Assembly: GCF_000302595.1 (NCBI RefSeq)
Contig: NZ_JH947125.1
Location: forward strand, 384,884 to 448,883
Length of the DNA: 64,000 nucleotides
Source: Pedobacter arcticus A12
GTDB taxonomy: Bacteria; Bacteroidota; Bacteroidia; Sphingobacteriales; Sphingobacteriaceae
Reading direction: 5' to 3'
Part shown: positions 1 to 64,000 of the stretch, one piece after another
Layout of the letters: the number at the start of each line of letters is the position of its first letter
Numbering within the stretch: position 1 is the stretch's first letter
Position numbers and translations under genes: made by a program
Notes under the pieces: model-generated
Database searches by the model: none
Told to the model about the DNA's origin: nothing
Seen by the model: the letters and a program-made list of their open reading frames with translations, nothing else

Positions 1-561
1 GAACTGGTGCACCTTTATATTAAGGGGAATGAATCTGCTCTTTCTGAGTTGGTTACCAGACACAAATCACGCATATATACTTCCATTTACCTTTTGGTTA
101 AAGATGAATTTTTGGCCGAAGATATTTTTCAGGATACTTTTATTAAGGTGATTAAAACCCTTAAAGCCGGAAAGTATAACGAAGAAGGTAAGTTTTTACC
201 TTGGGTGCTCCGGATTGGGCATAACTTGGTTATTGACCATTTTAGAAAAGAGAAACGTAACCCAACCATCACCAACTCAGATGGCTTCGACATTTTTGAT
301 GTTTTAGGCATACACGATGAAAGTATGGAGGAAAAAATGATTAAGCAGCAAACGCATGATGATTTAAAAAAACTGATTCATTATTTACCATCAGAACAAA
401 AAGAAGTTTTGATTATGCGACACTACGGCGATTTAAGTTTTAAAGAAATTGCCGATCTCACCAGTGTAAGTATCAATACAGCTTTGGGCCGTATGCGTTA
501 CGCTTTAAACAACCTTCGTAAAATGATGACGAACAAAGAATTGATTTTAAAGGCGAGCTAG
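1..561 (+). CDS. ECF sigma-70 factor (5' end outside window)
   Basis: RNA polymerase sigma factor of the extracytoplasmic-function group, cut by the left edge. The frame is open from base 1, and the GTG at 7-9 reads as Val inside ELVHLYIKGNE, so the true start lies upstream. Region 2 is seen in LAEDIFQDTFIKV and RIGHNLVIDHFRK (core and -10 binding). Region 4 is seen in LPSEQKEVLIMRHYGDL and FKEIADLTSVSINTALGR, a helix-turn-helix for the -35 element. No anti-sigma gene follows; the next gene is a 63-residue protein 73 bp downstream, probably in the same transcript. The family assignment is sure; the target promoters are unknown. Confidence 0.93.
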   Translation, partial: ELVHLYIKGNESALSELVTRHKSRIYTSIYLLVKDEFLAEDIFQDTFIKVIKTLKAGKYNEEGKFLPWVLRIGHNLVIDHFRKEKRNPTITNSDGFDIFDVLGIHDESMEEKMIKQQTHDDLKKLIHYLPSEQKEVLIMRHYGDLSFKEIADLTSVSINTALGRMRYALNNLRKMMTNKELILKAS

Positions 562-634
562 TGTTTTAATTACACAATTGAATACTATTACAAAAGAGTT
601 TGCGTTTCTATTTTAATTAAACTTTAAACAGCTT

Positions 635-826
635 ATGATGGAAACCCTTACTCCTACTTTAAATTCGATTGTTAACGACGAAGAAATGTCACAAAGAGCT
701 ATTAACATGCTTAGTACTGAAGATGTTGAATTTTACGAAAACTTAAAGCCCGCTTTAAATAATTTGGTAAAAAGCCCATCCGAAGATATTGTTAACCGCA
801 TCTTAGCATTTTCTAAAACGTTTTAA
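635..826 (+). CDS. Small conserved-looking protein of unknown function
   Basis: A 63-residue soluble protein beginning with two Met codons (ATGATG at 635; either could be used). It has no signal peptide, no membrane segment and no Cys, and looks all-helical (NDEEMSQRAINML, VEFYENLKPALNNLV, SEDIVNRILAFSKTF). It sits 73 bp after the sigma-factor gene and is followed by a clean terminator at 844, so the two probably form one unit. A role as a small partner of the sigma factor is possible but nothing in the sequence shows it. I do not recognise the family. Confidence 0.6.
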   Translation: MMETLTPTLNSIVNDEEMSQRAINMLSTEDVEFYENLKPALNNLVKSPSEDIVNRILAFSKTF

Positions 827-843
827 CAAAAGCGTTGAAAGCT

Positions 844-880
844 AAATAGGCTGCTCTTGTAAAAAGAGTGGCCTATTTTT
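844..880 (+). terminator. Rho-independent terminator after the sigma-factor unit
   Basis: Arms AAATAGGC-tg-CTCTT and AAGAG-tg-GCCTATTT pair over 13 bp around an internal tg/tg mismatch, with a short gtaaa loop, and run into a T tract. It lies 18 bp after the 63-residue gene. Confidence 0.85.
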
Positions 881-958
881 GTTTTAAACCCCGTCATGTC
901 GACGCTAGCAGACATCTCACGTATATTTTTAGATACACTAAGCTAAATTTCTGGTGGT

Positions 959-1112
959 TATTTGGGCGCTTTAAAGCGCTTTCCACTTTATTTTTTTTTG
1001 TCCTCCTGAATTGTCACTCTGAGCGAAGCAGAAGAGGGGGGGGTCGAAGAACAAAAAAAGGATGCCGTTTCTCCGAAGGAGTCCTTTGGACAATCGTTAG
1101 CGCAAACTTTAC
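959..1112 (+). repeat. Composite intergenic repeat, copy 1
   Basis: One copy of a dispersed repeat built of three blocks: a palindromic GGGCGCTTTAAAGCGCT end, a middle with GTCACTCTGAGCGAAGC, and an AAAAAAAGGATGCCG...ATCGTTAGCGCAAA end. Degenerate copies lie near 24,172, 41,325 and 47,366. A 267-bp open frame crosses it (868-1134), but its product is low-complexity and is dictated by the repeat, so I do not call a gene. The rest of the 827-1173 gap holds only the two terminators. Confidence 0.7.
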
Positions 1113-1134
1113 TCGTACGAGGGCCTTACTATAG

Positions 1135-1170
1135 AAACCCCCTCAGTATATTTTCAGTACTGAGGGGTTT
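1135..1170 (-). terminator. Hairpin terminator of the secreted-esterase unit
   Basis: AAACCCC(C)TCAGTA pairs with TACTGAGGGGTTT: 13 bp with one bulged C and a nine-base loop. It starts four bases past the stop of the minus-strand gene ending at 1174. The trailing T tract is short. Confidence 0.75.
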
Positions 1171-1173
1171 GAG

Positions 1174-4100
1174 TTAATGTTCAATAATAATTTGTTTTTT
1201 GATGATTGTTTTTCCTTCCTGTATGTGCAAATAGTAAGTGCCATTAGGAATGTTATGGGTATCAAAACTAATGTCATCTCCTTTTGTGCTTTTTTGTTGA
1301 TACATTGATGTTGCTTTATCATTATACAAGCTAACAGAAAAACTTTTATTTGCGTTTCCGTTGTTCGGGGGAGTTGAAGTGGTTTTGTTTTCTTTTCCCT
1401 GTTTATCTCTGGAAACAGTAAGCGTCTGGTTTGTAGGGTTAGGATAAATGGTATAAGTATAATACGAACTATAGGGAATATAAATGTATTTCCAATCGCT
1501 AGTTCCGCATTCGTTTGTATAACGAGCTACTAAATAGACAGACTGATTGAAATTTTCAATAACAATTCCACCACCGAGAATCTGAGTGGAGCTAATTTGC
1601 TCGTCGAAAGGTCTATAAGGTTGTAACGGGGTGCCGTCTGTGCTTTCAATTTCAAAATATCTAGTACGACTGTCAATTTCGTAACTTTTTGGAGTATAAC
1701 CATCATGACTAAATAGTTCTGCATGGATACCACCAGAAGTAGTATTTCCACTATTAGTGATTTGGTATGGCTCAGGCTGAGAAACCTTGATGGGTTTATT
1801 TATGGCAACGGTGCCACAAGCAGTAATTAAAGATGCCGTTAAAGTAACATAACCCCCGTGTATCGGCGTTAGTGTTATGCTACTTCCATTAACCGTTGAT
1901 GTAACAATGTTAGTTGGACTAGTTGACCATGAAATGGAGGTGCCTGTGGGTAGATTAGTTACAGAATAGGTTTCTGGAGTGGTACAGAGACTGGAAGCGC
2001 CAGAGATTAAATCGCTATTAACCGATGGAGAACAATTATTTGAACAAATTAGATTATTACTTGTAGAGTTTTGCATTTCTTTAAATATCCATTCGGCATT
2101 TCTTGCAGTAAAACGGATGTGGCTTTCATTGAATGTTCCTGCACCCCCACCCGATAATGGTTCTTGTGCTATGAATGTTTCTGCTGAAGATGGGTTTATC
2201 GGACTCCATCCATTCACATAAACCCCAGATAAGCTGGCGTTATTAAAGTTTTGTACATCTAAAGCACTAGCAGTAGGAACGAAACAGAAATTACTGATTG
2301 TTGCTGTATTCAAATTTGCACTGTAATTATATAGTAATGGGAAATATCCGCTGGCACTGGTACCCGAAGCATCTAAAGAACCAATCGGAGATGTACCACC
2401 AGTAGCCCCATCTATTGGTAAAAACGTTGATGAGTTAATATTGCTGGTGTAATTATAAAAATCTTTAGCAATAGTTATAAACCCAAAAAGCTTTACTTTA
2501 GCCATAAACCTTACTTTTGCAATTGTAGCCGACGAACCAATATTTGGCAATGCGTTGGCGTTGATTTCTAAACTTGCCTTAACAGTTGTTAATGCAAGGG
2601 GAATTAAAGCACCTGCACTGCCCTGTATATTTAAGATATTGGAACCAGGAGCAAATAAAGGTGTCCCGCATTCCGAACCTTGGCTAGTAGCTATAAAACG
2701 ATATGTTGGTTGAGGGTTTGAAGATGAAAATGTTACCATAGGCTTATAAAAACTTGATAAGAAAGTGTTGTTAGCAATACTGCTGAACTCACTGGTTACC
2801 CTATATTTTAACAACTCTGTTGTTGCAGGCGCATTTAACAAATCGACAGCTTCCTGATAGCTTGGAAAAACATCTCTTATTTTATATCCAAATACATCTA
2901 CACTGCCAAGTGCAAAAGCTAATTTTTGCATACCTATGGGCACATTTGCACCCTGGTGTGGGCTATCATGCGTAATTAGTAAACGGGTTTGCGTGACTAT
3001 ATTATTCTTGGTCATATTAGCTAAAGCATAACGGGCTACCAAACCGCCCATACTTACACCCATTACTACGTTTTGTTCTGTACTGCTTCCTTTTTGATTA
3101 TTTACCCAAGTGATTACTTCTTGTAATAAAGCGGCATTTCTCACAATATTATCTGTGCCATTGGCATAATCTAAAAACACCAAATCGTAACTGGCTGTAT
3201 CGTCTAATGCTTGATTGAAGTCGTAGCCTTGAGAATTAGTTTCATCAAAATCATTAATTAAGCTTCTATAGTTATAATTTGTAATTGATAAAGTTGGGGC
3301 AGCGGAAAAAGCATCATACCCCTCTACTACAATTAAAGGTTTTTTAATATGCCCTGATGAATTGTTTGAGCTTAGGCGTATAATTGCATTTCCGCCCGAA
3401 TGGCTAGAGGTAGCATCAAAATGTTGGACAGAATTTGTTATAGTAGCACTATATCTTTGAGGTTCAATGTTATTGATCTGGTCAACATGAATTTCTGAAT
3501 AGCATTCGTAAACGCTCTCACTAACTACCAATTTAAATTTTAAGGTTTTATCTCCTGATGATGTATATGTTGGCGAAATTGCTGTGTCCCATGATACCGA
3601 ACGGTAACCGTAGCCATCCGAAAAATCGATATACAAAGCACTAACTGTTAAACCACTATTGCTGTAAAATAGGTCTGATGGAAAAATGAGAGAAAAATTT
3701 TCGTCTGGATATTGTGCTTTTGCCGGACTGGCAGCAAAAATAAACTTAGTTAAGTAGGGGTTTTCGGTTCGGTTAGGCACATCCAGTACCTGATCGTTTA
3801 CAATGCTCAGTAAATTGGCCGAAAAAGCATAAGATTTCACGCTGTTATATTTACCAAATAAAACCGCTATAGGGATACTGGTAGCTGTTGGCGAATTGTG
3901 AGTGGCAATACTATCGTTTACCGAAGTAATAGGAACAAATGGATTCTGATTAAGCAAACAGGCTGTGCTAAGGGTAAAATATAATCCTCGCCAAGTGTCG
4001 ATATTCACTTTATTGCTATCGGTTAATATACCGTCAAAAGGAGCAAGTGAAAAAAGAGGGAAAGCTCTTTCATCAATAAACCCAGTTGGAATCTGATTAC

Positions 4101-4215
4101 GATCTAATTGCTGAAAAATATATTCATATTTACCAGCCAAATTGGTAGTGTCTATTTGGGCATTTACCTTTAGTAAAACCAAAAGCAAAGCCATTAATAA
4201 GTAGATTTTTTTCAT
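1174..4215 (-). CDS. Secreted alpha/beta-hydrolase (esterase/lipase-like) with T9SS sorting tail
   Basis: A 1,013-residue exported protein. Signal peptide at 1-19 (ends KVNAQ). The hydrolase domain starts near 290 with KKPLIVVEGYDAF; the nucleophile elbow GVSMGG puts the likely catalytic Ser at 388, and THDSPHQGANVP near 415 is the usual stretch that follows it in lipases. PKD/Ig-like repeats occupy about 730-830 (SDLISGASSLC, SISWSTSP). The C-terminus has the type-A T9SS signature (TIYPNPTNQTL, ending TIIKKQIIIEH), so it is carried across the outer membrane. It is the last gene of a minus-strand cluster with three lipoprotein-type genes. The substrate is unknown; a PGAP1-like or other esterase fits. 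The roughly 270 residues before the hydrolase domain match nothing I know. Confidence 0.75.
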   Translation of the reverse strand: MKKIYLLMALLLVLLKVNAQIDTTNLAGKYEYIFQQLDRNQIPTGFIDERAFPLFSLAPFDGILTDSNKVNIDTWRGLYFTLSTACLLNQNPFVPITSVNDSIATHNSPTATSIPIAVLFGKYNSVKSYAFSANLLSIVNDQVLDVPNRTENPYLTKFIFAASPAKAQYPDENFSLIFPSDLFYSNSGLTVSALYIDFSDGYGYRSVSWDTAISPTYTSSGDKTLKFKLVVSESVYECYSEIHVDQINNIEPQRYSATITNSVQHFDATSSHSGGNAIIRLSSNNSSGHIKKPLIVVEGYDAFSAAPTLSITNYNYRSLINDFDETNSQGYDFNQALDDTASYDLVFLDYANGTDNIVRNAALLQEVITWVNNQKGSSTEQNVVMGVSMGGLVARYALANMTKNNIVTQTRLLITHDSPHQGANVPIGMQKLAFALGSVDVFGYKIRDVFPSYQEAVDLLNAPATTELLKYRVTSEFSSIANNTFLSSFYKPMVTFSSSNPQPTYRFIATSQGSECGTPLFAPGSNILNIQGSAGALIPLALTTVKASLEINANALPNIGSSATIAKVRFMAKVKLFGFITIAKDFYNYTSNINSSTFLPIDGATGGTSPIGSLDASGTSASGYFPLLYNYSANLNTATISNFCFVPTASALDVQNFNNASLSGVYVNGWSPINPSSAETFIAQEPLSGGGAGTFNESHIRFTARNAEWIFKEMQNSTSNNLICSNNCSPSVNSDLISGASSLCTTPETYSVTNLPTGTSISWSTSPTNIVTSTVNGSSITLTPIHGGYVTLTASLITACGTVAINKPIKVSQPEPYQITNSGNTTSGGIHAELFSHDGYTPKSYEIDSRTRYFEIESTDGTPLQPYRPFDEQISSTQILGGGIVIENFNQSVYLVARYTNECGTSDWKYIYIPYSSYYTYTIYPNPTNQTLTVSRDKQGKENKTTSTPPNNGNANKSFSVSLYNDKATSMYQQKSTKGDDISFDTHNIPNGTYYLHIQEGKTIIKKQIIIEH

Positions 4216-4249
4216 TTTTATGAAGTTTAAATGATTAATAAAGTTTTAT

Positions 4250-4795
4250 TTACTGAATTGATAGATCAAACCTACCTTCTGTGGCATTGATAGTGGGGCA
4301 ACCCTCTTTTTCCAATTTAAAATTGAATGTTCCAGAGATAATTCCATTACCCTTTAAATCGAGCTTAGTAATGGTAATTGAACCGGAAATTTTTGCCCCG
4401 TCAGTATAATAACACACATCATCACTATAGCTTACATTTTTAAATGGTGGCTCAAAGTTATATGTACCTGGTTTATTTATATTAATTCCTCCAATTGACA
4501 AATACATTTGATTATTTTCAGATAAAATTCTTTTTGCAGATATACCTAATGCGCCTCCATTATAAGTCGGATCATAAGATAAATCTAATTTTGATTTTAA
4601 AATGGGGGCTTTGGGTAGCCAAACCTCTCCGTTCAATAAAAAACCAAAAGTGTTTTTACCCTCTTGAGTAATGGGGGGTAATTGGTTGTTTACGGAGTTG
4701 TTTTCTTTTTTACATTTCATACCTGTAAAAAGGGTAAAGCTTAAGGCTAAAAGCAAAAGGAATAATGTTTGGCGGTTTAATTTTTGTTTTTTCAT
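4250..4795 (-). CDS. Exported hypothetical protein, DUF6252-like
   Basis: A 181-residue protein with an N-terminal hydrophobic segment (LFLLLLALSFTLF) followed by TGMKCKKEN, which could be a weak lipobox with Cys at about 28. The body has the NTFGFLLNGEVWLP opening and GTYNFEPP / GTFNFKLEKEGCP strands typical of a small beta-rich lipoprotein family of Bacteroidetes (DUF6252 as I recall). It lies 34 bp before the secreted esterase gene and 19 bp after the interrupted BNR-like gene, so it is probably co-transcribed with both. Function unknown. Confidence 0.65.
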   Translation of the reverse strand: MKKQKLNRQTLFLLLLALSFTLFTGMKCKKENNSVNNQLPPITQEGKNTFGFLLNGEVWLPKAPILKSKLDLSYDPTYNGGALGISAKRILSENNQMYLSIGGININKPGTYNFEPPFKNVSYSDDVCYYTDGAKISGSITITKLDLKGNGIISGTFNFKLEKEGCPTINATEGRFDLSIQ

Positions 4796-4814
4796 GATAA
4801 TTGGATTTTAGTTT

Positions 4815-5297
4815 TTATGGGTTAATTTTTTTTGTTAGCATTTTTCCGTTATTGGTTACGGCAAATAAAGATTTACCGTTGTAAGCAATTCTGTTCACAA
4901 TTAAACCTTGCTCCTCATATTCCTGTTTCCAAGTTATTCCTCCGTCCGAAGTATGGAAAACTCCACTAGTTCCTCCCAGATAAGCTTCCTTCTCGGAAAG
5001 AATATAACTTGACAAATGATTATCCGGAACACGGTTACTTACTAGTTTCCAGGTATCTCCTCCATCAATAGTTTTAAAAAGTTCACCATAGAAGGTGAAA
5101 GTGAACACATAGCCTATCCTATCACTAAGGAAAAATACATCTGATATGTTGGCAAATTGTTCCGGCAATATTTTCCAAGTCAACCCGCTATCCGTTGTTT
5201 TCGCCAATACTCCAAAATTTGTACTGTCCTAGGTAGCACCAGCCATGGTGTAACCTGTATCAGTGCTCGTGATAACGTGTCTTTCCCAAGGATTAGT
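4815..5297 (-). pseudogene. Interrupted YCF48/HCF136-like (BNR repeat) protein fragment
   Basis: The 130-residue open part uses a TTG start (5207) and consists of beta-propeller blades with KTTDSGLTWK, KTIDGGDTWK and HTSDGGITWK. The same frame continues upstream with sensible family sequence (NPWERHVITSTDTGYTMAGAT), broken by a TAG at 5229-5231. It is closed further upstream by TAA at 5298-5300, and the neighbouring lipoprotein ends in TGA six bases beyond. Full family members are near 300 residues with a signal peptide, so both the export signal and several blades are missing. I read it as a decayed gene; a short protein from the TTG start is the alternative. Confidence 0.65.
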
Positions 5298-5303
5298 TTA
5301 GTT

Positions 5304-5699
5304 TCAGTTTTCTTTGATTTCAGTTGATTTTAGCAATGCTACTTTAGTTAACTCTAACTCTAAAGAAGTAGCATCTACCTCTGGAGGAAGTAGTTGGATA
5401 TTTCCACTGAACGTCACTTTCACACTATCATTTAGCGAAATAAGTTTAAAACTTTCGGGAACATTACAGATGCGCAAGGGGAGATAGTTATTTTCCATAT
5501 TCGAAGGCTTAATATAGAAAGCAGAAACAGATAATTTAAAACCTGGTAAGCTATCGGTGTAAAACAGCGTACCTTCGTTGTTTTCAAGACTGATTAGATT
5601 GCCAATCAAATTGCACTGCTTTAAATCTTGAGTAGATATACCCTTTTCACATGAGCTTAGGGCGAAAATACACCCCGCTAAAACTATTATTTTTTTCAT
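5304..5699 (-). CDS. Predicted lipoprotein of unknown function
   Basis: 131 residues. The N-terminus MKKIIVLAGCIFALSSCEKG has a lipobox with the lipid-bearing Cys at 17. The rest is beta-rich without a family I recognise (LISLENNEGTLFYTDSL, LRICNVPESFKL, VKVTFSGNIQLLPPE). It is the first gene of the minus-strand cluster running down to the secreted esterase. Its stop lies only a few codons before, and in the same frame as, the remnant of the YCF48-like gene, which raises the possibility that the two once formed a single reading frame. Confidence 0.7.
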   Translation of the reverse strand: MKKIIVLAGCIFALSSCEKGISTQDLKQCNLIGNLISLENNEGTLFYTDSLPGFKLSVSAFYIKPSNMENNYLPLRICNVPESFKLISLNDSVKVTFSGNIQLLPPEVDATSLELELTKVALLKSTEIKEN

Positions 5700-6052
5700 A
5701 ACCGGTTGTTTTATTAGATGTTAGTTGAAGTTAAATAAAAATAATTAAATCATACATAATTTTTTTATAAAAATTTATCGTTGAATTTCTAGTCAAATAT
5801 TCATTATTGCATAAAACCTAATATTTTCGCATTAAGTGAGGGATTTCAATAGGTAGTGGCTTGGTTGTTATTTCCTTATTTTGTAAACTTTCTATATTTC
5901 TGTTTCCTCGTTTGTACCGCTTGCTTTCACGTTAAATATTGCTTTTTCTAAAAATTTTTATGCCCTATAGGGATAGACGATTTGCATAAAAATGGTATTT
6001 TGGCATTAGTTTAAGATATCCCAAAAAAAATAGAAGTGGAAAAATTTATTAA
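5700..6052. other. Divergent intergenic region, no gene seen
   Basis: This AT-rich 353-bp gap separates the minus-strand lipoprotein from dtd and must hold promoters for both. I find no perfect TTG-N19-TAnnTTTG match, no RNA gene and no repeat in it. Confidence 0.6.
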
Positions 6053-6505
6053 ATGAGAGCAGTTATACAACGGGTAAGTGAAGCAAAGTGCGTGGTGGAA
6101 GGAGATAAAACCGGAGAAATTGCAAACGGCTATGTGGTGCTTTTGGGCATATGCGCAGAAGACACCACTGAAGATTTAAAGTGGCTCGCTCAAAAAATTG
6201 TCAACCTCCGTATTTTTAATGATGATGCCGGACTGATGAACAAATCTTTAAAGGATATTGATGGGAGTATCTTGCTGATTTCGCAGTTCACTTTATTTGC
6301 GCAGACTAAAAAAGGCAACCGTCCGTCTTTTATTACCGCTGCAAAACCGGATATTGCAATTCCCCTATATGAAAGAATGATTGTAGAGCTAACGGAGCTG
6401 ACCGGAAAGAAAACCCAAACGGGTATTTTTGGTGCGGATATGAAAATTCATTTAATAAACGACGGACCCGTTACGATAACAATTGATACAAAAAACAGAG
6501 CATAA
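6053..6505 (+). CDS. dtd: D-aminoacyl-tRNA deacylase
   Basis: Removes D-amino acids (and Gly from mischarged tRNA-Ala) from tRNA in the cytoplasm, a translation quality-control step. The 150-residue length is standard. Both active-site signatures are present: SQFTLFA at 77-83 and the cross-subunit NDGPVT at 136-141, whose Gly-Pro pair rejects L-amino acids. The N-terminus MRAVIQRVSEAKC is typical. The MazG-like gene starts three bases after the stop, so the two are translationally linked, a pairing of two house-cleaning enzymes. The assignment is firm. Confidence 0.97.
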   Translation: MRAVIQRVSEAKCVVEGDKTGEIANGYVVLLGICAEDTTEDLKWLAQKIVNLRIFNDDAGLMNKSLKDIDGSILLISQFTLFAQTKKGNRPSFITAAKPDIAIPLYERMIVELTELTGKKTQTGIFGADMKIHLINDGPVTITIDTKNRA

Positions 6506-6508
6506 ACC

Positions 6509-6835
6509 ATGCAGATTAAAGAAGCACAGGAACTGGTAGACCGGTGGATAAAGACCACAGGTGTTCGTTATTTTAGCGAGTTAACCAACACGGCCATTTT
6601 GATGGAAGAAGTAGGAGAGGTAGCTCGCATTATGGCGAGGAAATACGGTGAGCAATCTTTCAAAAAATCTGATGAGGATGTAAACCTTGCAGATGAAATG
6701 GCGGATGTGCTTTTTGTACTGATTTGTTTGGCCAACCAAACCGGAATTGATTTAACAGATGCCCTCAATAAAAACTTGGATAAAAAATCTATCAGAGATG
6801 CAACAAGGCATAAAAACAATGAGAAATTGAAGTGA
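6509..6835 (+). CDS. MazG-like nucleotide pyrophosphohydrolase
   Basis: A 108-residue single-domain member of the MazG / all-alpha NTP pyrophosphatase group, which hydrolyses (d)NTPs to monophosphates and pyrophosphate. The metal-binding pattern is visible: EEVGE at 33-37 and DEMAD at 62-66. It directly follows dtd (3-bp gap), suggesting one operon for cleaning nucleotide and aminoacyl-tRNA pools. The substrate (dCTP, dUTP or damaged nucleotides) cannot be told from sequence. Confidence 0.9.
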   Translation: MQIKEAQELVDRWIKTTGVRYFSELTNTAILMEEVGEVARIMARKYGEQSFKKSDEDVNLADEMADVLFVLICLANQTGIDLTDALNKNLDKKSIRDATRHKNNEKLK

Positions 6836-6872
6836 TGTTCATTCAATCCGCTGTATCAAGCCCAATCACTGA

Positions 6873-7034
6873 CCAAGGTAAACCGTTAATTCGCCCTTGG
6901 CCTTTGCGGTACAGTTGAAGAAAGTAAAAGCAACTCCTTTCATAGCAAAGGGCGCAGGCGACGGTTTTTGGTTCCTTTTTTCTGTAAAAAAGGAACTGCC
7001 AATGCCCGGCACAAGGGTAGGAAAGCCAGTGAGA
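6873..7034. repeat. Second intergenic repeat family, copy A
   Basis: Shares ordered blocks with 8,310-8,580: GGTAAACCGTTAATTCG / AGTAAACCGATAAATTCG, then CCTTGG(C/T)CTTTGCGGT, then TAGCAAAGGGCGCAG, then ATGCCCGGCACAAGGGTAGG / TTGCCCGGCAAAAGGGCAGG. A 69-codon open frame here (6897-7106) is a by-product. Orientation is the same as copy B. Confidence 0.75.
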
Positions 7035-7068
7035 TGGCCGGATTCTTCATTTGAAAAGAAAATAGATT

Positions 7069-8058
7069 CTAACTCAAAGCCAAATCAATACTTCCCGCCG
7101 GACTAAAATCTCCAGAATCATCTAAAAGATAACTTATTGGTTTTTCGGGATCTTTGATGATCTCTAGCAATAAAAATCCCCAACGTTTCCAGAAGTTTTC
7201 TAACACCTGCCCATAAATTTTGAACTGCCAATCGTCAAAAATTGGTTTTGCATTCATCCCCTGTAAAGGCATTGCTTCCACAAAAATCTGCTCATCAGTT
7301 GGGATAATATGATACTCGGGCAAACGGTTGAACAAATAAGCCGAATAAAATAGTTTAGCACAAAGCTCCTCAAATTGGATAGGATGAAGGGTTTTACCTT
7401 CTATTTTCTCCCAAATCTCTTGATGATATTTTTTATTGGCGCCGTTATCCTGCAAGCTGATTAAAATCCCAAAATCTTTAAGGCGTAAAGAAAAACTTAA
7501 GGTATTGATCTCATCGCGGTAAGCAAATTCGTATTCTGCGTTTTTAACCGGACAAACAAACAAGCTGTAAGGTTTAAAATCCTCAAAAACTACGGGTTGG
7601 TTTATTTTTTGCAACATGCTGTGCAACATCCCAAACTTATGGATTAATCCCTGCGACATGTTAAAACCATCGGCATACGTGTTTTGTTGTTTAATGGCAA
7701 CCTGAATTTCCTTAAAAATTACGCCATAAACAGTTTTAGCAACCCATAAAAAAAGTAAGTCTTCATCTAAAGCCTTAACGGCGTTATAACCTTTTTCAAA
7801 AGCTTCTTGAATTGTTTGTTCTAAAACAACTAGTTTTTCGCGGACGTTGTCGCTACAGGGCAAAACAAGATCAGCATAGCTCAACATACTTTCATCCAGC
7901 ATTTTGAAGGGCATGTCTTTTAAATCATAGCTGTCGGTAAGCCAATTCGCGAAAACAGGTAAAAAAGGTTGGTCTTTTGGTAAAGCTTCGCCACTTAAGA
8001 AACAGTGCGAATTATCAAAACGCATTTTTTTAAACGGATGGTATAATTGTGCTGGCAT
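7069..8058 (-). CDS. Conserved hypothetical protein (329 aa)
   Basis: A soluble cytoplasmic protein without signal peptide or membrane segment. It opens with MRFDNSHCFLSGEALPKD, whose Cys and SGE recall a zinc or HNH-type start, but no second Cys pair follows nearby, so I do not call a nuclease. Charged, aromatic-rich stretches follow (DEDLLFLWVAKTVYGVIFKE, FEELCAKLFYSAYLFNRLPEY). It stands alone between two copies of an intergenic repeat, with no obvious partner. I know no function for it; its length and codon use look like a normal gene. Confidence 0.7.
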   Translation of the reverse strand: MPAQLYHPFKKMRFDNSHCFLSGEALPKDQPFLPVFANWLTDSYDLKDMPFKMLDESMLSYADLVLPCSDNVREKLVVLEQTIQEAFEKGYNAVKALDEDLLFLWVAKTVYGVIFKEIQVAIKQQNTYADGFNMSQGLIHKFGMLHSMLQKINQPVVFEDFKPYSLFVCPVKNAEYEFAYRDEINTLSFSLRLKDFGILISLQDNGANKKYHQEIWEKIEGKTLHPIQFEELCAKLFYSAYLFNRLPEYHIIPTDEQIFVEAMPLQGMNAKPIFDDWQFKIYGQVLENFWKRWGFLLLEIIKDPEKPISYLLDDSGDFSPAGSIDLALS

Positions 8059-8230
8059 GGCGCAAAAATAGGAAAGCTATTCAAATTTAAGGGTGATAAT
8101 TTAAATATTGGTTATAGATTTACGTTCAATAAACTCTTTACGCTAAAATTACTCGTTCTATCGAGGCGAAGAACAAACCAAAGTAGGCGGTTAATTTGGG
8201 TCATTCATATCGAAAGGTAGAAAGAAGAAA

Positions 8231-8262
8231 AGTTCTTCGACTCCGCTCAGAATGACAATGAG
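8231..8262 (-). repeat. Short GTCGAAG-type repeat unit
   Basis: The stretch contains TTCGACTCCGCTCAGAATGA, the inverse form of the CTGAGCGGAGTCGAAG core that sits in the middle of the composite repeats near 1,020, 41,461 and 47,400. Only the core is present here. It lies in the 580-bp gap 8059-8638, which otherwise holds repeat copy B and no gene. Confidence 0.6.
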
Positions 8263-8309
8263 AAAAAAAAAAGAATGCGAGAAAAATTGAACTGCCCACA
8301 CAGCAAAAG

Positions 8310-8588
8310 AATTTGCCAAAGTAAACCGATAAATTCGGCCTTGGTCTTTGCGGTAAAAAATGACCCAAGTAAACTCACTTCCATTGTAGCAAAGGGCGCA
8401 GCCGAGAGTTTATTCAATTTGTTTATTGATTTTTATAGGTTTTCATGAGTTCGCTTCGCTCGGGTTTTGAATATTTTTTTGCGGAAAAAATTGCGAAGCA
8501 CTCTTGAATGCTAAACAGAAAAACAATAAGAAATGAAAAAGTATTTACCATTGCCCGGCAAAAGGGCAGGCAAACCTAGAGCGCAATC
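8310..8588. repeat. Second intergenic repeat family, copy B (with insert)
   Basis: Pairs with the copy at 6,873 over three blocks. Between GGGCGCAGCCGAG and TTGCCCGGCAAAAGGGCAGG it carries roughly 130 bp not matched in copy A, including GAGTTCGCTTCGCTCGGG and a poly-T stretch. No open frame is credible across it. Confidence 0.7.
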
Positions 8589-8638
8589 GCCTAAAAGAAT
8601 AACGCAGGTCTTTTTACTTTTAACTTTCTACTTTTAAC

Positions 8639-9784
8639 TTAATTATACCTATTATAAAAACTACTAACCCTTTGCGTCAACTGATCATAAATAGGTTTGG
8701 TAAAAGCTAAAAATAAATCCTGTGGTGCAGGTGGGCGACTTTCTCTTCTGTTTAGCAGTGCTCTGTCATTATCCGTTAACGCTCTTTCATCTCCTCGATA
8801 AGCGCCCCAAGTATCAACCCAAATGTAAGTTCCAGGCATTTTTTCACGGTTAATAATTTTGTTGGTTGCTAGGTCAATGATTTTGAAATCTAATAAACCG
8901 CTGGATGTAATGGTTTTCTCAAACGTAGTTAGTTTACCTTGTACAGTCCCGTAAATTGCTTTTGGAACCGAATCTCTAGTTTGTCCGATCTTAACGTTTT
9001 CTCTTTTAATATCCTCAACCCGTTCTTTAATATAGGTTTGTCCCACTACAAAATCATCGAAATCCAACTGTAAAACCTGGTCGAACTTTACTTTTGCCAG
9101 CATTGCTTCTTTTGGACTGTAAAACTTAACAAAGCTTTTGCGCTCGTAGTTTTCTAAATATTCGTTTATCTTATCCTGAAAAAAATCATTGCTTAATTTG
9201 TACAAGCGGGAGTTTACCTGTACCGGCTCAACCCTAACCCTAATTACTGCAGCCCAATACGCATCATCCATTTTGCTTTTGGCATCTTTAAAATCGGGGT
9301 AAAATTGTTCTGCTTTTTCAAAATTGTAATACGCGTCTCTGGCGTCGTTTCGGGTCTTTGTTTCTAGCAGTTTCAAGCCTGCTTTGTACCTTGCTTCGGC
9401 AGCAAAGTATTTGGCGTCACTAGCTTCAGAAACATATTTGGGTGCATCAGAAATCACAGTGAGGCAAGCAGGGCAGTCTCCTATGGCATAAGCCAAATTG
9501 TTTATAGACTGGTATTCGGTTACAATTTTTTCCCATTTAAAGATATCATCCTTCAGCTTAATATCGGTAATCCTACTCATGTGCCGGTCAAGCGCAAGAT
9601 CATAGCCTTTTTTTAAAGTTTCAATGGCCTTAGCTTTATTGGGCTTACTTTTTAAGCGATTGATGGCGGTATAAACTGCTTGGTCGTAATCTCCACTTTG
9701 AAGTGCTTTTTTACCACTACTACAGGCGTTGATTAAAACTATCGTTAATCCAATTAAAAATAGTTGAGTAATGTTAGTTTTCAT
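8639..9784 (-). CDS. Predicted lipoprotein with helical repeats
   Basis: 381 residues from the ATG at 9784. An upstream ATG at 9808 would add eight residues before the signal peptide, so I prefer 9784. MKTNITQLFLIGLTIVLINAC gives a lipobox with Cys at 21. Residues 24-190 look like TPR-type helical hairpins (KALQSGDYDQAVYTAINRL, DARDAYYNFEKAEQFYPDF). The C-terminal half contains DRALLNRRESRPPAPQ and ends FYNRYN. It is likely anchored on the periplasmic face or surface. It stands in line with alkB on the minus strand (70 bp apart) but shares no obvious task with it. Function unknown. Confidence 0.7.
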   Translation of the reverse strand: MKTNITQLFLIGLTIVLINACSSGKKALQSGDYDQAVYTAINRLKSKPNKAKAIETLKKGYDLALDRHMSRITDIKLKDDIFKWEKIVTEYQSINNLAYAIGDCPACLTVISDAPKYVSEASDAKYFAAEARYKAGLKLLETKTRNDARDAYYNFEKAEQFYPDFKDAKSKMDDAYWAAVIRVRVEPVQVNSRLYKLSNDFFQDKINEYLENYERKSFVKFYSPKEAMLAKVKFDQVLQLDFDDFVVGQTYIKERVEDIKRENVKIGQTRDSVPKAIYGTVQGKLTTFEKTITSSGLLDFKIIDLATNKIINREKMPGTYIWVDTWGAYRGDERALTDNDRALLNRRESRPPAPQDLFLAFTKPIYDQLTQRVSSFYNRYN

Positions 9785-9854
9785 GTCGGTAGGTTTTGAT
9801 TTTAGCAAGCTGATTTATAATAAGACGATGTGTTGTTGCCAAAAGTTACCACAA

Positions 9855-10457
9855 TTATAAAACAATTGTTCTGAAAGTTAGGTTTACCCGTGGCGAGTTT
9901 ATTTTTTTTGTTGGTGGTAAACGATGGAGCCAGTTACTCTGGGTGGAACCATGCATTAACAACAGACTGCCATTCTGTAATACAAGCTCAACTTTTTGCT
10001 TTGTTTTTTTATGTTTGAACGCAAATTTGCGTTCTGCGCCAAAACTTAATGACGCAATAGCGGTATTTTTTCCTAAGCTTTTTTCATCATCACTATGCCA
10101 GGCCATCCCTTCATCGCCATTATGGTACAAGTTCAGTAAACAAGAATTGAATTGTATCCCTGTAATATTTTCAACCAGTTTCTTCAATTCTAAAAGCTCC
10201 GTCGTCCAAGTTAAAGCTTTTCTTGTGATGTTGGAATAGGTATAGGAAAAGTTACTGTCGGCATACCAAGCTACTTTTCTTTTGGTAATGATGTGCTTTC
10301 CGTAAATAATAGCTTCATCGTTTTTCCACGTAATTTCTGACAATAGGTATCGAAGATATTCCTGTGCTTTTTGCACCGACATGATTTGCCCGTAGTAATT
10401 TACATCGCCATCTATTGGGAGTAGGTTTGGGTTGCTATCTGTGCTGAATAAATCCAT
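9855..10457 (-). CDS. alkB: AlkB-family 2-oxoglutarate/Fe(II) dioxygenase
   Basis: Repairs alkylated bases (1-methyladenine, 3-methylcytosine) by oxidative demethylation. The 200-residue protein has the complete iron triad: H121 and D123 in WHSDDE and H178 in WLHRLP. The 2-oxoglutarate-binding arginines follow in RVNLTFR (R190, R196). LNLYHNGDEGMAWHSDDE and SLSFGAERKF are typical of the plant/ALKBH2-type short AlkBs found in Bacteroidetes. Nothing in the sequence suggests Ada-type control. Confidence 0.95.
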   Translation of the reverse strand: MDLFSTDSNPNLLPIDGDVNYYGQIMSVQKAQEYLRYLLSEITWKNDEAIIYGKHIITKRKVAWYADSNFSYTYSNITRKALTWTTELLELKKLVENITGIQFNSCLLNLYHNGDEGMAWHSDDEKSLGKNTAIASLSFGAERKFAFKHKKTKQKVELVLQNGSLLLMHGSTQSNWLHRLPPTKKINSPRVNLTFRTIVL

Positions 10458-10604
10458 ATTGGTGTAAAGATTTTAGCGGTAAAGATAAATGAGATATATG
10501 GAATTTACTAAACAGAGAAGATTAGCTTGAAAAGCTGTAAATTTGAGTAAAAGTATTAAAAAAGCAAACACGCTACTTTAAGCTAAATAGTTAATGAAAA
10601 TAGT

Positions 10605-11369
10605 ATGTCAATATCATCAGAGTCAGAATTAAATGGAATGCAAAAAGTAAGTGATGCTGTTGCTTATACACTTAAAAAAATGAGAGATTTTGCAAGTGTA
10701 GGAATGTCAACCAAAGAACTTGATGAGTATGGAGCAAACATTTTAAAAGGTTTTGGGGCAAACTCTGCACCGTTTATGACTTATAAGTTTCCAGGGTGGA
10801 CATGCATCAGCACTGATCAAGAATTTTGTCATGGAATTCCATCAACAAAAAGGATATTGAAAGAAGGTGATTTGATTAACATTGATGTTTCAGCAGAGTT
10901 GGGTGGTTTTTGGTCGGATAACGGCGCTTCGTTTGTAATTGGGGAAGATAGATTTGGCCATCAAAAACTTGTGGATGCTTCAAAAGCTATTTTACAAAAA
11001 GCCATAAGTAATATAAAAGGGGGTGTAAGAATTTCTGAGATTGGACATTTGATAGAAACTGAGGCGAAAAGACGTGGCTTTAAGGTTATAAAAAATCTAA
11101 CGGGACATGGCGTGGGCAGAAGTTTACACGAAGAGCCGTCAGAGATTGCGAATTTTAGAGATAGATATAATTTAGAGAGGTTTAAAAAGAATTCTGTTGT
11201 TGCAGTGGAAACGTTTATTTCAACAAATTCAAATTACGCCATTACCTTAAATGATGGCTGGACCATGGTAGGTGATAAGGGTGGTTATATGGCACAGCAT
11301 GAGCATACGATTGTAGTTACTGATGGGATGCCCATTATCCTGACGGATAAGAATGAAATCTGGAATTAA
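10605..11369 (+). CDS. map: Type I methionine aminopeptidase
   Basis: Removes the initiator Met from new proteins in the cytoplasm. The 254-residue length is standard. All metal ligands are visible: D94, D105, H168 (GHGVGR), E202 (VETF) and E233 (QHEHTIVV), plus the substrate His H76 in CHGIP. The usual GHGVGTxLHEDP is GHGVGRSLHEEP here, so this may be a second, divergent copy rather than the ribosomal-operon map. A TAAATTTG -7-like box lies at 10538, without a matching -33. Its 3' side abuts the duplicated pdhB tail at 11408, which suggests map was the original downstream neighbour of pdhB. Confidence 0.93.
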   Translation: MSISSESELNGMQKVSDAVAYTLKKMRDFASVGMSTKELDEYGANILKGFGANSAPFMTYKFPGWTCISTDQEFCHGIPSTKRILKEGDLINIDVSAELGGFWSDNGASFVIGEDRFGHQKLVDASKAILQKAISNIKGGVRISEIGHLIETEAKRRGFKVIKNLTGHGVGRSLHEEPSEIANFRDRYNLERFKKNSVVAVETFISTNSNYAITLNDGWTMVGDKGGYMAQHEHTIVVTDGMPIILTDKNEIWN

Positions 11370-11407
11370 AACCAGAGTATGAGGCGAAAAAATCTCCAAT
11401 TTTTTCG

Positions 11408-11567
11408 GATCAGGGATTTCTAAAACATCAGCCGATATCAATCGGAATAAAATAACTTATTTACTCACGTACATTACTTCTTTAACTGCTTTTACTACGC
11501 GTTAAGCTAGCAGCAATTAGAGTTGGTGCATAAGGCAAAGGCACATTCGTACAAGTAATAAGTAAAA
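11408..11567 (-). repeat. Displaced copy of the pdhB 3' end (direct repeat, left)
   Basis: About 160 bp match 13806-13977 at roughly 93 percent by eye, with an 11-bp deletion (TCTGCGTTTGG absent). The match starts in the pdhB terminator (GATCAGGGATTTCTAAAA), passes the stop codon and covers the last ~35 codons (YAPTLIAA..., in degraded form). The repeat ends within a few bases of the start of the AraC gene. The copy is too short and broken to code. Confidence 0.9.
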
Positions 11568-11580
11568 ATTGACAGACACG

Positions 11581-12339
11581 ATGAACAAACCGTTACATTG
11601 CCAACTTGCAAAACCCGACAAACTGCTTGCCGACTTTGTTGATACGTTTTCATCTTTACAAAATCTGTCAGATACAGACGAAGCTGTCGTTATTCCAAAC
11701 GGAAAAATTGACTTGCAGTTTTCTAAAACGGAGGACAATGAATTACAAATTTCGCTTTTAGGCATAGAAACACAGCCAAGCCCGAAATTATTTCCAAAAC
11801 AAGAAAACTTACCGCTTTTTGCAGTTAGTTTTAATCCGCTTGCGGCAGAGTATATTTTCAAATATTCTATTGCCAATCTATTGAACACTAAAACAGAATT
11901 ACCGAATAATTTTTGGGATTTCAACATTTGTGATCTGAACGATTTTGATTTTTTTTGCAAAAAAGTTTCACAAAAAATCCACTCGCTCTTGCCAAAAGAG
12001 ATTGACAGTAGGAAGCGCAAATTGTTTGAATTGATTTTTATTACCAATGGAGAAATGAGCGTAAAAGAACTTTCCGAAAACGTATTTTACAGCACAAGAC
12101 AAATCAACGCCTATTTTAATCAACAATTTGGCCTTTCGTTAAAAGCGTATTGTAATATCATTCGTTTTCAAGCTTCACTTTCGCATATCAAAGACGGAAA
12201 ACTTTCCCCACAATTAAACTATTACGACCAATCACATTTCATCAAAGAAATCAAAAAACTTTCGGGAGCTTCGCCCAAAGAGTTATTAAAAAATGAAAAC
12301 AGCCGATTTTTACAATTTTTAGTGCCAATACCAAAATAA
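11581..12339 (+). CDS. AraC-family transcriptional regulator
   Basis: 252 residues from ATG at 11581; a TTG at 11569 is possible but lies in the repeat boundary. The C-terminal ~100 residues carry the two helix-turn-helices of AraC (MSVKELSENVFYSTRQINAYF and the segment from DQSHFIKEIKKLSGASPKEL). The N-terminal ~145 residues are an unassigned sensing domain. The flavin monooxygenase starts 30 bp downstream in the same direction, so the regulator probably controls it. Both sit between the two pdhB 3'-end copies and so probably arrived together. Confidence 0.9.
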   Translation: MNKPLHCQLAKPDKLLADFVDTFSSLQNLSDTDEAVVIPNGKIDLQFSKTEDNELQISLLGIETQPSPKLFPKQENLPLFAVSFNPLAAEYIFKYSIANLLNTKTELPNNFWDFNICDLNDFDFFCKKVSQKIHSLLPKEIDSRKRKLFELIFITNGEMSVKELSENVFYSTRQINAYFNQQFGLSLKAYCNIIRFQASLSHIKDGKLSPQLNYYDQSHFIKEIKKLSGASPKELLKNENSRFLQFLVPIPK

Positions 12340-12369
12340 CTTTACAGCTTAAATTTGATTGTAAGAACT

Positions 12370-13464
12370 ATGTTGCTACAAAATAAAAAAGTTGCAGTTA
12401 TTGGCGGCGGACCTGTTGGTTTAACGTTTGCCACATTATTACAGCAAGCAGGTGTTCATGTAAATGTTTACGAATGGGACGTAAGTGAGTTTGCTCGAAT
12501 TAAAGGTGGAACACTTGATTTGCTCCAAAATATGGGACAAAAAGTGTTTGGAAAAGCAGGACTGTTAGAAGACTATTTTAACAACGCAAGACCAACAGCC
12601 CGCAGGTTTGCTGATATTCACGGCAACATTAAAGAACGTTTTCCCGCATTTAACAATCCCGAAATTGACCGAAACGATTTGCGAAAAATACTTCTGCAAA
12701 GTTTGCGACCCAATACAGTGGTATGGGATAGAAGATTCGTTTCACTTAAAGAACAGGACGATAAATTTTTGCTGCAATTTGAAAATGGCATTACTGAAAC
12801 AGCCGACTTGGTTGTGGGTGCAAACGGTATAATGAGTAATGTAAGGCAACAATACATAACCGGCACATCGCCTTTTTATACAGGAATTGTAGCCATTGCA
12901 GGAGAAGTTTTAGACTATAAAATACGTTGCCCGAATTTCAAAAGGTTGTGCGATGATGATAAAATAATTGTAAAGTATGAATACTGCTTTTTTCTTTCTC
13001 AGCCCAAAGCACAAAGCGAATTGTATTATTACATCTGTTTTCCGAAACCTGAAAGTTGGATAAAGGGAAACGGTTTAAACTTCAGAGACAATAAACAAAT
13101 AAGTGGTTACTTGGATGATTTACTTGCCGACTGGGATAGCGCATACAAAGAAATTTTTGCCCTAACAGATGAGTTTACATTACTTCCACTTCGGCAAGTA
13201 CCATTAGAAAATTGGCGACCACATAAAAATATTACATTGATTGGCGATTCGGCTCACGGAATGCCACCTTATGCCGGTGTAGGACTAAACACAGGCTTAA
13301 TGGACGCATTGTATTTATCTGAAAATTTAACCAACGCAAATTTTAAAGATATTCAATCAGCTATTCAAGACTATGAAAACAAAATGTTTGAATATGCATC
13401 TGAAGCACAACAAGAAACAACCAAAAATAAAGCGGCTCTTTTTGCAAAAGATCCTAAGGAATAA
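12370..13464 (+). CDS. TetX-like FAD-dependent monooxygenase
   Basis: 364 residues from ATG 12370; an in-frame TTG at 12355 would add five residues. The FAD site VAVIGGGPVGLTFATLL is at 8-24 (G12, G14, G17), DRNDLRKILLQSL is the second FAD/NADPH contact, and LIGDSAHGMPPYAGVGLNTGLMDA is cut to the core GDSAHGMPPYAGVG. The closest family I recall is TetX (shared GGTLDL, NPEIxRNDLR, VxWDR). The stretch that carries the tetracycline-contacting Gln and His in TetX reads KYEYCFF and ELYYYICF here, so those side chains differ. An oxygenase acting on another planar compound is as likely as tetracycline inactivation. Confidence 0.85.
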   Translation: MLLQNKKVAVIGGGPVGLTFATLLQQAGVHVNVYEWDVSEFARIKGGTLDLLQNMGQKVFGKAGLLEDYFNNARPTARRFADIHGNIKERFPAFNNPEIDRNDLRKILLQSLRPNTVVWDRRFVSLKEQDDKFLLQFENGITETADLVVGANGIMSNVRQQYITGTSPFYTGIVAIAGEVLDYKIRCPNFKRLCDDDKIIVKYEYCFFLSQPKAQSELYYYICFPKPESWIKGNGLNFRDNKQISGYLDDLLADWDSAYKEIFALTDEFTLLPLRQVPLENWRPHKNITLIGDSAHGMPPYAGVGLNTGLMDALYLSENLTNANFKDIQSAIQDYENKMFEYASEAQQETTKNKAALFAKDPKE

Positions 13465-13662
13465 GGTTCAATAACTTAGTTATAAAAACTGGAATGGGTA
13501 GATAATGAAAATATAACGTTAATGGGATGAAAAGAACGATGTTTTTACAACGTTTAAGAAGTTGAATTCTGAAAATAGAAATGGGTTTGTTCGACAACAA
13601 TCTGTAAAGAAAAAGGTGGACAGTAAAGCTGAGCTGCCAATATTGTGTATAAGAAATAGCTT

Positions 13663-13687
13663 AAAAATTGTTGACTCAACAATTTTT
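13663..13687. terminator. Perfect 12-bp inverted repeat after the monooxygenase
   Basis: AAAAATTGTTGA-c-TCAACAATTTTT, followed by AATTTTAG. It can fold into an A/T-rich hairpin flanked by A and T runs, so it could stop transcription from either side. It lies 200 bp after the stop; the 13465-13854 gap otherwise holds the right-hand repeat and the pdhB terminator and no gene. Confidence 0.5.
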
Positions 13688-13789
13688 AATTTTAGTGATT
13701 TTTGATGTTAATGAATTTATGACATTAAAATCCGTTACTGCTTATACACTGAGCCAATGGCTACATTTTAAAAAATCGCCAAAAAAAAA

Positions 13790-13815
13790 ATCCCCGATCT
13801 TTTCAGATCAGGGAT
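13790..13815 (-). terminator. Rho-independent terminator of pdhB
   Basis: ATCCC-c-GATCT pairs with AGATC-a-GGGAT around a four-base loop. On the minus strand it runs into a tract of about nine Ts. The displaced copy near 11,400 keeps only part of the stem. Confidence 0.85.
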
Positions 13816-13977
13816 TTCTAAAATATCAGCCGATATCAATCGGAAGAAAATAACTTATTTACTCACGTACATTACTTCTTTAACCGCTTTAACAACGCGT
13901 TCTGCGTTTGGTAAGCTAGCTGCAATTAAAGTTGGTGCATAAGGCAAAGGCACATCCGCACAAGTAATACGTAAAAC
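13806..13977 (-). repeat. pdhB 3' end within the intact gene (direct repeat, right)
   Basis: This is the right-hand partner of 11408-11567. It covers half the terminator, the stop codon and the last ~41 codons of the intact pdhB. The pair encloses 2.2 kb with the AraC and monooxygenase genes. Confidence 0.9.
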
Positions 13978-14841
13978 TGGTGCATCTAAGTAATCAAAAG
14001 CATTCTTTTGAACGTGGAAAGCAATCTCAGAAGAAATTGAAGCCAATGGCCAAGCTTCTTCAACAATTACCAATCTATTTGTTTTTCTAACAGATGTTAA
14101 AATAGTTTCAAAATCGATAGGTCTAACGGTTCTTAGGTCAATTACCTCAGCGTTAATTCCTTCTTTATTTAAAGCTTCAATAGCCGGAGCAATTACTCTC
14201 GACATCATTTTACCAAAAGAAACGATGGTTACATCTGTACCTTCTTTGGTTACTTTGGCTTTTCCTATTTCAATAATGTATTCTTCTTCTGGCACTTCGC
14301 CTTTATCGCCATACATCAACTCAGATTCCATAAAAATGATTGGATCATTATCGCGGATAGAAGCTTTTAACAATCCTTTTGCATCATAAGGATTTGATGG
14401 GATTACCACTTTTAAGCCTGGGCAGTTTGCAAACCAGTTCTCAAAATTTTGAGAGTGCTGTGCACCTAACTGTCCAGCATTTCCGGTTGGACCTCTAAAC
14501 ACAATCGGGCAGTTAAACTGTCCGCCAGACATAGAAAGAACTTTCGCAGCGGCGTTAATAATTTGGTCAATGGCAACTAATGAGAAATTGAAAGTCATAA
14601 ACTCAACAATCGGGCGTAAGCCGTTCATTGCAGAACCTATGGCGATACCAGCAAAGCCAAGCTCGGCAATAGGAGTGTCAATAATACGTTTTTCTCCAAA
14701 CTCGGCCAACATACCTTGACTAACCTTATACGCTCCATTGTACTCGGCAACTTCCTCACCCATAAGGTAAATCTTATCGTCTTTACGCATTTCCTCGTTC
14801 ATTGCTTCACGAAGTGCTTCTCTATACTGAATTTCTCTCAT
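13855..14841 (-). CDS. pdhB: Pyruvate dehydrogenase E1 component, beta subunit
   Basis: Transketolase-like subunit that with E1-alpha decarboxylates pyruvate on thiamine diphosphate and passes the acetyl group to E2. 328 residues, full length. Family hallmarks in order: [77 protein letters not shown] and [14 protein letters not shown]. It is monocistronic here, with its own promoter at 14867-14896 and terminator at 13790. The alpha subunit is not adjacent. Its 3' end is duplicated 2.4 kb away. Confidence 0.97.
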
Positions 14842-14866
14842 TATGATGTCTATATATTACGGAACG

Positions 14867-14896
14867 CAAATATAAGGAATGTTGCTATAAAAACAA
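14867..14896 (-). promoter_or_regulatory. Bacteroidetes-type promoter of pdhB
   Basis: On the minus strand TTG and TATATTTG are separated by 19 bases, matching the TTG-N19-TAnnTTTG consensus of the primary Bacteroidetes sigma factor. The -7 box lies 25 bp before the ATG, giving a leader of about 20 nt. Confidence 0.75.
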
Positions 14897-15053
14897 CCCA
14901 CAAATGTATATAAAGCCTAGCGGCCGAAAGCAAAAAGCGCAAAGCTTAAAGCTGACTTATAATAAATGAAATTTGAGGGAATATTTATGAAAAACAATCA
15001 AACGTTTTACAGATTTTTATCGGCCATTCATCATTTACTATTCAACAAGCCTA

Positions 15054-15536
15054 TTATTTAGCTTGTGCTTCTACAATGGCGCTGTAAAGTTCGGTTTGTT
15101 TTTGTGTGCCGATGATATAGGTTAGGCCGTCTCTATCCGTAAGTTTAACAGCATCCTTACCACCTGCATAAAATTTTATAGTACCATTCCGATGCAAATT
15201 ATAAACCGGATTGTTTAAAAAATACTTGCTGTAAGGAACTTTCTCAACCTTTACAATGCTGTTTAAATCGATCTTAACTAAACGGGTAGTCCATAAACCA
15301 TCTAAAATAATTGATTTATTATTAACGATGGTTCTGTAATGCAATAAAAAAAGCATGAAAACGCTCACCAACAAAATGGCACAACCAACTAAAAGTAGCA
15401 ATTCACCATTCCGCTCCCGGTTTTCTGTAACCCAATAGGCAATTAAGCAAAAAACAGCCATAACCATTCTTATACTGATGAAGTTATAGTCTCTGCCCAA
15501 ATATTGCTTTTCGTGAAAAGGATAGCGGTCTGTCAT
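15054..15536 (-). CDS. Small membrane protein with PH-like tail
   Basis: 160 residues. Two transmembrane helices lie at about 24-38 (MVMAVFCLIAYWV) and 45-65 (LLLLVGCAILLVSVFMLFLLHY). The C-terminal half, about 68-155, is a small beta domain (IILDGLWTTRLVKIDLNSIV, TIKFYAGGKDAVKLTDRDG) resembling bacterial PH-like domains. It ends four bases from the tilS stop region and is probably co-transcribed with tilS. Function unknown. Confidence 0.7.
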   Translation of the reverse strand: MTDRYPFHEKQYLGRDYNFISIRMVMAVFCLIAYWVTENRERNGELLLLVGCAILLVSVFMLFLLHYRTIVNNKSIILDGLWTTRLVKIDLNSIVKVEKVPYSKYFLNNPVYNLHRNGTIKFYAGGKDAVKLTDRDGLTYIIGTQKQTELYSAIVEAQAK

Positions 15537-15540
15537 TTTT

Positions 15541-16875
15541 TTATTTGTGTAGCCCGAAGGTAATTATTTTTTTACTGTTTAAATCTACTTTATATCGTTC
15601 ATCGCTTCTAAAACCGCAAATCCAGATAATTTCTTCATTTCCGTTTACTAAAATAGGTATTTGTGTTTTCTGCTGAAGCGGAATTTTTTGATTGATAAAA
15701 AAGTCGCTCAGTTTTTTAAAACCCCTCATGCCGAAAGGCTTAAAAAAGTCTCCCTGTTGCCAATAGCGTAGTTTTAACGGAAAAATCAGTTTTTCGGCAT
15801 CCACGTAAATGCTGTTTGTAGTTGTTAGGTGTTTTGGGAAATTACTAACATTTTTTACAGATAGTTGATGTGCATTAAAATCGTAATTTCCTAATGTGGA
15901 TATAAACGCTTCCGCAACTGTTTCTGGTTTTTGGAAAATCGAAATTTCTATATAATCACGGTCGAGGTTTAACACATATTTTTCGGAAAAAAACTGTTTC
16001 CCCGAACCGCCGTTTAAGCAGTGCAGTAGGTTATCTATTTGTGTTGCGTTAAATCCATAAGGTTTTAAAAGCTCAAATAATAAAAGCTGTGGCGGATTTA
16101 AGGCTAAAATATCCGGAATTTTAATTTGGATATTGCCATTTTTAGTTGTGATCAATCTCGATTTTAAATCCGCAACACGATTATTCAATAAATCTTCTAG
16201 CTGTGAAAAATAGGCGATATTTTCCTTAAAAGTTTGCGCTAAAGATGGGTTTAACTGCTCCAGCTGTGGGATAATATCTAAACGTAATTTATTGCGCATG
16301 TATTTATTAGATGCGTTTGAGCTATCCTCCACATATTTAATGTTGTTTTTTTGAACAATCGCTTCCACTTCATCAGCGGTAAAACACAACAATGGCCTAA
16401 TAATTTGATCTCTATCGGTTTTTATGCCATGCAAACCTGCAATACCAGTACCGCGTACTAGGTTAATCAGAAGCGTTTCAATAGCATCATTTTGGTGGTG
16501 TGCAACGGCGATTTTCGCAAAGTTTTCCTTGATTTGTAGCTCCTTAAAAAAAGCATAGCGTAACTCGCGAGCAGCCATCTGTATACTTATTTTTTGTGTA
16601 GCAGCAAAGTGAGTGGTGTCAAATGACTTAAGGTAGAAAGGGACTTTCAAGCGCTCCGCTAGTGCTTTAACAAAGTGTTCATCGCGTAAAGATTCATCGC
16701 CACGCAAATTAAAATTGCAATGAGCAATCGCAAAATTATAACCGCATTCGGCAAATAACGTAGCCATTAATACAGAGTCTTTACCACCACTTACGGTTAG
16801 CAAAATGGAGTCGCTAGGTTTAAAAAGCTTGTTGCTACTTATGAAATCTGTAAATTGCTTTTTTGCTGATAACAT
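15541..16875 (-). CDS. tilS: tRNA(Ile)-lysidine synthase
   Basis: Converts C34 of the CAU-anticodon tRNA-Ile to lysidine with ATP and Lys, so that it reads AUA. 444 residues from ATG 16875 (a TTG one codon upstream is in frame but unlikely). The N-type ATP pyrophosphatase loop SGGKDS is at 29-34, and NFNLRGDESLRDEHFV and AVAHHQNDAIETLLINLVRG follow as expected. The C-terminal TilS domain ends with LRYWQQGDFFKPFGMRGFKKL. It is divergent from the OstA-like gene with only 50 bp between. Confidence 0.96.
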   Translation of the reverse strand: MLSAKKQFTDFISSNKLFKPSDSILLTVSGGKDSVLMATLFAECGYNFAIAHCNFNLRGDESLRDEHFVKALAERLKVPFYLKSFDTTHFAATQKISIQMAARELRYAFFKELQIKENFAKIAVAHHQNDAIETLLINLVRGTGIAGLHGIKTDRDQIIRPLLCFTADEVEAIVQKNNIKYVEDSSNASNKYMRNKLRLDIIPQLEQLNPSLAQTFKENIAYFSQLEDLLNNRVADLKSRLITTKNGNIQIKIPDILALNPPQLLLFELLKPYGFNATQIDNLLHCLNGGSGKQFFSEKYVLNLDRDYIEISIFQKPETVAEAFISTLGNYDFNAHQLSVKNVSNFPKHLTTTNSIYVDAEKLIFPLKLRYWQQGDFFKPFGMRGFKKLSDFFINQKIPLQQKTQIPILVNGNEEIIWICGFRSDERYKVDLNSKKIITFGLHK

Positions 16876-16925
16876 CAATCAAAATTAACCGTTTAAAATC
16901 GTTAGTAAAAAACTAATTTTGTTGC

Positions 16926-19055
16926 GTGAGAAAATATTTGCTGTTTTTACTAATTGTTAGCTGTTCTTTGGTTTCCCTAGCGCAACAAGTTACCCGTGTT
17001 GAGCTTTTACAATCCGAATCTTTTATCGGTTTAAAACGAAATGGAGAAAACACCAATAAAGTAATAAAACCCGTTTTTAAGCAGGATAACGCCACACTAA
17101 CCTGTGATAGCGCTTATTTTTATCTCACAAAAAACAGTTTCGAAGCTTTCGGAAATGTACACATTAACCAAGCGGATACCGTTAATATTTATTCTGACAA
17201 TTTAAATTACGACGGAAATACAAAAACGGCAGTTTTAACCAATAACGTTAAACTTACCGATAACCAGGCAGTGCTAACCACCAACAATTTGGTATATAAC
17301 CTCGGGACTAAAATTGGGCAGTACCAAAACGGAGGTAAAATTGTGAACGGTGCCAATACCTTAACCAGCCAAAACGGATATTATTTCACCCAAAATAAAG
17401 ATGCTTTTTTTAGGTACAATGTAGAGGTTAAATCTCCGGAAGTGCTCATCAAATCCGATACTTTAAAGTATAACACCATTTCTAAGATTGCCTATTTTTT
17501 TGGGCCGACAAATATTTACGGTAAAACCGATACATTATATACCGAAAACGGGCAATACAACACCAACACAGATCAAGCATCTTTCGGGAAAAAGAATTTG
17601 TACACCCAAAATTCTAAAAGTTTAAAAGGTGACAGCTTGTTTTACGATGGAAAGCAGGGCTACGGTAGGGCGGTTAAGAATATTGTTTTTATGGATACGG
17701 CGCAAAAAATAGAATTGCGTGGCGATTTGGGCTTGTATAAAAAGAAAGACGAAAGCATTACGGTAACTAAAAATGCTTACGTGATTTTCCTGACCGAAAA
17801 AGACTCAGTAACTCAGGATAGTATTTGGCTTACCGCTGATACTTTGCAAAGCAAGGTTTTAAGAAAAATGGACCTGTACCAGCTTCGTGAAAATATACGG
17901 TTGGCCTTGCTTCAGAAAACGGAAAAAGCAGATAGCTTAAAAAATGTAGCTACCGAGGAGGAAGAGATTAAAGTTGAGCAGCCGCCACTTAAAACAGAAG
18001 GCTTAAGTGCGGATAGCGCCACGGTCGATAGTACAAGGACTGCTTTTTTAAAGGATAGCTTGCTTACACGGCAAAAGTTTTTGAAGGACAGCGTTTTAAA
18101 TGTTAAAGAGCTGCAGAAAAAGGAGAACGAACGCCTGCGTGAAGAAAATAAACGACCAAAGTTTTTAAATATCCCGGTAGTAACCAGAGCGCCAGCAAGA
18201 CCAATGCTTTGGCCGGCGTTGAAAGAAAACGGAAACAAAGTGGGACTGGTGCCCGAATCAATGAAGGCGATAAAGCTTAATCCTAATTTTGTGCCATTAG
18301 ATCCGGATGCAGGCGATACCACAAAAATAAGGATAGTTTCTGCCTATAGAAAAGTGAAGATTTTCAAATCTGATTTGCAAGCGAAGGCAGATTCTGCATT
18401 TTTTAGCTACGGCGATTCTACCATGCGTATTTACCAAAAACCTATCATTTGGGCGCAAGGCAGTCAGCTTTCTGCCGATACCATGTATATCCAGATGAAA
18501 AACAAAAAAATGGATAACCTAGATATGATTAGGAATTCCATTATTGTAAACACGGATAAGGATTCTGTAAAGTTTAACCAGATTGCGGGTAAATTGATGA
18601 AAGGTTACTTTAAAAATGAAAAGCTTGATGTTGTTTTTATAAACGGAAATGCGGAGAGTATTTATTTCCCGAAAGACAGTGCAAGTAGCGATGGGATGAT
18701 GCGCTCTATTGCCTCTAGAATGCGGATTAACTTTGATGATGACAGCGTGATGAGCGTAACGTTTATCCGCAAGCCAGAGCATACTTATTATCCCCTAGAT
18801 AAAATCACAGAAGAGCTAAAAACGTTGCCAAACTTTAACTGGAAACCAAAAGAAAGACCAATGTCTAAATTGGATATTTTACCAAGTTTAGTGGCCAAAA
18901 CCGTAAAAAAGGCGGAAGTAAAAAAGCCTGTTGCAAAACCAGGAGAGGAGACAAAGACAGCTGACGCAGATAAGCTTCCAACCGAGGAAAGCCCAGCATA
19001 CAACGATCGGGTTAAAAAAGCAGCCCCGGCGTATGAACCTCCAAAAAAAGAGTAG
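16926..19055 (+). CDS. OstA/LptA-domain protein, probable LPS transport
   Basis: 709 residues from GTG 16926, which opens a clear signal peptide (MRKYLLFLLIVSCSLVSLAQ). Residues 25-300 form repeated OstA/LptA-type beta strands (LTCDSAYFYLTKNSFEAFG, NLNYDGNTKTAVLTNNVKL, DTLKYNTISKIAYFFGPT). Another such block lies near 455-590 (KADSAFFSYGDSTMRIYQK). The middle is charged and low in complexity, and the tail is Lys/Pro-rich. In Bacteroidetes such proteins are taken to form part of the periplasmic LPS bridge. A TAATTTTG -7-like box ends just before the GTG, so the leader would be very short. Confidence 0.82.
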   Translation: MRKYLLFLLIVSCSLVSLAQQVTRVELLQSESFIGLKRNGENTNKVIKPVFKQDNATLTCDSAYFYLTKNSFEAFGNVHINQADTVNIYSDNLNYDGNTKTAVLTNNVKLTDNQAVLTTNNLVYNLGTKIGQYQNGGKIVNGANTLTSQNGYYFTQNKDAFFRYNVEVKSPEVLIKSDTLKYNTISKIAYFFGPTNIYGKTDTLYTENGQYNTNTDQASFGKKNLYTQNSKSLKGDSLFYDGKQGYGRAVKNIVFMDTAQKIELRGDLGLYKKKDESITVTKNAYVIFLTEKDSVTQDSIWLTADTLQSKVLRKMDLYQLRENIRLALLQKTEKADSLKNVATEEEEIKVEQPPLKTEGLSADSATVDSTRTAFLKDSLLTRQKFLKDSVLNVKELQKKENERLREENKRPKFLNIPVVTRAPARPMLWPALKENGNKVGLVPESMKAIKLNPNFVPLDPDAGDTTKIRIVSAYRKVKIFKSDLQAKADSAFFSYGDSTMRIYQKPIIWAQGSQLSADTMYIQMKNKKMDNLDMIRNSIIVNTDKDSVKFNQIAGKLMKGYFKNEKLDVVFINGNAESIYFPKDSASSDGMMRSIASRMRINFDDDSVMSVTFIRKPEHTYYPLDKITEELKTLPNFNWKPKERPMSKLDILPSLVAKTVKKAEVKKPVAKPGEETKTADADKLPTEESPAYNDRVKKAAPAYEPPKKE

Positions 19056-19062
19056 TCGGTTT

Positions 19063-19113
<51 letters not shown>

Positions 19114-19164
19114 TTAGTTTTCGGTTGGTTTTTAATTGTTCAATAAGAATATTTGTTTTCGGTA

Positions 19165-19536
19165 TTAATTTGACAATTCTTGGAATTTTTTTCTGAACGC
19201 CAACGGACTTTTAATTTTAGGAAAAACTTCTTTTGTTCCGCCCGAACCTACAATTCTAATTGTGCCGTAACCCAATATTCGACCTAAAATTCCTTGGTCA
19301 ACATTTACGCTTTCAATTTTTGTATGGTTCATCTCAAAGGTCTTTCGACTGATTAAACCTGTTTTAATAATTACCCGTTTGTTGGTGATTGCAAACTCGT
19401 CGGTGTATTTGTCGATCAGTGGCGCAATAAATAATGTCAACACTGCTCTTAAATTGCAGAAGATGATCCAATGGTATGTAGTTTCTAATTCAACGTGTTC
19501 ATCTTTTATTAAATTATTGTTGATGTATGTTCCCAT
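19165..19536 (-). CDS. Bacterial PH-domain (DUF304-type) membrane protein
   Basis: 123 residues. A short hydrophobic segment at about 22-40 (WIIFCNLRAVLTLFIAPLI) is followed by the bPH_2 domain: TDEFAITNKRVIIKTGLISR, NHTKIESVNVDQGILGRILGYG and TIRIVGSGGTKEVFPKI, the usual order for YdbS/YdbT-like proteins. These are membrane-attached proteins of unknown activity. The hairpin AAAGTACC...GGTACTTT at about 19,620-19,668 lies upstream, outside the gene. No operon partner is visible. Confidence 0.85.
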   Translation of the reverse strand: MGTYINNNLIKDEHVELETTYHWIIFCNLRAVLTLFIAPLIDKYTDEFAITNKRVIIKTGLISRKTFEMNHTKIESVNVDQGILGRILGYGTIRIVGSGGTKEVFPKIKSPLAFRKKFQELSN

Positions 19537-19821
19537 TTTATTGTTGTTTACGATTGTTTGTTGTTAACCTAATCTTTTGACTTCTAGAGGTGTAGCAATT
19601 TGAAATTTCAGCCGTTTTCTAAAGTACCTTTTTTAAATACTTTGTATTTGCTGGGGTACTTTTTTTCATTTGATGGTGACGGTCGTTTCGTGGCTTTGCG
19701 ACTTTGCGAACTTTGTAACCGAGAACTTTCAGCTGAGATAAATTTCTTGCGAAACGTACACGTGAGCTTGTAAGCTTAACACAAAATTCGCAATCTTGCC
19801 AAACGGCTATTGTGCGATGTG

Positions 19822-20445
19822 TTATTTTTCTTTAAATGTAAAGGCTTCAATGTATTCTTTTATGAAAACATCAACTTCGTCTGGATTTTTCAGATTTTTG
19901 CCATCAATTACAATATGAATATAATATTTACCTTTATGTAACGCATCATAACTTACGTATGGAGTTTTATCTTCTGCATTTGACATATCAATATAAGAAT
20001 TGTCAAGTTTTTTATTTTTACTTTTATAACTTTTAAACATTGCGCTTCCTGCTAATCCTGATGTAAAATGGATTAAAAAACTATTTTTTATGGCTTTTCC
20101 CAAAACAGTTTCATAAAATGGGTCTTTTACATCTACAATTAAAACTTGCATTTTGTACGTTTTGTTAGAAATGCAGTATTCAAATTGCAATTCGCTACCT
20201 AAATCACCGTTTTTACATTTATTAATTTGATTAAAAAGTAACCCTTTATATTCAACTACTTTGGGGAAAATTTCATATAAAGTAGCATCTTTTCTAGCGC
20301 AATCTAATTCCTCTAATGGTGTGATTTTTAAATCTACAACATTTCCCGCAGGACAACATAAACTTATTTCATCACAATCACCATTGATTTGAGCGTATGA
20401 AAATGTATTTAAAAATAATAGAATAAGAAATATCTGCTTTTTCAT
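19822..20445 (-). CDS. Secreted protein of unknown function
   Basis: 207 residues with signal peptide 1-18 (MKKQIFLILLFLNTFSYA). There are six Cys in the first ~110 residues of the mature part (DCDEISLCCPAG, LDCARKD, NKCKNGD, FEYCISN), suggesting disulfides. It shows no family I know. It lies 11 bp after an OmpA-type lipoprotein gene and is probably co-transcribed with it. The region is very AT-rich compared with the flanking core genes. Confidence 0.7.
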   Translation of the reverse strand: MKKQIFLILLFLNTFSYAQINGDCDEISLCCPAGNVVDLKITPLEELDCARKDATLYEIFPKVVEYKGLLFNQINKCKNGDLGSELQFEYCISNKTYKMQVLIVDVKDPFYETVLGKAIKNSFLIHFTSGLAGSAMFKSYKSKNKKLDNSYIDMSNAEDKTPYVSYDALHKGKYYIHIVIDGKNLKNPDEVDVFIKEYIEAFTFKEK

Positions 20446-20456
20446 TATTAAGTTTC

Positions 20457-21470
20457 TTAAAATTTTACTAATTCTACTCGCCGATTTATTGCTTTATTTA
20501 TGTCGGTATCATTTGGCTTTATAGGTTTTTCTGAACCAAATCCTGTAGATTTTAAACGTTTAATATCTATACCTTTACTTGCTAATGAATACATTACAGT
20601 ATTTGCTCTTTCGGTTGATAACTGTTTGTTTTTATTAACATTTCCAGTATTATCCGTATGGCCTTCAATTGATAGTTTAAGATCTGAATTTGTATTTAAT
20701 AATTTTAAAATTTCTTCAACAATCTCTTGTCCATCAGGTTTTAATGTTGACTTGTCGGTGTCAAAATTAATATTTAAAATAGCCTTTCCGTTTTGCTCAA
20801 TTTCGGTTAACATTGTAGTTGCTGTATATTTTTTTATAGTTTGTTCGAAATCTTTTAATTCCATTATGAAGATTGTTCCCTGAGCAGAGTTTGATTGAAT
20901 ATTTAAAATATATTTTTTGCCATTATTTTTAAACGCATAAACTGAAAATGGTGCTTCACTTTCATCCAACAAACCATACGTACCGTGTTTTACGCTGTAC
21001 ATATTTTCTCCAATTTTTTTTCGATCGGTTTCATTTTTGGGAAAATCTCCTTTGTACATTTTTTTTGCACCAATATTTTCAATGTAATCAAAAACACTTT
21101 TATCAAATAATCGTTGATTAAAATCTTTTTCTTCTGAACCTTCGAATCCTAAAATCGCTAACTTTCCTTCGGTTGTGTAAACTCCATTTCCTAGGTAGTT
21201 TTCCATTTTTTCGTAGTCAGAAATGTCAGATGCTCCATTTTTTGCGTATTTAATTTGCAATCCAGTAGGGGCTGTAAAGAATGGAAAATTACCAATATTT
21301 TTTAAATCAGGAATTTCATCCCAATTTAGATTTGTTGAATCGGATTTAACTTTAGATGTTCCATCAATAGTTCTTATTATTTCATTTTCTTCTTTCGTAC
21401 TGTTTTTACTATCATTTGTGCAAGAAATGATAATTATTGAAAATATTAGTAGTATTGATGCTTTTTTCAT
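20457..21470 (-). CDS. OmpA-family lipoprotein (peptidoglycan-binding tail)
   Basis: 337 residues. MKKASILLIFSIIIISC gives a lipobox with Cys at 17. The N-terminal ~210 residues are of unknown fold. The C-terminal OmpA domain runs from about 225 with ILNINFDTDKSTLKPDG, LSIEGHTDNTGNVNKNKQLS and RLKSTGFGSEKP, and ends in NRRVELVKF. The TDN Asp and the NRR Arg that hold diaminopimelate are present, so it should bind peptidoglycan. It is paired with the Cys-rich secreted protein downstream. The specific role is unknown. Confidence 0.88.
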   Translation of the reverse strand: MKKASILLIFSIIIISCTNDSKNSTKEENEIIRTIDGTSKVKSDSTNLNWDEIPDLKNIGNFPFFTAPTGLQIKYAKNGASDISDYEKMENYLGNGVYTTEGKLAILGFEGSEEKDFNQRLFDKSVFDYIENIGAKKMYKGDFPKNETDRKKIGENMYSVKHGTYGLLDESEAPFSVYAFKNNGKKYILNIQSNSAQGTIFIMELKDFEQTIKKYTATTMLTEIEQNGKAILNINFDTDKSTLKPDGQEIVEEILKLLNTNSDLKLSIEGHTDNTGNVNKNKQLSTERANTVMYSLASKGIDIKRLKSTGFGSEKPIKPNDTDINKAINRRVELVKF

Positions 21471-21642
21471 AATTATATTTTTATAAGTTTCGGTTTTAAT
21501 ATATATAGCACAACGATTGGTGGGTCTGAGAAATTACTTGCAGAACCTCTATCATCCCGCTCCAATTTAGTAAAAATTGATGAAGGAAATAAGAGCACTT
21601 CGCCCGCAATTTTGCAAACCTGTGGTTATGTGAAGCCAAGTT

Positions 21643-22130
21643 TTAACACGATGTCCAATATTCTAGATTAGAAAGCAACCCATTTTTAAATCTAAAAATT
21701 AGTTTAGATTCCCTTTTTGGTTCAGAAAAGGATATTTCGTCGCGGATGACTTTAATTCCAAAAATAGATTGAATGTCTTTTTTCGTGGTTCTTGATGATA
21801 TGGATTTTCCTTTATAAGTAATCTTACAATTCGCTTTACTGGAGAAATTTACCTTTTCAAGTTGATAGTTTTCTGTGTGATGACCTGTAAATACGAAAAA
21901 GCTATAAACCAAAGAATAAAACTTTTTTCCTTGTTCATATTCGGATAAAAACCACCTTCATATTTAGGTTCAAATATCCTTTTTGGATTTCCGAAAACCT
22001 TAATTATGTCATTCTTCTTTGCCTCAAAGTTCATCCCATTTATCTTAAAGTCAGTAAATGAAACAGTTTTGTCTTGAGCAAAGAGTCCTATTGAAAGGAA
22101 AGAAAGAATTGATATTAAAGAATTCTTCAT
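21643..22130 (-). pseudogene. Frameshifted secreted protein gene
   Basis: Two open frames together make one sensible protein. The first part (22130 down to about 21925) has signal peptide MKNSLISILSFLSIGLFAQ and ends in sense at YPNMNKEK. The second runs in another frame as KFYSLVYSFFVFTGHH to the stop at 21643. They join if one A is added to the six-A run (six Ts at 21923-21928 on the plus strand), giving about 162 residues. The restored protein contains DIIKVFGNPKR and DIQSIFGIKV, two similar helices. The cause could be mutation, sequencing error or slippage. Function unknown. Confidence 0.75.
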
Positions 22131-22364
22131 TTAGTCCGATTTGTTTTCACATAACTTACATATATGTGAAATAAAACCACCGAAACATGCCCAAATATGG
22201 ATGTATATGAGTGGTTTTTCACATCACATATCTTTTTCTAAATTAGAAAATTTATTTATTAAAAAATCTATAATTATCAATTCTATAGTATAAAACTGAA
22301 AGAATATGTATTTTTTTATTCTGTTAGAGAAAATAGAAGCGCTTTTGAAAATCTAGATTTAAAA

Positions 22365-22395
22365 TAGCGACTTTAGCAAGATGCCAAAGTCGCTA
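22365..22395 (-). terminator. Terminator of the DoxD/DoxA-like gene
   Basis: TAGCGACTTT and AAAGTCGCTA are perfect 10-bp arms around an 11-base loop, six bases past the stop of the gene ending at 22401. A short T-rich tail follows on the minus strand. Confidence 0.85.
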
Positions 22396-22400
22396 AGGGT

Positions 22401-23417
22401 TTATTTGTTGATTTGATGCTCCCAATAAGCACCGCCGATATCCGTGATTTTTAGGGTGTAAATCCCTTTCGCTAAGTTGGCTAAACCAGCGTTAGGTAAA
22501 GTCATTTTTGCTTTGGCACCTAGTGGAATTACTAAACTGTGTTTTCCAGGTTTAATTTTGGCTACATAATAGTTAGAAATATGCGCTTTGTTTAATAAGG
22601 CTAAGTCGTTCTGTGTGTATTGCGCAATAGGGATTCCTTGCTCATCAAACAGTTCAATAGCAATTACCCACGAACCATAAACATCAACCCCTTCTGTTCT
22701 AAATACATCGAAAGAAAGTTTATCGCCATCAAGTTTGCCTTCGGTTATTTCAAGTTTTGGTTTTACAGATTTATTATGGAGCGTACCCCACAATCCGCCG
22801 TGGAAAACCTGGTTGGTCATTAAAGTCATCCCAAAAATAAACAGCGAGCCAATCAATACAAATTTTGGAAAAATATTGATTTTAATTGGCAACACACCAG
22901 AACCTACCCAAGCAAACCATTTATGTTTGGTAATGGCAAAATTGTTTTTCATAAGGTAATTATCTACCGAGTATTTACTACTTCCGCTAAGGAAAAGCAT
23001 AAAACCTGTTGCAATGCCTAACACGCCAATTTGCCATTCATCTAAACAGGTGGTGCCTATCCAGCCAGAGCTTAGCAAAATGCCCATTGCTAAACCAAAT
23101 ACAGCAACGCTCATTAGTCGGGTAAACAGGCCAAACATGAGTAATAGGCCAACAATACCTTCAATGATGGTAAATGCAACCATATTTACCCATAAGGCAT
23201 CGGGGTTTTCTACCAAGTAGAGGATGAGTGGTTTTATGCCTAAAGCATTTGGTAAAAAGTGGTTGAACTTTTCACCGATATATCCTGGTGCATCCGGATC
23301 TAGTTTGTTCTCTAAAATAATGCGTCGGAAAAATGCAGAAAAATAGGTCCAACCTATCACTAATCTTAGGGCGAGCGTTAAAAGACCGGCATCGCTTTTT
23401 ATATTGTTATTGTTCAT
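22401..23417 (-). CDS. DoxD-DoxA fusion membrane protein (thiosulfate:quinone oxidoreductase-like)
   Basis: 338 residues from ATG 23417, directly before MNNNNIKSDAG; a further upstream ATG adds an 18-residue leader I do not favour. The first ~190 residues are a DoxD/DoxX-type membrane domain with four or five helices (LTLALRLVIGWTYFSAFFRR, MVAFTIIEGIVGLLLMFGLF, WQIGVLGIATGFMLFLSG). A further helix (FVLIGSLFIFGMTLMTNQVF) leads into a periplasmic DoxA-like beta domain. In Acidianus, DoxD and DoxA form thiosulfate:quinone oxidoreductase; fused forms are common in Bacteroidetes and their substrate there is unproven. Confidence 0.82.
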   Translation of the reverse strand: MNNNNIKSDAGLLTLALRLVIGWTYFSAFFRRIILENKLDPDAPGYIGEKFNHFLPNALGIKPLILYLVENPDALWVNMVAFTIIEGIVGLLLMFGLFTRLMSVAVFGLAMGILLSSGWIGTTCLDEWQIGVLGIATGFMLFLSGSSKYSVDNYLMKNNFAITKHKWFAWVGSGVLPIKINIFPKFVLIGSLFIFGMTLMTNQVFHGGLWGTLHNKSVKPKLEITEGKLDGDKLSFDVFRTEGVDVYGSWVIAIELFDEQGIPIAQYTQNDLALLNKAHISNYYVAKIKPGKHSLVIPLGAKAKMTLPNAGLANLAKGIYTLKITDIGGAYWEHQINK

Positions 23418-23665
23418 TTGTTTTTTTATTGAAATTCCATTTTTAAAAATAGTTTTTTCATAGCGAATCAAGCGCTATGTACGCTGTTTTTGCAATAGTT
23501 GTATACTATAAATTGATTGAGATTTACTTTAGCGTAGCGTAAGAAGAACGGCAAAATCTTACGTGGAAAGGCGCTTAATCTTCCACGGTTTTTTTACGTT
23601 TAACGATGCTTTCTTAGCATATAAATTTCTGTAAGGCACCAGATCTTGATGGTTTTACAGGAAAC

Positions 23666-24049
23666 CTAAGCCGTGTAAATTTTAAAGTTTTGGTATAAAA
23701 TGTAATAGGGTGTTAAAGAAACGGAAACATTTCTTTTTTGGAAAGGAGCAACTAACGGGGTGCCAACCTCAACTGTTTTAAAGTTAAAAGTGTTGTTGCC
23801 AGCTTTAATAGCGGGTGCATGTTGGGTAACTTGCTTTGAAAAAGTTAAAGCACTTTCGGCTAGTTCCGCAGTAGTACAGCTGGAACCGCTAATCTGGTTT
23901 TTACCTGTTTTTGAAACCTCTGTTTTAGGGATCCCTAGTTCGGCGTGGATAAAGTTTTTAACCTTACAGGGTGAAAGCAGCAACAAAAGTGCTAGCCCCA
24001 TGATTGGGAACAAAGTACTTAAGTTTTTTAGCCTTATTTTTTCTTTCAC
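23666..24049 (-). CDS. Small exported/anchored protein with PCKVKN motif
   Basis: 127 residues from GTG 24049. One hydrophobic stretch (LFPIMGLALLLLLSPC) could be a signal anchor or signal peptide. It is followed by KVKNFIHAELGIPKTEVSKTG and SGSSC, so two Cys flank a conserved-looking segment. It lies upstream of the DoxD/DoxA-like gene on the same strand (about 250 bp), possibly one unit. I recall similar short proteins in other Sphingobacteria but no function. Confidence 0.6.
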   Translation of the reverse strand: MKEKIRLKNLSTLFPIMGLALLLLLSPCKVKNFIHAELGIPKTEVSKTGKNQISGSSCTTAELAESALTFSKQVTQHAPAIKAGNNTFNFKTVEVGTPLVAPFQKRNVSVSLTPYYILYQNFKIYTA

Positions 24050-24171
24050 GATACAAACTTAGCATTTATATTGGCTTATGGTGCTAAATCTTGAGGATTA
24101 ACCTGAGTTTGATTAATCTTAACCATTAACGTAAAGCGTATTTTATTGACCTTATAAGGTGCGTTAGCAAT

Positions 24172-24253
24172 GGTAGAAGCGTCCTTTTTTTGCACTCTTC
24201 TTCAAACGCATATGGCAAAAAAAGATACAGCGTGTTAAAACGCACAAATTATT
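24172..24253 (-). repeat. Composite intergenic repeat, copy 2 (lacks middle block)
   Basis: Reads GCGTTAGCAATGG...GCGTCCTTTTTTTGCA, then AAAAAAAGATACAGCG and TGTTAAAACGCACAAATTA. The outer blocks match the other copies, while the CTGAGCGGAGTCGAAG core is absent. It lies in the 24050-24434 gap, which also contains the MFS terminator and no gene. Confidence 0.7.
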
Positions 24254-24386
24254 ATCATAACCATTATTAAAAATCAATCCTTCTGCTGATTAGCTCTATT
24301 TTTTGTTGTTTTAAAATCCTTTAAGCCCGAAAATTTATCGATGGCCTCAAAAAACTCAGCTTTCTCTCAAAATATTCGATAATAAA

Positions 24387-24417
24387 AAAGGGGTAGAAAA
24401 AATCTACCCCTTTTGAA
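24387..24417 (-). terminator. Terminator of the GH3-GH20-CBM9-MFS operon
   Basis: AAAAGGGGTAGA and TCTACCCCTTTT are perfect 12-bp arms around an A-rich loop of six or seven bases, 18 bp past the MFS stop, with a T tract on the minus strand. Confidence 0.9.
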
Positions 24418-24434
24418 ATGCTGTGAAATTTATA

Positions 24435-25715
24435 TTATTTGGTGCTTGCAGTTTTATGACCGCTAAGCCCGTACCATAAGATGTAAAGGTAACATGGCGC
24501 CATACTTAATAATAAGGCTGGTTGCGAGCCCATATTGTGCTCTAACAGTGCGTAAACCTGTGGTATAATAGCTCCACCAGAGATACCCATTACCAATAAT
24601 GCAGAACCTATTTTTGTATACCTACCTAATCCCTTAATTGCTAATGGGAAAATTGCTGGCCACATTAAAGAGTTTGCCAAACCTAGTAATGCAATAAACA
24701 CAATACTGGTATAACCTGTGGTTAAATAAGCACCTACGGTAAACAACACACCTACAATTGCAGATACCATTAAAGCTTTTTCTTGCTTAATATATTTTGG
24801 GATACAGATGATACCAATAATGTAACCTACCACCATAGAAATTAGTGTGTAGGAAGTAAAGATTTTGGTTTGGTCTAAGCTCATCCCTAAAGACTTGCCG
24901 TATGTTCCAATAACATCACCCGCCATTACCTCAACACCTACATATAAAAACAGACAGATAACCCCAAGGTTTAAGTTTCTGTAACTGAAAACACTCGCCT
25001 TTGGTGCTACCACGTTTCCATCATCACCTACCTCGTCCTCGTCTGTGTTTATCTCTGGTAAAGAAGAATAAATAATTAATAATGCCAATACAAAAAGAAC
25101 AATTGCAATAATAATGTATGGTGTAATTACCCTTTGTGCCAGTTCTGATAATAGCACATTTCTCTGCACATGGTCAGTAATGGTTTTAGCCTTGTCTTCA
25201 ATAGCTTGTGCGCCGTTTAAAACCAGTGCGCTAAGAATAAGTGGACTTAAAGCACCTGCAACTTTATTACAGATCCCCATAATACTGATTCTTTTTGCTG
25301 CACTTTCTATTGGGCCAACAATGGTAATGTATGGATTTGATGCCGTTTGCAATAATGCCAAGCCCATTCCCTGTACAAATAAACCAATCAAGAATAATGG
25401 ATAGCTACGCATATTGGCTGCTGGTACAAAAACTAATGCGCCTACTGCCATTACGATTAAACCCATTGCCATACCTTTTTTAAAGCCAGTGACTTTTAAA
25501 ATATAAGAAGATGGAATTGCTAGAAAGAAGTAAGCCATATAAAAAGCAAACGTAACTAGTAATGCTTGTGAGGTGGTTAGCTCACAGGCTAACTGCAAAA
25601 ATGGAATTAATGTTCCGTTTAACCAGGTTACAAACCCGAATACAAAGAATAAAGCCCCGATGATGATCACCGGATTGAGTCCTTTCTTGGACGACATTGG
25701 TGTTACTGTTGACAT
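24435..25715 (-). CDS. MFS sugar permease, FucP/GluP/NagP type
   Basis: Inner-membrane proton symporter for a monosaccharide. 426 residues with twelve predicted helices. The family features FFVFGFVTWLNGTLIPFLQ at about 22-40, FVQGMGLALLQTASNPYI and GALFF near the start are those of the fucose / glucose-galactose / N-acetylglucosamine group. It is last in an operon with GH3, GH20 and a CBM9-like protein (10 bp after the latter), so the cargo is probably the sugar released by GH20, i.e. GalNAc or GlcNAc (inference). A long polar loop near 225-245 (EINTDEDEVGDDGNV) is cytoplasmic. Confidence 0.92.
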   Translation of the reverse strand: MSTVTPMSSKKGLNPVIIIGALFFVFGFVTWLNGTLIPFLQLACELTTSQALLVTFAFYMAYFFLAIPSSYILKVTGFKKGMAMGLIVMAVGALVFVPAANMRSYPLFLIGLFVQGMGLALLQTASNPYITIVGPIESAAKRISIMGICNKVAGALSPLILSALVLNGAQAIEDKAKTITDHVQRNVLLSELAQRVITPYIIIAIVLFVLALLIIYSSLPEINTDEDEVGDDGNVVAPKASVFSYRNLNLGVICLFLYVGVEVMAGDVIGTYGKSLGMSLDQTKIFTSYTLISMVVGYIIGIICIPKYIKQEKALMVSAIVGVLFTVGAYLTTGYTSIVFIALLGLANSLMWPAIFPLAIKGLGRYTKIGSALLVMGISGGAIIPQVYALLEHNMGSQPALLLSMAPCYLYILWYGLSGHKTASTK

Positions 25716-25725
25716 ATAATTTTGG

Positions 25726-26376
25726 TTAGTTTTTTAAAAATACAGCTTTTCCGAAATAATTAGGTAAATGAAAGTTAGGTTGGGCCGTGTTTGTAATTGG
25801 GCTCCAGCATAAATAGTGAGGCTTTGGCAAATCGTCTCCACATTTATAAAAGTTCATTTTTGCATGTTTACCGTTAAAATTCTCAATTTGATGGAACTCG
25901 AAAACCTCGTTAGGAATTAACATGGTGAGCTGCCAGTTTACCATCTCTTTTTCGTTAAATATAAGAGATTTAAAACTAGAGGTTACTTCAATTTGTTTGA
26001 TTTTTTCTACTGATAATAATTTTCTGTCTTCGGCCGAAGTACCATAGCCGGCCAAACAGGTTCCGGTGCAATTAAATTCGAAATTATAATAAGCGTCTTC
26101 ATTGTTTAAAGCGATAAAAAACTCTACGCAAGAATCTTTATAAACAGGATCATTGATTTTCGTAAACCTTGCTAAAACATTCTCCTCGATAACGTTGAAT
26201 TTCAACAAGATTCCACCGTCAGTGTAAGCTATTGCTACATCTGCTTCTCCAGAGAACTCATAATTCCAAGGGTTACAGTCGATATTGTATTTGATGTTCT
26301 GATCTAGCTTGTTGGTGAATATATCAACGGTTTTTAAGCCTGTTGCGTAATAAGGGATATTAATTTCTTGTTGCAT
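25726..26376 (-). CDS. CBM9-like carbohydrate-binding protein without signal peptide
   Basis: 216 residues. A CBM9/DOMON-like beta sandwich is suggested by ANVAIAYTDG-type opening strands (ADVAIAYTDGGILLKF), DSCVEFFIALNN, YYNFEFNCTGTCLAGYG, KMNFYKCGDDLPKPHYLCW and PNFHLPNYFGKAVF. There is no signal peptide, so as called it stays in the cytoplasm, unusual for a sugar-binding module. It lies between GH20 (88 bp upstream) and the MFS gene (10 bp downstream). A TATATTTG box and an operator-like site lie in the upstream gap, so it may also have its own promoter. Exact ligand unknown. Confidence 0.78.
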   Translation of the reverse strand: MQQEINIPYYATGLKTVDIFTNKLDQNIKYNIDCNPWNYEFSGEADVAIAYTDGGILLKFNVIEENVLARFTKINDPVYKDSCVEFFIALNNEDAYYNFEFNCTGTCLAGYGTSAEDRKLLSVEKIKQIEVTSSFKSLIFNEKEMVNWQLTMLIPNEVFEFHQIENFNGKHAKMNFYKCGDDLPKPHYLCWSPITNTAQPNFHLPNYFGKAVFLKN

Positions 26377-26403
26377 AATGGTTGTTCAAATATATAAATT
26401 ATA

Positions 26404-26420
26404 GTGTGTCAACGCACACA
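26404..26420 (-). promoter_or_regulatory. Operator-like site before the CBM9-like gene
   Basis: The minus strand reads TGTGTGCGTTGACACA, 14 of 16 bases identical to the site before the sigma gene (39556). It lies about 30 bp before the ATG and next to a TATATTTG box at 26387-26394. Confidence 0.6.
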
Positions 26421-26464
26421 TTTTTTCTCAAAAAGTGATAATCGTTTGGCTTTCTATTGATTAC

Positions 26465-28153
26465 TTATTTGATTTGTTCTTGTTTGGTGAGTTTTTCTGT
26501 ATCTACAGCCTGTTTATTTCTTTGAACGCTGTCAAAATATTCGGGAAATTTTGAAGGTTGAAATGGGTCAAAATAGTACAAACCAGCTTTTGCAAAAAGG
26601 GGAATCTGTTTTGCTAAGCGCTGGTAAAAACTTTCTATATTTTTATTTTTTGGATAGGTCCAAGCCGATTCTGCGAGCGCTGCAATACGGGGGAAAAGCA
26701 TATAATCTAACTGTTGCCAAGTACTCACATGCTCTGTCCATAAGTTTGCCTGTAGACCTATGACTTTTTGGCTAGCATTGGGATAATTTAAAATAGCTGG
26801 GGTAGGGAAATTATAAACACTTGCTAAAGGCACAAAATTTCCATCCCATTTTCTACCGATAGTATGTGAACTGTCTTGCACAAAATCAAAATATAAAGGA
26901 ATACGAGGGCATAAAACGGTTTTGTAACCTTTGTCAAGTGCGTTAAAAAGCTCTTGGTTTTTGTCATGTCGCCACCAAAAAACGGTGGTTTTAGCTGTTG
27001 GTAGGTTTGAAGCAATAACTTCATCCCAGCCCAAAACCTCGTTGTCTAGCTTAATTAATGAGTCGGCCATGCGTTTAACAAAGTACCTTTCTACTTCCTT
27101 AAGTGTGCTTAGATTTTGGTTTTTCATCAACTGCTTTACGTGAGTGTCGGTTTCCCAGCCAGCAATTCCAAAGTCAACTTCATCTCCGCCCATATGGATT
27201 TTACGGGCCGGAAACAGCGCATTTATTTCACGTAGAATATTGGTTAGGTAAGTGTAAGTTTCTTCCTTTCCAGGATTGAATGTGAAATTTGGGTGTTGCT
27301 CTGAACCCCCTCCATTAAACTCAGGATAGGCTTTGTTTGCAGCGCCTGCGTGGCCCGGCATATCTATCTCAGGAATTACCTCAATATATCTTGCCGAGGC
27401 ATAGCTCACAATTTCTTTGATGTCTTCCTGCGTGTAAAATTGTGCGGTTGCTAACGAGTCTGAATAGTTTCCAATTCCCCCAATCAAAGTTAACTTCGGA
27501 TATTTTTTTATTTCAATTCGCCAGCCAGTTTGATCGGTAAGGTGCCAATGAAATTTATTGAGCTTATAAAAAGCCATCCAATCTAAAATCTGTTTCACCT
27601 TTGCTTTTCCAAAAAAATGGCGTGATTCGTCTAACATTAAACCTCTCCATTTGTAAAAAGGTGCATCGCTAATATTCCAACAAGCTAATTTTAAAGCATT
27701 ATTTTTTAATTCGACCTGTTTGATAATCTGTAATAAACTCACCGCTCCTTCAAATAAACCTTCATCAGAATTGGCTATGATTTTAATGCCTGAAGCGTTC
27801 ATCTGTAATCGGTATAAGTCGCCATCAAGCTCTTTTTCAGTAACTGTTTCAAAGCTAATAGCAGATGACTTGGCTTGGCTTACAATGCCTAAGGGAAGGT
27901 GGTGGAATTTCAATAATTCCTGTTGCAGGTAATGGGCTGCCTGCGGATTTGTGTTTTTAGCCACAATTAAAGGCGTGGACGTGTTGAGGTTGAAAACCCC
28001 GGAACCTTTTTGCCATGATTTTGGCTGTGGAATAATAGGGGAGGGCATTTGTGCTTGCAATTGATCAGGCACTAAAAACAATAAATTGATCACCAAAAAA
28101 AAGCATACTTTCTGAAAATGCTTTTTTGGAGTTAATTTCTTTAAATTTTTCAT
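26465..28153 (-). CDS. GH20 beta-N-acetylhexosaminidase
   Basis: Releases terminal GalNAc or GlcNAc by substrate-assisted catalysis. 562 residues; signal peptide to about 35 (ends DQLQAQ), so periplasmic or surface. An N-terminal GH20b domain spans about 38-160, then the catalytic barrel starts at FYKWRGLMLDESRHFFGK. The catalytic pair D324-E325 is in HMGGDEVDF, and EIDMPGHAGAA and LWTEHV are further family marks. It lies 22 bp after GH3 in the same operon and upstream of a sugar permease. In a chondroitin/dermatan setting it would act on GalNAc ends; this is inferred from neighbours. Confidence 0.95.
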   Translation of the reverse strand: MKNLKKLTPKKHFQKVCFFLVINLLFLVPDQLQAQMPSPIIPQPKSWQKGSGVFNLNTSTPLIVAKNTNPQAAHYLQQELLKFHHLPLGIVSQAKSSAISFETVTEKELDGDLYRLQMNASGIKIIANSDEGLFEGAVSLLQIIKQVELKNNALKLACWNISDAPFYKWRGLMLDESRHFFGKAKVKQILDWMAFYKLNKFHWHLTDQTGWRIEIKKYPKLTLIGGIGNYSDSLATAQFYTQEDIKEIVSYASARYIEVIPEIDMPGHAGAANKAYPEFNGGGSEQHPNFTFNPGKEETYTYLTNILREINALFPARKIHMGGDEVDFGIAGWETDTHVKQLMKNQNLSTLKEVERYFVKRMADSLIKLDNEVLGWDEVIASNLPTAKTTVFWWRHDKNQELFNALDKGYKTVLCPRIPLYFDFVQDSSHTIGRKWDGNFVPLASVYNFPTPAILNYPNASQKVIGLQANLWTEHVSTWQQLDYMLFPRIAALAESAWTYPKNKNIESFYQRLAKQIPLFAKAGLYYFDPFQPSKFPEYFDSVQRNKQAVDTEKLTKQEQIK

Positions 28154-28175
28154 CTATGAGGAATTGATTTTAGGT

Positions 28176-30560
28176 TTAATCTACAATAGTGAAAATGCCG
28201 GTTTGTCTAATGTCTTCTGATGAGGAGCCTACCATCACCTTAAAATCTCCAGGCTCTACCACGTGTTGCATTTTTCTGTTCCATAGCTTTACATCATCCG
28301 GTACAATAGAAAAACTAAGGGTCTTGGTTTCATTAGGCTGTAATTTAACCCTTTGGAACCCTCTCAATATTTTTTCATAGGTGGTTACTGTACTCAGTAA
28401 ATCTCTGATATATAATTGCACCACTTCATCGCCAGCTACTTTACCTGTGTTTGTGATGTTTATGGAAACCAAAACTTCTCCGCTTTGGCTATTCATTTTA
28501 TTGTTGATTTTTAGGTTGTCGTATTTGAAAGAGGTATAGCTTAAACCAAAACCGAACGGATAGAGCAAACCTTTGATTTTAGCGGTTTCGCCTTCATCTG
28601 TTTGTGCATTAGGTTTGGTTGGGAAGTTAAGCGGTATCTGTCCTACAGATTTTGGAAAAGTAAGCGTTAGTTTACCTCCCGGATTGTAATTTCCTGCCAA
28701 TACATCGGCAATTGCTGTTCCTCCTTTTACGCCAGGATAGCCAGCATAAACAATGGCAGGAGCGTAACGGTCTATCCAATTGATGCTCATGGGTTGCGAA
28801 CCAATTAAAACTACAATATAGGGTTTGCCTGTTTTAGCAATGGCTTGCACCAAATCTAACTGATGACCTGGCAAATCTAAAGTGGTACGACTTTTATTTT
28901 CGCCTGCAGTTGCCGTGTTACCTCCTAAAACTACAACGGTAAGGTCTGCTTTGGTAGCAATAGCAACAGCCTCGTTAATTGCCGCTGTTTCTTTAGCATT
29001 TAATGGCTGGGGGAAAATTTCACTTTCTGGCCAGTTTTTATCTACTAAATCGCATCCTTTAGCATAAGAAATGTTATTTGCGCCAAACTGATTTTTAATT
29101 CCTTCTAAAACATTAACACTTGGTGAGCGTAAAGGTCCATAATGTGTATGTGCATAGTCGGCATCTGTTGCGTTAGGCCCAACCACTGCAATTTTAGTGT
29201 ATTTTGATCCTAATGGGAGGATGCCATCTTGGTTTTTTAGTAAAACAATACTTTCTTTTGATGCTTGTAGCGCAACCTGTTGGTTAGCGATGCTGTTTAC
29301 GGTTTTTGCACTTGCGTTTGCATCTTTAACATAAGGTTCGTCAAATAATCCTAATCTAAATTTTACACTTAAAACATCGGCTACCCGGTGGTTAATGGTG
29401 TCTATCGGGATCCGACCTTCTCTTACTAAATCTCTGAGGTAATAAATGATGCTATCTGGTGCTCTAAAGGTTGTTCTCACATTCATACCAGCCATAAATG
29501 CTTGATAAACGGCTTCTTTTAGATTTGCTGCTACATGGTGCTTGTTGTATAAATATTCTAAAGCGTCACTATCGCTTACTACGTAACCTTTGAAACCAAA
29601 ATCTTTTCTTAAACGTTCGGTTAGCCAATAAGAACTTCCAGAAATAGGAACGCCATCATAATCATTATAAGAGCTCATTACGCCCATAATATTGGCTTCT
29701 TTAATTACTTTTTTAAATGGGTAAAGTAAAACATCTTCAACCTCTCTGGGTGAAACTTGGGGGTCTGTGCGGGCTAAACCTTCTCGGGCGCCTTTGTTAG
29801 CACTGTAAACTGCAAAATGTTTTGGTGTAGAAGCGGCACCCATTTCTTGAATACCCAAAGCCATTTCTACGCCTAAACGGGCCGTTAAGTAAGGAGATTC
29901 TCCATAAACTTCTTCTAAACGTCCAAAACGCTGGTCTCTGGCAACGTCCAAAATTGGTGCGTATACGTTTGTATAACCCAAAGCCCTTGCCTCTGAACCT
30001 GTAATGCGGCCCATTGCCCTTACTAAATCTTTATTCCAAGTCATTCCCATGTTTAATTGTGTGGGGAAACCAGTCGCAGTATGTGCTTCAATTCCTCGGA
30101 TACCTTCGTTTGTGAAATCAACAGGAATTCCTAAACGGGTTTGTTCGATAAAAAAGCGTTGGGTTTCATTCATTGCCCAAACGTGTTTTTTAATATCGGT
30201 TATAATGGAGGTAGTACTATCTGTATGACCCCAGTTCACGAAACCATTTAAGTGTTCATCTATGTTCGCAATACCATCTTTCCAAATCTCATTTTTCCAC
30301 TGCGGTGTAGGCAAAGAATCTTTAAGTATACGGCGCCAACCATATAGCGTTGCCATCTGATTTGTCTTTTCTTCCAAAGTCATTTGCGACAATAAATCCT
30401 GGACTCTAGCATCTAAAGACTGTTTCGGGTCTTCGTACGTATCTTTCTTTCCATTTTTATTTAAATCAATCCAGCCTTTTTTATAAATGGAGATGATAGG
30501 CTTGAATGAATAAGTAAGACAAATAGATAATGCGAAAAAGAGACAAATAAAGTACTTCAT
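28176..30560 (-). CDS. GH3 family beta-glycosidase
   Basis: 794 residues with an N-terminal signal sequence (MKYFICLFFALSICLTYSFK). Just after it, DLNKNGKKDTYED at 32-44 resembles an EF-hand-type calcium loop. The catalytic barrel holds EARALGYTNVYAPILDVARD, RFGRLEEVYGESP and STPKHFAVYS; the nucleophile is D330 in VVSDSDA. The second domain contains VVVLGGNTATAGENKSR, and an Fn3-like tail (GDEVVQLYIRD) ends the protein. It is the first gene of the operon, behind a promoter and an operator-like site. GH3 covers glucosidases, xylosidases and hexosaminidases; specificity is not visible. In this locus it may remove decoration or linkage-region sugars such as xylose (speculative). Confidence 0.93.
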   Translation of the reverse strand: MKYFICLFFALSICLTYSFKPIISIYKKGWIDLNKNGKKDTYEDPKQSLDARVQDLLSQMTLEEKTNQMATLYGWRRILKDSLPTPQWKNEIWKDGIANIDEHLNGFVNWGHTDSTTSIITDIKKHVWAMNETQRFFIEQTRLGIPVDFTNEGIRGIEAHTATGFPTQLNMGMTWNKDLVRAMGRITGSEARALGYTNVYAPILDVARDQRFGRLEEVYGESPYLTARLGVEMALGIQEMGAASTPKHFAVYSANKGAREGLARTDPQVSPREVEDVLLYPFKKVIKEANIMGVMSSYNDYDGVPISGSSYWLTERLRKDFGFKGYVVSDSDALEYLYNKHHVAANLKEAVYQAFMAGMNVRTTFRAPDSIIYYLRDLVREGRIPIDTINHRVADVLSVKFRLGLFDEPYVKDANASAKTVNSIANQQVALQASKESIVLLKNQDGILPLGSKYTKIAVVGPNATDADYAHTHYGPLRSPSVNVLEGIKNQFGANNISYAKGCDLVDKNWPESEIFPQPLNAKETAAINEAVAIATKADLTVVVLGGNTATAGENKSRTTLDLPGHQLDLVQAIAKTGKPYIVVLIGSQPMSINWIDRYAPAIVYAGYPGVKGGTAIADVLAGNYNPGGKLTLTFPKSVGQIPLNFPTKPNAQTDEGETAKIKGLLYPFGFGLSYTSFKYDNLKINNKMNSQSGEVLVSINITNTGKVAGDEVVQLYIRDLLSTVTTYEKILRGFQRVKLQPNETKTLSFSIVPDDVKLWNRKMQHVVEPGDFKVMVGSSSEDIRQTGIFTIVD

Positions 30561-30604
30561 AGCTGTGGTAGAAGAGGTTTAAATTTTGGTTATTTTATTG
30601 AAAA

Positions 30605-30634
30605 CAAATATATATAAATGTGTGCTCGAAAACA
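30605..30634 (-). promoter_or_regulatory. Promoter -7 box and operator-like site of the GH3 operon
   Basis: On the minus strand a TATATTTG box sits at 30605-30612, about 45 bp before the ATG. Immediately upstream (30621-30634) lies TGTGCTCGAAAACA on the plus strand, a weaker relative of the 39556 motif. A protein bound there would cover the promoter core. Confidence 0.55.
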
Positions 30635-30707
30635 TCAACGGATTTTCAATTTTAAAAAATTAAAGCGGAAAGGAAACGTCCGTTTTTGAGCTAAAGCATA
30701 TTTCATT

Positions 30708-30739
30708 AAAAAGGTTTGAACCTAAATCCAAACCTTTTT
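30708..30739 (-). terminator. Terminator of the beta-helix lipoprotein gene
   Basis: AAAAAGGTTTG pairs with CAAACCTTTTT (11 bp). The hairpin ends in a T tract on the minus strand, 24 bp past the stop at 30763. Confidence 0.9.
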
Positions 30740-30762
30740 AGCACAACCTTATTGATAAATAA

Positions 30763-31980
30763 TTAGTAATTACCGGAATTGGTAATGCCACTTAATAATT
30801 TCACGTATCCTGTTGCGGTATCGTTATTGAAGACTCCACCGCCTGCCGCATTGAAATCTGCTACAACGATATTTGCACTCATAGCATAGATGCAACCGTT
30901 AGGTAGGGAATTATTCGCAATACGTATAGAGTATTCTGAGTGGTCAGGATTATCTCGGTAATAGCCGATACCATGGTAAAGATCATTTGCGGGGCTAATT
31001 CCAGTGATGTTGTTGTTTGATACCACTACATTATTTAAGTAAGGAAAAGCTGTGTTAGTTATATATTCGTATAAAAGAATACCTGAACCATTTAAAGTAT
31101 TGCCAGAAATTGTTAGATCTGAACCATTACGAGCTTTGATAGATCCTCCACCTGCATTTGTTGGCCAGCCAGAAATGGTGTTATTAGATATGGTTAACCC
31201 TGTAAAGCTGTGCGTATAAATTCCATGGTCTGTTAAATCTGCATTTGAATTTAAAGCAGTATTTCTATTAATCGTATTACCACTGATGATTGTACCCTCG
31301 GCATTATTATTTATAGCGCATACAAAATAACCAGTGGTACCCCCGTTTCCAAAAGTGTTATTAAGTACTTGGGCGTTAGTGCTGCTCTTCATCCATACGC
31401 CCCTACCTGCATCTGTTGATCTATGACTAAAAGTGCAACCAGAAACTAAAGAATTGCTTGTTCCTACAAAATCTACATAGCTATCTTTTAAGTTGTTGGT
31501 TTTGTTGGTTCCTGGTGCTCTTTTTCCATAGTCGAATGTGCAGTTTTGAAACGTTACGTTGCTTGCATTATTGATCAACATTCTAATGTTCCAAAATGTA
31601 ATTCCATCAAATTTACAGCTATTCAGCTCTGTAGAATAAGTAAACTGTAAAATACTGGAAGAGCCCGTTGCGCTAAAAATAGGACTAGTGGACTGCTTAG
31701 CTACTGTTACACCCGCTTTCATTACTATTTTACCCGTAATATTATAGGTGCCTGGCTGTACATATACAGTTTGTCCAGAACTTGCACCTGCAATTACTGC
31801 ATTAATTTGTGCCAGTGTCATTCCTGTTTCTATAATGTGATTTGCTACAGAATTAGTTTTGATAGTTGTTTGTTTTGCGCTTGATTCTTCTGCAAGTGTT
31901 TCAGATTTTTTGCAGGACGAGCTTATAGTAGCTACCATAATAAAGAGGCCTACTAATGGGATAAATTGGTTTTTTTTCAT
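30763..31980 (-). CDS. Beta-helix surface lipoprotein (possible PL6-like lyase or glycan-binding protein)
   Basis: 405 residues. The lipobox ATISSSC puts the lipid-bearing Cys at 23. From about 60 the protein is a right-handed parallel beta-helix: repeated rungs such as NASNVTFQNCTF, FTGLTISNNTISG, GSDLTISGNTLNG and NNVVVSNNNITG. The opening TLAQINAVIAGASSGQTVYVQPGTYN resembles that of PL6 lyases, but I do not find the EAE / TSK / NFRHG residues of chondroitinase B. It may therefore bind glycan rather than cut it. Its place after SusD, where surface glycan-binding proteins usually lie, supports that. It has its own upstream operator-like sites and terminator. Confidence 0.75.
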   Translation of the reverse strand: MKKNQFIPLVGLFIMVATISSSCKKSETLAEESSAKQTTIKTNSVANHIIETGMTLAQINAVIAGASSGQTVYVQPGTYNITGKIVMKAGVTVAKQSTSPIFSATGSSSILQFTYSTELNSCKFDGITFWNIRMLINNASNVTFQNCTFDYGKRAPGTNKTNNLKDSYVDFVGTSNSLVSGCTFSHRSTDAGRGVWMKSSTNAQVLNNTFGNGGTTGYFVCAINNNAEGTIISGNTINRNTALNSNADLTDHGIYTHSFTGLTISNNTISGWPTNAGGGSIKARNGSDLTISGNTLNGSGILLYEYITNTAFPYLNNVVVSNNNITGISPANDLYHGIGYYRDNPDHSEYSIRIANNSLPNGCIYAMSANIVVADFNAAGGGVFNNDTATGYVKLLSGITNSGNY

Positions 31981-32030
31981 TGTAAGTTTAATTTTTAAAA
32001 AGTTTATTTTTTGGTTTATAATGGTAAGGT

Positions 32031-32044
32031 TGTGTTCGTAAACA
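32031..32044 (+). promoter_or_regulatory. Operator-like site 1 before the beta-helix lipoprotein
   Basis: TGTGTTCGTAAACA, 13 of the first 14 bases of the 39556 site. It lies 50 bp before the ATG at 31980. The surrounding 31981-32346 gap has two more related sites and the SusD terminator, and no gene. Confidence 0.55.
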
Positions 32045-32085
32045 GTTACCGTATAATTTGGTATAGATAAATGTAGCGTAAAAAA

Positions 32086-32100
32086 TGTTATACGAACACA
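32086..32100 (-). promoter_or_regulatory. Operator-like site 2 before the beta-helix lipoprotein
   Basis: The minus strand reads TGTGTTCGTATAACA. The first nine bases equal the 39556 site. It is 41 bp upstream of site 1 and in opposite orientation. Confidence 0.5.
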
Positions 32101-32160
32101 CTTTATTTGAAATAATAAATTTATTATCCTTGATGATTAATTATTTATAAATCCAAGAAG

Positions 32161-32172
32161 TGTGTTGACACA
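32161..32172. promoter_or_regulatory. TGTGTTGACACA palindromic site
   Basis: A near-palindromic 12-mer with the same TGTG...CACA arms as the other sites but lacking the central CG. It could be a further regulator half-site pair or chance. Confidence 0.35.
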
Positions 32173-32307
32173 GAAAACCTTTAATTAATTAAATTACAGA
32201 TTGTTGATTTAGAAAATTATTTTCTTGAGATTGTTTAACAAAATCATAGATTTTTTGGGGGTCATTAGAAAGTAACTAACAGTTGAGTAGTACTGTTTTT
32301 AGAAAAC

Positions 32308-32339
32308 AAAGATGATTAGCATAAGCTAACCATCTTTGT
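32308..32339 (-). terminator. Terminator after SusD
   Basis: CAAAGATGATTAGC pairs with GCTAACCATCTTTG (14 bp, one A/C mismatch). A TTTTCT tail follows on the minus strand, 8 bp past the SusD stop. It separates the SusCD unit from the beta-helix lipoprotein gene. Confidence 0.88.
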
Positions 32340-32346
32340 AATGAGG

Positions 32347-33969
32347 TTAAAAATTTGGTTTATTTACATCCCACCAAACACGTGTGCCTCCATCGTCTGG
32401 TCCTCCTAATAAGTTTAATCCTATCTGTAGTTCCTTTCCGTTGGTGCTATACTCTGTACTTGGGTAAGCCAATCTTCTAATTTGAATATCGGTATTAATT
32501 GTTCCGTTGCTGTTATTGGTTACCACAGTAAACAGTTTAGGGTAGCCAGTTCGTCTAAATTCAGTCCAAGCTTCTTGGCCTTCTGGAAACATGGCAATCC
32601 ACTTCTGGGTAATAATTTTTTCGAGCATGAGCTCGTTGCTTGCAAGTGGGTCCCATTTAATGGTAACGGTAGACACCCTTGCCGAATTATTTAAAGCACT
32701 TTTTGGATCTGCATAGCCCGTTGGTAAGCTAATTGCATCATTAACATAGGCAGCGTTTGAAACTCCCCACTGTGAAAAAGAAGTTGTAATACCACTTTCG
32801 TAATTAGTTTTTGCATCGCCAGCGCCGGTCCAGTTCCTAAGTGCAGCTTCTGCCTTCAGAAAATATACTTCTGCCGGCGTCATCATAATCATGGGTGCTG
32901 ATGCTGTAAAGGAGGCTGTCGTATTTAAGCCAGAGAAACCATTATAGCCAGGTTTTGCCGGGATTTTTGAACCAATTCTAATTCCTTTATAAGTACCAAC
33001 CATAAGCGGGTCTGTTGCTGGTAAAAAATACTTAGGTAAACGAGGGTCATTATATCCAACTAAATAGGATTCGGCAGCGGCACCCATCCGTATATCGTTA
33101 TAACTGATTGCAATCCCATATAAAGGATTTTGGTAAGCACCTGTTCCGGCAACTTGAGCTATATCTCCAGAGGCAGATAATAACTGTCCAGTATTACTTA
33201 AGGCTTTTTCTCCTTCAATTTTCGCCATTGCTGGGTCAACCTTTGCGATATGAATCGCCAGGCGTAATCTGAGAGAATTAGCCAGTTTAATCCATCTGTT
33301 ATAATCTCCGCTATAAACTAGGTCAAACTTTTGAAAAGGTTTTGCAGTTGGTGTGGCGGCTACAAAAGTCTGTAACGTAGTAACGGCGGTATCTAATTGC
33401 TTGAAAAATAAGCCGTATACATCTTTTTGGCTATCATATGGCGTGTTCAAAACAAAATCTCCCACTTTGCTATAAGGAATTGGCCCAAATTTATCTGTTA
33501 CCCGATGCATTGCTTCAACTTTTAAAATCAAAGCAATTGCCCAAAAATCGGGTTTAGAAGTTTTTAAACCTTGTTTTGCCAAATTACTAACCCCGCCCAT
33601 TACGTCTCCATAAATTCGAGTAAATACCCTAGAATTCCATCGATCTGTTAAAAAGTAATTCATGTTGTTTACATCCGGATTAAACGGATTGTTAGACATC
33701 ATATAACCAGAGTAACAATCTGCGTTTAGATTTTGCATAATTTGATACTGCTGTCTTGTACTATTGAAAATAGAAACTTGTAAGTTAGGGAAAAAGGCTC
33801 CTATGTTATTGTCTGGTAACAGCTGTGCACCGTTTATACCTGTAGGATCTGTATTGTAATCCTCAAAATCTTTTGTACAGCTGGAGCTGGCAATAGTTAA
33901 ACTTGCAAGCAATAAATACAGCCACATCTGACCGATGCGGAAAGTATTATTTATATTTTTAGACTTCAT
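32347..33969 (-). CDS. SusD/RagB-family surface lipoprotein
   Basis: Glycan-binding lid of the SusC transporter on the outer membrane. 540 residues; lipobox IASSSC with Cys at 31, then KDFEDYNTDPTG, the usual SusD-like-2 opening. TPR-type helices follow (WAIALILKVEAMHRVTDKFGPIPYS, YNRWIKLANSLRLRLAIHIA, TPAEVYFLKAEAAL). The tail contains WIAMFPEGQEAWTEFRRTGYP, the group hallmark. It lies 23 bp after SusC and is followed by a terminator. The ligand is inferred from the locus (sulfated glycosaminoglycan fragments); nothing in SusD itself proves it. Confidence 0.95.
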   Translation of the reverse strand: MKSKNINNTFRIGQMWLYLLLASLTIASSSCTKDFEDYNTDPTGINGAQLLPDNNIGAFFPNLQVSIFNSTRQQYQIMQNLNADCYSGYMMSNNPFNPDVNNMNYFLTDRWNSRVFTRIYGDVMGGVSNLAKQGLKTSKPDFWAIALILKVEAMHRVTDKFGPIPYSKVGDFVLNTPYDSQKDVYGLFFKQLDTAVTTLQTFVAATPTAKPFQKFDLVYSGDYNRWIKLANSLRLRLAIHIAKVDPAMAKIEGEKALSNTGQLLSASGDIAQVAGTGAYQNPLYGIAISYNDIRMGAAAESYLVGYNDPRLPKYFLPATDPLMVGTYKGIRIGSKIPAKPGYNGFSGLNTTASFTASAPMIMMTPAEVYFLKAEAALRNWTGAGDAKTNYESGITTSFSQWGVSNAAYVNDAISLPTGYADPKSALNNSARVSTVTIKWDPLASNELMLEKIITQKWIAMFPEGQEAWTEFRRTGYPKLFTVVTNNSNGTINTDIQIRRLAYPSTEYSTNGKELQIGLNLLGGPDDGGTRVWWDVNKPNF

Positions 33970-33992
33970 TTTTAGATATTTTAGAATGAATA

Positions 33993-36900
33993 TTAAAGAG
34001 TTAGATTAAGGCTGATACCTAAACTACGTAGTGCAGGAGGATTAAAAGAGTCAAGCCCTGACAATCCGTTCGCGGATGAAATGGTAATTTCGGAATCAGA
34101 TGGTGCTTTTTTGTAGAAGTAAAGAAGATTTCTTCCAATTAGAGATAGGTTTGCTTTTTTTACAAAACCACTTTTTACAGGAATTTGATAACCTAAAGAA
34201 ACTTCACGTAGCCTTACTACTGTTGCACTATAAATGTATTCGCTAACAGATTGGCTAGCTACAGAATACCATTTGTCGGCATCTATTTTGGAAACCGGGT
34301 TTCCGCTTCCATCTACTCCATTTATCGCAACTCCTCCTGCATTTCTCGCGTCTCCGCTCGCTTTAGAAACACCGTATCGATCTAAGAATGCTTGAGTAGA
34401 CGAGAATATTTCGCCACCAAACCTTCCATCAACTAAAAAACTTAAGCTTACTTTCTTATAATCGAAGCTATTATTCCATCCTAAGAGAAATTTAGGGTTA
34501 GGATTGCCATTATAAAAAAATTGGCCATAGGTTGGATTGTTTGCCAAAGATGGAAGACCGCTACTTCCTATAATCACTCGTCCTTGATTATCTGTTGCTA
34601 ATTTATAACCATAAATATCGCCGTAAGAACCTCCTTTAGTAATTACAGACTCGTAATTTTGAGATGGAACAGTCAATAAAAATTGGTCAATCCCATCTTT
34701 TGAATTTACGTCTTTAATTATATTCTTATTCGTTGAGAAATTGATACTGGTGGTCCAGTTTAAGCTTTTTCCTTTGATTGCATTAAATCCTAATAAAGCC
34801 TCAATTCCCGAATTCTGTATATCACCTGCATTAACATATCCTTTTGTAAAACCGGTAGTTACGGAAGGTGTAATCTGGAAAAATTGGTTAAATGTATTGG
34901 TCTTATAATAGGTGATATTGAATGATAGTTTATTGTCTAAAAGCTTAAAATCGGCTCCAAACTCATATGAATTTGTTTTTTCTGGTTTTAATAAAGGCAG
35001 CGGAGCAACACCGTTTGAAATAACAGCACCACCGGCACCCAAATAATTTTGGGGATTTGTTGCGTAAGTAGCTACACTATTACCTACCTGTGCAAACGAA
35101 CCTCTTATTTTTGTGTAATTAATAAAATCTGGCATGGTTAGCATCTGACTTACCAATACCGAAAGCCCGGCAGAGGGATAAAAATAAGAGCCATTTGGGG
35201 TGAAAGATAAGCTAGAAGACCAATCGTTTCTTCCTGTAAGTGTTAAGAACAGGTAATCTTTATAAGATAAATCGGCACTTGCGAAAACGGATTGCATCTG
35301 GTTCCGTCTTGGGGCCAGTGTGTATCCATTACTGCTAACTGCTGGAAATGCCACACTTGTAGCTGATGAAGAAGGCGGTAGCGTTTGTTGAGAAGCATTT
35401 TGCAACACAACATTTTGAAGTAAAAAAACGTTCGGAATAAATAATCCCAAACCTGGACCAAACCCAAAACCATCTGTCTGTTGATCTTTGATACTAACGC
35501 CTGCTACTCCTCCCAACTTAAAATCAGACTTAGAAGGTAATGTGAATGTAGCAAGTAAGTCTCCGTAAATTTGTTGAACGGTTTGATTGTTGGCTTCAAA
35601 CTGTCCATTAGGCGACACTACTAAAGCTGTATTGGTTCCCGCATAAGAGCGTTGGTTATAATCATCAGTATTTCTGTCTAAATTTCCTCTGATCTGTAAC
35701 CCAAACCAACTATTTATATCATATTTCGCACTTGCATTCAAAATAATTCTATTTCGCTTCGAATAGTTGTTGTTTCTATTTACCACCCACCAAGGATTTT
35801 GTTGTTGAGCCTCGCTAAATGGCCAATTTTGAACTTTTAAGCCATTCCTTGAAGCATCAGGTAGCTCAAAATTATCTTTATATTGTTTGATATCTAAGCC
35901 TCTTGGAAACATGTACAATCCGGGAAGTGCATTTAATGCTGAAATTGTAACAGGACTATTGTCTATTTTTTGAGAAATATAGTTTGCACTGCCATCAACA
36001 TTTAGCTTACCTTTTAAAAGTTTTGCAGTTTCTCTAAAGTTTAAGTTATGCCTCTTCATGCTATTCCCTTCTTGAATACCCGATGCATTTGTATTGGAGT
36101 AAGAAAAGTATGATTGAGCAATTTCAGAACCTGCTGATAAATTCAATGAATTGGTATAATTGTTTCCGTTTTTAAAAAACAACGGCAAATTATCGGTTGC
36201 GTTGGTTATTTTTGGTCCCCAACTTTGGGTAATGGCACCAGTAGGGGTCTGTCCATAATCGTTTTGGAATTCTGGTAAATACACTGCCTTGCTTGTAGTT
36301 GCGGAAGACGAGTAATTAATTTGGGTTGTCCCCGCCTTACCTTTTTTGGTAGTAATTAATATTACCCCGTTTGCTGCTTGGCTACCATATAGGGCACTTG
36401 CAGAAGCTCCTCTTAAAACGCTGATACTTTCAATATCATCAGGATTAAGATTAGAAATTCCGTCTCCTCCATCCGGAACAGCTCCGCCTATACCTGCCGC
36501 AACATTCGGCTGACCGTTAGCATTAGAACTATTAACAAGTGGAACACCGTCAATAACATATAAAGGTTGGTTGCTACCGGCTGCAGATTTATTTCCTCTC
36601 ATGATTACTTTTACAGAACCACCAACGCCAGAAGCATTAGATGAAATGTTTAATCCAGCTACTTTTCCGTTTAAAGAGTTCATCATATTATCGGTTTTTA
36701 CTCGGGTTACCTCATCTCCGTTTACTGTTTGGGCAGCGTAGCTCAGTGATTTTTCTGATCTTTTTAAACCTAAAGCCGTTACCACCACTTCATTCAGGCT
36801 ACTGGCATCTGGCATTAACTTAATGTCGATACTGGATTTTCCGCCAACACTAACCTCTTGCGTGGTATAGCCTATAAAAGAAATCACTAAAACGGCATTG

Positions 36901-37472
36901 GGTTCAATGTTTTTGAGTAAAAAATTGCCATTTACATCAGCAACAGTTGCTTGGGTACTTCCTTTTACTTTAATAGAAGCTCCAATTAATGGCAGACTCT
37001 TTTCGTCCACTATTTTTCCTTTCAAATCTATAAAAACAGCATCTTCCGCCTGTGCTACTTTCTTTTTAGAAGCTACAATAATCATATTGTTTTCTATAAA
37101 ATAGGTAATAGGCTGATTTTTGAAGCACTGATCTAAAACCTCTATTAAGGCTTTGTTAGTTACATTTAAAGATACAGGATTTGCGATATTGATCTGGTTT
37201 TGGTTAATCATAAAATCATAACCACTTTGTTCTCTTAGCGCCCTAAGTACATCGGTAATGGAAGCATTCTTTTTTACCAAGGAGATTTTCTGTGCATTCG
37301 CAGCAAAAGATACCTGTAAAAAAGCAATCAGACAGGTGAGACAAATAAGTTTTATCCTCATGAGAGATCTTTTTATAGTCAGTTTTGTTGTTTCACTCCG
37401 CCATATACCTATGGCTTTGTTGCGGGCATAAGCGGTTATTTTATGACCTTTTGTTTCGTAAAATGTATACAT
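33993..37472 (-). CDS. SusC/RagA TonB-dependent transporter with STN signalling domain
   Basis: Outer-membrane importer for oligosaccharides. 1,159 residues from ATG 37472; the signal peptide begins at internal Met 38 (MRIKLICLTCLIAFLQVSFA), so 37361 is a possible true start. Order: STN domain about 65-115 (ITDVLRALREQSGYDFMIN), carboxypeptidase-regulatory-like domain about 128-215 (GKIVDEKSLPLIGASIKVKG), plug with LNEVVVTALGLKRSEKSL and SISVLRGASASALYGSQAANGVILITTKKG, then a long barrel ending in LGISLNLTL. The STN domain is what contacts FecR, and the FecR and sigma genes lie directly upstream, so this transporter probably senses its own substrate. Confidence 0.95.
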   Translation of the reverse strand: MYTFYETKGHKITAYARNKAIGIWRSETTKLTIKRSLMRIKLICLTCLIAFLQVSFAANAQKISLVKKNASITDVLRALREQSGYDFMINQNQINIANPVSLNVTNKALIEVLDQCFKNQPITYFIENNMIIVASKKKVAQAEDAVFIDLKGKIVDEKSLPLIGASIKVKGSTQATVADVNGNFLLKNIEPNAVLVISFIGYTTQEVSVGGKSSIDIKLMPDASSLNEVVVTALGLKRSEKSLSYAAQTVNGDEVTRVKTDNMMNSLNGKVAGLNISSNASGVGGSVKVIMRGNKSAAGSNQPLYVIDGVPLVNSSNANGQPNVAAGIGGAVPDGGDGISNLNPDDIESISVLRGASASALYGSQAANGVILITTKKGKAGTTQINYSSSATTSKAVYLPEFQNDYGQTPTGAITQSWGPKITNATDNLPLFFKNGNNYTNSLNLSAGSEIAQSYFSYSNTNASGIQEGNSMKRHNLNFRETAKLLKGKLNVDGSANYISQKIDNSPVTISALNALPGLYMFPRGLDIKQYKDNFELPDASRNGLKVQNWPFSEAQQQNPWWVVNRNNNYSKRNRIILNASAKYDINSWFGLQIRGNLDRNTDDYNQRSYAGTNTALVVSPNGQFEANNQTVQQIYGDLLATFTLPSKSDFKLGGVAGVSIKDQQTDGFGFGPGLGLFIPNVFLLQNVVLQNASQQTLPPSSSATSVAFPAVSSNGYTLAPRRNQMQSVFASADLSYKDYLFLTLTGRNDWSSSLSFTPNGSYFYPSAGLSVLVSQMLTMPDFINYTKIRGSFAQVGNSVATYATNPQNYLGAGGAVISNGVAPLPLLKPEKTNSYEFGADFKLLDNKLSFNITYYKTNTFNQFFQITPSVTTGFTKGYVNAGDIQNSGIEALLGFNAIKGKSLNWTTSINFSTNKNIIKDVNSKDGIDQFLLTVPSQNYESVITKGGSYGDIYGYKLATDNQGRVIIGSSGLPSLANNPTYGQFFYNGNPNPKFLLGWNNSFDYKKVSLSFLVDGRFGGEIFSSTQAFLDRYGVSKASGDARNAGGVAINGVDGSGNPVSKIDADKWYSVASQSVSEYIYSATVVRLREVSLGYQIPVKSGFVKKANLSLIGRNLLYFYKKAPSDSEITISSANGLSGLDSFNPPALRSLGISLNLTL

Positions 37473-37586
37473 TTGTTGTTTTGGTTAGGTTGCGCTGATT
37501 TATTTCCAATAATGGACAATAAATTTTTGCAGATTATGGTTGAAAATTATGTTTACTCACATGATTCAATGGCTAACTAAATTTTA

Positions 37587-37619
37587 ACCGGGGGTGCAAC
37601 GAACACCTTCGGTTTTTTT
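37587..37619. promoter_or_regulatory. Hairpin/operator-like site before susC
   Basis: ACCG..GGTG and CACC..CGGT pair around CAACGAA, with seven Ts on the plus-strand side. The inner part (37593-37607) reads GGTGTTCGTTGCACC on the minus strand, close to the 39556 motif with one base fewer. It lies between fecR and susC, so it could act as an operator or as a hairpin that lowers read-through from the sigma-fecR transcript. Confidence 0.5.
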
Positions 37620-37636
37620 GAGCCGTGATTTAAGGT

Positions 37637-38779
37637 TTATGGCGTCACTAAAACCCTCCTTCCTTCAATTTTAAACTTCACATTATAATTTAATTCAATG
37701 GCGTTCAAGATTTCTGTAATTTTTTTCTTTCGGGATATGGTACCAATAAAGCCTGTATTGTTCACAGCCTCATGCTCGTAAACAACATCAACATTGTACC
37801 ATCTTGCAATCTGCCTCATCAGGCTTTGTAAGTTTTCGCCATTGAATACAAAATCTCCATTTTTCCAGGCTACCGCTTGTTCTACATCCTCATCCGTAAT
37901 TTTAAACTGGTTTGCTACAAGCAAAGCTTGTTGCCCAGGTTTTATAAATACGGGCTGAGCTGTTTTTTGTGTAAAAACTTTAACCGATCCTTCTAATAGC
38001 GAAGTTTTGGTGCTCGGCTCATCTGCATAACAATTGACGTTAAAATGGGTGCCCAAAACCTCTATCGTTTGTTTGTTGGTGACTACTTTAAAGGGCTTGT
38101 TAGTCATATGCGCAACTTCAAAGTAGGCTTCACCCTCCAATTCAACTTTCCGCTCATTTAAACCGGTAAAACTTACTGGATATTTTAAAGAGGTTGAAGC
38201 GTTAAGCCAGATTTTAGTTCCATCTGGTAAAATTAACTGGTATTGCCCGCCAACAGGAGCTTCAATTTTATTGAAAAGATTAGCTTGGGTATCGTTTTTA
38301 CTATCAGCAGAGCTGGAATAAATCAATTGCCCATCTTTGGTTTTAGTGATTTTAACACCCGCTTGTGCAGCCAGTTCTCCATTTGAAGTATCCGTTAACT
38401 CAATGCGTTTACCGTCGGCAAGTGTGAGGTAGGCTTTATTGGTGCCAGGGGCAATCTTTTCCGCTACTACTTTTTTAGGAGTTTTTAATTGGGCGATTTG
38501 ATTAATGTTGGTGTAAAAATAAATACCAGCGGTAAGCCCAATAAAAACTGTGGCTGCAACTGATAGTTTTTTCCATAAGGCTATCTTGTTTCTACCTTGC
38601 CTTGATTTTAGATTATTTAAGATTTCCTTTTGTACCAGAAAGTAGTCCGGTATATCTAAAAGATCTGGAGCCTTATCCGCTTCGTTCATATACCAGTTTT
38701 CCAATAAGCTTCGTTCCTGATCAGAGCACTCATTGGCTAAGTATTTTTTAATCAATTGATTTTGATTTTCCGTATTCAC
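37637..38779 (-). CDS. FecR-type anti-sigma factor
   Basis: 380 residues from GTG 38779. The cytoplasmic N-terminus (1-65) would hold the sigma factor. One membrane helix is at about 68-90 (LSVAATVFIGLTAGIYFYTN). The periplasmic FecR domain (VGGQYQLILPDGTKIWLNA, LEGEAYFEVAHMTNKPFKV, LGTHFNVNCY) is followed by a DUF4974 domain (FNGENLQSLMRQIARWYNVDV). It is positioned between the ECF sigma gene and SusC, the standard trans-envelope relay: SusC STN, then FecR, then sigma. Assignment firm; the inducing ligand is inferred from the locus. Confidence 0.95.
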   Translation of the reverse strand: MNTENQNQLIKKYLANECSDQERSLLENWYMNEADKAPDLLDIPDYFLVQKEILNNLKSRQGRNKIALWKKLSVAATVFIGLTAGIYFYTNINQIAQLKTPKKVVAEKIAPGTNKAYLTLADGKRIELTDTSNGELAAQAGVKITKTKDGQLIYSSSADSKNDTQANLFNKIEAPVGGQYQLILPDGTKIWLNASTSLKYPVSFTGLNERKVELEGEAYFEVAHMTNKPFKVVTNKQTIEVLGTHFNVNCYADEPSTKTSLLEGSVKVFTQKTAQPVFIKPGQQALLVANQFKITDEDVEQAVAWKNGDFVFNGENLQSLMRQIARWYNVDVVYEHEAVNNTGFIGTISRKKKITEILNAIELNYNVKFKIEGRRVLVTP

Positions 38780-38891
38780 ATTAAAAATTTTAAAATCCAG
38801 CTTGGTACAGCCGAGATTTAGGTTAATTGGCGTTCAATTATAGGTAAGTAGGTTTGCTAAACCATTGGTGTAATGCGAAAACAAAAAAAGA

Positions 38892-39461
38892 TTAAAAAAA
38901 GAATAGTGAGCCGATAGAACCCACCTTGGTTCGTAAAATCCGGAGGGCATTGCTTATCTGCTTTTTAACAGTATGATCGGAGATATTCAATTTTTGAGAG
39001 ATAGCTTTATAAGACATATTTGAACTTCTGCTCAGTTCAAATATTATCCTCATTTTTTCTGGTAAGGCAGAAACTTCCTTTTCAATGATGCTACTCAGTT
39101 GTTTTTCTCTGATCAAATAATCGGTATAATTTTCATTAGTAGTGTTCAAGGAGTTTAAAGAGGCTAGGTAATTCACCTTTACTTTCTCTTTATCAATGAG
39201 GTCAAATATCTTATAGCGTAAAGCACCATATAAATAAGCAGATAATGTAGTTTTTAAAACTAACTCTTGACCAGATATCCAAAAGGCAGAAAACACATCT
39301 TGTATTAAATCTTTAGCCTCTTCGCTATTCTGCAACATTTTTCTGGCGTGGCGGAATAGTATTGCCCAATATCTATAATAAATTTCATCATATGCGTGGC
39401 TATCTCCCTGTTTAAAGAGGTTCAATAGTTCATTATCCGAAATTTTTGAATAAATATTCAT
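38892..39461 (-). CDS. ECF sigma-70 factor of the SusC/FecR relay
   Basis: 189 residues. Region 2: AYDEIYYRYWAILFRHARKML and AKDLIQDVFSAFWISGQEL. Region 4: LPEKMRIIFELSRSSNMSYK and AISQKLNISDHTVKKQISNALRILR. It belongs to the Bacteroidetes sigma family tied to FecR/SusC sets. It is first in the unit sigma-FecR-SusC-SusD, with 112 bp before fecR. The best copy of the operator-like motif lies about 95 bp upstream, so the relay itself may be under LacI control. Confidence 0.95.
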   Translation of the reverse strand: MNIYSKISDNELLNLFKQGDSHAYDEIYYRYWAILFRHARKMLQNSEEAKDLIQDVFSAFWISGQELVLKTTLSAYLYGALRYKIFDLIDKEKVKVNYLASLNSLNTTNENYTDYLIREKQLSSIIEKEVSALPEKMRIIFELSRSSNMSYKAISQKLNISDHTVKKQISNALRILRTKVGSIGSLFFF

Positions 39462-39826
39462 CTACTTGAAAATTCGACAGGCTAAACCCATTTAATTGTA
39501 ATGAGAAAGCTGACATGACCTTAAGGCTGTTAAACGAAGAATTATAATTGGGTTGTGTGTTCGTTAACACAAAAGTAAATGTAGTAAAAAAATGTAAATG
39601 TGTAATAGGAATTTACGGCTATTTATTTTTATTGGCGGATGAAAAATTTTATTATGCTCGTTATTTGTTTTTTAACTCGCCGATTAATAGGGTTAAGAAA
39701 ATGACTTGTGTTAATTATTATCCTCGCTATTGAGTATATCCCCTGTCTGTCTTTTCTCAAAGGCTAACTTGGGGATAGAAAACTTAACCGTCATTTATTG
39801 CAAATTTCCGAACATCTTATAAGATG
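39462..39826. other. Intergenic region between LacI and sigma genes
   Basis: Holds the sigma-gene upstream region with the operator-like site at 39556, and a perfect palindrome CATCTTATAAGATG at 39813-39826 touching the LacI stop codon (a small hairpin, weak terminator at best). A 61-codon open frame at 39548-39733 is not credible. Nothing else is seen. Confidence 0.6.
39556..39571. promoter_or_regulatory. Operator-like site before the sigma gene (reference copy)
   Basis: TGTGTTCGTTAACACA: six-base arms TGTGTT/AACACA around CGTT. It is the most symmetric copy of a motif found before the susC, beta-helix, GH3 and CBM9 genes. The size and CG-containing centre suit a LacI-family operator. Confidence 0.6.
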
Positions 39827-40906
39827 CTAAATTACGGGGGCATCTGAGTGCACAAAGTAATTTGCGTTTTCTTTGGTAATGATATCTAAGGGCAGGTATT
39901 TTAGCTGTGGTATTGGTTTTTGAAAGATAAGCCGGTCTGCTAATAGCTGTAATGCTGCAGATCCTTGGCCTTTTGGATTTTGGTTGATTAAAAAGCTAAT
40001 GCTATTTTGTTTAAGGTAATGCAGGTTTTGGGGTAACAGATCGTAACCGACAACTTTAACATCAGACAGGTACTTTTGGCTAAGGTATTCCGCAACGTTG
40101 TACACTTTTCCATTGGTCACAAAAACGGCTTTGATATTTGGGTTGGTCTGGAAAACATTATCCATTTGTTTAATAAAGGTAGGTTTGTACTCGTCTGAAA
40201 TTTCTAATTTTAAGAGGTCGAACTGCTGGAGGTTGTTTTGTGTAAAATAGTTTCTGAAGCCTTTTTCTTTTATTTCGAGGTGGGCTGCGTTGGTTATTTT
40301 TGGGTTAAAGTGTACCATTAAAATACTACAGGGGCTTGTTAGCCCGTAATGGATTAACTTGCCCGCCAAATGGCCACTTTGATAGTTGTCTTGACCAATG
40401 TAGCTTAGGGGTTGATAATCTGGAATCTCATTATTGAAGAAAACATGCGGGATTTCTGCTTTTTTCCATAATTCAGAAAAAGGACTAACCTCGTTATGGA
40501 AAATGGGTGTTAAAATAATTGCGTCGTAGTTGTTTTTACTTAATACATTTGCTTGCTCAGTAAAACTTTCGGATTTATCAGGGTTGAAAAGGTAGTATTT
40601 AACGGTAAGTCCGTACTTTTTAAGCGTTTTAGCAACTTTTTCTATGCCTTGTTTTGCATCAAACCAATAGCTACCGAAACTTGGGTCGGGAATAAGTACC
40701 GCAATAGTGTAGTGCTTTTTTGAAACTAAGGCTCGGGCAATAATGTTGGGTTGGTAATCTGTTTCTTTAATAATGCGGAGTATGTTTTTTTCTACGTCGG
40801 TAGCTACTCTACCTCTTTTATGTAATACCCGATCTACCGTTCCTATAGAAACTTTCGCTTTCGCAGCGATATCTGTAATGGTGACTGGTTTATTTGTTTC
40901 TTTCAC
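39827..40906 (-). CDS. LacI-family transcriptional regulator (copy 1)
   Basis: 359 residues from GTG 40906. The N-terminal helix-turn-helix reads TITDIAAKAKVSIGTVDRVL, with hinge ITDYQPNIIARAL. The C-terminal periplasmic-binding-type domain is the kind that binds sugars or sugar acids (IAVLIPDPSFGSYWFDAKQGI, DAIILTPIF, FLINQNPKGQGSAALQLLADR). It closely resembles the protein encoded at 41729 along its whole length, including the recognition helix (SIGTVDRVLHKRGRV versus STGTVDRVLHKRGRV), so both may bind the same operator but sense different sugars. A 21-bp palindrome lies 30 bp before its start. Confidence 0.93.
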   Translation of the reverse strand: MKETNKPVTITDIAAKAKVSIGTVDRVLHKRGRVATDVEKNILRIIKETDYQPNIIARALVSKKHYTIAVLIPDPSFGSYWFDAKQGIEKVAKTLKKYGLTVKYYLFNPDKSESFTEQANVLSKNNYDAIILTPIFHNEVSPFSELWKKAEIPHVFFNNEIPDYQPLSYIGQDNYQSGHLAGKLIHYGLTSPCSILMVHFNPKITNAAHLEIKEKGFRNYFTQNNLQQFDLLKLEISDEYKPTFIKQMDNVFQTNPNIKAVFVTNGKVYNVAEYLSQKYLSDVKVVGYDLLPQNLHYLKQNSISFLINQNPKGQGSAALQLLADRLIFQKPIPQLKYLPLDIITKENANYFVHSDAPVI

Positions 40907-40935
40907 GGCTTATTTTAAGTTCGCTTTTCAATCGG

Positions 40936-40956
40936 GTTTTTTAGTGACTAAAAAAC
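40936..40956. promoter_or_regulatory. 21-bp perfect palindrome before LacI copy 1
   Basis: GTTTTTTAGT-g-ACTAAAAAAC, 30 bp upstream of the LacI start. It can serve as a symmetric protein site or as a hairpin in the leader. Its sequence is unlike the TGTG...CACA motif, so if it is an operator it belongs to another regulator. Confidence 0.5.
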
Positions 40957-41109
40957 ATGGTTTATTGATTCTTTAATCGTTTTGCCAATAATATAGATAA
41001 TCTTCTACCTCTGCAACAAACAAGTGGCAAATTATTGAATATTTGCTATGGTTGAGTCTCGGTTTCTTTGTGTAAACTTTTTAAAGCTGTGCTTTTTGTA
41101 AAAGAAGAA

Positions 41110-41129
41110 ATGATTAATGATTTAATCAT
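41110..41129. repeat. Perfect inverted repeat ATGATTAA-tgat-TTAATCAT
   Basis: Eight-base arms with a four-base loop, in the long gap between the two LacI genes. There is no T tract worth calling a terminator. Role unknown. Confidence 0.45.
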
Positions 41130-41324
41130 CATCATTTTAATGCAAAACAGATTCTCTGCTGATTCAACAACCTGAAGTGAAATCCGGAAAGTCTACTTTA
41201 GTTCATTTGGAAATCAATTGCTATTAATAAGTTTTGTTTTTTGAATTTAGAAAGAGGTTGTGTTTGGGCTTGTTCCAGAGGAACTTCTTGGAATCAATGG
41301 AAAGTCGGCCTCGCCTGTCCGGGG

Positions 41325-41635
41325 GATGTGTTAGCGATGGAAGCGACATCCTTTTAATTATCACTCTGAGAATTGTCACGCTGAGGCGTAATATGTTTCA
41401 TATAAATCAAAATAAAATGACGTTCAAAATCAATTTGTTGCCAATATAAGGGTTGTCACCCTGAGCGGAGTCGAAGGAGAGGGTTGGGTTTTATGCTTCG
41501 ACTCCGCTCAGCAAGACAAATGGCTCTGCTTTAAACAAGTAGTTACAAAAGACGTCAATGATAGCGGAGTAGAAGAAGACAAAAAATATATAGCGGACAG
41601 CGTGTTAAAACGCCCCAATTATTGTGACACTCATT
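41325..41635 (-). repeat. Composite intergenic repeat, copy 3 (expanded)
   Basis: Blocks in order: GTGTTAGCGATGGAAGCGAC and ATCCTTTTAATTATCACTCT, an extra TTGTCACGCTGAGGCG unit, then CCCTGAGCGGAGTCGAAGG, then the end block GCGGACAGCGTGTTAAAACG. Inside it 41461-41476 and 41496-41511 are 16-base perfect inverted arms (CTGAGCGGAGTCGAAG / CTTCGACTCCGCTCAG) that can form a hairpin. The 40907-41728 gap (822 bp) holds this repeat, two palindromes and no credible gene (a 71-codon frame at 41234 is repeat-derived). Confidence 0.75.
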
Positions 41636-41728
41636 ATTAACAATCCAACTTAGGCTTTAAGTAAAGAAAGCAAGGTTTTAAGCAACTAACTGTGGGTTTA
41701 AGCAGCACACAGTTAGTTAAGTGATTGA

Positions 41729-42805
41729 TTAAATAGGTGTTACTTCCTCGTCTTGTATAAAGTAATTTGCGTTTTCTTTGGTTACAATATCCAGCGGTAA
41801 ATATTTTAGCTGTGGTACTGGTTTTTCAAAAATAAGTTTGTCGGCCAATATCTGCAATGCCCAAAAACCTTGTCCTTTGGGGTTCTGATTGATTAAAAAA
41901 CTAATCACGTTTTGTTTTAGATAATGGATATTTTTAGGCAACAAATCATAACCAATAATTTTAATGTCTTTAAGGTGTTTTTGTGTAAGGTATTCGGCTA
42001 CTTCAAATGCTTTTGATGTAGTTACAAAAATAGCTTTGATATTTGGGTTAGCTTGTAGAATACCGTCCATTTGTTTTACAAACGCCGAATGGTTTGGGCG
42101 GGCGATATCTGCTCTTATCACATCAAACTGTTGTAGGTTGTTTTGGATAAAATAGTTTTTAAAGCCAAGCTCCTTTTTTTCTAAGTGGGCAGCGTTTGAA
42201 GTCTCCTCATCAAAATGCGCAATTAAAACAGAAGATGGCGAGCACTGCCCATAATGGATAAGTTTGGCGGCTAAATAGCCACTTTGGTAACTATCTTGTC
42301 CTATGTAGCTTAGTGGCTCATAATCAGAAATTTCTGTGTTAAAAAAAACAAACGGAATGTTAGCATTTTTCCATTCTTGTAGAAAAGGCAATACTTCGCG
42401 GTGGAATATCGGGGTTACAATAATGGCATCATGGCGCTCTTTATTTAACTCATTGGCTTGCGTTACAAAAGATTGCGAGCTGTATGGGTCAAAATGATAA
42501 TACTTAACAGAGAGGCCGTATTTTTTTAAGTCCTTTAAAGCATTTTTAATACCCGTTTTTGGAGCAAGCCAATAGCTATCATAAGATTCTGCAGGAATTA
42601 ATACAGCAACCACATATTGCTTTTTCGAACTTAAAGCCCTAGCAATAATATTTGGCTGGTAGTCCAATTCTTTAATAATGCGGAGAATTTTTTCTTCCAC
42701 TTTTGCTGCAACTCTACCTCTTTTGTGCAAAACCCGATCAACAGTTCCTGTAGAAACCTGTGCTTTGGTTGCAATGTCCTTAATGGTAATTATTTTGTCT
42801 TTCAT
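41729..42805 (-). CDS. LacI-family transcriptional regulator (copy 2)
   Basis: 358 residues from ATG 42805. Helix-turn-helix TIKDIATKAQVSTGTVDRVL, hinge KELDYQPNIIARAL, then a sugar-binding-protein-type effector domain (VAVLIPAESYDSYWLAPKTGI, VISFLINQNPKGQGFWALQIL). It is a paralogue of the gene at 39827 with differences concentrated in the effector domain, e.g. the ligand-facing SYWFDAK / SYWLAPK stretch. It lies 71 bp after the iduronate-sulfatase-like gene and is probably the last gene of the lyase/sulfatase operon, so induction of that operon would also raise this regulator. Confidence 0.93.
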   Translation of the reverse strand: MKDKIITIKDIATKAQVSTGTVDRVLHKRGRVAAKVEEKILRIIKELDYQPNIIARALSSKKQYVVAVLIPAESYDSYWLAPKTGIKNALKDLKKYGLSVKYYHFDPYSSQSFVTQANELNKERHDAIIVTPIFHREVLPFLQEWKNANIPFVFFNTEISDYEPLSYIGQDSYQSGYLAAKLIHYGQCSPSSVLIAHFDEETSNAAHLEKKELGFKNYFIQNNLQQFDVIRADIARPNHSAFVKQMDGILQANPNIKAIFVTTSKAFEVAEYLTQKHLKDIKIIGYDLLPKNIHYLKQNVISFLINQNPKGQGFWALQILADKLIFEKPVPQLKYLPLDIVTKENANYFIQDEEVTPI

Positions 42806-42876
42806 TGTTAAGCCCTTAAGCTATTTTATTTGACGAAATTAAAAAATTATAAATAGTTTGACTGATTTTTAGATGT

Positions 42877-44343
42877 TTATGGCATTACAGTATCTTTTAG
42901 CAAGCCTTTATTTTTGAAATATTCATTTGCATTGTAAAAAGACTCCTTAGCCCAATCTTTATTAGTTTTAGGAAGTTGTTTTTTGAGTTTATTTATAGTT
43001 CTACTATAGCGCTGTTCCGGAGCTAAATTATGCCATTCGTTGGGGTCTTTAAGGATATCGTATAATTCCTGTGAACCATCTTCATATTGTATAAATCTGA
43101 AATCGGCGGTTTTGATACTGTGGTTGTTTTTTCCCCAAGTGGTAATTGCCGGATGTTTCCATTTAGCATTTTCGTTTATAATTAAAGGTTTAAGGCTAAA
43201 ACCTTCGTTTGCTTTGTATGGATTTAAGCCCGCCAAATCAATAATTGTAGGGTAAATGTCAATGAGTTCTACTGGTTTATCGATTTTTTTTGACGACGAA
43301 ATTCCTGCACCCGCAAACATTAAAGGTGCTCTGGTTGCTCTGTCCCATAAGCTAACCTTTGCGAATGTGTTTTTTTCGCCTAAGCGGTATCCGTGATCAG
43401 ACCATAAAACAATGATGGTATTGTTTGCATAGTCGCTTTTTTCCAAAGCATCCAAAACCCGACCAATGTTATGGTCGGTATAGGTAACGCAGGCTAAATA
43501 AGCTTGTAAAATATTACGCCATTCATTGTTTTTAATTGCCCATTCGGCAGTTGGCATCATTGGCCAGTCGTCAATTTTTTTGGTAATCGCTGGTAAATCA
43601 TCTCTGTCATTAGCCAAATAGGGTGGAAGATGGAGTTTAGCAGGGTCATATAAGTCGAACCATTTTTGTGGCACATACCAAGGCACATGTGGCCTAATAA
43701 AACCCACGCTTAAAAAGAAAGGATCATCATGGCGTTTTGCCAACTGGCTTACGGTCCATTCTGTAGCGTGGTCATCTGGCATTTCTTGATCTGTTTGTGG
43801 AAATGCGCCCCAATCTGTTGCAGTGCCTTTTTTATCCCATTTAAATTTTGTTGCTGGATTAGGTCCGTATTCTGAAGCGCCACCATCTTCATCTAACAAT
43901 CCATCCGGAAAATGCTGATGAAAAACTTTGCCAACTCCCAAAATACGATATCCAGCATCTTTAAAATACTGAGGCAGATTTTTAGTGTTTGCCGTTAAAG
44001 AATTAACTTGTTTAATATCATTGTCGGCAATCATACCGTAAATTCCGGTAGAAGAAGGACGTAAACCGGTTAAAATTGAAGCCCTTGATGGTCCGCATAA
44101 TGGGGCTTGACAATGTGCATTGGTAAATAATACGCCGCGTTTTGCAAGCTTATCCATATTTGGGGTTATTGCATCTGGATTGCCCATTGCGCCGATAAAA
44201 TCGTTTAAATCATCTACCGCAATCATTAAAATATTGGGTTTAGATTGTGGTTTCTGCTGGGCATAACCATATTGAGTCAGCAATAAACTAAAAAATAGGA
44301 TTAGGTATTTGATGTTTTTCAATTTGATGTTGGTTAAAATCAT
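42877..44343 (-). CDS. Sulfatase, iduronate-2-sulfatase-like
   Basis: Hydrolyses sulfate esters; the fold and NILMIAVDDLNDFIGAMGNP opening are those of iduronate-2-sulfatases. 488 residues with signal peptide to about 28 (YGYAQ). The formylglycine motif is CGPSR with C83, which must be modified by a maturase not present here. GVGKVFHQ, RPHVPW and WSDHGYRLGEKNTFAKVSLWD follow as in the family. It lies 20 bp after chondroitinase B. A 2-O-sulfated iduronate (or its unsaturated form after lyase action) is a fitting substrate, since dermatan sulfate contains it; this is an inference from family and neighbours. Confidence 0.9.
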   Translation of the reverse strand: MILTNIKLKNIKYLILFFSLLLTQYGYAQQKPQSKPNILMIAVDDLNDFIGAMGNPDAITPNMDKLAKRGVLFTNAHCQAPLCGPSRASILTGLRPSSTGIYGMIADNDIKQVNSLTANTKNLPQYFKDAGYRILGVGKVFHQHFPDGLLDEDGGASEYGPNPATKFKWDKKGTATDWGAFPQTDQEMPDDHATEWTVSQLAKRHDDPFFLSVGFIRPHVPWYVPQKWFDLYDPAKLHLPPYLANDRDDLPAITKKIDDWPMMPTAEWAIKNNEWRNILQAYLACVTYTDHNIGRVLDALEKSDYANNTIIVLWSDHGYRLGEKNTFAKVSLWDRATRAPLMFAGAGISSSKKIDKPVELIDIYPTIIDLAGLNPYKANEGFSLKPLIINENAKWKHPAITTWGKNNHSIKTADFRFIQYEDGSQELYDILKDPNEWHNLAPEQRYSRTINKLKKQLPKTNKDWAKESFYNANEYFKNKGLLKDTVMP

Positions 44344-44363
44344 GTTAATTAATTGCTAGTAGT

Positions 44364-45875
44364 TTACTCACCTGTTCGCCAATAATCATTAGGTATATCT
44401 GCAAGCCATTTTGGTCTCACATCATCCCAGGTTAATGGTTTTCCTTTGATACCGCCATTTATTATATCTTGAATATTTAGGTTTATACCTTCAATGTTAT
44501 CAATCTTCGCAACTTTACTTTGGGAGTAACCTGCAATGCTTTGTGGCTGATAAAAATCGGGACTACCGGTATTGTTAATTGCAAGAGGTTGGATATTGGT
44601 GGGGTTATTTTTAGAGATTCCGTAGCTATAATTATTTTCGAAAGATTGCTTAGCGATATCTCCTAAAAATAAATCAAAGCTTGTTTTTTCTGTAGTTATA
44701 AAAAGATTTCCATTAAGCGTGATATTATAGGGTCTATAATTAGGTAATTCGCTATTGCTAACGCCTTCTGTCCGTCTTTCAAATAAAGGTTCAAAATTGA
44801 TAGCGTAACCATTATTGTTTTTAAAAATGTTGTTTACTGCCAATATATCAAAGGCTAAAGCATGTTCAGAATCTTTAATTCCAGGGTTAAAATATAATGC
44901 CGCGTTTCCTCTGGAAGCAATGGTTTTCTGTAAACTAAAGTAGTTGTTGGCAATAATATGTTTGCTGCCCCAGATAAACATTCCACCGTAACCAAATTTA
45001 TCATCGGTAGATATATAGAAATTATTTAAGGCTACTTGTTTATCGCCATGTCTGAAGTTTAATGTACCCTGGCTGTTAATAATAGTATTTGCATAATATA
45101 CGTTTTCTTGTGATTTGCTGGTTACAATCTCTGCTTCAGAATCCTGACGCTGAAATAAATTGGAGTCAACCAAGCAACGGCCCACATCATATCGCGAATA
45201 TCCTATACGAATGCCGCCACCAGCGTTACCCACTTTTGGTGGGTTAGAGAAAAAACAATGGTCTATTCTATGGTACATTGCCGGACCAATGTTAGAGCCG
45301 TCATTTGTTTCCTTTAAACGGTTATTAAGATTGATAACTTGGTCCAGAGTTTTTTTGCCTACAAAAACGCAATGGTCTATCCTACAATGTTTAGGTACAG
45401 TTTTATCGGTATTTAGTGATGTAGTGATATAAGCAGAATTTACTTGATCGAAATCATTAAACACACATTCTGTTACTCGATTATGGCTTCCGTAAAGGGC
45501 TATAATCCCGGGACCATGTGAAGCCCATTCATTAAAATTACGGTTGCCGTTTTTAAAGTAAAATCCTTTAAATAAAATATACTCGCCCCTCAGTTCCACT
45601 TTTGCGTCGCCAGTTATAAATACTTTTCCAGGGTTTTTTGCCATTATCGTAATCATCTTTTCGGCAATACCAGACTCATTTACCACCAGTTTAAGATCTT
45701 TGTAATCGCCATCCTCAAAAATCAATTTGTCTCCCGGCTTTAGCTTAGGCAAGGTGGCGTAAACTTCTTCGTTATTTTTAACCAAATACGAAGCTTGGGT
45801 TTCAATAGTGGGCGTTTTTGCTTTGCATGACATCACTGTCATCAGAAACAAAACCATAAGCGTGATCTTATTCAT
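44364..45875 (-). CDS. cslB: Chondroitinase B (PL6), dermatan sulfate lyase
   Basis: Cleaves dermatan sulfate next to iduronate by beta-elimination. 503 residues, a right-handed beta-helix; the lipobox MTVMSC (Cys 17) suggests a lipid anchor. The match to the P. heparinus enzyme as I remember it is strong along most of the length (HGPGIIALYGSHNRVT, HRIDHCFFSNPPKVGNAGGG). The calcium ligands and catalytic residues align with a constant +4 offset: N217, E247, E249 (DSEAEI), K254 (TSK) and R275 (NFRHGD). It lies between two sulfatase genes (49 bp and 20 bp). This gene is the best single clue to the substrate of the locus. Confidence 0.95.
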   Translation of the reverse strand: MNKITLMVLFLMTVMSCKAKTPTIETQASYLVKNNEEVYATLPKLKPGDKLIFEDGDYKDLKLVVNESGIAEKMITIMAKNPGKVFITGDAKVELRGEYILFKGFYFKNGNRNFNEWASHGPGIIALYGSHNRVTECVFNDFDQVNSAYITTSLNTDKTVPKHCRIDHCVFVGKKTLDQVINLNNRLKETNDGSNIGPAMYHRIDHCFFSNPPKVGNAGGGIRIGYSRYDVGRCLVDSNLFQRQDSEAEIVTSKSQENVYYANTIINSQGTLNFRHGDKQVALNNFYISTDDKFGYGGMFIWGSKHIIANNYFSLQKTIASRGNAALYFNPGIKDSEHALAFDILAVNNIFKNNNGYAINFEPLFERRTEGVSNSELPNYRPYNITLNGNLFITTEKTSFDLFLGDIAKQSFENNYSYGISKNNPTNIQPLAINNTGSPDFYQPQSIAGYSQSKVAKIDNIEGINLNIQDIINGGIKGKPLTWDDVRPKWLADIPNDYWRTGE

Positions 45876-45924
45876 TCGGTCTATATTTTTGTGATAAGTA
45901 TTTCGACGTTTGCCTTTTCCCTTA

Positions 45925-47343
45925 TTAAGGATACATTCTTTCCATATCTCTCCCTACAGTTTCCATTCTGTGTTTGATAATCAAGTTTTCTGGGCCATAA
46001 GAACTTGACCAATGTGGTTTTGATAGTCCTTTTTCCCATTCGGCAAGTTTAGCTAATAGGTGTTTTACCTTTTCCGGATTTTCCTTTGCCAAATTCTTGG
46101 TTTCTGATAAGTCTTTGCTTAGATCAAACAGTAAAATGGGGTCTGTTTCTACGCGAATTAGTTTCCAATTGCCTTCTCTTACTGCTGCTGCTACACCTCT
46201 ACGCCAAAATAAGGCTTCATGTGGGGCTTCTTTGGTTTCTCCTTTAATGTATGGGAGAAGATTTTTACCGTCCAGTGTTTTTTTGCCCACTTGCTTCCCA
46301 TTAGCGGCAGCTAAAGAGGTTGGTAAAAAATCCAAAGAATTTACCGGATAATCAAAAGTAACGTTGTGTGGGAGTTTGTTTTTCCAGATCATCGACATCG
46401 CTACACGCGTACCGCCTTCCCAAACAGAACCCTTCATTCCGCGTAACGGTCCATTATCTGAAGAGTTTGTTGTTGCGCCACCATTGTCGTTCAAGAAAAG
46501 TATAAGCGTGTTTTCGTCTAAATTATTTTCCTTTAATGATTGTCTTAAGCGACCAACGTTATCATCAAGCGATGCCATTAATGCCGCATAAGATCTTCGT
46601 CCACTATCTGCAATAGATGAAAATTTATCCCAATATTCTTTTTTAGCATCCACCGGAGTGTGAACCGCATTGTATGCTAGATAAACGAAAAATGGTTTTT
46701 CTGCTTTCTGTGTCATAAACGAGATGGCCTTATCTGTCCACATATCTGTTAAGTAAGTCACGCTATCTTCTGAAACAATGCTTTTATTGTTATGAATTAC
46801 TTGGTCTGCAGGAACTTTTCCTTTTATCGGAAAAAAGCTACGGTGGCCACCAACAAATCCGTAAAACTCATCGAAGCCGCGGTTTAGCGGAAAATGCTTT
46901 TCCTCATCACCCAAATGCCATTTACCAATTGCCAAAGTGCGGTAACCATTGGCTCGCATTTCGTCGGCGAAAGTGTTTTCTTCAGGATCCATACCCATGT
47001 CTTGTTTGGTGAATCCTTCGGCAGGTTCGCCCGACATATTGTTCTCAAACCCAAAACGCTGTTGGTAGCGCCCGGTTAACAAACCCGCTCGTGACGGTGC
47101 ACAAACCGAAGCAGTTACGTAAGCATTAGTGAATTTTACACCCGATGCCAATAAAGAATCGATGTTTGGGGTCGGAATTTCGGTTCCTCCGTAGGCACCA
47201 AAGTCCGCATAACCAGCATCATCAGTTAAAATAATGATAACATTCGGTTTTTTGTTTCCCGCGGTGTTTTTGTTCTGTTGACTACAACCCGTAGCGATAA
47301 TCACTGAAAAAATGAAGAAAAATAGAAAATTGATCCTTTTCAT
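45925..47343 (-). CDS. Sulfatase lipoprotein, GalNAc-sulfatase-like
   Basis: 472 residues; lipobox VIIATGC with Cys at 20. Type I sulfatase: VIIILTDDAGYADFGAYGG (metal Asp pair D41-D42), formylglycine motif CAPSR with C81, GKWHLGD and FLNDNGGATTNSSDNGPLRG. Overall it resembles N-acetylgalactosamine-6-sulfatase / arylsulfatase types, which would suit 6-O- or 4-O-sulfated GalNAc of chondroitin/dermatan sulfate; the exact position is not readable. The lipid anchor places it on the periplasmic face or cell surface. A 211-bp gap with a repeat precedes it. Confidence 0.88.
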   Translation of the reverse strand: MKRINFLFFFIFSVIIATGCSQQNKNTAGNKKPNVIIILTDDAGYADFGAYGGTEIPTPNIDSLLASGVKFTNAYVTASVCAPSRAGLLTGRYQQRFGFENNMSGEPAEGFTKQDMGMDPEENTFADEMRANGYRTLAIGKWHLGDEEKHFPLNRGFDEFYGFVGGHRSFFPIKGKVPADQVIHNNKSIVSEDSVTYLTDMWTDKAISFMTQKAEKPFFVYLAYNAVHTPVDAKKEYWDKFSSIADSGRRSYAALMASLDDNVGRLRQSLKENNLDENTLILFLNDNGGATTNSSDNGPLRGMKGSVWEGGTRVAMSMIWKNKLPHNVTFDYPVNSLDFLPTSLAAANGKQVGKKTLDGKNLLPYIKGETKEAPHEALFWRRGVAAAVREGNWKLIRVETDPILLFDLSKDLSETKNLAKENPEKVKHLLAKLAEWEKGLSKPHWSSSYGPENLIIKHRMETVGRDMERMYP

Positions 47344-47365
47344 AATATTACTTTTATTGTTTTAA

Positions 47366-47496
47366 TTATTTGGGCGTTTTAACACGCTATTCACTGTATC
47401 TTTTTTTGCACCCTTCGACTTCATCTTCGGCTCCGCTCAGAGTGATAATTCTCTGGGTTACAAAAAAGGATGCCGTTGCTATCGTTAACGCAAATT
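47366..47496 (+). repeat. Composite intergenic repeat, copy 4
   Basis: GGGCGTTTTAACACGCT, CTGTATCTTTTTTTGCACCC, TTCGACTTC...GGCTCCGCTCAGAGTGAT, AAAAAAGGATGCCGTTGCTA and TCGTTAACGCAAA follow in that order, the most complete copy in the window. It fills most of the gap between the PL8 gene and the sulfatase gene. Confidence 0.78.
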
Positions 47497-47554
47497 CAAC
47501 TTAATCAAATTCGTTATCTCGACATGACGCGAAATCTAATCTCGCCAACATCTT

Positions 47555-50500
47555 TTAATTAATAACTAATTTAAACTGCGTAGCAATTCCATATTTACAT
47601 GGAACACTCAATTCTGTATTTCCGTTTATAATTACCGATTTAATATCGTTTAAATCAGACTTTACTTGCCAAATCCCTTTCACAACAACGCAAACTACCG
47701 ATGGTTGCGATGGTTTTCCGTACCAGGATTTAGAGTAAATGCTTTCTTCCTTCCTTTTTCCGTCTGCTAAAATTTTGGTGTCGTCTGGTCCACTGTAAAA
47801 TGCTAAATCCGGGTCGGTAACAGACATTTCAATTGCTGTATTATCTTTTTTATACATCACCAAAACGGCTTTATCAGTAGTGATCAATAAAGAATCTTTT
47901 AAGCTTTCATTTGCTTTAAAAATAGCTTGTGCAGTAATGTTTTTTGGTGCGTACCAAACTTTATGCGCTAAACTATCCTGTTGTAAAACTTTGTAAACAG
48001 GTGCTTTAGAGCTCATTTTCGTTTTAAAGCTTTCTAATTGTTCTGTGTCTGATTTAATCAGCATAGCGTATTGGTAAGCATCATGTTTTGGCGCATTGCC
48101 ATGGTTGAAAATAAGCTTGGCTATATCGCCTTTGGTAGCTGTTTTATCTTTTTGATCTCTGGAAATTTGCTCCATTTTGGTGAATTCTAACTCCACACTA
48201 TTCGGGATATAATAACCAATTCCACGATTATCCAAAACGGTCAACGCCTTTTTATCATCCCATTTTTTATCTAATGGGAATGCTGAGGTGTTCATGCTAT
48301 TAAAACTAAACGATGCATTTTTATTGCTCAATACATTTTGGAATAGCGTAGTTTGAGTGCTGTAATCTGTAATGCTATTGGTTATGTTTGAACCCAAAGC
48401 CACTGTTAAATCATCAAACATAAACCATGATTTTATTGCCCTAAAGCTACCCATATCGTATTTATCACTTCCATGTAGTTTCATCGCAAACAAACCTTGC
48501 CAGTTGTTTAAGTTTGTTCCTCCTGCAAAAACTTCGTCGCTTAAAAGCATTTCCTCAACTCCGCTAAAATCATCGGCGTTAATAATGTTTGCTCGTAATT
48601 TATCAATAGGTACGTGGAGTGTGGTTGTTCCTGGCATATTGTTCCAGTCCCAGCCAGTATCTTTAAAACTGCTACCATCATCGTGGGCTGTTTGCGGGAG
48701 CGTAATTTCCATTTGTCCGTAGCCGAAGTATCGTCCAAAAATATTTGCTCCCGGATACGACTCGTGAGAAACGATGTATCGGCTGTGTCCTTTTACGGTC
48801 AACAACCAATCTGCCCGTCGGTGAATGTCTAATAACCCGAAGTTTAAATTCCAGTGCCCTTGGGCAAATTCGGCAGGCTTTACATTGGCGTTTTCAAAAA
48901 TTTTCTCCCATTTGTCTTTTTTGCTCCCGATAATTTTCAGATAAATGGAAGCCATATCCTGATCTATGTTTTCTTTTCCATTTGGCGAACCGGCCAAAGC
49001 CATGTATGCATAAGCATCTGAAGCAATTTTCCAGGTTCCTGTTGGATGCCTTCCCGAAATACTTATCGGCCATTTGATAGGGTTGGTATAGTACGACATC
49101 AATGTTAGGGCTTTTTTTAAGTAGGTCTGTGCTTCCGGTTTTACATGAAAAGCAGTTTTACTTAAGGTATAAACTATCGGCGTAATTCCCTGAAAACCTC
49201 CAACAGCATAAGCAGGATATAAAGTGCCATGATGAAAAACCGCACCATCTGGTTTAAATGTTCCATCGATAGCCGAATTTGGCATAATTGATTTTGAAAG
49301 CCAATTAGAGAATTCGTGTAACTGACGAACTTTTTCTGGGGAATCATCCATGATTAAAACCGAACTCAACATGCCACTTAAAAGGGTGTTAAATACATCG
49401 ATATTTCCATCGTGAATGTCTTCTGGCTTGGCCTGTGAACGACCTAAACCGCTGAACCAAGCCATCATCTGCTGTGTTCTTTCTAATTTGTTATTGGCTT
49501 TAATCACCGGTTTCATTAAAAAGCAAGCGCTGTAAAAATCTGCGAAAGAATATCCCAAATGATGTACAGCACCCATTCCACTTCCATTTGCCCAGCCTTG
49601 GTCGTTTGCGTGGTCAAGCATGTCTATAAATATAGTTGCCAAACGAGATTTTTGCGTTTCGTTTTCGGTAACGCTATACGCAGCAGCAACATTCATTATT
49701 AAGCTGGTGTAGGCTTCTATACTCACCTTCTTAAAATTATTTCTTTCTTCGCGGTCGGCTTTGTCTGCGTAGAGTTCGGTGTCGTTTAACTCATAAACCG
49801 GTCGCCCAGTGATATTATTTCCGTCTCTTTTAATATTCCAGTAAGCAAATTCCTGTTCAAGGTCTGCAAGTTTTATGTTTTTGTATTTAGCTCTTGGCAG
49901 AATAAGTTCAGAAAAGCGGCTTTCAATCGTTTTAAAATCTTGTTTATCCTTTTCGCTAATTTGAGCTTGTAAAGGAAGGTAATGTGGCGTTCGTGTGAAT
50001 GAATAAAGTGCAGTCCAGTGTGCATTGGCGGCTTTATCCGAACTTATGTTAACAAAAGGTACCTGCTCATCTCGCATCGGCGAGCGAGGGTTTATATTTA
50101 CATTATATAATATTTGGTCGAAATAAAGGTTGCCTTTTTTTACCGAAGATGGTGCGTGAATAACCATTTTATCCATACCGTCGACAGGTTTGCCATTCAT
50201 ATCTCTGTGGTACATTACCCAAGCAGTACGCCAGCCACTAAAATTGAGGTTAAATTTAAAACTGCTCGCTGTTTCATTATCTTTTTTAAACTCGAAAAGC
50301 AAATGGTCGGTATTTGGTCTTTCGTTATAAACCCAAATTACAAAAGTACTTCTATCATCTTTGGCTACAGATCGGAAAGCAGTATCGGTTACTGTGATTG
50401 TAGCGTTCGCTTTTTTCCAGTCCCACTGCAAAGACTGTTTCCCGGTTTTAAAATGTTTTTCAGTTAAACTTAATTTTCCTGATTTTGCTTTCCAACCACT

Positions 50501-50614
50501 AGGAATAGTGGTTTCGATGATGTCTTTTACCTGCGCTTTTACAGGAGTAAGTAGCATCAACAGACCTATAAAGGCAATACCAGTAACTTTCAATAAAAGA
50601 GATTTTATAACCAT
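47555..50614 (-). CDS. PL8 chondroitin sulfate ABC lyase-like enzyme
   Basis: 1,019 residues with a signal peptide to about 27 (LLTPVKAQ) and no T9SS tail. An N-terminal lyase-type beta sandwich (about 30-180) precedes the alpha/alpha toroid and C-terminal beta sheets. Catalytic residues are visible: H462 and Y469 in HHGTLYPAY, R522 in ISGRHPTG and E636 in YGQMEI. The spacings (7, 53 and 114) equal those I recall for the B. thetaiotaomicron chondroitinase ABC. GWDWNNMPGTTTLHVP is a further family mark. It starts one base after the stop of the large beta-helix gene, so the two are coupled. Substrate: chondroitin/dermatan sulfate, possibly hyaluronan. Confidence 0.93.
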   Translation of the reverse strand: MVIKSLLLKVTGIAFIGLLMLLTPVKAQVKDIIETTIPSGWKAKSGKLSLTEKHFKTGKQSLQWDWKKANATITVTDTAFRSVAKDDRSTFVIWVYNERPNTDHLLFEFKKDNETASSFKFNLNFSGWRTAWVMYHRDMNGKPVDGMDKMVIHAPSSVKKGNLYFDQILYNVNINPRSPMRDEQVPFVNISSDKAANAHWTALYSFTRTPHYLPLQAQISEKDKQDFKTIESRFSELILPRAKYKNIKLADLEQEFAYWNIKRDGNNITGRPVYELNDTELYADKADREERNNFKKVSIEAYTSLIMNVAAAYSVTENETQKSRLATIFIDMLDHANDQGWANGSGMGAVHHLGYSFADFYSACFLMKPVIKANNKLERTQQMMAWFSGLGRSQAKPEDIHDGNIDVFNTLLSGMLSSVLIMDDSPEKVRQLHEFSNWLSKSIMPNSAIDGTFKPDGAVFHHGTLYPAYAVGGFQGITPIVYTLSKTAFHVKPEAQTYLKKALTLMSYYTNPIKWPISISGRHPTGTWKIASDAYAYMALAGSPNGKENIDQDMASIYLKIIGSKKDKWEKIFENANVKPAEFAQGHWNLNFGLLDIHRRADWLLTVKGHSRYIVSHESYPGANIFGRYFGYGQMEITLPQTAHDDGSSFKDTGWDWNNMPGTTTLHVPIDKLRANIINADDFSGVEEMLLSDEVFAGGTNLNNWQGLFAMKLHGSDKYDMGSFRAIKSWFMFDDLTVALGSNITNSITDYSTQTTLFQNVLSNKNASFSFNSMNTSAFPLDKKWDDKKALTVLDNRGIGYYIPNSVELEFTKMEQISRDQKDKTATKGDIAKLIFNHGNAPKHDAYQYAMLIKSDTEQLESFKTKMSSKAPVYKVLQQDSLAHKVWYAPKNITAQAIFKANESLKDSLLITTDKAVLVMYKKDNTAIEMSVTDPDLAFYSGPDDTKILADGKRKEESIYSKSWYGKPSQPSVVCVVVKGIWQVKSDLNDIKSVIINGNTELSVPCKYGIATQFKLVIN

Positions 50615-50615
50615 G

Positions 50616-53600
50616 CTATTTTATAATTTTTATGCTGCTAGTTTTTCCGTTCTGCACTAAAGTAACGATATAAATGCCTTTAGCTAGCGACGGTGTTTGT
50701 AAGCTAATGCTGTTTAATCCTTTCTGAGCCACAAAACTATGGTTGGCAACTGTTTTACCAGAAAGTTCAGTGATATGGATGTTTGCGTTTCCGCCAAGTT
50801 CTGCGCTAAACTGTACTTTTAATTGGGTTTCACTTATGAAACTGGCTACAAAGGTCTCCTCATCAGTTAAACCATTGTTTACCGCAACCACAACATCAGC
50901 TATGCTTGATTCGCCGTCTTGATCTACCTGTTTTAGTTTGTAATAGTTGGTGCCTTGTGCAGCACCGTTATCTAAATAGCTATAATTGTTAATTTTGTTT
51001 GAAGTCCCTTGACCCGCAACTTTTGTTAAGCTGAAGAAATTTAAACCTTCTGCAGAGCGTAAAAGCTCAAAATAATCATTGTTTAGTTCTGAAGCAGTTT
51101 TCCAGTTTAAACGGATACCGTTGGTTTCTTTTTTCCCGGTGAAGGAAATTAAAGAAATAGGTAAGGTGCTTGCGCTGTAAGCTATATTCATTCCACCGTT
51201 AATAGTAAGTTTAGCATTGCCATCAGATTTACTTCCCTGAAATAAGAAAGCATTTAGCGGTGTGTTTACGGGAATACTATAATCGCCTGTAGTGCCACCT
51301 GTACTCGTTTCTACAGATCTTGGAATATCGTAGTTAAGTGATGCTTGTTTTGAATACCTTACTGAACTGTTGCTGGTTAAATTAGAAATCCATAAATGAT
51401 AACAAGCTGGTGCTACGGTATAAGTACCGCCACCTCGTTGATAGAATTTACCAACAGAAGAATTATTACAGTAAATCTCAAACAGATAGGGAATATTTAA
51501 ACTCAAATTACCGCCAGCTAAATCTTCATTGTTAGCGGCTGTATTTCCCAGTATTCTGTTGCTTATTATATAATCGTCGTTGAGTGAGTTATACGTAAAA
51601 CTGATTGCGTTGAACAGTGTCCCCACTCCATTAGCAGATGAATTTGCAGCAGTAAAAACACTATTAGTATTACTGTATAGATTACTTGACGCACCGCGAT
51701 TACCCATAGACCAAATAAATAGTGTTTTATCTTTAATAGCATTTGCACCTGTTTTTGCAAAAGTCATTGTAAAAGATTGAGCTGCAATTTCGCTAGCATT
51801 TGCGATGGTATACGTAGAAAACTTTGCAATTCCACTTGTTCCATTTGGGCGGATTGCCAAGGTATTTGCGGTAGCATCTAAAATAAAAGTTGCGCCAGAA
51901 GAGGTCGGAATAAATGCTCTTGCTGTACCAGAAGATGGAGCAGGTAAAAACGGTATGCTTGCAGTTGAAAGGCTTTCCCCGTCGGTGCTTAAAGTGCCAG
52001 ATGTGCCACTGCTGAAATTATAAGTCCATGCATTAGCAGGCACTTCATCAAGCCATTTTCCAGCTATGATTGGTAACGTACTGCTATTGTAATTTACTTT
52101 TATTTTACTGATTGTTGCTGTTGCTGCATTATTATTAGGTTGTGTGCTATTGTTGGCCTGAAAAACATAAGCGTTCAAAGGTAACTCATTCGCGAGTTCA
52201 GAAGAAGAAGTAACTGTATTTAGCGATTTAGAAAAATCTACAGAACTGTTATAAGAAAGTTGATTTCCATTTACCCAAACGTGGAACTTCCCGCTTGCTA
52301 CGGTATAAGTAGTTTCGTTACGTACATACGTTTTGGCTACCAGCGCATTATTAGCGTAAACTTCTACTGCCTGGCTTCCCCCTCGAGAAAATGCCGTATT
52401 ACTAACCAATCTATTGGTTGGGGCGGTTCCGTTAGCAGCTTCCCTAAAATTGAAATCGATACTATTTGCTCCTATTACCCACTCAAAAGCAGTAAATAAT
52501 TCTTGGTTTGCTAAGTAAATAGCACTTGAACTTGTAAATAAGGAACTCGCTGCATTTTTATTTCCCAAGGCCCAAACAAATGTGCCATTTGTAGCAACCG
52601 CATTAAAACTGATAGTAAAGAACGCACTTGCTATTTCTGTTGAGTTATCAATATTGTATGCAGAAAGCTTATTCTGTGCTGAGGTTGAATTGGCGGTAAT
52701 CGTTACACTTGCTGTTTCTGGATTAGTTGGATTATTGACAGAGAACCCATTGCCACCTGTGCCAGTTCCGTTAACTTGGACTTTACTTATTCCTGATGGT
52801 GGAGTTGGCAAAAAACCAGCAACTGCAGGTGGACCAAAAGAAGTTTCTGAAGAACCGGTGGTGAAATTTCCTCCAGTTCCGGTATTGCTACCTAAGTTAT
52901 AGTCGTAAGTATTTTGTTGAGCGCTCCAGATGCCGTAGCCGGAAGTCTTATTTGCTAATCTGATTTGTAGCTGTGCATCATATAATGAGGCAGGCAATAC
53001 TGCTGTGCCGTTTGATTCTTCGTATTTAAGTTGGTTTGGTATAAATGTAGTTGCCGAACCATGAAACCCAACAATTATTGGATATGGGATTTTAAAATAG
53101 ATATTACTACTTGGCCAAAAATCGAAGTTAGAGAGGTCTGTATTGGTTTTTTTATAGTTCCAGAAAACCAAATTACGCATGTGGTTGGGCATTTCTGCAA
53201 CATCACCCCCAGCTCTTCCGGTTTGTAAGCCACCAGTTACGTTATCTAATAAAGTGTTTCGGGGCTGCGATGAATGACTTTCAAAGCAAGTAGTTGCCGG
53301 GTAGGTAACATTATATAGCACCGTGTTCATAGATGTTTTTGAAACACCTACAGAATGCCATTGTCCTGCTTGATCGTCGATATTACTGATTAAAACATTG
53401 GTTGCTCCTGCATTATTGATTGCTTCATGACCTCCGTTTCCGGTGATTTTACAATTGTCAATAGTAATATTTGCGCCATTTACACCAATTGATGCGCCTA
53501 CAGAAACATCAGTAAAACGACATCTCCTCATCCATGAGTTTACTAATCTTTTAAACTGTATCAATGAATAACCACTATCATCTAAAGCAGAACCATGGTG

Positions 53601-54473
53601 ATCAAAGGCTTTCTGGAAATTGCCTACAAAAGCAATATCCTCTACACCCATTTCTTCAATATATTTATATTTGGACAATACCCAATTTAGAGATGAATTA
53701 ACAGGGTAAGGTAAGGGTTGTTTTAGGGTGATGGTGTTTCCGGTAATTTTACTGATCTGTAGCACAAAAGATAGATCAACCCCGCCGTTTTTTAAACTGG
53801 TCCAAGTGGAGTTTACGGGATAATTACCAATATCTAATTTTAGCGAATTTGCATCCGTACTTTGCATTTCAAAAAGCAACCAATCGCCAGCTACTAATCC
53901 GGTTGTACTTGTTGCCGTGATGTTAAAATCTCCAATAGCTGCATCAGCACTCATTCCGGTTGGATTAATTGCAGCCGATCCGCTACCAATAAGAAAAATA
54001 GATGGGCAAGAATAAAGCTTAGCTGGATCCGTTGGGTCCATAGGTGTTTTCATAAATAACTCGGTTCCACCTGCTCCGCTTCCACTACCTTTTAAAATAA
54101 TGTTGCTTTTATTGATGTTAAAAACTGTTTGATCATCGGTAGCATCTTGTATTATAAACCTTCCGGGAGGGAAATATATAATGCCACCGTTATTACCAGT
54201 AAGTGCAGCTGCAATTGCTGCCTTTATGGCTGTTTTATCAGAGGTATTGTCGTTTGCAATAGCGCCATAGGCTGTAACATCGTATACGGGCAAGTTTTTT
54301 GCGCTGTAATCAATTGCCTTTTCGCCATTTTGATAACCTGCATAAGAAAAATCGGGCAGTATGGATTGTTTGGGATTTGATTTATAATCTGTAAATATCT
54401 GCGCTTCTGATTGGGCAAATAAATCTCCTACACTTAGTAGGGACAATGCATATGCTATTACTATCTTTTTCAT
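50616..54473 (-). CDS. Large T9SS-exported beta-helix protein (candidate GAG lyase, DUF4955-like)
   Basis: About 1,285 residues from ATG 54473 (a TTG two codons upstream is less likely). Signal peptide to about 22 (GDLFAQ). Residues 60-515 are a pectate-lyase-superfamily beta-helix: VYDVTAYGAIANDNTSDKTA and GGIIYFPPGRFIIQD, then rungs ITIDNCKITGNGGHEAI and CFESHSSQPRNTLLDNVTGG. Two related modules follow, about 516-790 and 795-1110. The C-terminal part is an Fn3-like block (NGIRLNWKTASELNNDYFEL) and a type-A T9SS tail. A second beta-helix copy without the modules is encoded at 63349. The closest family I can name is DUF4955/PL29-type proteins, from memory. No catalytic residue can be assigned. 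Confidence 0.72.
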   Translation of the reverse strand: MKKIVIAYALSLLSVGDLFAQSEAQIFTDYKSNPKQSILPDFSYAGYQNGEKAIDYSAKNLPVYDVTAYGAIANDNTSDKTAIKAAIAAALTGNNGGIIYFPPGRFIIQDATDDQTVFNINKSNIILKGSGSGAGGTELFMKTPMDPTDPAKLYSCPSIFLIGSGSAAINPTGMSADAAIGDFNITATSTTGLVAGDWLLFEMQSTDANSLKLDIGNYPVNSTWTSLKNGGVDLSFVLQISKITGNTITLKQPLPYPVNSSLNWVLSKYKYIEEMGVEDIAFVGNFQKAFDHHGSALDDSGYSLIQFKRLVNSWMRRCRFTDVSVGASIGVNGANITIDNCKITGNGGHEAINNAGATNVLISNIDDQAGQWHSVGVSKTSMNTVLYNVTYPATTCFESHSSQPRNTLLDNVTGGLQTGRAGGDVAEMPNHMRNLVFWNYKKTNTDLSNFDFWPSSNIYFKIPYPIIVGFHGSATTFIPNQLKYEESNGTAVLPASLYDAQLQIRLANKTSGYGIWSAQQNTYDYNLGSNTGTGGNFTTGSSETSFGPPAVAGFLPTPPSGISKVQVNGTGTGGNGFSVNNPTNPETASVTITANSTSAQNKLSAYNIDNSTEIASAFFTISFNAVATNGTFVWALGNKNAASSLFTSSSAIYLANQELFTAFEWVIGANSIDFNFREAANGTAPTNRLVSNTAFSRGGSQAVEVYANNALVAKTYVRNETTYTVASGKFHVWVNGNQLSYNSSVDFSKSLNTVTSSSELANELPLNAYVFQANNSTQPNNNAATATISKIKVNYNSSTLPIIAGKWLDEVPANAWTYNFSSGTSGTLSTDGESLSTASIPFLPAPSSGTARAFIPTSSGATFILDATANTLAIRPNGTSGIAKFSTYTIANASEIAAQSFTMTFAKTGANAIKDKTLFIWSMGNRGASSNLYSNTNSVFTAANSSANGVGTLFNAISFTYNSLNDDYIISNRILGNTAANNEDLAGGNLSLNIPYLFEIYCNNSSVGKFYQRGGGTYTVAPACYHLWISNLTSNSSVRYSKQASLNYDIPRSVETSTGGTTGDYSIPVNTPLNAFLFQGSKSDGNAKLTINGGMNIAYSASTLPISLISFTGKKETNGIRLNWKTASELNNDYFELLRSAEGLNFFSLTKVAGQGTSNKINNYSYLDNGAAQGTNYYKLKQVDQDGESSIADVVVAVNNGLTDEETFVASFISETQLKVQFSAELGGNANIHITELSGKTVANHSFVAQKGLNSISLQTPSLAKGIYIVTLVQNGKTSSIKIIK

Positions 54474-54567
54474 GATCAATCTATATGGATATTGATACAG
54501 TTATTCCCTTTTCAAAATACAGTTAGAGGGGTAGAGTCCTTAGCTAAGCATTGTTGATGTAGAAAAA

Positions 54568-54607
54568 CCAGCCTTAAATATTCAAACTGTTGAACATTTA
54601 AGGCTGG
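54568..54607 (-). terminator. Strong hairpin between the 478-aa gene and the large beta-helix gene
   Basis: CCAGCCTTAAATATTCAA pairs with TTGAACATTTAAGGCTGG: 18 bp with one mismatch and a four-base loop, with a T tract on the minus strand. It lies 17 bp past the stop at 54624. It would end or weaken transcription inside the cluster, so the downstream lyases either have a promoter in 54480-54567 or depend on read-through. Confidence 0.9.
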
Positions 54608-54623
54608 GGAATGTATGGATTCG

Positions 54624-56060
54624 TTATTTTACAATTTTTATGCTCTTGCTATTTCCGTTTTGCAAAAGCGTAGCTACATAAATACCAGCGTTTAGCGATG
54701 GTGCTGCTAAACTGATATTATTTAATCCTTTAGTAGCCGAAAAAGATTTAGAAAACACTTTTCTTCCAGATAAGTCTGTTAAGCTTAAGCTTGCAGTACC
54801 TGTTGCCGTTGCATCAAAAGAAGCATTTAAAGTATTATTGCTAAGGTTTGCAGAAAAAGCATTTGCTGCTGATAAGCCACCGTCAACCGCCACAACGATA
54901 TCAGAAACAGTTGCAGTACCGTCTTTGTCAACTTGTTTTAATTTGTAGTAATTGGTACCTGCTTGTGGAGCGTTATCTAAATAGCTGTAAGTATTAACTT
55001 GGTTAGACGTTCCTTTACCTGCAATGCTGGTTAGGGTAGTAAAAGTTTGGCCTTCTGTAGAACGTAAAACATCGAAATGATCGTTGTTTAGTTCTGAAGC
55101 TGTTTTCCAGTTTAAACGGATGCCGTTGTTGGCTTTTTCTCCTGTAAAAGAAGTTAGAGAAACTGGAAGGGGGTCTGTTGCTGCTTGATAAGTAACTTGT
55201 AAATTTGATAGTTTTATTGTTTCTTGAGTGGCATTTCCCGCAACTGCGATTGATAGCGTATTAAGTGCAGGTTTTGTAGCACTAACATAAGCGTCAGATT
55301 TTGGAAATTCAAAGGTGAATCTGGTGCCGTTCACGTAAATGTGATACTTTCCAGCTGTAAGCGCAACACTATTGAGATCAGCGGGATTGTATTTATAATT
55401 AATGCTACTTGCAGTATTGTTTGCAAATATTTCAATATTTTGTGAAACGTTTGGTTTAATTAAATTTACATTGTCTGGCGCATCAGTTTGGCCTGATCCG
55501 TTAGCCGGTTTGTATTGCGTTTTAAAAGTTGTACTCAGTATTAACCTAAATGAGCCGAAAATGGTTGCGTCTGCATTGGAGAAAGGACTACTAGAATTTG
55601 TTAGCGCACTGCTACCATCTCCGGCATTGTAATTACCAAGGGCTATTACGATTGGGTTTGCGTTAGCTCCCGAAAAATTAGTTAAATCTAATGTAAAAGA
55701 GAATTTAGCAATAGCATTTGAATTTCCAATACTGTGAACAGCCACTTTAGCATTTCCAGATGTGCCATTTTTGATTGACAAAACTGATCCAGAAAGTTTG
55801 AATTCTGCATCTGTAATGTAGGAAAGTGCTCTCAATCTATAATCTCCTTTTGATGGAAAAGGAAAAAAGCGGTTATTGTCTCCACTATTTGGAGCTTCAT
55901 AAAAGCTTGGTGAGGCAACACCTGCAGCAGTCGTGTCATTTGCGGGTGACGCACCTCTATTCCAATCTACATTTATCACTCGATTATAAGGAGTAAACTG
56001 TGCTTGGGCAGCTCCCGCTACCAACATTAGCATTAAAAAACTTTGTACGATTTTTTTCAT
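54624..56060 (-). CDS. T9SS-exported protein of unknown function with the repeated module
   Basis: 478 residues. Signal peptide to 20 (LVAGAAQAQ). Residues about 25-295 form a beta-rich domain (NVDWNRGASPANDT, GNAKVAVHSIGNSNAIAKFSF, IVIALGNYNAGDGSSALT, AGKYHIYVNGTRFTFEF) that resembles the two modules of the 1,287-codon neighbour. An Fn3-like block (NGIRLNWKTASELNNDHFDV) and a type-A T9SS tail (ending GNSKSIKIVK) follow. There is no catalytic motif I know. Its place among lyases suggests polysaccharide binding, as a free or surface-attached module. It lies 33 bp after a PL8 gene and is followed by a strong terminator. Confidence 0.75.
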   Translation of the reverse strand: MKKIVQSFLMLMLVAGAAQAQFTPYNRVINVDWNRGASPANDTTAAGVASPSFYEAPNSGDNNRFFPFPSKGDYRLRALSYITDAEFKLSGSVLSIKNGTSGNAKVAVHSIGNSNAIAKFSFTLDLTNFSGANANPIVIALGNYNAGDGSSALTNSSSPFSNADATIFGSFRLILSTTFKTQYKPANGSGQTDAPDNVNLIKPNVSQNIEIFANNTASSINYKYNPADLNSVALTAGKYHIYVNGTRFTFEFPKSDAYVSATKPALNTLSIAVAGNATQETIKLSNLQVTYQAATDPLPVSLTSFTGEKANNGIRLNWKTASELNNDHFDVLRSTEGQTFTTLTSIAGKGTSNQVNTYSYLDNAPQAGTNYYKLKQVDKDGTATVSDIVVAVDGGLSAANAFSANLSNNTLNASFDATATGTASLSLTDLSGRKVFSKSFSATKGLNNISLAAPSLNAGIYVATLLQNGNSKSIKIVK

Positions 56061-56093
56061 GATTTTAATTTTTAAGTGTATAATTAATTGATT

Positions 56094-59000
56094 TTAAAGT
56101 TTTATAAATTTTTGGCTATGCTTTATTTTCTCTGTTGTTACTTTAATAATATATTCTCCAGTATTTAACTCTTCCAGAAACACCGGAAAAAGGTTAAGCC
56201 CCATTTTAATATTTATATCTTTTTTGAACCGGAGTTGCCCGTTTAAAGCATACACAGTTATAGTTCCCTTCTCTTCTTTCTCAGATCTAAAACTTACGTT
56301 TATGAATGAAGAAACGGGGTTGGGATAGCATTGGATTTGAGAATTTATAAATGGAAGCTTAACTGTGGTTGTCCGTTCATCACTAATGGTACCATCAGCG
56401 TCAACAGTTTGCAGTTTGTAATAAAGCGTTTGGTTTGTTTTTGCAAAGTTTGCGTCGGTATGGTTATAAGTTGTTTTTATGGACGAATTACCGCTTGCAT
56501 TAACTGTTGCAATCTCTTCGAAACTTAACCCATCATCACTACGGTAAAGCACAAATTTTTTAACATTCTTTTCTTCAACACTTGTCCAGTTCAACTTAAT
56601 GCCCGTAGACTGATAGGTGCCAATAAAATCGAGTAGTTTTATGGGTGTAACATTTGATTTTTGAAGCAATATACTGGAAGCAAAACCGTCTTTAACTGTA
56701 AAACCAACGTATAGTGTATTTGCTGTTTGGTTTACACTCGCACTGTTTGGGTTCGTTATTACTGTGTAATTGCCTGTTAAGCCCAAATTAATTGTTTGCG
56801 GACTAGATACAAAATCACTGACCGAATTTGTTATCGCATTTAAATTTGGATTGTTAATGGTAACCAAAACTTTATCAGTATCGTATTCTTTAACGTTAAT
56901 TAAAGCTTGCTCAGAAACACTGGTTACCAAACCTACATTTACACCCATTTTATATTTGAAAAACACATAAGCCGTAGTGTTCTCTGGAATATATTTAATT
57001 GCGTGAAAATCCGCAGTTTGGTTTAGTACCGTATAAACATTGCCGGTTTCCAACGTTGTGGCTAAATCTTTCATTTCTGTTGGCGTAACTCCCGGGGCAA
57101 CTACATATTCATATTTCGCTGGCGCACTTGCAAGCGGCTGATTGCCATGGATTAGATAGGCTCTTGTAAAGTTTGCGGTATTGGTTTCTGCTCCGGTTAA
57201 TGAGGTGTAATCTGGCGTAGTTTGCGTTCCTAGTTCAACCTTGTAACTATCATTTCCTGCCGGAAGGTAAAAGCCTGTGCCTTGCGAACTGGTTAGCCAT
57301 TTGTAATTGGTAGCTAAACTGTAACTACTAGCAAATGGATTACGTACTTCAGGATTTGTAGAATTATTATTCATGGTAGGTGCAGCAGTAGTACTTACCG
57401 TTTGAAAAAGATTTGACACTACACTGCCTTGGTTGTTGCTTACGCTGATATCGCTACCCAAACAAATCAATATGTTATCAAAAGCAAAAACAGATTTTTT
57501 AAATTTTAGATTACTGGTGGTGTAGTAATTTGTATTTCTTTGCTGAAAATCTATCCCAAAAATGCCGTTTTTACCTAAAGAGAGTGCGCCGGCAAAATCG
57601 TTTACTTGATATTCATCAGCTCTAGATTGTTGCGCTTGTAACTTATTAAACGGTAAAACTACAGTGGTTGCACCAGGCATATAATTCCAGTCCCAGCCGG
57701 CACCATTTAAGATGTAGCCAGAATCTTCCAAAGTTCCGTTATACAAAATCTCTAAAGAGCCGTAGCTTTGGTATCTACCATATCTATTTTGTGTAGGGTA
57801 GATTTCTGTGCCAAACAAATATGACGTTAGACCTTTCATAACAGCAGTCCAGTTGCCACTCTTCTTTACTCCTAAATTCGCATAGTTATAAGCATAAAAT
57901 CCATCATAATCTTTTGCTGGAGTTGCGTAGGTGCTTACACTGTAAGTATAATTATATAAAGCAGCCATTTCTGGTTCAAAAGGTTCACCAATAATATCGC
58001 CTCCAATTTCAACTAACCTTCTAAACTGTACATCATTTATCGGAATCTTGGTAGGAAACGGCGTTCTTCCAGATTCTGAGTTTGCATAAACCCCACCTTT
58101 AGAAGACTCTAAAAAGATGCTTTTATAAGCAAAGGCCATGTTATCATAAGCGCCCTGACTGATTTTGAAAGCTGTGCCTTTTAATGCATAAGCTCTATCA
58201 ACCCAAGTTGCAAAGGCATACATGTAACTCATTTGATGAGATTGATGATGAAAACCTGTGCCGTCTGGTTTAATACCATCTCTAAACCCTTGGCTGATAT
58301 CCGTGTTCCGCTCTAAAAAGTTTTTGAGGTATTTTAAATCGCTTACAGCTTCATTATTTGAAGTTAAAGCGCAAGCCGTCTCAAATAAGAAAGTCAATTT
58401 AATATGTACAAAATCTGTGTTTTGCCCTGGTGTTGGATTTAGTTCGTAAATTTTATTATATTCATGAGACCATTTCAATAAATTAATTACATCTGTTCTT
58501 AAAGGTTCGGGATAGATTGATAAAGCTTCTAAAAAACCTAAGGGAAATTTTCTTGCATTGTCGTAAGAGTTAGTAGCTAAATCGTTTCTTCCTCCTTCTG
58601 AAATGCCTTGGTCTATAATATATTCGGTAAACAGTAATAATTTATCTTTTGCATCTGTATCGTTATTTTTCAAAAAAGCTCTTGCCAAAGATTGGATATG
58701 AGTGGAGACTAACACCAAAAGGGTAGGGTCATTGGTCTCTAAAATCCCTTTACCTTTGATAGAATTATCAGGGTTGCGGGTAATTCCACAGTTGGTTACG
58801 TAAGTTTTAGCAGCAGTAACAGCAGTTGGGGTTACGCTTCCGATATTTCTTGTATAATTGGACTTTACAATAGCTAAACTACTAAGTTCAGCAATGGATG
58901 CCGGTAGAATGCTTACGTTCGATTTCTTGAGATAAGCACCTAATGGGTCTTGTGGAGATTCTATCTTGAAATGCTGATAATCCAGCGCCATGTGGGGCCC

Positions 59001-59543
59001 AGGCTGTCTAATCTCTGTATTCCCAATAAACGTAAAATTATCAAAAAATAGTGTTCTGGTAGTTCCAGCGGGAGCTACCTTTTTATAAGTGATTCTACAT
59101 TGGTTTAGGTTGAAACTAGCCTTCTCGTTGCCATTGTTATAATCGTAACGGTAACTGCGGTGGTAATCTCGCCAGCCTACAAAATTTAATAGCATGGTGC
59201 CTGTACGTTGCACTACGCCACTATTATCTAAAAATTCGAATATTAGTTGGTCGTTATTTGCTTCTGAGCTGTAAACGTATAGTTGTGCCGAACTGGCTGT
59301 TGCACTTCCCACCTCGCCAGACGGTATATTTAGGCTACTTGCCATTATTTTTTTATTATCTGTGGCAACCCATTTAATAGCTTTGGTTCCGCTTTTAACA
59401 TGTTCTCCACTTGTAGTAAGACTTATAGAAGCGTCTGTGCTGAAATAACTGGGCACACCGCTTTCAAAATCTGTAAACCGCGTTTGGGCATTTACAAATA
59501 CCGAGAAAAATAGGAGTAGAAGGAGTAGTAGTGTTTTTCTCAT
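56094..59543 (-). CDS. PL8 lyase with T9SS sorting tail
   Basis: 1,149 residues, signal peptide to 20 (FVNAQ). Lyase-type N-terminal sandwich about 22-175, then the toroid with H433 and Y440 (HHQSHQMSY), R493 (SESGRTPF) and E598 (YGSLEI). The His-Tyr-Arg spacings (7 and 53) equal those of the other PL8 enzyme here; the Arg-Glu distance is shorter (105 against 114). GWDWNYMPGATTVVLP is shared. After about 1,000 an Fn3-like block (SVEEKNVKKFVLYRSDDG) and a T9SS tail (CYPNPVSSF, ending HSQKFIKL) send it outside the cell. Its ATG overlaps the upstream sulfatase stop (ATGA). Chondroitin-type substrate by family; endo or exo mode unknown. Confidence 0.9.
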   Translation of the reverse strand: MRKTLLLLLLLFFSVFVNAQTRFTDFESGVPSYFSTDASISLTTSGEHVKSGTKAIKWVATDNKKIMASSLNIPSGEVGSATASSAQLYVYSSEANNDQLIFEFLDNSGVVQRTGTMLLNFVGWRDYHRSYRYDYNNGNEKASFNLNQCRITYKKVAPAGTTRTLFFDNFTFIGNTEIRQPGPHMALDYQHFKIESPQDPLGAYLKKSNVSILPASIAELSSLAIVKSNYTRNIGSVTPTAVTAAKTYVTNCGITRNPDNSIKGKGILETNDPTLLVLVSTHIQSLARAFLKNNDTDAKDKLLLFTEYIIDQGISEGGRNDLATNSYDNARKFPLGFLEALSIYPEPLRTDVINLLKWSHEYNKIYELNPTPGQNTDFVHIKLTFLFETACALTSNNEAVSDLKYLKNFLERNTDISQGFRDGIKPDGTGFHHQSHQMSYMYAFATWVDRAYALKGTAFKISQGAYDNMAFAYKSIFLESSKGGVYANSESGRTPFPTKIPINDVQFRRLVEIGGDIIGEPFEPEMAALYNYTYSVSTYATPAKDYDGFYAYNYANLGVKKSGNWTAVMKGLTSYLFGTEIYPTQNRYGRYQSYGSLEILYNGTLEDSGYILNGAGWDWNYMPGATTVVLPFNKLQAQQSRADEYQVNDFAGALSLGKNGIFGIDFQQRNTNYYTTSNLKFKKSVFAFDNILICLGSDISVSNNQGSVVSNLFQTVSTTAAPTMNNNSTNPEVRNPFASSYSLATNYKWLTSSQGTGFYLPAGNDSYKVELGTQTTPDYTSLTGAETNTANFTRAYLIHGNQPLASAPAKYEYVVAPGVTPTEMKDLATTLETGNVYTVLNQTADFHAIKYIPENTTAYVFFKYKMGVNVGLVTSVSEQALINVKEYDTDKVLVTINNPNLNAITNSVSDFVSSPQTINLGLTGNYTVITNPNSASVNQTANTLYVGFTVKDGFASSILLQKSNVTPIKLLDFIGTYQSTGIKLNWTSVEEKNVKKFVLYRSDDGLSFEEIATVNASGNSSIKTTYNHTDANFAKTNQTLYYKLQTVDADGTISDERTTTVKLPFINSQIQCYPNPVSSFINVSFRSEKEEKGTITVYALNGQLRFKKDINIKMGLNLFPVFLEELNTGEYIIKVTTEKIKHSQKFIKL

Positions 59544-61120
59544 TTTATGGATGTTAGCTTAATCTGTGTATCATTTGTTCTGGAGCCATCAGGCCAAGGA
59601 ATATGTTCGCCTGTTGTTTTGCTTACTGGTAACTGCGCTTTGTAGTTTTTTAAATATTGAGTTAAAAGTGCTGTTAACGCAATGGCTTTCTTTGGGTATT
59701 TTTTTGCCAGATTATGTTGCTCGCCAATATCAGCCGATAGATTGTAAAGTTCTGCGTTTTGTTTTTTGTAATCGTAAACTAACTTCCAATCTCCTTGACG
59801 TAAAGCACTAAACCAAGAAATTCCTGGAGCATCTTCTGGAATCCATCTGTTAGGGTAGTGCCAAACCAACACTCTTTTGTTATCTATAAGATCGGGGTTT
59901 TTAATACTGCCCAAGAAACTTAGTCCGTCTGGTTGTTGCACCGTGGTCCGGTCTTTAACACCAGCAATATCTAAGATGGTAGGGAAAAAATCCTCAATTA
60001 ATAGGTAACGCTTGGCAATTGTTTTAGGTTTGGTAACACCGGGCCAACTCACAATCATGGGCTCTCTGACTCCTCCTTCATAAACAGAACCTTTTCCAGC
60101 TTTTAGCGGATAGTTTTGTGTATGTGCAATACCAGATCGTGGCGGAACTCGGGAGAGTCCTCCGTTGTCCGACATGAAAATAATCACCGTATTATCGGTG
60201 AGTTTGTTTTTATCTAGCCAATTCATTAAATCGCCCAAACTTTTGTCCATCCCTTCAATTAGGGTGGCATAAGCGATTTCTCCTTTGCTTAAACCTTTAT
60301 TCTTGTATTTCTCAGCAAATCGGACATCAGCTTCTAATGGTATATGTATCGCATATTGCGACATGTACAAAAAAAATGGTTGTTGTGTTGTTTTGGCTTT
60401 TTCTAATGCGATGATCGCTTCTTTAGTAAGTGCTTCTGTTAAAAAAGTGTTTGTGTTGTAGTACTTTTCTAAACCAGGAACGGCCTGTAGGCTTACTTTT
60501 CCGTTTATAGGTTTATTCCCAAATTCGGTTTCACTGAGGTAACTAGCGGGGCTACCGATCTGATTGCCAGCAATATTTACGTCAAAACCAAAGTTGATCG
60601 GATTATCTCCGGGTGTGTTTTTAGATGCATAATGCGCTTTCCCACAGTGTATGGTATAATAACCAGCATTTTTTAACAGCTGTGGAAGAGCAGTAACATG
60701 TACAGTGTTTTTAATGTTTGCTACTGGACTCATGCCATCTATATTCCAATCTACGGGTTCGTAAACGCTATCAGGATAATCAGAACTGATGTTTTTTTGT
60801 ATTGCTGTCCAGTTGGTTACACGGTGATGCGATGCATTCATCCCCGACATCAAGCTTACTCGCGTTGGCGTACACACGGGAGTAGCATAAGCATTCGTGA
60901 ATTTTGTGCCCCTAGCCGCCAGTTTTTCCATATTTGGCGTGTGGTAAAGCTGGTTACTAGGAGTAGATTTCTCCCAAAAAGGTAAGGATGTATCCTGCCA
61001 GCCCATATCATCCACTAAAAATAAGACAATATTAGGTTGTTGCTGTACAGTTTGCGCTTGTGCCGCCAGCTGTAAAACAGACAGTAAAACAATACCCTTA
61101 AAGAGAAATCTACCCTTCAT
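59540..61120 (-). CDS. Sulfatase with CTPTR active-site motif
   Basis: 526 residues with a signal peptide to about 23 (LQLAAQAQ). Type I sulfatase: NIVLFLVDDMGWQDTSLPFW (metal Asp pair), formylglycine motif CTPTR with C83 in place of the common CxPSR, GKAHYASKNTPGDN, and FMSDNGGLSRVPPRSG. The group with CTPTR includes enzymes that remove 4-O-sulfate from galactose or GalNAc (from memory), which would fit chondroitin-4/dermatan sulfate. Its stop overlaps the start of the PL8 gene by ATGA, and it lies 13 bp after the GH105 gene. A maturase must act in trans. Confidence 0.9.
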   Translation of the reverse strand: MKGRFLFKGIVLLSVLQLAAQAQTVQQQPNIVLFLVDDMGWQDTSLPFWEKSTPSNQLYHTPNMEKLAARGTKFTNAYATPVCTPTRVSLMSGMNASHHRVTNWTAIQKNISSDYPDSVYEPVDWNIDGMSPVANIKNTVHVTALPQLLKNAGYYTIHCGKAHYASKNTPGDNPINFGFDVNIAGNQIGSPASYLSETEFGNKPINGKVSLQAVPGLEKYYNTNTFLTEALTKEAIIALEKAKTTQQPFFLYMSQYAIHIPLEADVRFAEKYKNKGLSKGEIAYATLIEGMDKSLGDLMNWLDKNKLTDNTVIIFMSDNGGLSRVPPRSGIAHTQNYPLKAGKGSVYEGGVREPMIVSWPGVTKPKTIAKRYLLIEDFFPTILDIAGVKDRTTVQQPDGLSFLGSIKNPDLIDNKRVLVWHYPNRWIPEDAPGISWFSALRQGDWKLVYDYKKQNAELYNLSADIGEQHNLAKKYPKKAIALTALLTQYLKNYKAQLPVSKTTGEHIPWPDGSRTNDTQIKLTSIK

Positions 61121-61133
61121 ATTTCAAATTGTT

Positions 61134-63326
61134 TTAATAAGTTACAATTAAGGGAGTAGCTAAACTTTTGCTATACACCTCTAAGTATTTAATCCAGTCA
61201 ATTTCTTTTGGGAAACTTGGATTTCTGCTCCAAGCATTACCTTGGTAATATGTAAAAGCTTGGTTTTTAGAAATAGTTTTCAAACCTAAAAGATGATTCG
61301 CTTCATCAACAAGTTTAAACTTTTCATCTGCAGGGAAAATCACACCTACACCAATCATTCCGTTGTCAACTTTACCGTCGGTTTTGTCCCAATAGCTTAC
61401 GTAATTGTTGATATGGTCTATCTTGATGCTTCCGTCATTGGCATGTTTGGTAACGCCGGCAGCAATGGGTAAAGAAGCACCTTTGAAATAATAGTGACTC
61501 ACAATTTTATTAAGGTTTGAGCCCGCATCCAACGAAATATGTTTTGTTTGGGTAACTTGCTGACCGTTAACGTTCCACGCAACAAAGTATAGTTCAAAAG
61601 TTAAACGAATAGGACCGTTGTCAATAATTTTGTAAGACGAGTAATTTTTTGGAAAAATAAACTTACCGTCTATAAACGGCGCCGAATCTCCAGAACCTAA
61701 TGACATACCAACTTTGTAGCCGTCCATTCCCTGTCCGTGGTTGGTGTGGTAATCCCCATTTTTATACCATTTGTTTAATAATAATTCGGATGTGTTTTTA
61801 GACCACACATCTAATCCTTTAGCATTGTCAGACTGTGTTTCTAAAGCAGCGCCGTACATTCTAAAAGCTACCTTATCATTCTCCCAAGCAAAATCATCAA
61901 AACGTTCTGGTACTTGACGACCATAAACTTTTGAAGTATAGTTTTCTCTTTTGCCTTCTTTAATGGTAAAAAACAATTCTGTTCCTGCTGAAATATCTGT
62001 TTGGAAAATTAAGGTTTGAGGTCTCTTTTTTCCGTTAAACAATAGTTGCGATGGAATTTGCTTTCCGCTGATTACGTCTATAACAACAACGTTATCTGCA
62101 TTAACCTTTTTGTTACGCTTGGTAATAGCGCTCCAAGAAACTTCAACGGTTTGTGCCATACGCTGTATTCCCATTGTGTTTTTTACGTTTACCAAAAGGC
62201 CGCCAGCTAAGTTTAGTTCCATCTTATAGATTTCGCTACCTGCTAATAAAAAGGCACCAACACCGTAAACGTCGGTATCATCATAAGTTACGCCTTGTGG
62301 GTCGCGACCTTGTGCTTGTACGTAGCCTAATTTTCCGTTCGGGTGCACAGATGTTACCAATGCTGTCCAGGCGTTTTTAACTACTTCTTTGTAATCGTTA
62401 TAATTCAGCAAACCGTTGTTGATTCCCCAAGCCAAAGCGTATGCAAAAAAGCCAGTACCACTTGTTTCTTTAGCAGGAAAACTAGCTGGATCTAACAAAC
62501 TAGCATGCCACGAGCCATCTGGTTGTTGTAGCGATGCAATTCTTTTAGACATTTCTTTAAACTGCTTCTCAAATTTTTTCCTAGCGGGATGATTTTGTGG
62601 CATTACTTCTAAAATTCGGACTAAGCCTCCCATTACCCAACCATTTCCTCTTCCCCAAAAAACCTTGGCGCCGTTGTTTTCTTTTTTATCGAAATATCTG
62701 CTATCGCGATAGAAAAGATGTTCTGCATTATCATATAAATAATCACTGCTTTTCCACCAAAGTTTAGAAGCGGTATCTAAATATTTTGAGTCTCCGGTAG
62801 CCTGTGTTAGGTATCCCAAGGCTGGTGGACCCATAAATAAGGCATCGCACCAAGCCCATTCTCTATTGTAAATTTCGTTTACCCAAAGTAAAGACTCTGT
62901 GTGTGGTAAAGTAACAATGGTATCTGCCCTGTTTTTAAACTTTGCAATGTATTTTGGGTCTTTGTAAATCTGATAGAGTTGTGAGTAGGTTTGTCCCACA
63001 CAGTAATCATCGGCGAAATACCGCTCTGGGCCTAATCCCCATTTATTGTCATTACCTACCTCAATCAGTTTTTTATAGTAGGTATTATCATTTGCAATTT
63101 TACCCCAAGCCATCATCCCGGTATAAAGTGCGCCGTTTGTCCAATCGGTTTTTGGTGTTTTCCAACCATTTTCGGCTAAATCTTTCCACTGCCAATCAGC
63201 AGTTTTTTTCATGATGTGGATAATGCTGTCGGGTTGTAAATTGCTTTGCGCAAAAGTGATGCTGTAAGTGCTTGCAAAAAATAAAAAGAAGCTTAGCTTT
63301 AAAAAATGAGTTAATCTAGTTTTCAC
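61134..63326 (-). CDS. GH105-DUF4861 unsaturated uronyl hydrolase
   Basis: 730 residues from GTG 63326, signal peptide to 26 (STYSITFAQ). Residues about 35-370 are a GH88/GH105 alpha/alpha barrel: RYFADDYCVGQTYSQLY, WAWCDALFMGPPALGYL, FWGRGNGWVMGGL, SGTGFFAYALAWGIN and VYGVGAFLLAGSEIY. D106 and D161, 55 residues apart as in YteR, are the likely catalytic pair. The rest (about 375-730) is a DUF4861-type beta domain (KTISKNQAFTYYQGNAWSR). It should remove the 4,5-unsaturated uronate left by the lyases. No GH88 is present in the window, so this enzyme probably fills that step. Confidence 0.88.
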   Translation of the reverse strand: MKTRLTHFLKLSFFLFFASTYSITFAQSNLQPDSIIHIMKKTADWQWKDLAENGWKTPKTDWTNGALYTGMMAWGKIANDNTYYKKLIEVGNDNKWGLGPERYFADDYCVGQTYSQLYQIYKDPKYIAKFKNRADTIVTLPHTESLLWVNEIYNREWAWCDALFMGPPALGYLTQATGDSKYLDTASKLWWKSSDYLYDNAEHLFYRDSRYFDKKENNGAKVFWGRGNGWVMGGLVRILEVMPQNHPARKKFEKQFKEMSKRIASLQQPDGSWHASLLDPASFPAKETSGTGFFAYALAWGINNGLLNYNDYKEVVKNAWTALVTSVHPNGKLGYVQAQGRDPQGVTYDDTDVYGVGAFLLAGSEIYKMELNLAGGLLVNVKNTMGIQRMAQTVEVSWSAITKRNKKVNADNVVVIDVISGKQIPSQLLFNGKKRPQTLIFQTDISAGTELFFTIKEGKRENYTSKVYGRQVPERFDDFAWENDKVAFRMYGAALETQSDNAKGLDVWSKNTSELLLNKWYKNGDYHTNHGQGMDGYKVGMSLGSGDSAPFIDGKFIFPKNYSSYKIIDNGPIRLTFELYFVAWNVNGQQVTQTKHISLDAGSNLNKIVSHYYFKGASLPIAAGVTKHANDGSIKIDHINNYVSYWDKTDGKVDNGMIGVGVIFPADEKFKLVDEANHLLGLKTISKNQAFTYYQGNAWSRNPSFPKEIDWIKYLEVYSKSLATPLIVTY

Positions 63327-63348
63327 GATAATTGAGTTTAATATTTAA

Positions 63349-64000
63349 TTATTTGAACCAAGATGGCAATTTACCTAATCTATTTTTTAATTGGCCTTCG
63401 TATAAAGATTGTGGCAATACTTTTTGTCCATTTGATTCTTCATATTTCAACTGACTTTCGATAAACTTTGTTGATGTTCCGTTAAAACCTACCATAATAG
63501 GGTAGGGGATTTTCCAATAGCGCTGGTTTGGCCAAAAATTGAATTCAGGATATTCTGTATTGGTTTTAGTATAGTTCCAAAACACTAAGTTACGCATGTG
63601 GTTTGGCATGTTTACAATATCTCCGCCACCCCTGTTCATCATTAAACCGCCAGTAACATTATCTAAAAGCGTATTTCGCGGTTGCGATGCATGGCTTTCA
63701 AAACAGGTAGTTGCTGGATAAGTAACTTTATATAAAACAGTATTCATTGCTGTTTTTGAACTGCCAACAGAATGCCATTGCGAAGCTTTATCTGTAATAT
63801 TAGACAAAAGGACATTTGTTCCTCCTCCATTGGTGATGGCTTCATGTCCGCCGTTTCCAGTGATTTCGCAGTTGGAGATAGTGATATTGGCTCCGTTGTT
63901 AACAACGGCTCCTACAGACACGTCCGTAAAGCGACAATTATTGATCCAAGAATTTGTAATTCTTCGCATATTAATCATGGTATAGCCACTGTCATGTAAC
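63349..64000 (-). CDS. Beta-helix protein, paralogue of the 1,287-codon protein (5' end outside window)
   Basis: The frame stays open to the right edge (LHDSGYTMINMRR), so the visible 217 codons are the C-terminal part. About 70 percent identical by eye to residues 300-510 of the large T9SS beta-helix protein, including GNGGHEAI, QWHSVG, CFES and SQPRNTLLDNVTGG. Unlike that protein it stops right after the helix (GKLPSWFK), with no repeated modules and no T9SS tail, so it probably acts in the periplasm. It is followed after 22 bp by the GH105 gene. The function is unproven; a second candidate lyase. Confidence 0.8.
   Translation of the reverse strand, partial: LHDSGYTMINMRRITNSWINNCRFTDVSVGAVVNNGANITISNCEITGNGGHEAITNGGGTNVLLSNITDKASQWHSVGSSKTAMNTVLYKVTYPATTCFESHASQPRNTLLDNVTGGLMMNRGGGDIVNMPNHMRNLVFWNYTKTNTEYPEFNFWPNQRYWKIPYPIMVGFNGTSTKFIESQLKYEESNGQKVLPQSLYEGQLKNRLGKLPSWFK

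Follow-up and report, generated by a model that had tools for sequence, protein, structure and literature searches.

The 14-bp element that recurs upstream of genes in a polysaccharide locus of Pedobacter arcticus A12 is probably the operator of an autoregulated, NagR-like repressor of the LacI family, which would control amino-sugar catabolism and also gate two ECF sigma/FecR PULs. This reading comes from comparison of sequences in a window (the whole stretch analyzed, 64,000 nucleotides, contig NZ_JH947125.1, positions 384,884 to 448,883), in the rest of the genome and in relatives. A first-pass annotation of the window had described a shared 16-bp operator-like motif at six places. The motif is real, but its frame and extent have changed. 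Once the sites of relatives were examined the 16-bp frame was replaced by the 14-bp core TGTGNNCGNNNACA, centered on CG; the relatives carry perfect palindromes with this center, such as TGTGTGCGCACACA. In the original 16-bp frame there is an exact match TGTGTTCGTTAACACA at 39556-39571, and TGTGTGCGTTGACACA on the minus strand at 26405-26420 matches at 14 of 16 positions. Allowing up to three mismatches, the window holds five matches where 0.80 are expected, and none of 100 shuffles reaches five; three of the five are intergenic, and those at 34235 and 42335 lie within genes. The core has the form of a LacI-family operator, that is an even palindrome with a central CG. CG-centered palindromes of this even kind, at 30-140 bp from the start codon, are typical of LacI regulators (PMC4052901). 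The features of the window are as follows.

39556 to 39569, plus strand: predicted operator core TGTGTTCGTTAACA, upstream of the ECF sigma, FecR, SusC and SusD genes; center 102 bp from the sigma start.
26407 to 26420, minus strand: predicted operator core TGTGTGCGTTGACA, upstream of the CBM9_2 and nagP-like MFS genes; center 38 bp from the start.
30621 to 30634, plus strand: predicted operator core TGTGCTCGAAAACA, upstream of the GH3 and GH20 genes; center 68 bp from the start.
32031 to 32044, plus strand: predicted operator core TGTGTTCGTAAACA, upstream of the beta-helix protein gene; center 58 bp from the start.
32086 to 32100, minus strand: doubtful, degenerate second beta-helix site TGTGTTCGTATAACA, a right half with one extra base; 7.0 bits with the model from relatives.
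37586 to 37614, plus strand: 11-pair hairpin and T run between fecR and susC, terminator-like, not an operator.
24435 to 26376, minus strand: CBM9_2 and MFS transporter genes, predicted target operon.
26465 to 30560, minus strand: GH3 and GH20 genes, predicted target operon.
30763 to 31980, minus strand: beta-helix protein gene, predicted target.
32347 to 37472, minus strand: SusC (TonB plug and STN signaling domain) and SusD genes, downstream of sigma/FecR.
37637 to 38779, minus strand: FecR anti-sigma gene, predicted target, placed in the same operon by position.
38892 to 39461, minus strand: ECF sigma factor gene, predicted target.
39827 to 40906, minus strand: LacI1 gene, diverged duplicate of LacI2 (67% identity).
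41729 to 42805, minus strand: LacI2 gene, LacI-family regulator (PF00356 and PF13407), conserved orthologue.
42877 to 63978, minus strand: sulfatases, chondroitinase B, two PL8 lyases and GH88 (cut at the window end).

Four of the six proposed sites, at CBM9-nagP, GH3-GH20, the beta-helix gene and the ECF sigma gene, conform to the core. They are very probably docking sites of a LacI-type repressor, and their distances are within the range of about 30-125 bp from a start codon given for them originally. Of the other two, the second beta-helix item is doubtful. The susC item (37593-37607) misfits the core and was rejected; it forms the loop and upper stem in the 11-pair hairpin, which is followed by the T run on the plus strand. 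For this item the reading as a chance likeness stands, and perhaps it does for the degenerate second beta-helix item too. The core search found no site belonging to the SusC and SusD genes themselves. They complete a row of ECF sigma, FecR, SusC and SusD, the arrangement of an ECF sigma/FecR-regulated PUL; the sigma protein scores 122.6 bits against the TIGR02985 cut-off of 126.4 and has the Pfam sigma region 2 and region 4 domains. The best NCBIfam match of the MFS transporter is NagP, at 409 of the 625 bits of the cut-off.

The earlier impression that the motif is confined to the SusCD half does not hold. The locus extends about 21 kb past the window, and four more cores are found there: a tandem pair 31 bp apart at a second susC gene, susC2 (C1:457739 and 457770), one at a GH88-like gene and one at a nagB-glmM-kinase set. 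The lyase and sulfatase genes at 42877-63978 and the LacI2 gene lie downstream of susC2. NagB is here fused to a PIG-L deacetylase, and the kinase is of the APH type, beside a GlmM-like mutase, which would suggest a hexosamine-1-phosphate route.

In the 4.23-Mb genome the core occurs at 12 places (13 strand matches). Eight are inside a 58.6-kb stretch, 1.39% of the genome, and each of these eight lies between genes, in front of one (binomial probability of eight in 12 is 6e-13, for a span drawn round the outermost sites). Of the 12, nine fall in intergenic DNA ahead of a gene (1.4e-6, taking the 12.8% non-coding share of the window as background); the ninth stands before a further sigma-FecR-SusCD set, next to GH18. 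Might the sites simply be chance likenesses among AT-rich promoters? The total number of core matches, 13, is not above that for the reversed control pattern, 14; only the placement is special. All 14 places of the reversed pattern are inside genes, giving 0/14 intergenic compared with 9/12 for the core (with ORF cut-offs of 100/90 aa for the core and 70 aa for the reversed pattern). A search with the mirror pattern gave the same places as the core. In a test independent both of the window finding and of the 58.6-kb span, of the eight places beyond the window four are no more than 25 kb away from it, a size chosen late (1.4e-6). A model built only from the sites of relatives reports three places in this genome at E<=10, all in the locus (nagB, susC2 and sigma; 150 of 1191 first-look candidates scored). 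Chance is thus hardly credible as an account of the four core sites, and random intergenic matches are not as frequent as those of the locus. Core matches at C1:170528, C1:1075279 and C6:12434 were set aside because they lie within genes; a further match in the genome, at C3:233918, was rejected for its want of a central CG.

With default filters the model from relatives does not report four of the nine sites of this genome at E<=10 (26407, 30621, L055:17836 and L057:9183). Window sites score 10.8 and 9.6 bits (the latter for 32031-32044), with two unreported, and the sites of the locus past the window score 16.1, 12.9 and 8.8, with one unreported. Eight of the nine intergenic sites lie 30-140 bp from a start. 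The ninth, L055:17836, is 206 bp from the annotated start and is less secure than the other seven places of the locus.

The sites lie close to promoters. The −7-like box TATATTTG begins 12 nt past the end of the core at 26407-26420, and again 8 nt past the GH3-GH20 core. TAnnTTTG is found 8-13 nt downstream of eight of 40 sites from this genome and relatives, a count that includes the site of genome G238 and 18 regions mostly picked for holding sites, with promoter distances of up to 320 bp allowed; these 18 regions show targets only and are left out of all enrichment counts. TAnnTTTG was not found just downstream of the core at the sigma gene. Proximity to promoters, with one site before the sigma gene, would also be expected if the sites were part of the promoter motif of the ECF sigma factor itself. 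This is very improbable. The cores are near-palindromic and face either way with respect to the gene, and for 25 of the 27 ECF-like genes of the genome the surrounding locus of about 3 kb contains no core. In four relatives' loci (L078, L079, L082 and L097) nagB/kinase operons beside lacI have sites, and BLAST with the genome's two sigma/FecR sets recognized no relative of either there.

Relatives provide further evidence. In the LacI-orthologue loci of the 20 best-scoring genomes besides this one we found 23 sites, in 13 of the 20 loci, where eleven control patterns gave 0-4 each. Patterns with other centers or other spacing remain at background; replacing the central CG by GC, TA or AT gave 2, 1 and 4 matches. 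Twenty of the 23 sites are intergenic, and the other three are no more than 16 nt from a predicted start. Seven of the 20 loci had no site within the stretch examined. The relatives' consensus is TAATGTGTnCGnACACATTA, with both strands of each site entered and the core letters fixed by a search pattern that was derived from the window. Among the genes recognized next to these sites are nagB, hexosamine kinase, CBM9-nagP and lacI itself. The locus of a congener (L065) has the order nagB-glmM-kinase-lacI-[site]-sigma-FecR-SusC, and the CBM9-nagP pair with a site is also present in L064 and L112. Several sites in L069, L099 (in part), L101, L102 and L107 precede genes that match nothing in our locus.

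The stricter pattern TGTGTKCGNANACA is present in 33 of 40 genomes with a LacI2 orthologue and in 82 of 261 without (9e-10), on counts that, like those of the two comparisons below, ignore phylogenetic kinship and come from lists tallied by eye; the other seven orthologue genomes have no match to it. The orthologue cut-off of E<=1e-100 was placed after looking, in a gap from 2.7e-104 to 1.4e-79, with at most six candidates scored per genome. Hold-out orthologue genomes, whose loci had not been examined before that search, have a site in 16 of 19 cases (7e-6), and of the 15 with listed sites seven have sites on contigs other than that of lacI. Two palindromic matches in orthologue-less genomes are within reading frames, one (G196) deep inside a frame of 952 aa and the other (G238), a borderline case, 54 nt into one of 124 aa. 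Genomes with only the 38%-identical LacI paralogues have a site in 21 of 72 cases, no more often than those with neither (61 of 189). The motif therefore follows the LacI2 orthologue and not the paralogues. The clustering of sites round LacI2 orthologues, together with the genome-wide placement of the core, bears out the proposal of a LacI repressor layer over the sigma/FecR relay as a prediction.

These comparisons bear on whether the sites belong to some other regulator, either another LacI protein of the genome or a CRP-like protein. The paralogue at C2:793156, with recognition helix STGTVDRVI, shares the central recognition helix of LacI2, and CRP sites resemble the outer letters of the motif in their TGTG...CACA ends. 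Set against this, there is no core within the 19-kb stretches round either paralogue of the genome, the central CG, without which few matches remained in the control patterns, suits a LacI protein, and nine promoter sites are fewer than one would expect of a CRP regulon. We therefore regard another regulator as improbable, and a protein of the LacI2 type, the kind conserved together with the motif, is the most probable binder.

LacI1 and LacI2 both belong to the LacI family. Their N-terminal helix-turn-helix domains (PF00356) score 44.6 and 53.9 bits respectively against a cut-off of 27, and their C-terminal periplasmic-binding-protein-like effector domains (PF13407) 150.4 and 147.1 bits; neither reaches any NCBIfam cut-off. 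The nearest solved chain to LacI2 is 3gbv, a putative LacI-family regulator (E = 9.7e-51). By its sequence LacI1 is a fast-diverging duplicate, with a branch length of 0.57 compared with 0.13 for LacI2, and its role we infer. It is possible that the operators are divided, with LacI1 acting on those of the SusCD half and LacI2 on those of the lyase/nagB half, as two diverging repressors. LacI1 is encoded directly upstream of the sigma gene, its recognition helix begins with Ile where that of LacI2 has Thr, and the window sites score below those past the window with the model from relatives. Yet there are only eight sites to divide, and the sigma site and L055:17836 are the same 14-mer. Moreover the relative G103 has a CBM9-nagP site with a single LacI match at E<=1e-60, of the LacI2 type (6 of 11 candidates scored). 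Such a division appears unlikely, though less so than the action of another regulator.

We return to an operator recognized by a LacI2-type repressor. A dimer would bind TGTGTKCGNNNACA-like sites overlapping the −33 region of Bacteroidota promoters, which would thereby be blocked. Breakdown of glycosaminoglycan or a GlcNAc polymer would raise the level of intracellular amino sugar (GlcNAc/GalNAc or their phosphate), and the repressor would leave. This would open the nagB-glmM-kinase operon, CBM9-nagP, GH3-GH20 and the long run from susC2 through the lyase and sulfatase genes to lacI2, and also the ECF sigma genes of the two sigma/FecR/SusCD PULs. The sigma/FecR relay would then be licensed from inside the cell by a sugar signal, in addition to its glycan signal at the outer membrane. 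We infer that the protein binds, that it represses and does not activate, and also the effector, the operon structure and autoregulation; the targets of the sites suggest that the effector is an amino sugar (GlcNAc/GalNAc or a phosphate) and not chondroitin disaccharides. More tentatively, and with slightly less than even confidence, we suggest that Sphingobacteriaceae have an AND gate. An amino-sugar repressor would hold down the sigma genes of PULs for amino-sugar polymers, arming the surface relay only when there is monosaccharide flux. Duplication to give LacI1 beside an acquired sigma/FecR/SusCD block would have extended the link, with DNA specificity now diverging.

The control of PULs in Bacteroidota is usually ascribed to a cell-surface signal, acting through the SusR-like, hybrid two-component or sigma/anti-sigma systems listed in PMC3878776. 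A LacI operator on the sigma gene, if true, would give a PUL a second, intracellular sugar signal. The analysis provides a concrete operator sequence and a predicted regulon spanning two PULs and the nagB operon. It also links amino-sugar metabolism with a LacI branch for which the closest solved structure (3gbv) is annotated only as putative, and the duplicated LacI1/LacI2 pair is a direct test case for divergence of DNA specificity. LacI regulons are well known, and those for amino sugars are known in Gammaproteobacteria; the operator on a PUL sigma gene looks new. In open-licence PMC literature we found no paper describing an amino-sugar regulon under LacI control in Sphingobacteriaceae, and none describing a LacI operator in front of the sigma gene of a PUL. 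LacI-family regulators of xylan systems are mentioned in general terms in PMC12125979.

The element differs from CcpA/PurR/LacI-type operators in its sequence, TGTGTKCGMACACA. We are not aware of any regulator described as having such a consensus. In form it is like them, an even palindrome centered on CG that mostly sits 30-140 bp upstream (PMC4052901). NagR, a LacI-family protein of Gammaproteobacteria, regulates GlcNAc use, with a regulon that includes the nagP permease and an outer-membrane receptor in Shewanella, and a kinase and TonB-dependent receptors in Xanthomonas (portions of PMC2996990 and PMC5343134). As in NagR regulons, there is a LacI-family regulator with sites before nagB and a GlcNAc permease gene, here and in relatives, the permease being the below-cut-off NagP match. 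The likeness is one of gene content. Unlike those of NagR, the predicted regulon is in another phylum and includes an APH-type kinase with a GlmM-like mutase, a NagB-PIG-L fusion, SusCD PULs and ECF sigma genes. Within the same phylum the Bacteroides proteins KdgR, UxaR, UxuR and UxmR are likewise LacI-family sugar regulators, but they handle uronates; there sialic acid and GlcNAc come under the ROK-family NanR, and chondroitin and hyaluronan under the hybrid two-component system BT3334 (PMC3878776, in part). The sigma-FecR-SusC-SusD order, and a SusC with an STN domain, are like those of the ECF sigma/anti-sigma PULs of Bacteroidota, with a relay as outlined in passages of PMC3878776. The difference from these PULs is that the sigma gene itself has a predicted LacI-type operator, which would add an intracellular signal.

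The first-pass annotation had described a 16-bp operator-like motif recurring across one side of the window. The 16-mer at 39556-39571 is exact where it was placed, and that at 26405-26420 on the minus strand is present as described, with two mismatches. Allowing ≤3 mismatches, the window has five matches, exceeding every one of 100 shuffles; two of the five are intragenic. When the good copies are lined up they share a 14-bp core with CG at its center, TGTGNNCGNNNACA. It is found at 26407, 30621, 32031 and 39556, each time intergenic and 5′ of a gene, and all four lie on the side of the window originally named. A looser pattern, TGTNNNCGNNNACA, gains one place only in the window, at 34235 within susC. 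Two further proposed sites fared less well. The one assigned to the susC promoter does not match the core and is rejected as an operator: its bases form the loop and upper stem of a hairpin of 11 pairs, with a T run on the plus strand. This strong hairpin lies at 37586-37614, between fecR and susC; read on the coding strand, it might serve for attenuation or transcript processing within the sigma-FecR-SusCD operon. The second site at the beta-helix gene carries one additional base in the right half, and its score is low. A 12-bp palindrome-like element lacking the central CG, TGTGTTGACACA, lies at 32161-32172, 5′ of the beta-helix gene.

The genome-wide scan proposed earlier was run with the core pattern. 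In the whole genome of 4.23 Mb the core has 12 places, or 13 matches counted by strand; with 14 for the reversed control, its total shows no excess. Nine of the 12 are intergenic and the remaining three intragenic, versus none of the 14 places of the reversed pattern, which are all within genes. Eight of the 12 fall within 58.6 kb, or 1.39% of the genome (binomial 6e-13, for a span drawn round the sites). These are the four in the window plus four 9-21 kb beyond its right end, where the locus goes on. With the window excluded, four of the eight remaining places are within 25 kb of it (1.4e-6). The intergenic cores outside the window are:

Past the right end of the window: two cores 31 bp apart, directly 5′ of the second susC (susC2)
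Past the right end of the window: one core at a GH88-like gene
Past the right end of the window: one core at nagB-glmM-kinase
C1:229182 (contig C1): the ninth intergenic core, 5′ of another ECF sigma-FecR-SusCD set adjoining a GH18 gene

Two of the 27 ECF-like genes of the genome have a core, in the loci returned with ~1.5 kb on either side.

The locus runs ~21 kb beyond the window (fetched stretches L055 and L056, C1:445-470 kb), with a second SusCD pair, another PL8 lyase, two more sulfatases and the nagB-glmM-kinase operon. Its NagB is a deaminase/deacetylase fusion with glucosamine-isomerase and PIG-L domains, followed by a phosphoglucosamine-mutase-like gene and the kinase; the three together read as a putative hexosamine-1-phosphate route to fructose-6-phosphate. 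Adjoining the GH88-like gene is a GluR0-like protein (L055 18042-19151, C1:463042-464151) with extracellular solute-binding and ligand-gated ion-channel domains. The two SusC proteins encoded behind sigma/FecR, SusC1 of the window and that of the GH18 set, have an STN domain. SusC2 (L055 9500-12658) has no STN domain in Pfam, and no sigma/FecR is beside it in the fetched stretch. In the GH18 set (L057 8558-9154, C1:229 kb) the core is 36 bp from the sigma start; the genome search gave no LacI match nearby.

For the relatives, we took the best LacI match of each of the 20 top-scoring genomes, our own left out, together with ≤20 kb of DNA around it. Thirteen of these 20 loci contain cores, 23 in all, 20 of them intergenic and three no more than 16 nt from a predicted start. 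In the same loci, eleven control patterns (the reversed one, and others with altered center, spacing or outer letters) gave 0-4, versus 23. Aligned on both strands, these sites have the consensus TAATGTGTnCGnACACATTA, where the search pattern fixes the core letters and leaves the flanking letters and inner positions free. A sequence-only model for which no sites but those of the relatives were used scored 150 of the 1191 first-look candidates in the P. arcticus genome and found three places at E≤10, all in the locus: at nagB, at susC2 and at the sigma gene. On the fetched stretches it additionally reported 32031 and the second susC2 core; 26407, 30621, L055:17836 and L057:9183 were not reported there.

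A further survey covered 301 genomes of the family, an even sample of a larger group; as these genomes are related, P values for all comparisons among them are a guide only. The pattern TGTGTKCGNANACA is present in 33 of 40 genomes with the LacI orthologue versus 82 of 261 without. The reversed pattern is found in 12 of the 40. In orthologue genomes whose loci were unread before the search, TGTGTKCGNANACA is present in 16/19; positions are listed for 15 of these 16, the nearest site being ≤20 kb from a lacI gene in eight and sites lying on other contigs in seven. Genomes with only 38%-identical paralogues have no excess of sites (21/72 versus 61/189).

LacI2 lies near its orthologues on a short branch (0.13). 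LacI1, its sister at 67% identity, has a long branch (0.57); the grouping of the two is weakly supported (86/38). The first recognition-helix residue of LacI1 is Ile, replacing Thr. At E≤1e-140 the window SusD has no match in the 17 other genomes of the genus searched, and its close relatives are in other genera; the sigma-SusCD block may therefore be an acquisition, to which LacI1 was perhaps adapted. Between LacI1 and LacI2, in a gap of 822 bp, lies a REP-like 24-nt inverted repeat, 88% complementary (41453-41519, CTGAGCGGAGTCGAAG). A 39% LacI paralogue elsewhere (L063 9148-10209, C2:793 kb) has the same central recognition helix (STGTVDRV) and a different following loop; no core is near it.

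The recognized genes 3′ of the relatives' sites are nagB, an APH-type hexosamine kinase, CBM9-nagP or lacI itself, and their lacI sits among nagB, kinase and CBM9-nagP genes. Several other sites precede genes matching nothing in this locus. In a congener (L065) the order is nagB-glmM-kinase-lacI-[site]-sigma-FecR-SusC, and in two other relatives (L104, L106) a site is 5′ of kinase-SusC-SusD. The link of operator to outer-membrane import genes is therefore not confined to our genome. lacI2 is the end of a long gene run that starts at susC2 behind the tandem cores, and from this spacing its autoregulation is likely.

Of 40 sites that clearly face a target in a single direction, eight have the box TAnnTTTG, which we take to be the Bacteroidota −7 element, 8-13 nt farther on. 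It is within 45 nt in ten of the 40, on the upstream side in four; about 1.9 are expected. The box is found at CBM9-nagP, GH3-GH20 and nagB; at the sigma gene there is none just beyond the site. With the box 8-13 nt past the site, the predicted operator would cover the −33 region, which favors repression as its probable mode of action. The LacI-linked loci contain ten close site pairs: five at a spacing of 31-32 bp, four at 104-105 bp and one at 57 bp. The pairs are not independent, as several of these genomes are closely related. Spacings of 31-32 and 104-105 bp come near a whole number of helical turns, pointing to possible cooperative binding or looping.

Passages in PMC4052901 describe LacI operators as typically even palindromes centered on CG, most of them 30-140 bp upstream. 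Gammaproteobacteria have known NagR regulons of the LacI family; as described in PMC2996990 and PMC5343134, that of Shewanella includes nagP and an outer-membrane receptor, and that of Xanthomonas a kinase and TonB-dependent receptors. For Bacteroides, sections of PMC3878776 have GlcNAc governed by a ROK protein and chondroitin/hyaluronan by a hybrid two-component system; the LacI proteins listed there serve uronates. LacI amino-sugar regulons as such are therefore known, and what we count as new is the Sphingobacteriaceae variant, a predicted amino-sugar LacI regulon that would extend into sigma/FecR PULs.
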